In this document: in pieces, positions 1 through 49,877 of the stretch
Position numbering within the stretch: position 1 is the stretch's first letter
Layout of the letters: the number at the start of each line of letters is the position of its first letter
Origin: Pigoraptor vietnamica
Lineage: Eukaryota > Opisthokonta > Filasterea
Length of the DNA stretch: 49,877 nt
Direction: 5' to 3'
NCBI GenBank assembly: GCA_943704525.1
Contig: CALSCQ010002040.1
Coordinates: forward strand, 1 to 49,877
Program-made: the position numbers and the translations under genes
The notes under the pieces: generated by a model
The model's input: the letters and a program-made list of their open reading frames with translations, nothing else
Databases searched by the model: none
What the model was told of the DNA's origin: nothing

Positions 1-3000
1 GACGACGTCCCGACCCGCACAACGCCAGCGTCGCCGCTCGACACGCCAACGTCCGCCTCCCCGAGAGGCGCCGACGTCAGCCGCACAAACAGCGTCGTCG
101 ACTCGTCCGTGTTCAATGCTGGCCTTGCAAGTCGAAGATGGATGCGAGGCACCGGAACAACATTGACATTCGCGATTCCAGAGAGCCCGCCGGGATACCC
201 ATTGGCGAAACGGAAGTCGATCGCGGACACACCCGTTGTTGCACGCGCGTTGACGACGCAAACTCGCGGCATCGCAAAGTCGTTCGACGTAAAGGTGATG
301 GTCGTGGAATTCGAGGAACCGCAGGTCACTGAGGCGACCGAGCTACCTGTCAACGTCAGCGCAACAGACACACTCTCTGTCGGATCGGAACTGAGGCTGA
401 CGGTGATCGTGGTCGACTGCGATTGGTAGACCGAGACGTTGTGGGCGGACACAAGGATGTCGGGCGAAGGCAGAATTGAGAGCGACACACCGCCACCAAT
501 GAGAACGCCGGCGGTCGCAGAGTCCCATGAGAGAGAGACATCGCCGGGTGTGATCGCCAAAACAGACGCTGTTCGCGGCGTCCCATAGTCTCCACCATAG
601 AACCGCCGCGCGGCCGCCGTCACGGTCAACGAGACCGCGTCATTCGTTGGAGCCACGAGCTCAGCCACCCCAAGAGGCGCGGACGAAAGCCGGAAGGAGA
701 TCGCGGCGGTCCGGCCAGGCACAAGCCGGTTGCGGTCCAGAGAGAGGATAACGCGCGGTACTGCAACCATTTCAGCGAGTTAGCATTTTCAAAAAGAATG
801 CGCAGAGTACCTACACATGCTTGCAACTCACCCGGAATGACTGATACTGGGATCGAAATGGGGCTCGCAGTAAAACGAGCATCGACGACCGCCACGCTCA
901 GGGACATCGTGCCCTCGGTGATTGCCGACACACGCACTTCCTGACCGACATCCGTGAAGTTCACTGAGTCGAGGTAAAGGCGGCGGGGAGACACCGTCGC
1001 CACGTGCACGTCGTTAGAGATCACCTCCACGACAGCCAATTCCAAGGGCGATGAGTCAAGCCACACCACCACTGAGCCAGACATTCCGGGATAGAGCGCG
1101 ACCGTAGCGGGATGGACGACAAGCGCCGGCGGGCGCAAGGCCGTCCCTTCCCAAACGGTATTCGCAACGCCAGGAACAGGGGAGTAGGTGCCGCTAACTA
1201 CGGCGGCACCCGCAGCTCCCAACGTCACCGAAAACGATGCGGCCTGGGCGTACGTTGTGGCGTTGAAGGCCAAGGACGATGCCGACATGGACGAGATGGC
1301 CTGCTCGTGCGTCAGCGTGACACTGAACGTTCCCACAGGACGACCGGAGAGCGTGGCGGCCAGGACAACCGATTCGCCGGGAAATCCCATGAAGGTTGGC
1401 GGCTGGACGACAAGCGACGGAACTGGCAATACCTCCAGATTTACCGACGCCATGACCGACGCAACAGGGAGAATGGGCGCGCCAAGTATCTTCGCAGATC
1501 CCGGAGCGATGGCCCGAACGTCGACTGCTTGCGCCGCAGAGTAGTCGTTGGACCCGAACGTGACGATGGCAGACACCAGACCCAGGAGAGAGGCGTCCGC
1601 AAGGAGGAACACCGACGCCGTGCCGATAGGAGCCGAAGTCAGGCTGACGAAGAGGCGAGTCGTCGTGCCGGGATACATCGCAGAGACGCCGACAGCCAGA
1701 ACGACCGAGGGCACCGCAAACACGTCGGCACTGATAGTTGCCGTCAGCCACCGCTGTCGGAGATGGCCTCGGAACGTCAATGCCACCGCTTGCCCAGGGG
1801 CAACGCCGGCCAATGTCGCCGTTTGCGCGACTCCAAACGCCACCGGCGTAAAGACGAGCGGGTTCGCATCCGCCCACAACACAGACTGGTTTCCTGACGA
1901 CGCATAGACGCTCAAAGCCTCCAAGGGCGCCGACGACAGGCGCACGGAGACAGAGAGCTGGCCGCTGACGTACACTTGCGTCGAGTCGTAGGAAAGCAGA
2001 ATCGAAGGGACTGCAAGCGACGAGCACATCGTCCGTCAATGCCCGCAATCAAGGCATGCGCACAGAAAGCAAATACAAAGAATGCTACACCCACCAGGCG
2101 AAACCGTCAGGCCCAGAGCCCTGCTGTCGATCGGCGCGTCACGGGCCCGCACAACCACGCGTGCCTGACCAGCATCGATGGCATTGACGAAAATCGAGAC
2201 CCCTGAAGTCCACGAGTTGTCGCTGGCTGAGAGGGACACGCGATCGACAGACGTCGTGAACGTCGCGGCACTGTCGCTGACCACATCGAACGTGGCCGTA
2301 CACGCCGGCGTCGACGTGAGTCGGACGGTCACTCCCAAAGAATCACCCACGTAGAGTGCCGCAAGGGACGACTCGACAACAAGGGATGGCGCTGCGCACA
2401 AATCATTACGATTAGTGAGAATTCAAACACGCATCACCCCATCCAAAATCACCAGAGCGTCAACAACGTACCGTCAATAATCTGCAGGTCCAGCGACACT
2501 GGAACAAGGACGGTCGACCCCGAAAACTTCGCCACTGACAAGCTGATGGGCCCGGAAATCGTGCCGGTGAGTGCGACGTTCACCACATCTGCCGCCGACG
2601 TCAGCCGGACCCTATCCGGCACCACCGTCAGCGAGTTGCCGGCGGACAGAGACAGAATCGTTTCGTCGATCGGCTGAGAGCTGAGAGAGAGCTGGAGCTG
2701 CACCGTGGTGCCAGTGTAGAGCGAGGCGCATTCGAGCACCGGCAGGATGACTGGAGGTGGCACAACCTGAGCCGTCAGGTACACCGGGACAGCGGTGCCA
2801 GCGACAGCGGCGGCGGACACGACGGCGGTGCCGATCGCAACACCCGTAATTGTCAGCGCCTGCGGAACATTCCAATTGTTCGCCATAAAGGTGACGGTGG
2901 TAGTACCGACAGACGCTGCGCCCGACGAACTTGAGATGGCCACAATGGTGTCGACCAGCGGCGCCGAGGATAGCGATAGCAAGACAACGGACGATCCTGT

Positions 3001-6000
3001 TGGGTTGACCGAGACAGCCGCCGCGCTCAGCCGAAGGCCAGGGACTGCGACCACGTTCACCAGCAACGTGGCCGGCGCGATCAGCGAAGAAACGTCCGCA
3101 TCGGCCTCGACGATCACCGAGCTCTCGGAAATACCGAGCAGTTGGACCGTCTGCGCAACCGCGTAGTTGGACACGGTAAACACGAGCGTCGACGTAGTGA
3201 CGGTCACTCCGACCGCATTCGTCGAACGAATGGAGACCGTCACGTCCTGCAGAGGACAAGAGCTCATCCGCAACGAAGCGCCCGCGTGGTCGCCCACGTA
3301 CATCGCAACCGCCGCGGGTACAAACTGCAACGAGGGCACAGGAATAACGCTGACGTCGAGGGTCGAAGATGGAACAGCGACGCCAGCGGTGTTCGCGCCA
3401 CCTTCGCCAGCGAGAACCGGCGCAAAGGAGACCGACGCGTGACCCGCAGCACCGCCCGAAATCGTCACGAGCTGCGGCGAGGCGTAGTTGACGTCGTTGA
3501 AAGACAACACATCGACCGATGCCAACGCGACGCCCGATCCGGTCGGTGTTACCGTCACGATCGTAGTCCCGACCGGGCGCGAGCTCAGCGAAACGTACAC
3601 CGGCGTCCCCATCGACGGAAGCAGCGTCACAGAAGACTGGCTGAGCACTACAGACGGGACCGCCCAAACGCGGTAGCCGAGCGACGCGCCCGCGATGAGC
3701 GACGAGCCGCTGGCCTTCGACAGAGAGATGGATCCCGTGCCAACCGCGGCGGCAGAGAACGTCACCGATTGCGACGACCCGAAGTTGCCAGTGGAGAACG
3801 CCAGAGAGGAGGGCCCCAAACCGTGGCCATTCGCGCTCAGCCCAATCGTTGTAGCGTCAATGGGAACAGACGACAGAGTCACGCCAAACGACGAGCTGAA
3901 GCCGCTGTAGACGTCGATAAACGACGGCGTCGTCACGATCGCGGGCGCAGCAATGACGGAGATGCTTGCGGACGCCGACGCCGTGAAACCGGCAGTGACC
4001 CGTGCCGAAAACGACGTGAACCCGACGTCGAGACCGGTCACAGCGGCCTGCACCGAGCTCGTGAAGTTTGCCGGCGAAAACCAGAGAAGCACTGGGGCAA
4101 CGCTTGCGGTCGTCGCATCGGCACTCGACAACGACACCGGCGTCGTTGCGATCGGGGCCTTCGAAAGCGCGACAGAATAGAGCACAACGCCACCCGGATT
4201 CACCGTCCCAGTTGCGGGCAGGACGACAACGCTCGGTACTGCGTGGTAGCGTGATCATGGTCAGTACACGACAAGGTCGCGCGTGCACACACCAACACCG
4301 CAAAGTCTCACTCACCCGCCACCACGGTCATTGTGAAATTGACCGTCTGCACGACCACGCCGTTGAACGTCACCAAGAACGTGAAGACGGAGGTGCCCGC
4401 GGTCTCCGCCGTCAGAGAAATAGACACGGACGTAGGCGATGTGGGAAGGAACGAGAGGGCCGCCATCGAGGACACCGCCACGGATGCGTTCGAGGGCGTG
4501 ACGCCGACGAGCACCTCGGCCAGCGGCGCCGCCGACATCGTCAGGACGACAGGTTCCGACGCGCCGGCGTACACCGTGCCCGAAGTGGCCGACAGTGACA
4601 ACGTTGGAACTGGGCGCGTTCAATCCAGAGATTCCGTTAAAAAATCAACGACAACTCGACACAGATCGGCAAGACTATAACGCGCACGACGCGAAACAAT
4701 ATCACTCACCAGGTATGACCACCACAGAGGCCGTCTGCGCCGAAATGGCCGACGTGCCCGAAAAGCGGGCAAAGAGCATCGACGCGGAGCCCACAGCGCG
4801 AGCCGTCACAGCGATCGGCACACTGACGAGCGACGAAGCGGAGAAGGCCAGCTGCGACAGCCCCCCGAAAGCAACGGCGGGTGCGCTGCTGTCGGCCGAA
4901 ATGACCGTGTCGTCGATTGGGATGCTCGACAGCGAAACCGTGAGGGACGCCGACATCGTCGGATGCAGAACAACGCTCGACGGAGAGACCGTCAGCACCG
5001 GCACCGCGACCACGCCAACCGAGACCGACGCATTGGCTAGGCCGACAGTCGTGCAGCCGGGAGCAAGCACAACAGTGAACGTGCCCGGCACATTCGGCGC
5101 CGTCACCCGGAGACTGTAAGGCGCGGAGAAATTCCCAGGGGAATACGTCCAAGAGCTCGACGGCACCGTCGCACCGTTGCCAACGGCTCTCAGGCACACC
5201 CCAATCACCGGCGGCAGAGACAGAGTAACCGCCACGCTGAAAATGTCGCCAGGATTGACCGAGACGGCCGACGGATTGGCGCGGACCATGGGCACTGAAT
5301 GAAATAGCGGTTGTCAGCAACATTGAAGTGTTGAAGCACTCGCTTCAGATCACGCCGCGCAGAATACTTACCGGCCACGGCGGTGACGCTCAACGACACG
5401 CTCGCAATCGGTGCGCGCCCGCTGGAGAGGCTCAGAATGATGGTCGCCAAGCCTTCCGCGTTCAGGGCAACGGCAAACGCCACGGGACTGCTGAAGGCAG
5501 ATGGGGTCGCGAAGAACGTGCTGGGACGCACCACGGCCACCGACTCGTTGGCAGAGAAGACCGAAATTGTCGTCGCATCGAGAGGCGCACTGGACAAGAA
5601 CGCAGACAGAGCGAGCGTGCTCCCGACGTAGTCGACAGAAGTTGGCCAGGTCGTCACGATTTGAGGGACTGCGTGCGAAAATGCATGTGAGCGAACACGC
5701 CACGCACCCAATGACAATGGCCGACGACGCCACGTGCAGTCAAATTCAACACTGACGCAGCCGCACTGATACGACACTTACGTGCAATCACGCTGATGCT
5801 GACTGTCGTCGATGCAATCGTCGTCAGTCCAGACGACTTCGACACGGTGAGAACAACGGTGCCGACCGACGTCGCCGAGATGGTGATCCTCTGGGGCACG
5901 TCGGAATCGGACGGCGAGAACGTGAGCGTCGACGGTGACACGTTGGCGCCCGCGCCCGTCACCGAGAGGAGGAGGACCGTGCCGTCCGCTGGAACCGACC

Positions 6001-9000
6001 CAAGCGTAATATCACGCGTTACGGCCAGCCCCGGCACGGTGGTCGTGTCTCCACTGCTCACCACAATTGTCCCGTCTGCGCAACAAAAGCACCATGTCAT
6101 TAGAGTGGTCCAGCAATACATACGCGCGCGCGCGCCTCCCTCTCCCATCCCCGCGCCCAAACCAAACCCCTTGCATTCAGGCAAACAGCGCAAGCAACTC
6201 AACCCACTCAGATATCCAGAGAGCGCAACAGTTGCAGTCGCCACGACTGGCGAAGTCTGCGGCACCGCAAACGAGATCGTTGCGGACCCTACGAACGCCG
6301 CCGTAACTGCGGCAATCGCACCGCTGCCATACCCCGTCGTCGTGAGTGTAACGCTGGTTACGTCCGTCACGCCAATCGACGAGTCCGACACGACTATCGA
6401 CACAACTGTGTCCTCGATGGGAGCGGACGACAGCCGCAGCGTGAGCGGTGCCGTCGTGCCCATAGAAAGACTCAGCGATGACGCGGAGACGGTCAGTTGG
6501 GGAACTGCGTGACATAAAGTGTGAGCACGCATTCAATGCAACAAACGCCGTTACGGGGCGGAGTGAGCCACACGTGGACCAACCTGCGAAGATCCGGAAG
6601 TTGTTCGACACGGATGCAATTCCAAGGGTCGACCGGTCGCTCACAGTGACCGAAACACCGCCCGCGCCCACGCCGGTCAGGCGGACGACCTGCTGCGTGG
6701 TGAAGTTGCTCGCCGAGAACCAAAGTACGGCCGTGTCGACCGTGCCGACGGCCGTGCTGTTCACGGCCACAGCGACAGAGACCACGTCCACCGGAGACGA
6801 CGACAGCGAAACAGTCAGCGTCGTCACTACACCGACGTAGACGGAGGTGGGACCGACCACAACGTTTACGGTCGGTATCGGCGCCACGACCAGCGGCACG
6901 GCTGTTGTAGAGACAACCGAACGACCGGAAACCCACGCAATCACGACGTTCGACGTGCCCGCCGCGAGGCCCGTGACGGTCACGGATGCTCCGTTGTACG
7001 CGGCACTCGTGAACGACACGCTCGCAGGGGAGATTGTCAGCGCACCCTGCATGCCCGACACGACCGACAGCCCCGTTGCACCAAGCGGCGCCGACGAGAG
7101 GGAAACGGACAAGGATGAGGCGGTCCCCTGAGCAATGACCGCCTTCGAAAACGCCGCCGAGATGAGCGGAAGCGGCGAGACGACGTAGTTCAGCGAGGCC
7201 GAGGCGATGGTGACACGGTATCCCACGCCAGCCGCGGTGATAGATCCCGAGCCGACAGCAGTGCCCTGCAGAGATAGGGTCGACGATGCCGGGTACACGC
7301 CCGACGTGAACGTGATCTGCGACACCGTCAGACGACCCGACGTGGGATCCGACACCGTCAGCGCAACGACGAGATCCCCGAGCGGCGCAGCGGTGATGGA
7401 GACCGTCACATCCCCGTTCATGTTCGGATGCATCGTCACGGGCGCTCCAAGAGAGCTCGTGACCTGCAGAGAGGGCACCACAAGTACGCTAATGGGATAC
7501 GCGACAGACGCGATGCCAGCTCGCCCGCTGACCGTCGACTCGGACACGTTCAGCGCAACGTATCCCTGCGCCACGCACGAGACAGTCACCGAAACGTACT
7601 GCGCATAATTCGCCGGGCTGAACGACAGCGACGACGGAGAAACAGTGCCGATCTGCGAGTTGTTCATGGCGACCGAGAGCGTCACGGTGCCCAGGGGCGC
7701 CGACGATAGCGCGATCGCAACGACGGCTGTCTCCTGAACGTGGTACTTTGCCGCCGGCGGAGTGCTGACGCTTATCGTTGGCACCGGAACAACGGTCAGG
7801 GTCACGGTGCCGCTTGCGACGGACGAGGAGCCGGCCGTCTTCCACACTGTGATGGTGGTCGTTCCAATAGAGCTCACCGATACCGTCACGGTCTGCGCCG
7901 TCCCATACGACGAAGTCGTAAAAGTCAGGGTGCTCGTCGAGAGTGTAGAGGTCCCGCCAGTCGCCGTCACCGACAGCGTCGTGGAATCGAGCGGAAGCGA
8001 CGAAAGCGACACCGTAAACGTCATGGTTCCCGGATACATCTGCACGGATGTGGGGCTCAGGACGAGGTTCGGCACGGCGAGTACCGTCGCAGACACCGAG
8101 ACGGCCGAAACGAGGGATGTCCCCGAAGCCTTGCTGACCGTGATCGACGTCGTCCCCACCGCAATGCAGTTCACGGCAATGCTGCGCGGCGTCGAATAAT
8201 CCATCGGAGAGAACACGAGCGTGGACAGGACCACTCCGGCGACGCCCGGGTTCGCCGACTGAATCGCCAGCGTCGTCAGAGTCAGCGGTGCAGACGACAG
8301 GCTGATTCCGACGTACGACGTCTTTGCAACTTCGTTGTACACAGGGGGTCCAACTACTAGGGTGGCCGCTGCACGAATGGGGAAAAAAAAAAAAAAACAA
8401 GCGTAAGAAGCGTGTGATGGCGACGACGCGCGACGCCACGGCACTCACCCGGAATGACTGTGACGTCCAGGTAGGTCGAGCCCACGTTCGTGTTGGTCGT
8501 TTCGACAGCGTTGACCCGGACATTGCCGACGGTGACGCCCGTGACGTCAATGTTGAACTGCTGCGGGTAGAGCGATCTGACGAAGGACACGGTCGTTGGC
8601 GAAATGGTGACCATCCCAGCCACCGACGGCGACAGCGCAAACGAGCAGTCCTTGTTCGGTTTCTGAGACAGCCGGAGCACAAAGCGCGCAGTGTTGCCGA
8701 CGTCGATATCGTTCGCAGCCGGGCTGAGAATGGCAGCGACGTCTGCGCAACAACACACAGTCAGCATCCGCGCGATTGACCAACCCACGCTTCAATGCAA
8801 GGGTGCAACTCACTTGTGTCGACCGAAAAAGCAACGTCCACCGGCAGCACCGCCGACAATCCCACGGTCTTCGTGAACGTAACAATTACGCGACCGACAA
8901 GCTTGCCGCGAACGGTCACCGTGACCGGCGTGGCATAGTTAGAAGTCGTGAACGTGAGCGACGCGGGTGTCACCGACGCGATCGTCGAATCATCCGGTAG

Positions 9001-12000
9001 AGCCGACAACGTCGTAGAGTCCAGCGGCACACTCGAGAGACTGACGTAGATGTACTGATTCTGGCTGGGCGCCACGACGTAGCTAGACTGCGTAGCGACG
9101 ATGGTGGGGGCTGCGGCGGCACAAAGTATGCGATGAGCGATGTCTCACCAAAGGGATGGGCAGAAGGTCACGTGCGTACAAAGCAACCCACCGTTCCGAA
9201 CAGTAACCGGCACGGTCACGGTCTCGAGCGATGACGCGCCAGCAATCTTGGCTACGATGAGGCTCGTCGTGCCGACAGCGTTGCCCGCCACATCCACAAA
9301 CGTCGGCCCGAGCCCATTCACGCCATACACCACCGTGGACACATTCACAAGGGCAATAGACACGTCCAGGCTCAATGACAGTGTCGTCCCGTCAATCGGG
9401 TTCGACGAGAGCGAGACGTTGCACGCGGTCGACGAGCCGACCTCTGTAGTGATGCTCGACGGGGACACGACAATTTGCGGAATTGCGACAACGCTCACAG
9501 GGATCGGCAAGGCGGCAATTCCGGTGCCCGAAGTCGTCGCCGTCACCGTAACCGCCCCAGTTGTGCCAGTCGTCCCTCGCACAGTCACATTCGCCGTGCT
9601 CGAATAGTTCTGGGGCGTGAAAACGAGCACAGTCGGCGTGACTGTCACGCCCGTCCCTGACGTGACCACCACAGAAAAAGTCGTCGAGGCCAGCGGCGCA
9701 GACGAAAGGCTTATGCCGCAAACAGACGAACTGCCAGCATCGAACGAGACCGACGAGGGGTTCGCCACGATCGTAGGCACTGCAAACGAAAATTAAAAAC
9801 TCGTCAGCACATGCGACGCACATTTTGCACAAGAGCATTCCCTCTTCGAATCTGTGGACCAACCAGGGTTGACTTGGACAATAGCCGAGGAGGACACGAC
9901 GTTCGAAGGGCCCGAGAGCCATGTGACAGTAACCGCGCCCGCTCCAACCGCCGTTGCGGAAACCGTGACGGTCTGCGCGACAGTGTAGTTGGATGTCGTG
10001 AAGACGAGGGTGCCGAGGGACGGCGAGCCCAGCGTGCTCCCCGACGTGGTGACCCTCACGGCGACAGTTCCCAACGGGACGCTCGAGAGAACCACCGTGT
10101 ACGCCGACGCAATTCCGACCGTCGTCAGAAGGAACGACGGCGAGATGGTCGCTTGCGGGACGGCGCGAACAGTCACCCCGAGCGACGCCGACGCGATCAC
10201 CGAAGTACCCGAGAACTGCTTCAGCAGCACTGAGCCCGACCCGATCGTCACACCGACGAACGAGAGCGACTGGGCAGCGGAGTAGTTTCCGGGGCCAAAT
10301 AGCGCACGGGCCGGCGTCAAGGACACCGGGGAAGACACATTCCCAAGCCCTATTTCCGAGGCGTCGATCGGCGGGAGGGAGAGCGACGCCGAGACGGTCG
10401 CCGCGCTCCCAACCTCGACAATGATGCTCGTCGGAGAGAGGACGATGCTCGGCGAAGCCCGCGCGTCAGCGAGAAACGTCGTCGAGACGATACCCGTGTT
10501 CGCGATCGACGGCGCAAACGTGAAGAGGGAAATCGCGGGTGTGCCGGCCGTGACAGTTGCCGTCTGGGGAATGCTAAAGTTCGCGACGGTGAACGTCAGC
10601 CACGATTGCGCAATCGTCGCGGTCGAAGTCGAGACATTGGACGACACGGCAAGAACGAGATCTTGGTAAATCGTGCTCGTCAGCGACACGGAGAAAGAGA
10701 CCGGGCTCCGCACGTCAAAAACAGAGCTGCGCGGCGCCAGGCTGATCGACGGCAGCGTCCAGATGCTCAGCGAGTATTGCTTCGCCGCAAGCAACGAGCT
10801 GCCCGATTGCTTCGACACTGTCATTGCGGCAGTTCCGCCAGAGACGCCGAATAGGCTGACGGCCTGCGACGTTGTAGCGTTCGCAGTTGTGAAAGTAAGC
10901 GTCGAGGGCGAAACACGCCCCACGCCCGTGCCGCTAATCGCGAGAGACAAGACGGTCGTGTCGAGCGGTGCCGAGGAGAGCTGCACGTATGTTGTCGTTG
11001 TCCCGTTCACGTACACGTTCCCGGATGCCGGCGAAATGACGATGAGCGGCGCTGCGGAGAGAGATCGAATTCATTAGTGGGTGTGCCCTTCAGATTCGCG
11101 AGGCCATTGCCAAATGCAGAATTACTCACCCGCGCGAACGGTTACGCTGACTGTTCCGCTCACAACAAAGCTCGTCGAGACCGAAGTCGCCGTCACATTG
11201 AGAGTGCCACTCCCGATAGCCACGCCCGACAGCTGTACAGTGACAGGCCCTGTGCCACCCGACGAGAAGGAAAAATCGCCTCCGCCGACGGCGAAGATGG
11301 TCGAATTTGAGCCCGAGAACACGACACGGTATGCACTCGCCGCAGCCGCCGAAAGGGACGCAGCCACGGACGCAGTCGACGAGACTTCCACGATGACAGA
11401 CGAGGGCAGGACGAGAGCGGGAGCCGTCACGACCGAAACCTGGCACGAGGAGCTGCCAAATGTCGCGCCCGACTGCGACGCCGAGAAACTCAGGGTCACC
11501 GCGCCAACCGCCTGGCCCGTCAGCGAGACAGTCCGAGCCTCCGAAAAATTCGTCGCGGCGAACCAGAAGGTCGTGGCGCTGAGGCGGAGGTACGACGAGG
11601 TCGTGGGAGAGACCGTCACCGCAACAACAGCAAGCGGCGCGGACGAGAGCTTGACGGTCAGAGGGAAGACACGCCCGACCTCCACAGAGCCCTGTGAGGC
11701 CGACAACACAACCGACGGAATAGCGAGGAGCGAAACAGCGACGCTCGCATTCGCCACAGGCGACGAACCCGACGAACGGGACAGCTGCACCGACCCAGTA
11801 ACAGGCGTCGCCTTCGTCACCACCACAGACACCACCGTCGAGTAATTCGTCGCCGTAAAGAGCAACGACGAAGGGGACATCGTCGCGCCAAGGTCGGCCG
11901 AGCCCAAGGAGATGCGAATGTCATCGCGCGGAACAGACGACAGCTTCACGGTGAACGACACAGAGCCCACGTACGCCGTGATCGACGACACCGACGTCAC

Positions 12001-15000
12001 GATCGTCGGAAGAGGATTGAGAGTGAGCGCGACAGATGCACCGGCAATCGTCGACAGGCCCGACAACTTGGTCAGCGACAGGGACGCCGTCGTGGTAGCA
12101 AGCGCCAGTGACTGCACGCTGACATTCTGGTACGTGCTGTAATTCGACGTCGTGAAGACGAGGAACGACGGCGCCACAGTAGCGAGGGTGCTCGCCGACG
12201 ACGAGAGCGAAATGACCGTCGTGTCCCTCGGCGCGCTCGTGAGGCGAACGCTCAGAGTCTCGGGCGTTCCGGTGAAAACTGTCAACGACGAGCGAACGTC
12301 GATGGCGGGCGTCGCGACCACCGTCACAGAATACGCCGATGCCGGAATGGGCGCAACGGCCGTAGATGCGCTCGTCACGGCAATGCTCCCCGAGCCAACA
12401 GAGAGACCGCGCACGGTCACCGTCACAACAGACGAATAGTTGGACGAGGAGAACACCACCGAAACGGGCGACACCGACGCCACAGCGCCCCCGGCAAGCT
12501 GCACAACGACGACGCCATTCGGAGACGACGACAGCGACAAGACGAACGTCGTCGATCCCCCCACGTCAGTTGTTCCCGATGAGGGCGAGAGGACAAAGGT
12601 CGGTTGCGCAAGCACGACCAAAGCAAATGTGGCGCTGGGGATGATCGACGTGCCGGACGTCTTGGATGCCGTGAGGACCGTGGAACCGGCCCCGGCGGCG
12701 GTAACCGTCACCGTCTGTGCTACAGAGTAGTTGCTAGGAGAGAAGAAAAGCACGGACGGCGACAGCGTGCCCACGGACGCCGAGAGCGTTGACACGGAAA
12801 ACCCGGTCACATCAAGCGGAGGCCCCGTAAGTGTGAACCCGACGCGCGCCGTCTGAGACACGAAGAGCGATGCCGACGACTGGCTAAGAACCAGAGAAAC
12901 ATTGTTCTGGACGCCAATTGTAACCGTGACGTCGGGAACGCTACCGCAACCCGACACGACGCTGAGGACGATCCGCGCAGTTCCCACGCGTCGAGGAGCA
13001 ACGTACACACGTTGCGGAACCGTCGCGTTGACCCTAAAGAACGCGAAGAACTTGGGCCACGTGTACACGACGCCGTCGTCGCACGACTTGTAGTTCTCGT
13101 GCTCGTCAGGGTCATAATCACAATCGTGGCCATCACGATCGTCGTCGTCGTTGTCGTCGTCCCGTCGACGGCGATTGCGACCAAAGTTGTGGTCCCACGA
13201 GCGGTGGTTGTTGTCGCGGCACATGCGGTCGTTGTTGTTGTCAACACAGTGCAGACGGGAGCCGTCCTCGCTGTCACAGAGGACCGTGACGGTCACAACG
13301 GCATCGTGTGCGCAGGGGCTCGAAAACGACACCGCATACGACGAGTTCTGTCCCAATTCGGTCGTGTACGCGGTTCTCTCCACCAGCATGGTCGTCGCTG
13401 CGCAAAAATATAACCACGACACGTCAACACATGATTGCGTACACATGAGAGTTTAACTCCACAACATGTGACACGAAATCTCGCAACAGCACAGTCATCG
13501 ATACTCACGCCCAAGGACCTGAAGTGAGTATTGACCGGACAGATAAACCGGCGACGAGGGAACAGTCTGCGCCGCCAGCGACACGACGCCCGATCCGACC
13601 GCCAGCGCAGTGACCGTCACCGAACGCGAGGAATCAAAGTTCGTCGTGGAGAACGAAAACGACGACGGATAGATCGACGCCACCGCGCCATTTGACATTG
13701 TCGCGATCAGCGTGAAGCTTTGCAGCGGCTGCGACGACAGGCGGAACGTAAAAAGCTGCTTGCCGCCCACAGTCGAGGTCGCCGACGTCGGCGACAAGAT
13801 CAGACTCGGTGCCGCGACAACGGAGAACGTGGACGTCGCAGACTGAATGGGCGAGCTTCCCGAATACTTGGAGAAAGTGAGCGAGCTGGTGCCAAGCGCG
13901 CTGGCGACGACCGTGACGCTCAGGGACGCGCTATAGTTTGCCGTCGTGTAGACGAGCCGCGCCGCCGGCACAGGCACAACGCCGACCGCCGACGACACGT
14001 AAATCACAGTCGTGTCGACCGGAGCGCGCGAGAGCACCACCCCGACGACGACGCTGCCGTTCACATTGGCAACTTGCGCCGACAGCGTCGCAACAATGGA
14101 CGGCGCCGAAGTGACAGACACCGCCAACGCCCGGCTGGAAATGGTCGACGCGCCCGAAACCTTGGCGACCGTTATCGTCGTGTCACCAGCCGCAGTTGCA
14201 AACACCGTAGCCCGCTGGACGGCCGTCGAATTGGCCGGCACGAAAGTGAGCGTCGAAGGTGAGACGGAGAGAGTGGACGACGAGGCGACGGTGAGCGACA
14301 GAACCGTAGTGTCCGCGACGGCCGACGAGAGGCTCACGCCTAGTTGACGGGAGCTCCCCGCATCCACAGCCGTTCCAGTCCAGTCGAGCACGACAGACGG
14401 CCTCGCAAGGATTGTCGCGTTGAGGCCGCACGCGGCGACGATGCCGTTCGCGTCCGTGATGTTAACGTACCCCCTGCCTGCCAGCGAAGCCGTGAAAGTG
14501 ACCGTCTGCGGCAGCGAGAAGGAGGCGCTGCTGAAGAACAGAGTCGACGGCGCCACTGTTCCCATGGACGTGTTCGTGAGACCGACCGAAAGCACTACGG
14601 AATCGAGGGGCGCTGACGTCAGCGACACGGTAAAGGGCTTCCCGATGTCAGTCTCCACCACTGCAGACGAAGGCGACACGACCCCGGAAGGAACCAGGGC
14701 CACGACCGCAGCAATAGACGCGGGCGCCACGCGCGACGAGCCGGCGGTGCGGGAGAGCGACACCGACACCGAGCTTGTCGACGACACTCCCGTCAGCGTG
14801 ATCGAGACCGCAGTCGAGTAGTTCGACGTGCTGAACACGAGCGTGCTGGGACGGACGGTCAACGATCCGGATGATGCCACAACCGACAGCGACACGGCGT
14901 CCAGGGGAACCGACGAGAGAGACACTCCAACAGACGCAGATCGTCCCTCGTACACAGATGCCGACGTCGCACTCAGAACAATCGATGGGACGGGTCGCAC

Positions 15001-17415
15001 CGTCACAGGAATAATCGAGCCTTGGACCGCGCAAGGGCCGGACACGAACGCCGCAGTGAGCGTGCCAGTCGCCGTACCAAGTGCCGTGACGTTGAAGTAC
15101 TGCGCAGCCACGGAGGACGCGGGGAACACAACCGCAGCCGGCGACACGGTAAAGCTCGCTGTGCTAGAGGACGACAACGACATGCGCACATCTCCCGCCG
15201 CGCAGCGATCCGTCGGCGAGAGAGCGAGAACCGTCGTCGCGCCAACTTCCGTGGTGAGGGATGCAACGGAAAACAGGGCAGCCAACACGTTCACAGCCGT
15301 CACCGTGCAGCGAACCGACGACAGCCGGATCGCCGTATCACTCGAAGACGCAAATGTAGCGTCCACCTGTCCCGTCGCCAGCGCCCTAACTGTCACAGTC
15401 TGATCCACTTGGGCGTTCGCCGACGTGAATGTGAGCTGCGAGACCGAAAACGTGGCGATGTCCGACCGCGACAGGTTCACGACGACCCGCACGTCCGTGG
15501 CAATATCCGAGGAGAGGCGCACCATGAGCGCACGGGTGGCGCCAACGTTGATCGACGGCGTCAGTTCGCTCAGCACGACAGACGGAATCGAAAGGACCGA
15601 GAGAGCAAAGCTCGACGACGCGACGAGCGAGGTTCCAGAGACGCGCTGGATTGCAACAGAGCACGAGCCCGAAGCGCGGCCCCCGACGGTGACCGAAGCC
15701 GCAGTGGAATAGTTCGAGGGGCTAAACGTCAGCAGCGTGCGACTGACGTTCGCAACGTTCGCGTCGCTGACGGCGACCGAAAACGTGGTGATGTCCGCAG
15801 GCGCCCTCGAGAGCGCGACAGAGAATGCTCCATTGGACCCGACGTGTATAACGGCCGACGCCGGCTGCACCACCAGCGTCGGCAGCGACGTCACGGTCAC
15901 CGTCGCCGAGGCGGACGAAATCGTTGACGAACCGGACGCCTTCGAGAACGCGAGCGTCACGGATCCGGCCGCTTGTCCCGACACAGTCACCTGCTGCGGC
16001 ACCTGGTAGTTGCGAGACGTGAACAGAAGCGCCGTCGTCGAGACAGACGCAACACCGGCGGACCCGACAACCTGCACGCTGATCTGCGTGTCGTCCATCG
16101 GCTCGGACGAGAGCGTCACGGCGACGGTGCCCGAGCGCCCAGCCTCGATAGAGAGCGTCGAGGGGCTGACAACGATGGTCGGCCTGCCCAGGCAAGACGC
16201 CGTGAACACGGTATCCGGAAAGGACAGTGCGCACGAAATGTCCCGCGTAAGGCGAATGCCGCAGCTCCCGATGGTCCCCGTCACCGACACGGTGAGGGAC
16301 AACGTCGTGATGGATCCCGACGAGAAGGTCAGCGAGGAAGCGAGCGGGCGAGCAATGAGCGCATTGTCCGTCGACAGTCTCGCTACGCACGCAAGCGGAA
16401 TCGTGTCGTTGAGAGCCACATCGTACACGACCGTCGACCCAGAACCGTTGTACTCCACCGCGCGCCGATACCCAGACGACACGCAGGTTCGCCCCTCCAC
16501 GACGAAGTTGGGGGCGCCTGAGAGCAGGCTGTAATATGAGCCGCCGTCGGTGGACACGGTAATCGGATACAGTCCTGGCGTCGCCGAAGCAGGGACCGTG
16601 CAGCGCACCGTTCCGTACGTGCTCGACGCCTCCCAGTTGGACGAGTCCACAACAGCCGCCACCGCGGTCAGATTGCCAAACTTGCAGAAGACAGACGACG
16701 AAGCCGAAGACGGAATCTTGTACGGCAGCATCACCACCACCGACGTGCCCGGCGGTCCCGAGGACGGTTGCAGCGACCGGATGCTCGGGCGACTGCACGA
16801 GTAGGTGCGACGGGTCGAGCACGGCCGCCCGCCGTAATAGCGAGCGACGGACACAGGGACTGGGTCGTCGTCGGGATCAAGCGCCGGCGCATCGCACACG
16901 ACGTAACCACTCGAACTCCCGTAGCCATTCACGACGCTCCTCACGGGCGAGTAGCGCGACCCGAACATACAATAAGAGGATGTCGAGTACCGTGTCGTGT
17001 CGGTCACAGCGACCATCACCGTCGTGAGTGAAGGACCCGTCGGCGGCGACAGAGAAACGACTGAAATGTCGTTGTACGTGAACGTCGCCGTTGAATAGGG
17101 GCCGGGAAAGGCAAACGAGAACGCACGGACGCGCACGCGATAGGGCGTGTCTTCGTCGCCACCCGCAGGCGTGTTGCACGTGATGGACGGGGGGTCCCAT
17201 CGCACGCTCGTCACGGGCGACGGGTCAAGGCCCTCGAACTCGCATCTGCTCTGCAACGAAATGTAGCGGAACATGAAGTCGTACGCGCTAAAGGTCAGCG
17301 TGACCTCCGTGTACGAGTCTCCCATAGAGGGCGAGATGCTCAGCACCGTCTGAGCAGCCACGTCGACGGGAACGAGCGACGTCGCCACGAGACATAGGGC
17401 AAGCACGAAGCGCAT
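1..17415 (-). CDS. Giant secreted modular protein (signal peptide, IPT/TIG-like domains, about 49 tandem beta-sandwich-like modules), 3' end beyond window
   Basis: Start ATG at 17415 gives a signal peptide (MRFVLALCLVATSLVPV...). An upstream in-frame ATG at 17478 would bury it, so I prefer 17415. Exons on the minus strand: 17415-13509, 13397-11130, 11051-9864, 9779-9192, 9110-8814, 8742-8449, 8368-6584, 6504-6208, 6075-5782, 5668-5372, 5294-4710, 4609-4316, 4238-2472, 2391-2095, 2010-832, 760-1 (open at the edge). All 15 introns are phase 1, 71-132 nt, mostly G|GTGAGT donors. At least 5,365 residues are encoded. After the TIG region, modules of 98-99 residues repeat with motifs like LSSAPLD near the middle, LTFT..NYS..QTVTV after it, and a linker ending in a PSIVLSPSS-like strand. 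The modules are almost cysteine-free. Known: this repeat style is typical of Ig-like/Calx-beta-like sandwiches in large adhesins. Inferred: cell-surface or matrix adhesin. No membrane anchor is visible because the C-terminus lies outside. The family is not recognised with certainty. Confidence 0.85.
13075..13280 (-). other. Asp/Asn/Arg/His-rich insertion in the first module of exon 2
   Basis: The first module of exon 2 is lengthened by about 65 residues that begin near CDSEDGSRLHC and end near SCDDGVVYTW. The insert is very rich in D, N, R and H and includes a run with repeated DxD spacing (DDDNDDDDRDGHDCDYD). It has several cysteines, which the ordinary modules lack. The reading frame is kept and the module's last strands resume after it, so it is probably a surface loop. 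A metal- or calcium-binding role is only an inference from composition. Confidence 0.6.
16190..17415 (-). other. N-terminal region of giant protein: signal peptide plus three IPT/TIG-like domains
   Basis: Residues 1-22 form a hydrophobic signal sequence. Three units then begin with the IPT/TIG-type opening: SISPSMGDSYTEV (about residue 26), SLSPPTGPSLTTV (about 120) and SLQPSSGPPGTSV (about 214). Each is followed by a cysteine-bearing strand (CEFEG, CMFGS, CKFGN) and a second strand with Cys (ITCNTP, VVCDAP, VRCTVP), the usual IPT/TIG layout in plexin/Met-like and slime-mould TIG proteins. A further cysteine-containing segment (about residues 312-408) has no domain I recognise. The 98-99 residue modules start at about residue 408. 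This is the only cysteine-rich part of the chain. Confidence 0.7.
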
Positions 17416-17703
17416 AGTCAAGCCTGCGCGCGCGCGCACCCTCGCGCGCGTGAAGCACGCGGGGCTGGGCGCATCCATTTTCAGTCACGCGCCGCAGGGG
17501 CCCAGACTGCGCGAATTTAACAATGACAAAAGCGAGACAGCAATGTCGTTTCTACGAATGAAGACAGGGTGGAAGAGAAGAGGCGAAAGAGCCCGCAAAA
17601 GAAACACGGGAAGAAAGTATGTGCAGAGTTCGTTTCTACGTTGCAATTTTCGATGCAGATTGGATGGGCCAATACCCACACGCAAGCCGCGAGGAACAAT
17701 TGT

Positions 17704-17734
<31 letters not shown>

Positions 17735-18381
17735 GCACACACAACACATGCGCGCACACAGACGCACGCGTGTGAGAGAGCAGGGCACCAGCGTGCAAAG
17801 CGCAAAGGCGGGCACTCGAGTGGGGACCTGCGCGGCAAACCGGCGGAGAGGAAGAGAATAGAGGTGGCGGGAATTGCAGGGAAAAGGCGTCTCGTAATGC
17901 ATTGCTCACACTTCACCGAGAATTATTTGGATATGAATTTTGTATGGAATCGAAAATTATTTCATTGCCAACCTCACTAACTCACTCTGTCCGCTTCCTA
18001 ATAATTCTAATTTGTATGAATTAACTATGGACGACCTGATGTACAGATAAATATCGTCGATTTTCATCGAGCGATTGTAATACTCAAAACTGATCACTAT
18101 GGGCAACTCCCGCGGCAGAGAGCCGTGATGATGTTACCATCGGGCGATATATTTTTCCCGATTTGGTAACACATCTACAATATGAACCTTTTCCGGCGCT
18201 AAGGAACAGGCGTTCAAGGGTTCGTTGCACCGCGTGCGGACACATTGTCGCATTTTACGATCGGAGAGTCACGTGACCGCGTGAACGTAAACGGCTGGTC
18301 CGTGCCGGCAAAAGAAAACCACTCGTGAAGGTAAATTTAGAGTTTGGACGACTACCTGCGCGCTCAGAGAACGCGAAAAGA
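17416..18381 (+). other. Intergenic region between divergent genes
   Basis: No gene is supported here. The left part next to the giant gene's start has GCGCGC tracts (about 17426-17453), as expected for a GC-rich promoter. There is a CA microsatellite near 17711-17742. From about 17900 to 18220 the sequence turns AT-rich. Open frames across the microsatellite encode only low-complexity His/Thr or Cys/Val runs and look accidental. Confidence 0.6.
17711..17742. repeat. (CA)n microsatellite
   Basis: A nearly pure CA dinucleotide run, continuing into degenerate CACG repeats, in the upstream region of the giant gene. Confidence 0.9.
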
Positions 18382-19253
18382 ATGCCGTTGAAGGTGGGAA
18401 CATGCTTGTGTGTGCGATGCTGCATAAGTGGGGGCGCTTATTCCGCATGCGTCGTAGGGAGACCTCAAGGAGAGCGACTTTAAGCAGTTGCTCGAACAGA
18501 TGACAGCCCTTCGGCAAGACAAGGACAGGGTGAGGGCAATTGTGGTAGCGGATGGACGGCAGTTTTCGGAATTGGTGAACGACGCGGGAGGGAAGTGCGT
18601 TTGGATCTTCCGCCCGTCGCCAGGCGTTACGACGGTTGCGGGTGCTCACCGACAGATTGCCGCGTATTGTCGAGCAACTCAAATTCATCGGCGGTGCCCT
18701 GCAACGTAATCCGTTGGGCACTCACTGACCCAACCCCAAAATCTCTGCAGCTACGGCTTCTAAAGCAAGCTGTCGAGGAAACAAATGTCACTTGCGCACA
18801 GGTGGGTCAGTTTGTCGGCAAAAGGTGCAGCTGCGTTATTGTCGCCACGGTTCCGCGACGGACTGAGCAGACGACCGCTCGTGTTAAACAACACCCTCTC
18901 TTTCGTGCTCGTTTGTGCCGTTATTACTTTCTGTCAGCAGCTGGCCTCAGTATCCATTGGTGTGAGACCAGCCGAGAGTCCGCCTGACTCACTGCCTTCG
19001 GATGCCACTGCATGAGTAATGGCGTTGATCTTTTCGTGCAATTTGCTGCCGTCATGCCTGACTCGTTTTGCCCCCTTGCCTCGGGCAGACGATTGCGTTT
19101 ATGCAGGCACATGTGTACGGCGACGCACAAGTTCAGTGTGTGGTGACCTGCCACCCAAGCATCTCGGACAAGGCAAACTTTGAGAGCGTGCTTAAGGCCA
19201 TGAAATTTCGGGAAGACAGCGACGCCGTCAGGAAGGCGCTCGGCATGTCTTAG
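18382..19253 (+). CDS. Small multi-exon protein resembling DUF4476 proteins
   Basis: Model: exon 1 18382-18393 (MPLK), exon 2 18458-18574 (starts GDLKESDFKQLLEQM), exon 3 from 18624 (starts ALRRLRVLTDRLPRIVEQ), then 18751-18801 (ends NVTCAQ) and 19089-19253 (starts TIAFMQAHVYGDAQVQ, ends KALGMS, stop). The pattern 'DF..LL.Q......D+VR.I' followed by 'T.AQ.I..M....Y.D.QV..V....P.I.D..NF..VL.A.KF..D...V' is typical of DUF4476 domains, whose role is unknown. The junction between exons 3 and 4 is unclear: a GTAATC donor after ALQ would need an acceptor inside the fourth exon near 18780, while the CTGCAG acceptor at 18750 needs a phase-0 donor I cannot see. The gene may therefore be real with one mis-drawn junction, or decaying. 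No signal peptide or membrane segment is seen. Confidence 0.45.
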
Positions 19254-20436
19254 GGGAGCTGGGGCCGGGTATTGAATGTATCCAACGACTGGTTGATATA
19301 TTACCTAGCATTAGAGTGCATTGTTTGTCCACCAAGATAGCTGGCCGTGTGCCGGCTTCCAGTTTGAGAAATGAGTGCCAGTATATTCAGTTGTTTCATT
19401 CCCCGAAATTCGTGGACTTATGTGTTTTCCATTGCTTCTGAGCGCACGGTCGATAACCTTTGTCCCTCTCCTCGTATTTTCACAATGTTCGACTGCATGA
19501 GAACTGCGCGTGCAACTACTGGATGCAGCGAACGTGGCGAAGCTTCCTAACAGCGCCCTTTATTCGTCAGAACTCGGCTAACGCCGACTGTAATTCTAAA
19601 CCTAGCAGCCGTGACCGGCGAGGCCGCATTTCGTCGTATTATGATTACTCGGCACCCGTAGCGTCCACGGCTCGGTGTTCAGTTGCCGTTGGCAAAGCTA
19701 TTTAACAGTCGCAGACAGTCCACGAACGGCATATTCCTAACCCGATAATTTGACTGACGGACGGCCATTACGGTAACCGTACGCCAGTTTTGAGTAGGCC
19801 GGGCCGACCTGTCCGGCAGCCGTGGCCATCTATGACGACTAACCCGCCCTGTCCAAGGCCGGGCCGGGTAGACCAACTGCCATCTATGGCGACCGACCCG
19901 TTGGCCGCCGGCAGACCGACTTGGCTGGCCCGGGCTGTCATGGGGCCGGCCATTAATTGCGCTGTTCACTAAACTGAAGGTCGGTAAAATTTTTTACGGC
20001 TGGTACAATTTCTGTGCAGCAACTTTGGCCCAGTTTATCCAGCTAATACAGAAGCAACTGTGATTGTCGTGCCGAATTACCGTCATGGGGACTCGGATCT
20101 TAGCCCCCGTGCGAATTACTGCCGCAGCGCGCACCAGCGAGTCGCTGTGCATTAGTCAGTTTACTGGCGAATAACTGACAGAATGAAAATTTCAGCACGT
20201 TGGAGAGGTTCAATACTTCCATGAAATTGGGTCGGCAGCCATAAAGGGGCATTGACGAGACACTTAACAGCTGAGCCGAGTCAGCCACTGGCCGAACAAT
20301 TGAAACCAAAATATATTAATTCCCCAGTCGGCACGTGTAGTAACTGACCGCGCCGACGCCTTCAATCGCGCCAATGATGCGTCCGGCCTCCTAACCGTAA
20401 GTTGTCCGACGGCGAAGAGCAAGGCAGCCCTGACCA
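19254..20436. other. Intergenic region without a recognised gene
   Basis: About 1.2 kb of moderate GC sequence with no open frame that resembles a protein. It contains a GC-rich patch (about 19795-19955) with two diverged copies of a CCATCTATGxCGAC-type stretch about 70 nt apart, and a small hairpin near 20155-20185 (GTCAGTT and AACTGAC arms). It could be a decayed mobile element, but no terminal repeats or coding remnants are clear. Confidence 0.4.
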
Positions 20437-23400
20437 TCATGCCATCTCAAAATCGAACGGAAATGAAACTTGAATCGCCTCCGACAGGTTGACAGAAGGG
20501 TCTGCAGCAGCGCCGTTTCTCATTCATGAGCCAAAAGAGAGAGAGAAAAAAAAAAAAAAAAAATTCAACTCACCTGCACGGACGCCGAGTTCGAACGCAC
20601 AACCCGCCCCGTAGGAGTTGAAAGCGGCGATGCGAATAGCAGTCACAACGCAAGGGGACGTCGCGCAGCCACCGCCGCCCAAGTCCTCCAGCCTGCCAAC
20701 CGAGTCAATGTCGATGGCGTCGTCATCGATCGATACGAGCGTCACAGCGTCGCTGACCAACTGGTCTCCCGCAAGCGCGCATTCAAACATGTCCACCTCC
20801 GCGGGACCCTCCGCCGGCACGCCTCTCGCACGGTCGAGAGTGGACAAGAGAGAACCTTCCAGGCAAACACCGACCGGAAACCGAGTGTCCGGCACCGGCG
20901 TCGGCTGATCAACAGCACCGCTTGGCCAGGTGCCGCTTCGACTGCGCTTGCGCGTCCGCGTCGTGTCCAACTCGCCGTCGCCCTTGCGCACTTTCCGCGG
21001 TCCGGTGCTCTGCAGCACGCCGCACACAGTGGCTGGTAGGCACGCGCCGCCCGCGCCAGGCTGAGGTTCACGCCCGATGCCGGTCGTCGCATCCACGACG
21101 ACGCAGTTCAGTGCCCCCTTCCACGCGACGATCCACTCATTTCTGTCAGAGCAGAACGACTCGACTACAAATCCGAGCAGCGGCGACGACCCGCATTCCG
21201 TCGGAGGGAGCCAAGTGACGACGAGGGACTTTCCGCCGTCCTTGTGGCATTTCGCGCGCACGATACGCCCGGGGACGCCTGTGGATCCGTCTGTCAGGCC
21301 AACGCCCCCGTGTACTCGGCTACACGCATGCAAGCGCATGCAAACAGCAAACACGGTACCTTCAAGAGTTGTGGACACGTGCAGCTCCGAGCTGAATTCG
21401 CTCTGTCCGCACGCGTTCACCGCAGCGACACGGAAAACGTACTCCGTGAGGGGTTGCAGAGCCTGGCGCTTCTCTTCGACGGCGCCTGCGGTGGCATGCG
21501 TGTCGCTGGGCGCGGCGACGGCGATCTCGTCTCCTTTCACCTCGGTTGAAAGTGGCGGCGTGGCGGCCGAGGGAGTGCCGATCCCGCTATCTACGGTCGC
21601 CTCGGGCGACGCAGTATTCGGCGTGGTGATTGCCTCATCACGCTTGAATTCGTCGCCACACACAAAGTCCGTCACGGTGCACGCGCAGTCGCGCACAACT
21701 CCCACATCGCGCCAGGCCGACCCGTCCTCCAAATGGCGAACCTGAACGTTGTATCCGTCCGCTGCGAAAGCACCGATTAGCAACGAGACCGCAGCACATG
21801 GGCGCGTGAATCAGTTGCACGATATAAAGCGAGGAAGAGGGCGGTTGTGCAAAGCGCGCATGCATGTTGTGCGTGCCTATGTCGAGGGGAAAGAACTTAC
21901 TGTTCTCCACGGATTCCCAACGAAGAACCACCTGAGACGCATTGCGATCCTCCGCCAAGAGGCCCGTCGGTTTTGAGGGCCGTCCTGCGCACACAACATG
22001 ATTCGCGGTATGAGCATCGCCGAATACGCGGGACGAATATTGGCGCATAACAGCAGAAGGAAAAACGCACACACGGTGTGAGGCAGCGCACCTGTTTCCA
22101 GCATCCACATGTCTTTGCAGCAAATTTGGCTGTTCCACGCGCGCCGGTACTCGTCGCGACCGCCCCAAACGTACATGCGCGATCCAATCTGTCCGTTGGC
22201 ATGCACGGGTGAGAAGGGGCGCACACCATCACACTCTCTCGCACTCCGCTTACCGTCACAGCCGCGTGTCCCGCACGCCCCTTGGGAAACCGACCGACGG
22301 TCGACCCTACTCGGACGGGTTCCCACGACATCGACGCTGCACACAGGCGTACTTGTCAGCCACTGCAACACTGCACATCAAAAGCCGGCTTCCGAACAGA
22401 CACTCACCGAGGTCGAGAACGGCGAGCGTCCCCGTGCAGCGCCACTCGCGCCTCGCGGGAGAGTCGTAGGCAGCCGCGATGCTTCCAGGCCCATAGCTCG
22501 CAGACCCGGATGACGGGAGCCCAGGCGTGGATGCCGACGGCGGCACCGACGTGACAACGGACGGCTGCGGCGTGCGATACGGGGGCGCATACGAAGTGCC
22601 GGTCGGAACCCAGCCGCCGAACACAAGCATGCGGTTGCCAATGACGACCGCCGAGTGAAGGCTGCGTGGTTCCGGGCGAGGTCCAAGCGTCTGTACCGGC
22701 AGCCACGACGAAGACTCTGCACAATTGGGGGAGCCCACAGTGTCAGGGAGAATACACGGTGGGAAATGAGGGTCGATGAAATGCGACGGATGAATTGCGC
22801 ACACCCCGCAACTGTTGGACAGAGCAGCTCACCGATGTCAAAGATGGCGACATCCGCGAGGCGCCTGCCGTTCATGCCGCCAAACACGACGATGCGGCCG
22901 TTGTGGACGACGCACGTGTGCGACTCGCGCGGCTGAGGCGGGGTTCCTCCGCACGCCACTTTGGACCAGCGGCCGACGTCGAGATCACAGACATGCATAT
23001 CTGTATGGGTGTGACCGCGGGCGACAAACGCATGACTACAAATGCACACGGACAACGCATACGAGAGTCAAGCTACCGAGCCGGCAAAAGACGACCCACC
23101 GTTCAAGTAACCGGGGCCGGCGGGGGTGCGCACGAGGCCGCCGAAAACAAAGAGCCGCCGGTCCACGAGACACACGGCAGTGCCAATGCGCGGTTGGGGC
23201 AGTTCGCCCTGGGCGTCAATGGAGCGCCAAGACCACGTGCGCGTGTTGAGTTCGAAGAGCTGCGGAACAGCAAGGAAGGGGGCGTTACTCACAACCACGG
23301 GCGTAAAACCAACAGTGCCAGGGGACAATAATCCGCACCCAAGAGGCTCACAAAGACATGCACGCGGGCAAAAAACATATTGTCCGCACCCAAGAGGCTC

Positions 23401-23949
23401 ACAAAGACATGCACGCGGGCAAAAAACATATTGTCCGCACCCAAGAGGCTCACAAAGACATGCACGCAGGCAAGAAAACACACCTCGTTGCTGAATTCCC
23501 CGTACTCGAGCATTCCGCCAAACACAAACAGCGACGCGTCGTCGGACGCAAGGCCATACGCCGCACGGCCAGACGGCAGTTGTCCCGCCTGCGCCGGTTG
23601 CGCCCACACGCCCGTCACTGCACGACGCTCATTCATCAGCCCAATTTGCGCAGCATGCCACAGGCACAAAGAGGGACGCCTATCCGTCGTCGTATGCCAC
23701 GCTCCACTTCCACGGGGTGCAGTGGTGGAACACACGGAATTGCGTGCAACAAGAACTTGGCAGCCCTTCCAACTTGACAGCCCAGCGTGAAACGTAAAAC
23801 CCACCCGTGTCGAACACGCAGACATCGTTGAAGATACCGTCATTTCCGCCGCCAAACAAGACGATGCGCTTCCCGATTGCCGCTGCACGGTGACCGTGGC
23901 GAGGGCGCGGCTGGCCATCGGCCGACAGCGGGACAGGGCGCCAGAGCAT
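20437..23949 (-). CDS. HCFC1-like: Host-cell-factor-1-like kelch-repeat and fibronectin-III protein
   Basis: Exons on the minus strand: 23949-23805, 23617-23484, 23259-23100, 23000-22833, 22716-22408, 22336-22254, 22188-22092, 21984-21901, 21761-21360, 21278-20574, 20501-20437, giving 783 residues. The first exon reads RPRHGHRAAAIGKRIVLFGG, matching the opening of HCF-1's kelch propeller. Further blades follow: LFVFGGMLEYGEFSNE, FVFGGLVRTPAGPGYLND, IVVFGGMNGRRLADV, MLVFGGWVPTG and MYVWGGRDEYRRAWNSQICC. The last is close to HCF-1's sixth blade. Fibronectin-III-like segments follow (GLLAEDRNASQVVLRWESV; SLVVTWLPPTECGSSPLLGF). HCF-1 tethers transcription factors to chromatin modifiers. The HCFpro cleavage repeats and long basic/acidic middle of vertebrate HCF-1 are absent, and the length is close to the short nematode form. 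The 81-nt intron at 21279-21359 is in frame and stop-free, so it could be read through. Confidence 0.85.
23333..23478. repeat. 51-bp minisatellite, about 2.8 copies, in HCF-like intron 2
   Basis: Units at 23333-23383 and 23384-23434 look identical. A third at 23435-23478 is truncated and slightly diverged. On the coding (minus) strand each full unit carries a TTTGTGAGCC stretch that resembles a splice donor. The array lies wholly inside intron 2 (23260-23483), ending a few bases from its real donor. Confidence 0.9.
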
Positions 23950-24399
23950 CCTCGCGAGAGGGGCGCAAATTTAGCGCCTTGAACGCTCTGCTGACACGGC
24001 TGGAGGGCTTGTACTGGCTTTTCTACTGCATTGTGAGAAAGCAGGTAGAGCCGAGTGGTCGCCGTTAACTGATGCGACCGTAACACGGCGTTAAAGAGGG
24101 TATAAGAGAGGAAGAAGGCTGTCGCAGTGTCAGTGCTAGCGAAAGCAAAGCCCGGCGCCCACAACGACGCACACAAGCACGCATTCGGCTGGATGTCCGT
24201 TCGCGCTTGTGCCGGTGTGTGAGCTGCGTCAGCGCTGGTGTTTTGCCACGTGTAACCTGGGACGCCACTGTGACATCATTACCTTTGTCCAATCGTCATT
24301 ACCTTTAGTCCATATTAGTGTAATAAATAATTTTATTGGACATATTTGGATATTTATTTTTAAATAAGAACATATTTAGTGTTAATGGATCGTAATGGC

Positions 24400-24419
24400 T
24401 ATAAAAGAAAATTTCGCGC
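24400..24419 (+). promoter_or_regulatory. TATA-like box and E2F-type site
   Basis: TATAAAAG is followed four bases later by TTTCGCGC. They sit about 230-250 nt before the katanin ATG. Spacing suits a core promoter with a long 5' UTR. The assignment is by motif only. Confidence 0.45.
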
Positions 24420-24574
24420 CCGTTTGAAAAATTCCTCAACGTTTCAAAGTCAACGTCCCCGCACAAACGAAGCACTCTTGCCCTTCTTTCTTCTTGCGCG
24501 CCAAGAAATTGACGCGCTGCGTGCCATTCATAGAGCTTAATCTCGTCTTTGCTCTCGAGAAGCATCGAAGTGCC

Positions 24575-24576
<2 letters not shown>

Positions 24577-24606
<30 letters not shown>
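24577..24606. repeat. (GT)n microsatellite near the katanin start
   Basis: Thirty bases of pure TG repeat ending about 40 nt before the start codon. Confidence 0.9.
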
Positions 24607-24608
<2 letters not shown>

Positions 24609-24648
24609 GGTACTGTGTGCCAACCGCGGCAGGGGCGCGTTCGCCGCC

Positions 24649-27129
<2,481 letters not shown>

Positions 27130-27518
27130 TCACATTGCACACACACGCACGCGCACCGACGCACACGCACACACACACTCTGTCTATACCATTCCGGTCG
27201 CGTGCTCGTTGCTGGCAGTGGGCTGCGCGCGTGCAGCGGCAGTCGCGAAAATATAAATATATATACTTTTTTTGTATTGTGTCTTGCTGTGGCAACGGCG
27301 GCGCAAGCCGCGGTAACATGTCGCCGTCGAATCAGATCATTCGGCGAACGGCACACTTTGAAACGACCCACCCACGTAAGACATTTCACAACACCTATAT
27401 AGTAGAGGCCTTCTCATTGCGCGTTCGTGTAAGAGAAATACTACAAACATAGAGGGGAGGCCTTCAAACGTGTGAGAGCAGTCTGCGACCCCCGAAGAGC
27501 CGCAGTAACGGTGACATC
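27130..27518 (+). other. Intergenic region between katanin and the methyltransferase
   Basis: A CA-rich stretch follows the katanin stop. An AT patch near 27247-27280 (AATATAAATATATATAC) may act in 3'-end formation or as the next gene's promoter. No coding sequence is seen. Confidence 0.4.
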
Positions 27519-28984
27519 ATGGCGACGGAACAGCGGAAGGGACACATGTATGAGGACGCGGCCGTCGGGTTCAACAGGCAGGTGGGCGTTACATGTTCAC
27601 TAAGCAATGGTTGATGGGCGCGCGACAGCGATAGACGCACACACTGGCACGTATTCTCAGTGCGATGTCATGTGCATACCTGCATGTGGGGCATTATATT
27701 CTGTGCCGAGCTTTGTACGCAGTCGAGTGCGCGGCGTGCACTGTTGGGCGCGTGTTGACCTGGCCTGTTTCACGCAGGTGGACACATACGAGGCACACCG
27801 TCCCTCATATCCGCCCGCAGCAGTCGCGTGCGTGGTGGAAAGGCTTGGCGTGACGCGCGACGCGGGCCACGTTCTCGAAATTGGCAGCGGCACCGGCAAA
27901 TTTGTGAGTGCTCGTTTGCGACTCTGGCACATTTTCCTTTCATTTGTCTGACTGAATTGCGGTTCGTTTGCAGACGCGCCAATTTCGTCCGCTTGTCCAT
28001 ACTCTGACGGCCGTGGAGCCAGTGCCTGGCATGCGCGCAAAGTTTGCCGCACTGCTGCCGGACGTGCCCGTGTTGGAGGGTGAGTTTGAATCAGGCTCAA
28101 ATGTCGACATGTACCGCAACGCACTCTGTCAGCTGTATTCGCATTGACGCTGCGCGCATGATAGTGGTCTTCGGCGGTGTAGCGATGTGCGCGAAATTTA
28201 TAGTAGGAAGGCTATTCCGCTGAGAGTGTCGACCACTTGCGCGCAGGCACGGCGGACCATCTGCCCGTCGCGGACGCGTCTGTGGACGGCATTGTCGTGG
28301 CGCAGGCGTTCCACTGGTTCAGCTCCGACGCAACACTGAGGGAATTTCGGCGCGTTTTGAAGCCGGGCGCCTCGGTCGTGCTGGTGAGCGCAAGGAATCT
28401 CCCAATTTGCTGCGTGTTTTCGTGTTCGTTCTTTATTCATGTGCCCAGTTCAGAACCGCGTGCGCCTGCCTATTTTTGTGTAGGCCGTCAACGTCACTCA
28501 GCGTTGATGGAACACACACAGATATGGAACACGCCTGATCCGGCGTACGAATGGATGGCGCACGTGCGGTCGCTGGCCAATGCATACCAGGGCAACAACC
28601 CGCAATACTTTGACGGCTCTTGGAAGGCCGTATTTGACACGGAGACTGCGCGAGGCCTCTTCACCCCGCCGAGGCACGAGGAATTCGGCGGCGAGGCGTC
28701 GATGAAAACGATAGACGAGATTTGGAAGCGGCAATTGAGCGTGAGCTTTGTGGCTGCGCAGACTCCAGAGGAGCAGGAAAGGTCAGTCACGCATGCCTCG
28801 CACGTGCACACTCACACACTGTGTCTGCAAATGAACTTGGCTCCCTATCTTAATCCTCTTCATTTGCAGGCTCCGGCAACGCGTTTATGACTACTGCGCC
28901 ACACTTCCCGCCTTCCGCCCCGGCGGTCCGCAGGCCATTGAGGGGCGGTACAAGGCGGACGTGTACTCGTTTCAGGCGAAATGA
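27519..28984 (+). CDS. Class I SAM-dependent methyltransferase (Methyltransf_11 type)
   Basis: Exons 27519-27581, 27778-27903, 27974-28079, 28247-28383, 28522-28781, 28870-28984 give 268 residues. N-terminal FNRQVDTYEAHRPSYPP is typical of small cytosolic methyltransferases of the UbiE-like group. SAM-binding motif I is VLEIGSGTG (residues 53-61). The acidic residue closing strand 2 is in LTAVEPVPGM, motif II is DGIVVAQAFHWF, and the post-motif reads LREFRRVLKPGASVVLIWN. Similar proteins are annotated as putative methyltransferases in slime moulds and fungi. The substrate is unknown and cannot be told from the sequence. The intron placed before IWNTPDP ends at the ACACAG acceptor (28521), which restores the family's VLIWN strand. 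Confidence 0.9.
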
Positions 28985-30014
28985 ACGAGCAGTCGCCGCT
29001 GACCATTTTCGCTGTTGTGGGAAGAGTCCCGAGCCGAGATCAGCCTCATGGCCGACTGGTGGCTATGGGCCTCGACCTTTCACAGGACCGCTCAGCCGTT
29101 TCAGTCGGCCAGAACAAAAATGGAAAAGGGTTTGCGTCATTTTGTCACCAGTGCGCGTGCGACACGCCACCACTTCACCTGAAACAGCAAAGATGAGGGC
29201 GTGCCTGTTTTGTTGTAAAGTTTGAACGGGCCAATGGGTGTTGTGGCGTACGTGCACGCGCGGTAGGGACAGCGACGCCATTGGACGCTCCACTTTGCGC
29301 GTGTCATTCGTAGAATGTTGCCTAATAAGGCTCGCGAAAAGGGTCATACGATCTAACCCTCACCCATGCTGCGAATATGACGAATCGATATAACCCCCAC
29401 CCCTCACAAAACCATACTGATTGAACGCGACACCTTAACCCTCACCCTATATGAAACATTCCATGTGTCCAGGAGGAGCCCGTTATGGAAATATTTTCTC
29501 GGCGGGGACATGTTCCATTCGCATAATTATTTTGCGATATTTTGCGTTGATTTCAATACATTTTCCATACATTGCTTGAATTATTACCAGAATTGAGGCA
29601 CGCGCCAAAAAACGCTCAATTTGCGGTCACGTGTCGCCCGATCATCAACACAACACCCCAACGTCGCACAGAACGCTCTCCATTTCATCGCAAACACATC
29701 GAGAGGAGGAACGACGCACTTCAAGCGCCCCTTTCTACGTTCGGGACAATTTTCGCTGCGTGCGCAAGGCAGCGTTATCGTTCCGGCCTGCGTGTCGTCG
29801 CCAAGGGCCCGGCATAGCGGCCTTGCACTCGGACCCTTCCGGCGTTCCAGACGAACGTTCTGCGCGCTTCGGCGGTTTCTTTGTTGCACGGGACATCTGG
29901 CTGCTGCCGAGTGACGCGTGCTAAATAGCGTCGTCGAGAACCCCGGCCGCCCGTCGCAGAGCTCAAGAGACCCCCAATTTGCTTTCGTTGTCGGCGGCAA
30001 AGGCTCGCGAAAAG
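28985..30014 (+). other. Intergenic region upstream of the Ca2+-ATPase
   Basis: About 1 kb with no supported gene. It contains three TAACCC(C/T)CACCC stretches between about 29354 and 29450, and an AT-rich block (29480-29590). A GC-richer part before the ATG is likely the promoter and 5' UTR. Open frames here have no recognisable features. Confidence 0.45.
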
Positions 30015-33000
30015 ATGGCGACGTACACTGTGTCCATTTCGCAGCTGCAGTCGCTCCTGGAATGCAAGAGCGACGAGGGCGTGCGGCGCTTGAACACGGA
30101 GTTTGGCGGCGTCGATGGGCTCACGCGTCGCCTCGGTTCCGATGTGCGGGCGGGTCTCCGCAGCGATGACTCTGAGCTGGCTGTGCGTCGCCACTTCTAC
30201 GGCTCCAACTACATTCCCCCAAAGAAACCCGCCTCGATCCTCGAGCTGATGTGGGACGCGCTCCACGACCTGACGCTGATTGTGCTCATCATTTCCGGCG
30301 CCGTCTCGCTTATTTTGGGCGTGACTATCGAGGACCCCGGCGACTTCCACTGGATCGAGGGTGTTACGATTCTCATCGCCGTCGTGATTGTCGTAACGGT
30401 CGCGGCCGTGAACGACTACCAGAAGGAGAAGCAGTTCCGCAAGCTGAATGCCGTCAAGGAGGACGTCTCGATCAAGGTGCGCTCACAACTGCTGCCCACG
30501 CGCGCTGTAAACGTGAAGGCAGGCGTAAGCGAACCGGCTTCTTACCTGTCCTCGCGCGCCTTTTTTTTTTGTTTGACACTCGCAGGTAATTCGCGATGGA
30601 CGTCCCACTGAAGTGTCGACGTTTGACCTTGTGGTGGGCGACGTCGTTCGCCTCGAGGTGGGCGACATTCTCACTGCGGACGGCATCATGATCGACGGCA
30701 ACGACCTCAAGATGGACGAGAGCTCGATGACGGGCGAGTCGGACCTCATCCGCAAGGACAGCGAGCGCCCGTTCCTCTTCAGCGGCACGAGCGTCATGGA
30801 GGGCATTGGTCGCATGCTCGTCGTCGCCGTCGGCCCCCACTCGCAGGCCGGCATCATCACGACGCTCATCACGGGCGTGAAGATTGAGCGCACGCCGTCG
30901 CAGGAGATCAACGCGCAGGTCAAGGTGCCCGTGGAGCATCGCGGCAGCGCCGTCGAGGAGGGCGGCATCATTCTTCAGGAGATCAAGAGCGAGCACCCCG
31001 GCATTTCCGCGGGGTCGCGCGGCTCGTCCATGGAGGACATTGACGAGGACCGCAAGCACCACGCGCGCCTCGAGCGCCGTCGGTCGACGCTCGCGCCCAC
31101 GGAACACGAGAAGAAGGAGGAGGAAGAGGAGGAGAAGTCTGTGCTGCAGGGGAAGCTGGACGCCCTCGCGCTGCTCATCAGCAAGCTGGGCACGCTGATT
31201 GCGCTGCTGACGTTTGTGATTATGGCCCTCCGCTTCTCGATCGAGAAGTTTGCGATCGACCACGAGTCGTGGCACTCGTCGTACGCCAAAGAATACCTCA
31301 ACATGTTCATCACGGCTATCACCGTGCTTGTCGTCGCCATCCCCGAGGGCCTCCCACTCGCCGTCACGCTCGCGCTCGCCTTCTCGGTCAAGAAGATGCA
31401 GAACGACAACAACCTCGTGCGCCACCTCGACGCGTGCGAGACGATGGGCTCGGCGACGACCATCTGCTCTGACAAGACGGGCACGCTCACGACGAACCGG
31501 ATGACGGTTATGAAGTCGTGGTTCGACGGCCTCACGTTCAGCGGCAGCGCGTTCACGCACTCGCTGTCGAAGGACGTGCTCGAGGCGCTGTGCGTGGGCA
31601 TCGCGGTCAACTCTACGGCCGAGATCATCACGACGGCCAAGGGACAGCCGGACCACAAGGGAAACAAGACGGAGTGCGCCCTCCTCCAGATGTCCCTCAA
31701 CGCCGGCTACGAGTACGCCAAGCTCAGGGACAGGTGGGGCTCTTGCAGTGCAGTGAGAACTTACCCTTTTGCGGCAATAATATGCACTCTCGTGTGAAGG
31801 TGTGGAATAAGTTGTGCTTATGCTCTCCTCTGGTTGGTTATCGCATTCTGGCACCCCAACTGACAAAGCAACTTTACGCGCGCAGCCACCCGCGCGAGAA
31901 GGTCTACACCTTTTCATCGGCGCGCAAGCGGATGAGTGCGGTCGCGCACATGCCGGACGGCTCCTACCGCCTCTTCACCAAGGGCGCGTCGGAAATGGTG
32001 CTCACCCTCTGCACCCACGTGATGACCACGGACGGCGGTCGCCGCCCGCTCGGCGACGAGGAGAAGGACCGCCTGCTGAACGGCGTCATCGAGACGTTCG
32101 CGAACGACGGCCTCCGCACGCTCACGCTCGCCTTCCGCGACTTTACGCCGACGACGAACTGGAGCGCGCTCGACGCGGACCTCGCCGAGACGGATCTCAC
32201 CCTCGTGTGCATTGTGGGCATTGAGGACCCCGTGCGCCCCGAGGTGCCGCGGGCCATCCAGCTGTGCCAGCACGCGGGAATTGTCGTGCGCATGGTGACG
32301 GGCGACAACGTCACGACGGCGCGGTCGATTGCGCGCAAGTGTGGCATCCTCAACGACGGGAACGAGCTCGTCATGGAGGGCCCCGAGTTTCGCGCGAGGG
32401 TCCTGGACAAGGACGGCAACATCCGGCAGCACGAGTTTGACGAGATTTTCCCGCGCCTCCGCGTGCTCGCGCGGTCGTCGCCGAAGGACAAGTACACGCT
32501 CGTGTCGGGCGCGATCAACAGCCGGCTCAGCGCCAACCGCGAGGTCGTGGCCGTGACGGGTGACGGAACGAACGACGGCCCTGCCCTCAAGGTGCGTGTC
32601 GCGTGGTGCGACTGTCGTGAGTGCATGCGATCGGGTGTGCTTATATGTGTGGATTCGCGTGTTTTTCTTTTTTTTTTTTTTTTTTTTTCCTTTTCGCCGA
32701 CCACTCTCGCCTGCCGTTTGCAGCGCGCGGACGTCGGCTTTGCGATGGGCATTGCGGGCACATCGGTGGCCAAGGACGCGTCCGACATCATCCTCATGGA
32801 CGACAACTTCAACTCTATCGTCGCGGCCGTCAAGTGGGGCCGCAACGTGTACGACTCTATCGCCAAGTTCCTGCAGTTCCAGCTCACCGTCAACATTTGC
32901 GCCATCGTCGTCGCGTTCATTGGCGCGGTTGTGCTCGAGGAGTCGCCGCTGACGGCCGTGCAGCTGCTGTGGGTCAACCTCATCATGGACTCGTTTGCGT

Positions 33001-33892
33001 CGCTCGCCCTCGCGACGGAGCCGCCCACGGACGCGCTGCTGGAGCGCAAGCCGTACGGACGCAACAAGCCGCTCCTCTCGCGCCGCATGGTGCTGATGAT
33101 GCTGGGCCAGTCGATATACCAGCTGACCGTCATGTTCGTCCTCATCTTTGTCGGGGAGAAGATCTTCAACGTGCCGAGCGGTCGCAAGCTGGACCAGGCG
33201 GACCCGACGGATCCCGAGCCCTCGCAGCACTACACGATCGTCTTCAACACGTTTGTGCAGATGCAGATGTTCAACGAGATCAACGCGCGCAAGATTCACG
33301 GCGAGCTCAACGTGTTCAAGGGAATGCTCGATAACCCGCTCTTCTGCCTCATCTTCTTTGGACAGATGATCGTCCAGGTGCGTGTTGGCGTGTGGCGCGT
33401 GTGTGCGTGCGTGGGTATATGTGTGTGGGGGTGTGTCTGGCTCGCTGTCGTTCTGTCTGCTTTATGCTACCCACTCTGGCGCACGACCAGTCTCCTTACG
33501 CTGTCCTTCCCCCTACTCCCACACAGGCGATCATTGTTGAGTTTGGCGGCCTCCCCTTCAGCTGCGTGCCCCTGACGTGGGACCAGTGGCTCACGTGCGT
33601 CATCATCGGTGCGCTCTCGCTCCCCATCGGCTTTGTCCTCCGCCTCATTCCGCGCGCTCGCGTGCCGCGCTGGGCGTCGTTTGGTCGTGCGCCCTCCAAG
33701 CCCCACCTCAGCCGCGGACAAATCCTCTGGTACCGCGGCCTCGCACGCCTCCGCGCGCAGCTGTTTGTCGTCAACGCGTTCAAGGACGCGATGGTCACGC
33801 GCCACCGCCGCCTCACGTACGTCATGAGCCCCTCGGGCGCCGGCACATACCTGTCTGGACACCAGGCGCGGACTCGCCACTCGTCTGTGTGA
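30015..33892 (+). CDS. PMCA/ATP2B-like: Plasma-membrane-type (PMCA, P2B) Ca2+-transporting ATPase
   Basis: Exons 30015-30476, 30586-31733, 31886-32591, 32724-33377, 33527-33892 give 1,111 residues. It pumps Ca2+ out of the cytosol using ATP. Visible features: TM1-TM2 ([18 protein letters not shown] and [19 protein letters not shown]), actuator motif [12 protein letters not shown]4 [20 protein letters not shown], phosphorylation site DKTGTLT (Asp about 450), nucleotide-binding TKGASEMVL, hinge [12 protein letters not shown], and TM6 [21 protein letters not shown]. The C-terminal [18 protein letters not shown] resembles the calmodulin-binding, autoinhibitory segment of animal PMCA. A charged loop (about residues 300-370, with [10 protein letters not shown]) lies between the actuator domain and TM3, as in PMCA. 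The fourth intron joins MIVQ to AIIVEFGG at TM9-10. All parts needed for activity are present. Plant autoinhibited pumps differ by having the inhibitory tail at the N-terminus. Confidence 0.95.
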
Positions 33893-34288
33893 GCCCGTGT
33901 CTTGGGTCAACATCCCTTCCCGCACACACACACACACACACACACTCACACTCAACATGAGCCACCTTTATTGGGTCGGCCCAATCTTCTACGCTTTTCC
34001 TTTCGCGTCGTTTTTGCGTTTCATTGTCGCTGCGCGTGCGTCTCGCTTTGAAGGCACAAAAAAGAGCACCAAAAGCTGCGTTAATTTGTTGAGATCGGTG
34101 CCTCTCAGCGGTACAGTCAGTAGTCAAACGCCATCGATGTGCCAGGTTGCCTCACTCGCCTCAGTTACTCATATATGCAATCGATTTGCAACGCGCAACA
34201 ACGCTCATCAAAATACCATTTTATGGACAATCGAAAACTGCAACCCTCAAACACGACGGGTGCGATATCCCCTTCACGTGACGGCGCC
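33893..34288. other. Short convergent intergenic region
   Basis: About 396 nt between the stop codons of the Ca2+ pump (+) and PDI (-). It has a CA microsatellite (about 33925-33945) and otherwise AT-leaning 3' UTR-like sequence. No gene is seen. Confidence 0.5.
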
Positions 34289-35432
34289 TCAGAGGTCGAC
34301 CTTCTTCTTCTTCTTGGATCCGCCGCTGAGCACGGCGTCGAGCGTGTTGGGGACGGTCGCCTCCTGCTTGAGGTACTTGATGAAGGCGTCCACCTCGCGC
34401 TCGCCCTGGTATTTCTTCGGGTTGAGCTTGTTGTTGGCGGGCGCAAAGTAGATGGTCGGGTAGCCCTGCACCGCAAACGCCGGGTGCCCCTCGTTGGCCG
34501 TCGCGTCCATCTTGGCAATGACAATGTTCTCCTCCCCCTTGAGCTTGCTCGCGAGCTCGTTGTACTTGGGCTCGAGCGACTTGCAGTGGCCGCACCACGG
34601 CGCGTAAAACTCGATGAGGACGTCCTTTGTCGGGTCCATCACAATCTGGTCAAACGTCTTGCCGACGACCACCGTCGCCTCGTCCGCGTTCTGGCTCTCG
34701 GGGATGGGCGCAGACTTGACGTAGGGCTCCACCGTGCCGTCGACGACGCCCTGCACAAAAGTGCGCAGCGAGTCCACGTTGAACTCGCCAGAGTGGATGT
34801 AGCGCTTGCCGCTCTTCTCGGCCACCGTCACAAACTCTTTCACCTGGACGGCAAAAAGGAAGAAAATTCAGTGCGCGTGCGCAGTACGGCTGAGGGCATG
34901 CTTGTAAATAGTAACCCACGACCCCAGGGTCAACTGAGAGACACGAGCGCAGAGAGCCCACCTCGACGCCCGCCTGCGAGAGCTGTCCGCGGAACTCCGA
35001 CTCGGAGGCAATCGCAAGAATGGCCTTGCCTTGGAAGTCCTTGGCCACCTTGAGGATGCGGTTGCGCCAGTAGTTCGTGCCTGTGCGTGCACGCGCAGTG
35101 TTGTCAGTTGCTTGCGTCATCGATGCCACCACACGGACAGAGCTACAGGATACAAGCCAAAACGAGGGCCAGCGCGGACTGCATGCACGCGAACGCACCC
35201 TTCGCATTGCGGCGGTAGTCGACGTTGTAGTACACGACGACGAGGGGGATGTCCGCCTCGCGCGAGCGGCGCTCAAAGCGGTCGCGCGTCTCGGTGGTCA
35301 TGTGGCTGCAAGAGCCGACGCTGGCGCGGTAGATGAACGACTCGAGCTCGCTCACAGAGTTCTCGCCGGCATACACCTGAGACAATAAAGGGTGGCACGG
35401 ATGAGCGACGAGCGCGTAGACGCATGTACACA

Positions 35433-35482
<50 letters not shown>

Positions 35483-36751
35483 GCGCACACGAGTGATACA
35501 ACTGTCGAGACAAACACAATTGCCAACACCCACGTGCTTGTTCGACTCGCCCTTCACGTCAAGCTTGGGCGGCTGGAAGACAACAACGGCCGAGCCCGAA
35601 ACGTCGTTGGCGGCGAGGAGGGAGGCGTCCATCGTGTGCGCGAAGCGGAAGTTCTCGCGGAGCTTGTCGGCCGCCTGGTGCCCGAATAATGAGTGTGAGA
35701 AGACACACTTCATAGCGACACGTACCATTCATGAAGCACGCACATCCTACCGACACAACACGGTCAAGTGCGGCGTCACCACGCACCAAACATGGAAATG
35801 CACGTCCCGGGGAGTACAAAATAGGCAACACAGGGAGGGAAGGGTCCATGTCGTCCCACCTTCATGAACGTGCGGAAGAGGGCGTTCTCCTTGTCGAAAA
35901 AGCCGACAACGCTGACGTCATCGTGGGCGAGGAAGCGCTGGAGCTCCTCGGCCGTCGTAATCGTCTTGCTGCTGGGGCCGACCTGCGACCGCATGTACTT
36001 GACAATCGACGCGGCATCGCGGCCGCTCTGGTACTCGCCGGCAACTTCGCCCTTGCGGAACAGCTGCGCACGAAGCAACATTTTAGACCATTGCTCGCAG
36101 CCATTGTGCAGCTACTGAACACCCGAGACGCCGACATCATGCATGGTAGCTTCGTCAGACGCACCTTGATCGTGGGATAGCCCGACACGCCATACTTGGA
36201 GGCCAGCTCCGACTCAACGGTTGCGTCCACCTGAAGTGATAACACGCACACGACTAAGATTACATTCCGCGCAAGTGATAACACGCACACGACTGAGATT
36301 ACATTCCGCGCAACATTGGCTCACTGAAGACGCATAAAGGGCACAGTGTCAAAACGTACCTTGCCGATGCGAATCGGAGGGTCATTCTTAAGCAGCTCCG
36401 TAGCCGCCTTCTCGTACTCGGGCTCAAGACGCTTGCAGTGGCCGCACCTGCAACCTCACGTCAGAATAACAGCAACGACAGCGGGACACGCAGCACATAC
36501 AGACACACATAGACACAGACACACAGACACACAGACATGCAAACAGAAGTGGCAGTTGTACACACGCAACGTCAAACAAATACATCGACAGGCATGCAGA
36601 CGCACCAAGGAGCGAAAAACTCGACGAGGATGGCCTCCTCCCGCTGCGTAATCTCATCAAAGTTCGACTTCGTGAGGTCCAGGACGTCGCCGGCAAGCGC
36701 AACCGTGGCAAAGCACGCTAGAAGCGCCGCAACGGCCACCGTTCGCGCCAT
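34289..36751 (-). CDS. PDI/P4HB-like: Protein disulfide isomerase (a-b-b'-a' type), ER lumen
   Basis: Exons on the minus strand: 36751-36606, 36447-36360, 36230-36165, 36063-35860, 35674-35534, 35376-35199, 35080-34962, 34843-34289, giving 498 residues, the usual PDI size. A signal peptide ([20 protein letters not shown]) leads into the first thioredoxin domain with CGHC at about 50-53. The first intron falls inside the Trp codon just before it. The second active site APWCGHCK has its cysteines at about 398 and 401. The b and b' domains lie between, with [15 protein letters not shown] and [18 protein letters not shown] and GYPTIYF carry the conserved cis-proline loops. The chain ends KKKKKVDL, a KDEL-type ER-retrieval signal in the variant form KVDL. 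It makes and rearranges disulfides in secreted proteins. The short region to polymerase theta probably holds both promoters. Confidence 0.95.
35429..35479. repeat. (CA)n microsatellite in PDI intron 5
   Basis: About 50 bases of almost pure CA repeat inside the intron that spans 35377-35533. Confidence 0.9.
36234..36311. repeat. 39-bp direct duplication in PDI intron 2
   Basis: Units 36234-36272 and 36273-36311, both starting AAGTGATAACACGCACACG, differ at one visible base. They occupy most of the 129-nt intron and begin right beside its acceptor. Confidence 0.9.
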
Positions 36752-37439
36752 GTTTGCTCGAATGGAAATATAAAGAGGGTGTGCGAGGAATGACGTGGGC
36801 GGGGTTGGTCGGCGACAGATGACTGCGTCTGAACTGCCCTGTCGAACGTGCGCGCACACACACAAAGGCAGCCAATGCACACATCCGTGTAGCGGTGCGA
36901 GAGACAGAGTCGACAGTAGTGTGTGCCTGGAGGGGTCAAGCGGAGGGAATGTTCGAGGCCAAAGCAGCTGACGGCACGTGTGCGCCCTCTGCTGCCCACA
37001 CAGCGTGTCACACTCCCATTGGCTGATGAAATGACGCATTAAGTTTGATGATGACATTTAATTATGACGTTGTTGTGACGCCGATGGCCCAATCACGACG
37101 AAACACGAAAAGTGTAACAGTTTGAAAGTCGTTTGTAGCGACTTTCTTTTTTTCTCCGTTGCCTCTATTTGCGTTCCGCGTGGGTGCGGCACTCGTCGCT
37201 GTCAGCACATTCCTCGCGCCTTGGCGATAGTGACGCCCTTGCGATTTTTGTGTGGGATCCACTCGGTCTTTAATCGAGTCAGCTCATTTTCACCACAGCG
37301 GAGAGGGACAAGCCAGCGAACACAGAAGCAGCACCAGCGGACGGTATCCAGGGTGCGCCTGTGGTTGTGGGAAATGTGCGACCACGGGGGTCGCGTGGAT
37401 TCTCTCGCAGGCCGATGATCACCTCTTCTCCGCGAAAAG
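36752..37439. promoter_or_regulatory. Divergent promoter region between PDI (-) and polymerase theta (+)
   Basis: About 690 nt between two start codons. ATATAAAG lies about 15-25 nt upstream of the PDI start at 36767-36775. The middle (37020-37150) is AT-rich. A TCTCTCGCAG stretch ending near 37410 could be an acceptor for a 5' UTR intron of the polymerase gene. No coding sequence is supported. Confidence 0.45.
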
Positions 37440-40400
37440 ATGCTCCCCCTCAACAAGCTGTGGCCGCAGCGCAGGCGCTCGTCGTCCGACTCTGCAGCGG
37501 CAAAGCCGTTCAAGGCGCCCGTCCGCGCAGGGCGTGAGGGTGCACCGGCAGTGCCGTCTTCGGCAGTTGCATCCGTATCTGCGGTTGCCCCTTCTCAAGG
37601 TGATTGCTCTATGTGGCACTGCGCTTGTTATCCGCCGGCGAGCGAGTAGGAGGCTAAATGCTCGCTGTCGCCTTGTGGTTTGCGGTTTCCGTACAGGAAC
37701 GGGCGTTGCTGGCAAGCGGAGGGGGGAATGCGGCGGCGCAGAACAGGGGGCGACGAAGCGACCGCGGGTGGAGGGTCCGACGCAGCGCACGGTTCGTAAC
37801 CTGAGAGAGTATTTCGTGCGAACCGCGCCTGCAAATGCGACAGCGCCTGCGGATTCGGCGCCTGGGGAGAGGCAGGAGGGTACCATTGCAGTGCGCATCG
37901 GCGACGGCGCGGCGCGTGACGTTGGCGAGACAGCGGGCCTGTCGTCGTCGTTGCGGTATGACGTGTCGAGCCATTCCCCGTGCGTGATCGAAGACGACCC
38001 GTGCGAGCGCGGTGGTGCCGATGCCCCTGGGGATGGCGGCGTGCTGTGCTATGCGCCGGAATCTCCCGCAGCCACCCGCGCACTTACGACCGGCATCATG
38101 TATGGAGCGGTGAACGAGTCGATTGTAACCGATTCCGCGTTCGATTCGAAGACCCCACGCGTCCTTTTCCCGCTCCACGCCGACTCGCTGCCATCTCCGC
38201 CCACATTAGGCGCCGATTTTCGCGCGTCTGCCGTTTTCGGCTCGCCTGCGCCTGTAGACGAGTCGATGGACGCGTCGCGTGTCGAAAACGGTGCCGGAAG
38301 TCCGTGCGTGATTGAGGAAACTCCCGCTGCAGGCGATCATGTGCTGGAGCGAGGCTTGCGTTCTGACGCAGTCTTCGATGTTGCACTCTCTCGTCCGGCT
38401 CTCGACGCCGCTGCGAATCGAGCGCACTCGTCGCCGTCCGCGGTTGCATCGCCGGGCTCTCCTTTCGACATACCTGCTTATTCGCCGCGGTTCGAGCGAC
38501 AACTTGCGCTCGTAATGGATGGTGTGACACCCGACGTGAGCGGCGCAATGTCAGTTCTTTCGGAAAACCTTCGGGAGGGTTGCGGAGACGTCGGTCGCCC
38601 CGAGGCAGCGGGTGAGAGGGGTCTTTCGGACAGTTTCGGCTCTGCGGACTGCGACGACGTATTTTTTGACCTTGACACGGACGCGTTTGCTCAGCACGCG
38701 GACGGTTCGTTCACGGTACCATCGTACGCATTGGACCTATCAGAGGACGAGAGCTTTTGGAAGAACCGCAAGCGACTCGAAGACCTCGGACTCCCTCCCG
38801 CCGTGTTGGACGCGTATCGCACTCGCGGCATCCGCTCTCTCTACGAGTGGCAGGAGGAGGCGCTTGCGACTGCCGGTGTGTTGGAGGGCTCCCGCAACCT
38901 CGTGTACTCCGCGCCGACAAGCGCTGGCAAGACGATGGTCGCAGAACTTCTCGCTCTCGTGAGGTGTCTGGAGTCCGAGTCGAGCGGTGCTTCGCGGAGA
39001 AAGCGCAAGCGTCGTACGCGCGACCCGCGGTTGGCGAGCGCCCTGTTTCGCGGGCGGCGGCGCGCTCTGATAGTGCTGCCGTTTGTGAGCATCGTGGTGG
39101 AGAAGGCGAGGCATCTCTCGGCGCTCTTTGGGGCGGCCGGCCTCGAAGTTGCCGCCTTTTACGGAGGGAAGGGCGCGGGGCTCGACGGCCTTTGGGACGT
39201 TGGCGTGTGCACGATCGAGAAGGCGAACGGGCTGCTGAACCGCATGCTAGAGGAGTACGGGCCAGAGGGCCTCGCTGACGAGCTGTGCTGCGTCGTCATC
39301 GATGAGCTCCACACTCTCGGCGACACCTCGCGCGGTTACCTCCTCGAAATGATACTGACGAAGGTGCTCGCGTCGCACGCGCGGTCGTCGGGGGATCCCC
39401 ATGGCGCTCCTCCGCCCCAGATAGTGGCGATGAGCGCGACGCTGCCGAATTTGGACGAATTTGCGCGGTGGCTGCACGCGGAGCTCTTCGTGACGGACTT
39501 TCGGCCGGTTCGGCTCGACGAGTATATTCTGCGAGAGGGCGAGCTCCTGTCTGTAACTGCGAATGGGGTGGATAGATCTGACGTTGTCAAGACGTACGAA
39601 GGGGTGCGCACTGCGGCGGACGGCGTGCTCGCTCTGTGCAGCGAGTCGGTGGCGGGTGGACATTCCGTGCTCGTTTTCTGCTTCTCGCGCGTGGGTTGCG
39701 GGACGACGGCGAAAGATTTGGCGAAGAGAGGCGAGTGGGATTGCACCGGCTGGACGGTGCGTCGGTCGGTCGGAGCGGCTGCAGGCGCGCCGGGCTCTGC
39801 TTACCTCGACCGGGGCGAAGAAAGCACCTGGACACGCGCGCGCGACGCCCTACTCGACCGCCTGAGACGGTCGCCTGCGGGGCTGGATGATGTCCTGGGC
39901 GAGACCCTGAAGAAGGGCGTTGCTTTTCATCACGCTGGGCTCACGACAGAGGAGCGCGAGGAGGTGGAGGACGCGTTTTCGCGCGGAATCGTTCGCGTGC
40001 TCGTCGCGACGACGACGCTGGCGTCCGGCGTCAACCTGCCCGCGCGGCGCGTCATTTTCAACTCGTACAGCACCCTGCTGTCGGACAACAAGCCGGACCG
40101 CATGCGCTATTCGCAGATGAGCGGGCGCGCGGGACGGAAGGGCCTCGATACGAGCGGCGAGAGCGTCGTTGTTGTGGACGAAAGAAACTTCGACTCTGCT
40201 GTGAAGTTGCTGGTGGCTTCTCCGTCGAATGTGAAGAGCGCGCTCGTCAACACGGCGCTTTTGGAGCGCGTGCTCCTCGAGGCCATCGTGAACAAGTTTG
40301 TCGCGTCAACGGATGACGTTGCAGCGTACGTGGGCCTGACTCTCAGGGCGCACCAGGGAGGAAAAACAGGTGCTCTGCCGCAGGTGCTTGCATCGCTCGA

Positions 40401-43400
40401 GAAGAACGGCTTCGTGTCGATTGCGGACGGTTCCGGGGCTGGCGGAAAGGGGGAAGTACGCGCCACACGACTCGGCGCGGCGGCGATTGCGTCGTCGCTC
40501 TCTACCGAGGAAGCCGCGATCCTGTTGACGGAGCTGGAGAGGGCGCAGGAGTCGTATCTCCTGAAGGGCGAGCTCTTCACGATCTTTCAGCTGACGCCCG
40601 TTCGTGGGCTGTTGAATGTCGACGTTGAGCAGTGGGCGCACTATTTCGCTCTGTTCAACCGGCTGGCCGACCTCGATAGGACGGAGGACGTGCTGGGACT
40701 GTCGCCGTCGGAAGTTCGCGGTGCGGCAGAGGCGCTCAAGTTGCCTGTCGGCGTCCTCTTCACGCTTGGGCACAACGATGTGGCGAAGACCGATCCGAAC
40801 CGGATCCGGTGGAGCCGCTTCTTTGCCGCCCTCATTCTCTACGCGATGGTGACGGAAAAGCCGCTCTGCCGCGTCGCCGAGACCTTCTGCCAGAGCAGGT
40901 GAGACAGCTTCCGTTGCCAGGCCCGTGGGGAGGAGGGCGAACTGTCAGTAGCGTTGTTGTGCATAAGATTTACCTGCCCCGAAGGTAGCGCGCGCGGCAA
41001 ATGGGCTCACGTTGCGCTGAATGCAACGCAGGGACGTCGTCCAGTCGCTGCAGCAGAGGGCCGCAACTCACGCGGGGATGGTCACTGCCTTCTGCGAACG
41101 GCTTGGTTGGGAGAACTTGCGCGGCCTCTTCGAGTCGTATCAGCAGCGGTTCGATTCCGGAGTGGCCGCGCAACTGTGCGACCTCGTCAGGTGACTGGAG
41201 CCCTGTCAAATCAATATGTATCCTTTGTGATGATGTATTGTATTGACGCCGAAACGCCGCAGGATACCACCGCCAGAGATGACCCGCCCTCGCGCGCGGA
41301 CGCTGTTCGACGCCGGGTTGAAGTCTGTCGCTCACGTTGCGAATGCGGGGGAGAAGGCCGTCGGGACCGTGCTTGTCGCCGCGCTTCCCTTCCAGGCCGA
41401 AGCCCACGTGATTTCAGCCGAGAGGGCGGTCGCCGCACGACTTGTCGCGCACGCGCGCTCCATCTTGGAGCACGAGAAGCGCGAGCAAGAGCACGCCACA
41501 GACGTCCTCATGCGGCGACTGGGCGCCGGCGAATCCTCTGCTCACTCTGCGGAGGAAGATGTCGGAGGAGACTGCCCTGCGGAGTACGTGCAGGCGCTGG
41601 AGCGAGTGGAGTGCAGTACGGCCGACGCTTGGGGTGAGCTCGAGCGGGAATGGTTGGCGGCGGAAGAGTGTGCGGTCGCACTCTCGAGAGACCGACAGAC
41701 GCTCGCGGTCACGTGGGGTGACGCGCAACGCGCCTATCTGGTTCCGCTGTGCGCGCCTGATAGGGACGCTCGTCCTGCGCAGGTGTGCGCGCCGGCAGCC
41801 GCCCTCCTCGGCGCGGCCTTCGGGCGTAGTGCGACAGTCGTTGCGTTCCGCTGCAAGAGCCTCGTCGTGAACCTGGAGAGAATGGGCGTGCGCGTGTCAC
41901 GGCAGATTGTCCTCCGCGATCCCCTCGTGTCAGCCTGGATACTGAATCACGTGCCGGACACAAAGGATGCGTCGCTGAACACGCTGACAATGGCGGTGCT
42001 CGGCACATGGATTGACGCCGACGACCTCTGCCGCGCCGCAAGCGTGGTGCTGCGCCTCGAACGCCTCTTGGCGGTCGGGTTGGAGAAGCTGTCGCCGGCG
42101 CTCGCGCAGACGTATGTCGACGTGGAAATGCCGGCGATGCACCTCGCTGCCCGTGTGCAGCTGGCTGGTATTGCGTTTGACAGGTGAGCAGTAGTGCGTA
42201 GGGATGCCGCATGTTCCAGACGCAGCATCGTACTATCTTGCAGTTGTACGTCAATCTGGGGAATGTGCAGGAATCTCACGCGAATTGTCTCGTAGCGCCA
42301 TGTGGACGGCATGCCAGCGCGCGGCAGTGACCGCGCTCTCTGCGCTGCGGAACGAGTGCCAGCGACTGGCGGGCAAGCCCTTTAGGCTCGAGTCGCACGA
42401 CGAAGTCGCGCGTGTGCTCTATGTGGACCTGGGCCTCAACCCGGAGGCCGCCCTGGAGTGTCAGTCCGACTCACCGGGGTACGCGAACGGCAGTGAGGGC
42501 GCTGTTGCACACACGGCGAGCGGTCCGTTTGCGTCGCCGAAGAAGTTGGCGCTGAGCAAGCGGACGGGGCTCCCGTCGACGAAGCGACACGTGCTCGAGG
42601 CAATGATGCGGAGGGAGGGCATGCACCCGATCGTCGCGGCGATTTACGAGTGGCGGCGCCTATACAAAATTGTGACGAGGTGCGCAATGGGGTCTTGACG
42701 GAGGTGCTGTCGTCTGTGTGCCTCCATGTTGCCCTTGCTCTATGTTGCCCTTGCTCTATGTTGCCCTTGCTCTATGTTGCCCTTGCTCTATGTTGCCCTT
42801 GCTCTATGTTGCCCTTGCTCTTGTCTCGTCCCCGTTCCGTGCAGTTGCTGAAAGCACTTTTTTGTTTTGCCTCTTCCGCTGCAGGACCCTTCCGGCCGTT
42901 TTCGACGGCAGCGGGAGCCCGTCGTCCTCCGCGAACAGGGGTGGCCGCGTGCACCCGCACTCGGACCTCACCGCGACAGGCCGCATGGCAGCGTACTCCC
43001 CTGGCGTGCAGCAGGTGCCGTCGTCATTTTCCATCACGCACCCCGTCGCGGTGTCTGCCGTGCGCGACCGGCTTGCCACCGCCCCGCCCTTCGAGTCGGT
43101 GAGCATCGTCGTCGACAGAGAAACTGGGAAGCCAGCGGCCGTTTTCAACCTGCGCGCGTCGTTCACAGCTGCGGGCGGACACGTCCTCGTGTCTGCCGAC
43201 TATTCGCAACTCGAGCTGCGCGTTCTCGCCCACCTGTCGTGCGACAAGGCGCTGCAGGCGATACTCCAGCGGCCCGGCGGCGACGTGTTTCGGCTGATAG
43301 CGGCCAAGTGGCTGTGCCAGGACCCGGACGGCGTGACGCCGGAGATGCGCACGCACGCCAAGAAAATCTGCTACGGCATAGTGTACGGCATCGGCGTGGA

Positions 43401-43887
43401 CACCCTCGCGGGTGACATGGGCGTGTCCGTGGACGCCGCAAAGAGGCACCTCGTCGAGTTCCGCAGCCTCTTCCCGCGCGCGATGGAATTCGTGAAGGCG
43501 TGCGTGGCCAAGGCGCGCGAGGACGGGTTCACGCAGACGCTCCTCCACCGCCGACGGAACCTCCCCAACCTGCACCTCAGAGAGGCCGAGCAGCGCGCGC
43601 ATGCGGAGCGTCAGGCCGTCAACACGGCGATACAGGGCTCTGCGGCCGACATTGTCAAGTGCGCCATAACCGCGGTGGAACGGAGGGTGGCGGCGACTGG
43701 CTGCCGCGCAGTGCTTGTGCTGCAGATGCACGACGAGCTGATATACGAGGTGGCCACCGGAGACGTCGAGGCGTTTGCGGCGGTGCTCCGCGAGGAGATG
43801 GAGGCGCAGACGGCGCGCCTGGGCCTCTCTGTGCCGCTGCCCGTTGTTGTGCGCACGGGGCCCAACTGGGGCCGGTTGAGCCCGTGA
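37440..43887 (+). CDS. POLQ: DNA polymerase theta (superfamily 2 helicase plus family A polymerase)
   Basis: Exons 37440-37599, 37697-40898, 41032-41190, 41263-42183, 42296-42679, 42885-43887 give 1,942 residues. The protein drives microhomology-mediated (alternative) end joining. N-terminus: about 430 residues, probably disordered, with two SPCVIE motifs. Helicase: Walker A APTSAGKT (about 459-466), DELH box (about 589-592), MSATLPNL, and motif VI QMSGRAGRKGLDT. A short Ski2-like C-terminal helical part ends in LGWENLRGLFESYQQRF and LCDLV, as in other theta helicases. Polymerase: motif A SADYSQLELRVLAHLS (Asp about 1714), O-helix RTHAKKICYGIVYGIG, and motif C MHDELIYEV (Asp about 1892). The central linker is far shorter than in human POLQ. 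For exon 5, an upstream CAG at 42270 would give an in-frame stop, so the TAG acceptor at 42295 is used. Start choice at 37440 is the least certain part. Confidence 0.95.
42722..42822. repeat. 16-bp tandem repeat, about six copies, in polymerase theta intron 5
   Basis: CTCTATGTTGCCCTTG repeats head-to-tail about six times with almost no differences. It lies within the 205-nt intron between the exons that end in IVTR and begin TLPAVF. Confidence 0.9.
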
Positions 43888-44627
43888 ATGCAGTCCAACT
43901 GTTTTTATGGCAGTGCCACCATTGTCCCAGTACGTGTCGTCTGGCGCGCGTCCTCTAGAGGCCTTATCAACTCGCGAACCAATGCGTGCCCACATGTCGG
44001 ATAGAAATGCCGGCAGAAGGAGCAATGGCATGTGAAGTGGAAGTTTTTGCGGAATTTGAACTGCACCACGAACAGGAGTGCGTGGAGCATGTGCGTATCG
44101 ACGGCGATTGCGTTCGGGCAACATTTCGCGCTGTGAGTGAGGCTTGCGCAGAATGTCGCAACACTGTGCAAGTGAGTCGCGCGCAAGTTTCGCATGTGTC
44201 GGACTCTGTCGAAAGTTTCGCCTGTCGAATTGGAATTCATATGCGAAATCGTCGCATATCCACGGCCTATTCGAAAATTTCGCATATGCGACGATTTCGC
44301 CTTTGCGACGATTAACTTCGCATATGCGATAATTTCGCACATAGGTCGACTGCCGCTATTCACATGCGAAATTCATATGCGAAATCTTCGCATTTGTCAC
44401 TCGAGCGAAAGCTTCGCACGCGTCGGACTCGGGCGAAAGCTTCGCACGTGTCGCAGTCGAGCGATCTGAGTTTAGGCCTATTCTTGCGAATTTGTGCGAA
44501 AACGTTGCTAAAACCAAACTATTTTAGCGCGCGAAAGTTTCGCATAGGCGAAAATTCCGCGCGAAAGTTTCGCGCAATCAGTAACGCCCCCGATTGCCCG
44601 TCCACGTGCTTGTTCCTAGATCGCATC
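43888..44627 (+). promoter_or_regulatory. Upstream region of the TPR gene packed with TTCGC/GCGAA motifs and E2F-type palindromes
   Basis: The stretch 44120-44580 carries about twenty TTCGC or GCGAA pentamers, often facing each other as GCGAAA-N-TTTCGC palindromes. Two stand out: 44531-44543, and a 17-mer at 44559-44575 with 8-base arms GCGCGAAA/TTTCGCGC, the E2F consensus on both strands. The latter sits about 50 nt before the start codon. CATATGCGA-type palindromes occur between about 44240 and 44380. No protein-like open frame is present. Confidence 0.6.
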
Positions 44628-47600
44628 ATGGCACATGAGCGTTGCATTTCACAGCTACCGCTGAAGACTCAAAGCGAGCGCGCGCATGCGTTGGAAATGA
44701 GCGCGGAGAGTCTCAAGGAGCAGGGCAACGCCGCCCTCAAGGGGGGCGATGCCAAGCGCGCGGTCCAGTTGTACAGGTGGGCGTGTGAGCGACACAAATT
44801 GCTGTTCACTTGCGGATTGCACGTGCATACGCCACACACGCGCACACCGCACACAAACTACACATGCACACACTACACACGCGCACACCGCACACAAACT
44901 ACACGTGCACACTCTACACACGCGCACACCGCACACAAACTACACGTGCACACACTACACACGCGCACACCGCACACACACTACACACGCGCACACCGCA
45001 CACAAACTACATATGCACACACTACACCACGCGCACACCGCACACAAACTACACATGCACACACTACACATGCACACACTACACACGCGCATGCAAGCAC
45101 ACGCACAAACTTAAGCACGGCCAAAAAGTCCGCCTTCACTTTGAGACATCATGGCGGCTGACGGTCCTTGCGTCGGCGCTCTGTTTCTCTAGCGAGGCCA
45201 TCGATCTCGACCCCAACAACCACATACTGTGGGCGAACCGTTCGGCGGCACGCTTTTCCCTCGGAGAATACCACGACTCGCTCTCTGATGCTCAGCGCGC
45301 GATCGAGATATCCCCGACGTACACCAAGGCGCACACACGCGCGGGTCAGTGCCTCTTCGCGCTCGGCCATCTGGAAGAGGCGAACGTCGCGTACAAGGCC
45401 GCGATGAAACTTGAGCCCACGAACAAGTTTGTGCTTGACCGCATGGCGGAGCTGCAGGTCAAGCGCGTGGAGGACGTGTTCTCATCGCTTGGCGCCACCT
45501 TGGGACTGGGCGCTGTGTGCGAGATGCGCGACGTCGACACCGCAATCAAGATCGGGTTCGGGGCTGCGGCGACGCACGCGCAGAATGGCCAGCGGAAGGA
45601 GCGCTGGCTGCGGGCCATGACAGGGGCCCAGCGACGCGCGATTCTGCGCACTGGCCTGAAGGAGTCGGCCGCGAGCAAGGCGATGGAGGGCGCAGCGGAG
45701 GAGTGGGAGGACACCTACTGCGACGACCTGGACAAGTACCTCGCCGCGATTGCGTCGCTCAAGCACGCGCAGACGCTCTCTGCCGTGATACCGCTGTCGG
45801 AGCTCGCGCGCCCGTCCTTTTTGATGAAGAATGCCCAGTACATTGCGCAGCTGGACGGCTTCCACACCATCGTGCGCAGCGGGGAGCGCTACGCCGACAC
45901 GGCCGGTCTGTCGAGCGTGACGGGCATTGGCGCGATGATGTCGCTGTTTCGCTGCTTTGAGGAAGCGCTCGACAAGCAGTACGAGAAGCGCGCAGAGGCG
46001 AAGCTGCGCTCGGCCGAGGGCGTGGAATTTCCGCCGGAGAACGTCGACGGTGGCTATGGACCGGGCGTCCCGACCACGCCCGCGCAGGGTGGGGATAAGG
46101 GGAAGCGCAAGCGGTTGGTGCAGCACTGTCCCGTGTGCCCCAAGTTTGACGACTCTGGGTTTGCGGCGTGCGACCTCGCGGACGACGATCGCGCGGAGCA
46201 CGAGCGCAACGTGGCCGAGCTTGGCGCCGCGGGGGCGTTTGAGTGGGTATTGCGTGCGGGTGGTCGAATCGCGCGCGTTGGGCGTGCTTGTTGTCCTATT
46301 GCGTAGCCACACTTGTGTCTTTTTGGGCGCGTCACTCTCTCTTTCGTGGTTCCCTGCTGCCCCACTTCCGCGTGGCTCACACATTCGCTGCCTCTGTGCG
46401 ACATCTGGACACGCTTCGCTGGTCGGCTAAATTGACATGCGCCGTGCAGCAATGCCCTGTTCCGCCGCTCCCTCCTGCAACTGTCTCTCGACCAGAAGGG
46501 CGCCGCCGAGATTTCGCTCGATTTGATCCAACGCCTCGCGACGAGCTCGAAGAAGGCGTCCCATGCGAACGTCGTCCTTGCGTGCACCGGTGCGTGCGGC
46601 ATGTGTGTCCATGTGAGACGCGTGTGCATGTGCGTGCGTCATGTGTGCGTGTGTGTGTGTGTGCGGCATGTGTGCGTGCCTGCAGCACTTGCGTCTGGGC
46701 AGTGTGAGGCGCGTATCTGGGCTATTTGATGACACGTGCGTGCGCGAATATTGCGTAGTCACTGCACCATGCGCCGCTTCCAGCCGTCTCATTCCCGTGG
46801 GCTTCCCACCTCTGTCCCTCACGCAGTGCTCGCGAACATCTTTGCGTTCGAGTCGAACGAGCGCGAGGTCCCGGAGGCGCTCTGCGTGGTCCTCAACGAC
46901 GTGCTCAAGATGGCCAGCGCACCGCCGTCCGCCGGACGCGCCATTGCCAACGCCGCGTTTGTCTCGCTCGAGAGCGCGCGCTCCCTCATTCGCGCGGGTA
47001 TCCTCTCCTCCATCGCGTCGACGTTGACGCGACTCAAGGTGCGGCCGCCGGCGGACCCTCACGCACCGGACAACGTGCTCGCGCGCGAGGTGATGCGCAG
47101 CATTGGGTGCATGGCGGCGCACGGCTCTCGCGACGTCGTGGAGGCCATTTTCGACTCCGGCTGCGTCCCTCCGCTGATGCAGATGGGCGAGGGGCAGCAC
47201 CCGATGGCCCACATGAACATCGCCGCGCGCGTCGCCCTCTTCCATGCGAGGGAGTCGTACGGCGAACAGACGGACGACAACGACCCCCGCGCGCTGCCCA
47301 AGGCGCAGGACGCGTTGCTCGATACACTATTCGACGTGTCGCCGTCGGCGCCGGGCGTGCGCCACGCGGACCTGTGCGACCCTTGGAACGGCAAGCGAGA
47401 GCTCGGCGTGAAGGAGGCCTTTGGCAACTGCTACCTCTTCCGCCCTGACCACAAGGGTGCGCGCTGATCCATTCTCGTTCCCACCCTCGCGCGCTTGTTG
47501 TGTGCCCATGATTTCCTTTTTCTACCTTTTGTAGGACTGTCTGGCCGTTTTTTGGGAAGGATTCGCAACGCACTTTTTTTTGGGAACGATCTCTAATGTT

Positions 47601-49133
47601 CGTCGATTTCGGGTGTTCTTTGCATGAGAGTGCTGCATGGCTGCGTGTCGCCCACACGCGCTTCCGTTCGCAGGCGTCTGCATCATGTTCGGGTCGTACT
47701 CGACGGGCGGCTCTGGATGGGTGCTGTGGGACCTCATCTTCAATGTGTACACGGGCCACACACGCGACTCGCTCTTCCTGCGCGCCAACGGTCTTCCCCG
47801 CCTCAACACGCACATCGGGCTGTTCTTCAACGACATGGGACTCCTCACGGCCAACATGTGCTCCATTCCGCCGCGCGTCGCCCTCGCACTCGCACGCACG
47901 TCGGCCAAGCTGACGCCCTTTCCGCTCGACAAGGACATGACGGACGCCCGCAAGGCCATTGAGAAGATGGTCGGGAAGGACCACGGTGGGTGGGAGTTAC
48001 GCGGTGTGCGCGTTGGCGCAGCCGACCTTCGCACACGTGCGACCTGCCCGCTGTTATTCAGCGCCTCACTGGTCCACTCTCTCCCTCCCCACGCGCACCC
48101 CTGCAGCAAGCATCCAACCGAAGGCCTCGATAGCGGCAGTTTTCGACGAGGCGCTCATAAACTCTCAGAGGCCTCCCGCCACGGACGAGCGCCTCTCTTA
48201 CGCTGCGTGGCGCGACGTGGTGGCCCATCTCTCGTGGTACCTCCTCCCGGGACACTCTGTCCTGCTTGGCCTGAACCCGCCGCCGCTCGGGGACCGCTAC
48301 CCCGTGCGGACGCCGACGGATAAGGTGCCGCCGCCGACCAAGACAACGCGGGAGGTCAGTGGAAGTTGTTGTTCGTGCGCCTCTTGTGCGCGGCAGGTCG
48401 TTCTTCCGTTGTGTGCATCAAGCGCTTGCGTCGCGAGCTGTGCGTTTTGCGCGTCTCGTCTCGCTTGTGCGCCGCCCTCCACAGTCGTCGTAGTAGACTC
48501 GATGAACAAACCCGCCCATGATCGCAAGCTGATTCGACCCCTCTTTCCCCATCGCAGTGGGTGGCGCAGTCGCTGAAGATAGTCCAGGAGAACGCCGACG
48601 CCCTCGACCTCTTCATCGCCCAGTTCAGCGGCGCCGCCTACTGGGCACACCAGCGCGGGGCGCACCTCGTCTCTCGGGAGCTCTCTCGCGCATCGACTTT
48701 TGTCGGCCGCCTCCGCGCCGCGCAGACCGGCCGTCTCCTCGAGTGCGGCCCTGCGCGCGCCATCCTCGAGCGCACCGTCCACTATGGCGGGACGCGCTAC
48801 GCCACCCTGCCGCAGGTCCTCCTAGATTTCCACTCCGAGGGGCTTGCGAAGGCCCTCTACACGCTGCTGCAGAGCGTGGCGGACACGTGTGCGCCGCGCC
48901 ACATTCCGCGCGACCCCGCGATTATCGCGTGGGGTGAGGCGGCGGCCGATGACCTCAAGGAGTGGCGCCGGACGAACGGTGGCAAAGTTCCCCCGCGTGA
49001 CGTCATCATGGACATTGTGGTCGCGGCGGGCGCGCGGCGGCTGGATGTGGGCGCGGAGTCGGCGGCGTTCGTCGCGAGTTGCTCGAAGGAGACGCTGCAC
49101 GCGCTCCTCGCGAGCGTGTGGAAGGCGCGCTAG
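44628..49133 (+). CDS. TPR-domain protein with long unrecognised C-terminal region
   Basis: Exons 44628-44776, 45193-46242, 46450-46589, 46827-47456, 47674-47985, 48107-48354, 48558-49133 give 1,034 residues. Residues about 25-130 form three tetratricopeptide repeats of the HOP/SGT kind: LKEQGNAALKGGDAKRAVQL, AIDLDPNNHILWANRSAARF and AHTRAGQCLFALGHLEEAN. Such TPRs commonly bind the EEVD tails of Hsp70/Hsp90. The remaining 900 residues are not recognised. They include ERWLRAMTGAQRRAILRTGL, a small CPVCPKF pair of cysteines, helical stretches and a conserved-looking IMFGSYSTGGSGWVLWDLIF. No signal peptide or clear membrane segment is seen. Intron phases (2, 2, 1, 1, 1, 0) join without any frame conflict, so one gene is the simplest reading, although fusion of two genes cannot be excluded. 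A Hsp90 co-chaperone role is inferred from the TPR only. Confidence 0.8.
44834..45100. repeat. 41-bp CA-rich minisatellite, about six copies, in TPR-gene intron 1
   Basis: Units begin CGCACACCGCACACAAACTA and contain TGCACACACTACACACG. One copy is shortened and one extended. They fill most of the 416-nt intron (44777-45192). Confidence 0.85.
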
Positions 49134-49420
49134 TGCGTGGCGAACGCGGCAGTGGGGCGTGAGGGGCCTTGTTGTTGTCGTGGGCGCGTGCGGCGTGATG
49201 TGTTCTTATCTATTTATAAAGGAATTTCGATTGACACTCGTATGTGGCGTCCAATCGGTCTTCTTTGAGCATCCAATGAATCGGCGAGTGCAAGTGCGTC
49301 GATGATGGCTTTGACGTTTAGTGACACACAGGGCCCTAAGGACTGCTGTGTGCACGCGCGCGAGAGCCCACGGACACAGTGCGAGTGCGCGTGTGTGCAT
49401 GCGCGCGTACGCACGTGACC
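49134..49420. other. Short convergent intergenic region
   Basis: About 287 nt between the stop codons of the TPR gene (+) and the ABCG gene (-). An ATTTATAAAGG patch near 49211 may relate to 3'-end processing. No gene is seen. Confidence 0.45.
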
Positions 49421-49623
49421 CTATCGCTTGTCGTGGCGTATGAATCGCATGCCGAGGTACGCCGTGCAACGGAAGGCTGTCATGAGGCCGCACATGACGG
49501 CAATGGTCGCACCCTGGCTTACAATCCCCATGTCACGTGCCTGGATGACCTCCTCGCCGCTCACGCCGTTGTACCACTGCCCGCTGAACTCGTTCACGAC
49601 GAGCCCGCTCAGGCCGTAGCTGT

Positions 49624-49654
<31 letters not shown>

Positions 49655-49877
49655 GGGGGGGATGCAGCGTGAGTCTGACGGGAGGTGGGTAATACATACA
49701 TGTAGGCGCAAATAGCGCAGAGGTACTCACGCCATGAAATTCGAGTAGTAGGCCCAGATCCTGAGATGAAGGCAATCGAGGGAGACTCAAGGTCAATGAA
49801 ATGCAAAATGGCACGCACCCACAAACACACAAACACACACACACACACACACGCGCGCGCGCACACAACACACAACA
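49421..49877 (-). CDS. ABCG-family transporter, C-terminal exons only (5' part beyond window)
   Basis: Two exons are visible on the minus strand: a 30-nt microexon 49760-49731 (IWAYYSNFM plus a split Ala codon) and the last exon 49619-49421 (stop TAG). Joined, they read across NFMAYGLSGLVVNEFSG, the well-known 'Y...L..NEF.G' stretch just before the last membrane helix of ABCG half-transporters. GEEVIQARDMGI matches the extracellular GEEYL-type segment, and SQGATIAVMCGLMTAFRC is the final helix. The protein ends FIRHDKR. ABCG proteins export lipids, sterols or drugs across membranes; the substrate cannot be told. To the right the sequence is a CA-rich intron that runs off the window. Confidence 0.85.
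49621..49661. repeat. (TG)n followed by a 24-base poly-G run in an ABCG intron
   Basis: Eighteen bases of TG repeat merge into about 24 consecutive G. On the coding strand this is a poly-C then CA tract directly ahead of the last exon's acceptor, acting as an unusual C-only polypyrimidine tract. Confidence 0.9.

Follow-up and report, generated by a model that had tools for sequence, protein, structure and literature searches.

Modular proteins of class 1-1 have been described as restricted to animals (Patthy 2021, PMC8001218). The accessible part of that paper cites work in which no exon shuffling was seen in Monosiga, and links the rise of class 1-1 shuffling to an invasion of introns at the origin of animals, where it made the proteins of the body plan. 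Insertion at AG|G, the proto-splice site, is proposed there as one cause of the preference for phase 1 in animals. A second described system is that of Tetrahymena, in which nearly 50,000 LRR exons of 90 bp, more than 96 % separated by phase-2 introns, are attributed to exon shuffling (PMC6564038, accessible part); a brown-algal case is known to us from the reference list of that paper only. Within the accessible portion of the open-licence PMC literature we found no organism other than animals for which class 1-1 domain exons are reported.

We have analyzed a stretch of 49,877 bases (the window), which is the entire contig C833 of an assembly of 32.5 Mb in 1395 contigs. On its minus strand, running from 17415 to 1, there is a predicted gene of 16 exons and 15 introns with a single open frame. 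The joined exons comprise 5,365 codons with no stop, and the 3′ part of the gene lies beyond the end of the contig. The joined frame begins MRFVLALCLVATS, a start that resembles a signal peptide by eye, with a second in-frame ATG 63 nt upstream. It continues into three TIG segments and 50 modules of ~98 residues, of which 48 are full by the module profile, one (in exon 2) is interrupted by an insert, and one is truncated at the contig end. The predicted features are listed below. Exons are taken from the joined frame (together with the module profile for exons 1, 2 and 16, and with splice pairs and a Pfam scan for exon 1), and introns from the listing of splice pairs.

13509..17415, minus strand: exon 1 (3907 nt), signal-peptide-like start (by eye), three TIG segments and nine modules
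17062..17358, minus strand: TIG domain 1 (E 3.3e-4, 21.0 bits, just above the cut-off of 20.9)
16780..17070, minus strand: TIG-like domain 2 (E 0.0026, 18.2 bits, below the cut-off)
16486..16794, minus strand: TIG domain 3 (E 5e-7, 30.0 bits, above the cut-off)
13398..13508, minus strand: intron 1, phase 1, 111 nt
11130..13397, minus strand: exon 2 (2268 nt), a module split by the insert, then six modules
13075..13281, minus strand: Asp/Arg/Asn-rich insert of ~69 residues within module 10, where the module profile is broken (residues 1341-1411)
11052..11129, minus strand: intron 2, phase 1, 78 nt
9864..11051, minus strand: exon 3 (1188 nt), four modules
9780..9863, minus strand: intron 3, phase 1, 84 nt (second-best donor, the best also phase 1)
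9192..9779, minus strand: exon 4 (588 nt), two modules
9111..9191, minus strand: intron 4, phase 1, 81 nt
8814..9110, minus strand: exon 5 (297 nt), one module, the source of the structure model
8743..8813, minus strand: intron 5, phase 1, 71 nt
8449..8742, minus strand: exon 6 (294 nt), one module
8369..8448, minus strand: intron 6, phase 1, 80 nt
6584..8368, minus strand: exon 7 (1785 nt), six modules
6505..6583, minus strand: intron 7, phase 1, 79 nt (two tied donors, both phase 1)
6208..6504, minus strand: exon 8 (297 nt), one module
6076..6207, minus strand: intron 8, phase 1, 132 nt
5782..6075, minus strand: exon 9 (294 nt), one module
5669..5781, minus strand: intron 9, phase 1, 113 nt
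5372..5668, minus strand: exon 10 (297 nt), one module
5295..5371, minus strand: intron 10, phase 1, 77 nt
4710..5294, minus strand: exon 11 (585 nt), two modules
4610..4709, minus strand: intron 11, phase 1, 100 nt
4316..4609, minus strand: exon 12 (294 nt), one module
4239..4315, minus strand: intron 12, phase 1, 77 nt (phase 2 also possible with a weaker pair)
2472..4238, minus strand: exon 13 (1767 nt), six modules
2392..2471, minus strand: intron 13, phase 1, 80 nt
2095..2391, minus strand: exon 14 (297 nt), one module
2011..2094, minus strand: intron 14, phase 1, 84 nt
832..2010, minus strand: exon 15 (1179 nt), four modules
761..831, minus strand: intron 15, phase 1, 71 nt
1..760, minus strand: exon 16 (partial, 760 nt), two modules and part of a third, ending with the contig

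The introns were called as GT..AG pairs lying no more than 60 nt from the flanking anchor peptides and compatible with the reading frames. At 14 of the 15 sites every frame-compatible pair is in phase 1, and at intron 12 (4315..4239) a weaker phase-2 pair lies alongside the phase-1 pair. The donor used is top-scoring at 13 of the 15 sites, second best at intron 3 and tied at intron 7; the latter two were picked to preserve the length of the module, and their alternatives, also in phase 1, would lengthen the linker. The introns range from 71 to 132 nt (median 80, n = 15). Each of the 15 splits one fixed codon, that preceding module residue 1, with the module start extrapolated by one to three residues from the profile at four of them. 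All internal exons are 3n nt in length. Seven exons hold a single module, and exons with two, four and six modules are each found twice. Introns are present at 15 of the 49 junctions between modules, and the remaining 34 have none. The initial annotation had described 16 exons, 15 phase-1 introns at a fixed place in the linker, exons of one, two, four or six modules, a TIG-bearing first exon and an insert-bearing second exon, and all of this is borne out.

The array has features in common with the LRR genes of Tetrahymena as described in the accessible part of PMC6564038, namely repeat exons of fixed length, an extreme phase bias set against normal controls, and exon duplication. It differs from them in that the exons are 294/297 nt and in phase 1, that they encode a beta-sandwich of ~98 residues, and that many exons are fused, whereas in Tetrahymena the exons are 90 bp and in phase 2 and one possible exon fusion was found. 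With 294/297-nt phase-1 beta-sandwich exons, the gene is not an LRR exon array of the Tetrahymena type.

In the N-terminal region two of the three TIG/IPT segments (PF01833) exceed the Pfam cut-off of 20.9 with 30.0 and 21.0 bits, and the third falls below it at 18.2. A scan of exon 1 as a whole gave no TIG match. When each of the 50 modules was scanned singly none reached a curated Pfam cut-off, and the 14 matches at E ≤ 0.05 are each below their own cut-off, the best being fn3_6 at 20.1 bits against 26.4. A scan of six exon stretches against NCBIfam gave no match. The structure prediction and a family search were based on an alignment of 47 modules (A2, omitting modules 4, 10 and 50). Cadherin is absent from the 19 families matched at E 1 by any of these 47 modules, and the window gene is thus not a cadherin.

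Modeling of the exon 5 module gave an Ig-like beta-sandwich with a pLDDT of 98.2, a prediction of very high confidence. Its structural Z scores are similar for bacterial Ig-like domains of the Big_2/S-layer SbsC type, chaperones, MSP and ASH domains, and therefore the fold alone is in common. Against Big_2, the Ig-like bacterial surface domain, the module scores 16.7 and 16.4 bits where the cut-off is 22.8. A model of the N-terminal structure had a mean pLDDT of 39 and was not used. Because a signal-like start and TIG segments are followed by a long chain of beta-sandwiches, the architecture suggests that the gene probably encodes a giant secreted or cell-surface protein, forming an adhesive or structural rod, or a coat. 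The Asp/Arg/Asn-rich insert in the middle of module 10 (13075-13281, minus strand) had no Pfam match; from its composition only it might be a calcium-binding loop.

Searching the genome with a consensus of the module gave at least 46 matches, 44 of them on C833 itself and a single one on each of C82 and C1019. Outside C833 these two contigs were the only ones among the matches listed, and the remainder of the window gene past the contig end was not found in this search. The gene on C82 (79933-82966) opens with a signal-like exon, after which beta-sandwich exons alternate with short Cys-rich ones (72 to 120 nt). The exons are 190, 312, 72, 321, 108, 345, 120 and 273 nt in length, followed by a ninth that extends beyond the stretch read. 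The best-scoring splice pair is in phase 1 at all eight introns, with lower-scoring pairs of another phase at four of the eight; for introns 2 and 3 we used a donor that ranks second, or ties, among the phase-1 pairs. Further downstream, outside these counts, introns of other phases were seen by eye. On C1019 all three introns are in phase 1 and other phases are impossible.

The relationship of these genes to that in the window is made by profile, not by single sequence. A genome search with a single module sequence from C82 matched no other locus, and the kinship of C82 is based on its matches to the profile (best E 6.5e-14) and to the consensus (E 2.4e-6). The profile clearly matches exons 2, 4 and 9 of C82 (E 1e-7 to 6.5e-14) and exons 2 and 4 of C1019 (E 2.4e-4 and 6.6e-13). 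Three exons that we count as module exons are weak, these being C82 exon 6 (E 0.004), C82 exon 8 (no match) and C1019 exon 3 (E 0.11). Further along, both proteins have repeats that look Cys-rich by eye, and also a REJ domain (E 7e-32 for C82 and 2.5e-39 for C1019), a domain with seven matches at six loci in the genome. The module is thus found in differing contexts: with TIG segments in the window, with Cys exons, Cys-rich repeats and REJ on C82, and with Cys-rich repeats and REJ on C1019.

The same layout is seen in a gene with a different repeat. There are 47 matches to cadherin repeats in the genome, 33 on C1328 and 14 on C874. The C1328 gene (34677-47467, truncated at the contig end) has 33 matched EC repeats, many of them in single exons; in carrying such repeats it is like the cadherins of animals and unicellular holozoans. 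Twelve of the 32 junctions between repeats can be read through without an intron, of which at least two (with gaps of 150 and 189 nt) may conceal one in frame, and 20 require an intron. At 19 of these 20 the best pair is in phase 1, three of the 19 being doubtful by score or peptide; the lone exception is in phase 0, across a gap of 415 nt that may hide a repeat. Seven single-repeat exons range from 285 to 294 nt. In a clean set of 16 of the 20 junctions (four omitted, including that in phase 0, and a second-best donor used in at least one, 40375..40302) the intron splits the Asp codon of a linker resembling DVNEAPT in 11. In the literature searched we found no description of a layout with one EC repeat per exon and phase-1 introns in a non-animal. 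The second cadherin locus, C874:60-4547, lies partly within a frame of 1099 residues.

Within the C1328 gene a block of 963 bp is duplicated with 96 % identity (43011-43973 and 46549-47511); one end of it coincides with the contig end, so that 963 bp may not be the full extent of the duplication. The copies have one intron in common; their divergence is 1.0 % for the first exon, 2.2 % for this intron and 5.9 % for the second exon. At the end of the block the repeat border carries a phase-1 intron in one copy and is read through in the other.

As controls we called introns in five other genes, these being an AAA ATPase, a methyltransferase, a Ca-ATPase and a PDI in the window, and a DOCK-like gene on C82, all named from their translations. 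They are the nearest readable genes and not a random sample; a subset of their introns was used, and the helicase/polymerase of the window and others were not counted. Out of 30 control introns 23 are in phase 0, three in phase 1 and three in phase 2; the last was not called by the script and is in phase 2 by eye. By comparison all 26 introns of the three module genes (15 in the window, eight on C82 and three on C1019) are in phase 1 by best-scoring pair, against 3 of 29 controls (Fisher p 1.2e-12, a value that overstates the case if the 26 were inherited through duplication and are hence not independent). Exon and domain borders coincide, one intron phase is used, the internal exons are 3n and the use of phase is non-random, as in class 1-1. 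We conclude that extracellular proteins of this genome are recurrently assembled from class 1-1 exons, while the introns called in the five other genes are mostly in phase 0.

From these observations on phase, position, open frame, further genes and controls we infer, with a probability of about 0.7, that the gene of the window is modular and of class 1-1, that it encodes a giant protein which is secreted or displayed at the cell surface, and that it grew by duplication of exons with their introns and subsequently lost introns, following a rule that recurs on C82, C1019 and C1328. Each module would be an exchangeable exon. Phase-1 introns at a fixed codon on both sides allow such an exon to be copied or relocated while the frame stays intact. 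The gene would most likely have grown through the duplication of module exons along with their introns, and later loss of many of the junction introns would have generated exons of two to nine modules. The intron-flanked single-module exon is probably the ancestral state, because phase-1 introns border the module in three genes of differing make-up, and the exons of two to nine modules are probably derived. The proposal of the initial annotation, growth by exon duplication with intron loss, gains support from the recurrence of the phase-1-flanked module on C82 and C1019.

An alternative is that modules were duplicated in tandem within single exons to give the multi-module ones, leaving a minor role for intron loss. 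We regard this as unlikely. The unadjusted similarity of modules within an exon is slightly above the null value (0.192 versus 0.178, p 0.036), and neighbors in the same exon are closer (0.183, n 32) than those across an intron (0.141, n 14). Once the divergence of each module is allowed for, the within-exon excess disappears (p 0.93) and the difference between neighbors lacks significance (p 0.31). The best match of a module lies in its own exon for 6 of 48 modules, where 4.1 are expected. We also ran the module tree that had been suggested at the outset. In it two modules of exon 2, 13 and 14, group together (support 95/78), but exon labels require 33 changes against 35.4 when shuffled, and a number as low was found in 23 of 200 shuffles. 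There is thus no grouping by exon beyond chance and no clear sign of in-exon duplication; equally, none of the 45 inner branches is well supported, and the tree is no proof of intron loss. The similarity tests and the tree used 48 modules, all but 10 and 50. A search for duplication at the DNA level inside the window gene (blastn, 1e-6) found none. The module data are saturated, and old in-exon duplications would leave no trace at such divergence. Intron loss is the simpler reading, with no firm evidence for duplication inside exons.

It could also be supposed that the array was once intronless, and that introns were gained by independent insertion at a preferred site in the linker, as introner-like elements or at proto-splice sites. 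The 34 intronless junctions would fit with this, and linkers of similar sequence could offer one recurring preferred site. Yet an AG|G site is found at none of the 26 module introns and none of 16 cadherin introns, compared with 9 of 30 control introns, and AG precedes the donor in 3 of 26, 0 of 16 and 17 of 30, respectively. Glycine accounts for just one of the 42 split codons (26 module and 16 cadherin). These figures do not agree with repeated insertion at proto-splice sites. Nor was there support for introner-like elements when the similarity of the 15 window introns was compared with 60 shuffles, the top pair scoring 25 against a shuffled median of 22 and a highest value of 27; the introns share no sequence beyond the shuffles, and this speaks against recent mobile introns. 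Moreover the flanking pattern is repeated in two more genes with the module and, at a different linker, in the cadherin gene. Repeated intron gain is accordingly rather improbable.

The layout would be ordinary if the host were an animal, or if these contigs were animal contamination. The assembly contains cadherin and REJ genes and at least 27 SH2 matches, and the window has a sub-threshold kelch match of the HCF type. A thymidylate synthase on C341, the G+C-rich copy, has no fused DHFR in its frame. The absence of the fusion is the state in opisthokonts and amoebozoans. Among the best 60 of 116 matches to the C-terminal 128 residues of this enzyme, the top scores are for 1rts and its kin at 227 bits, entries that we take to be mammalian; these are followed by 6k7q at 213, 4xsc and 5h39 at 198 to 201, and 5by6, 5m4z, 4iqb and 1ci7 at 172 to 187, with fused enzymes at 146 to 173. 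Against an animal source or contamination, the whole assembly is just 32.5 Mb, and we found at least eight homeodomain matches in it. Animals have far more homeodomains than this. The G+C content is alike at the four loci (C833, C82, C1019 and C1328), at 0.59 to 0.62. An 18S rRNA gene was not found in the assembly; the lone pattern hit, on C1236, had no Rfam match and looked like chance. The EF-1 alpha gene is broken off by the end of its contig, short of the part where its insert would be read. We consider an animal source very improbable. The host is probably a non-animal, a unicellular relative of animals, in keeping with the protist suspected from the start.

The poorest account, that several adjacent genes or a decayed locus have been mistaken for one gene, is very improbable. 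The gene model is a prediction from genomic sequence, but its 5,365 joined codons are free of stops, its internal exons are all 3n, the third-position G+C is 0.63 to 0.83 in the frames carrying the exons, and there is a single signal-like start, located at the first exon.

Compared with the class 1-1 proteins of animals, as presented in the accessible part of PMC8001218, the genes described here have in common domain borders marked by phase-1 introns, symmetrical 3n exons, extracellular beta-sandwich and Cys modules, and, on C82, exons of mixed types. They differ in three respects: their genome looks non-animal, their junctions avoid AG|G, and the module falls under every Pfam cut-off. The initial annotation had called so regular a case of 1-1 exons unusual in an apparent protist. 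The symmetry and the match of exon to domain stand, but the statement is too strong given the phase-2 shuffling published for Tetrahymena (PMC6564038, accessible part). Exon shuffling in protists is already known; the novelty lies in a class 1-1 design of the animal type that involves whole extracellular domains and is found in several genes of a single genome, probably not that of an animal.

We would put it at about even odds that a non-animal, probably a unicellular relative, assembled extracellular adhesion proteins in the class 1-1 manner with one domain per exon, and did so with cadherin repeats as well as with a private Ig-like module. In that case the mode known from animals is either older than they are or originated twice, and a preference for phase 1 need not stem from AG|G insertion sites. 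Four class 1-1 genes in a probable non-animal genome provide a direct test of the animal-restricted account, as given in the accessible part of PMC8001218. Dating the module introns in relatives would distinguish a mechanism that existed before multicellularity from two origins, and the fused exons together with the cadherin block duplication are material for timing intron gain and loss at domain borders.

Some other loci may be recorded. At 20527-24275 on the minus strand of the window is a possible host-cell-factor-like gene, with fibronectin type III above the cut-off and Kelch_HCF below it (E 2.7e-10). A DNA polymerase theta-like gene lies at 37234-43884 on the plus strand in several frames; in it a family A polymerase comes after a helicase with a POLQ helical domain. 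The stretch C788:25694-29569, with a G+C content of 0.39 in a genome of 60 % G+C, looks viral or foreign; DHFR-like and thymidylate synthase sequences occupy one open frame there. Long runs of GT/CA dinucleotides are found in introns or intergenic sequence of the window (approximately 25680-25810, 26220-26280 and 17710-17740), and at other loci too.
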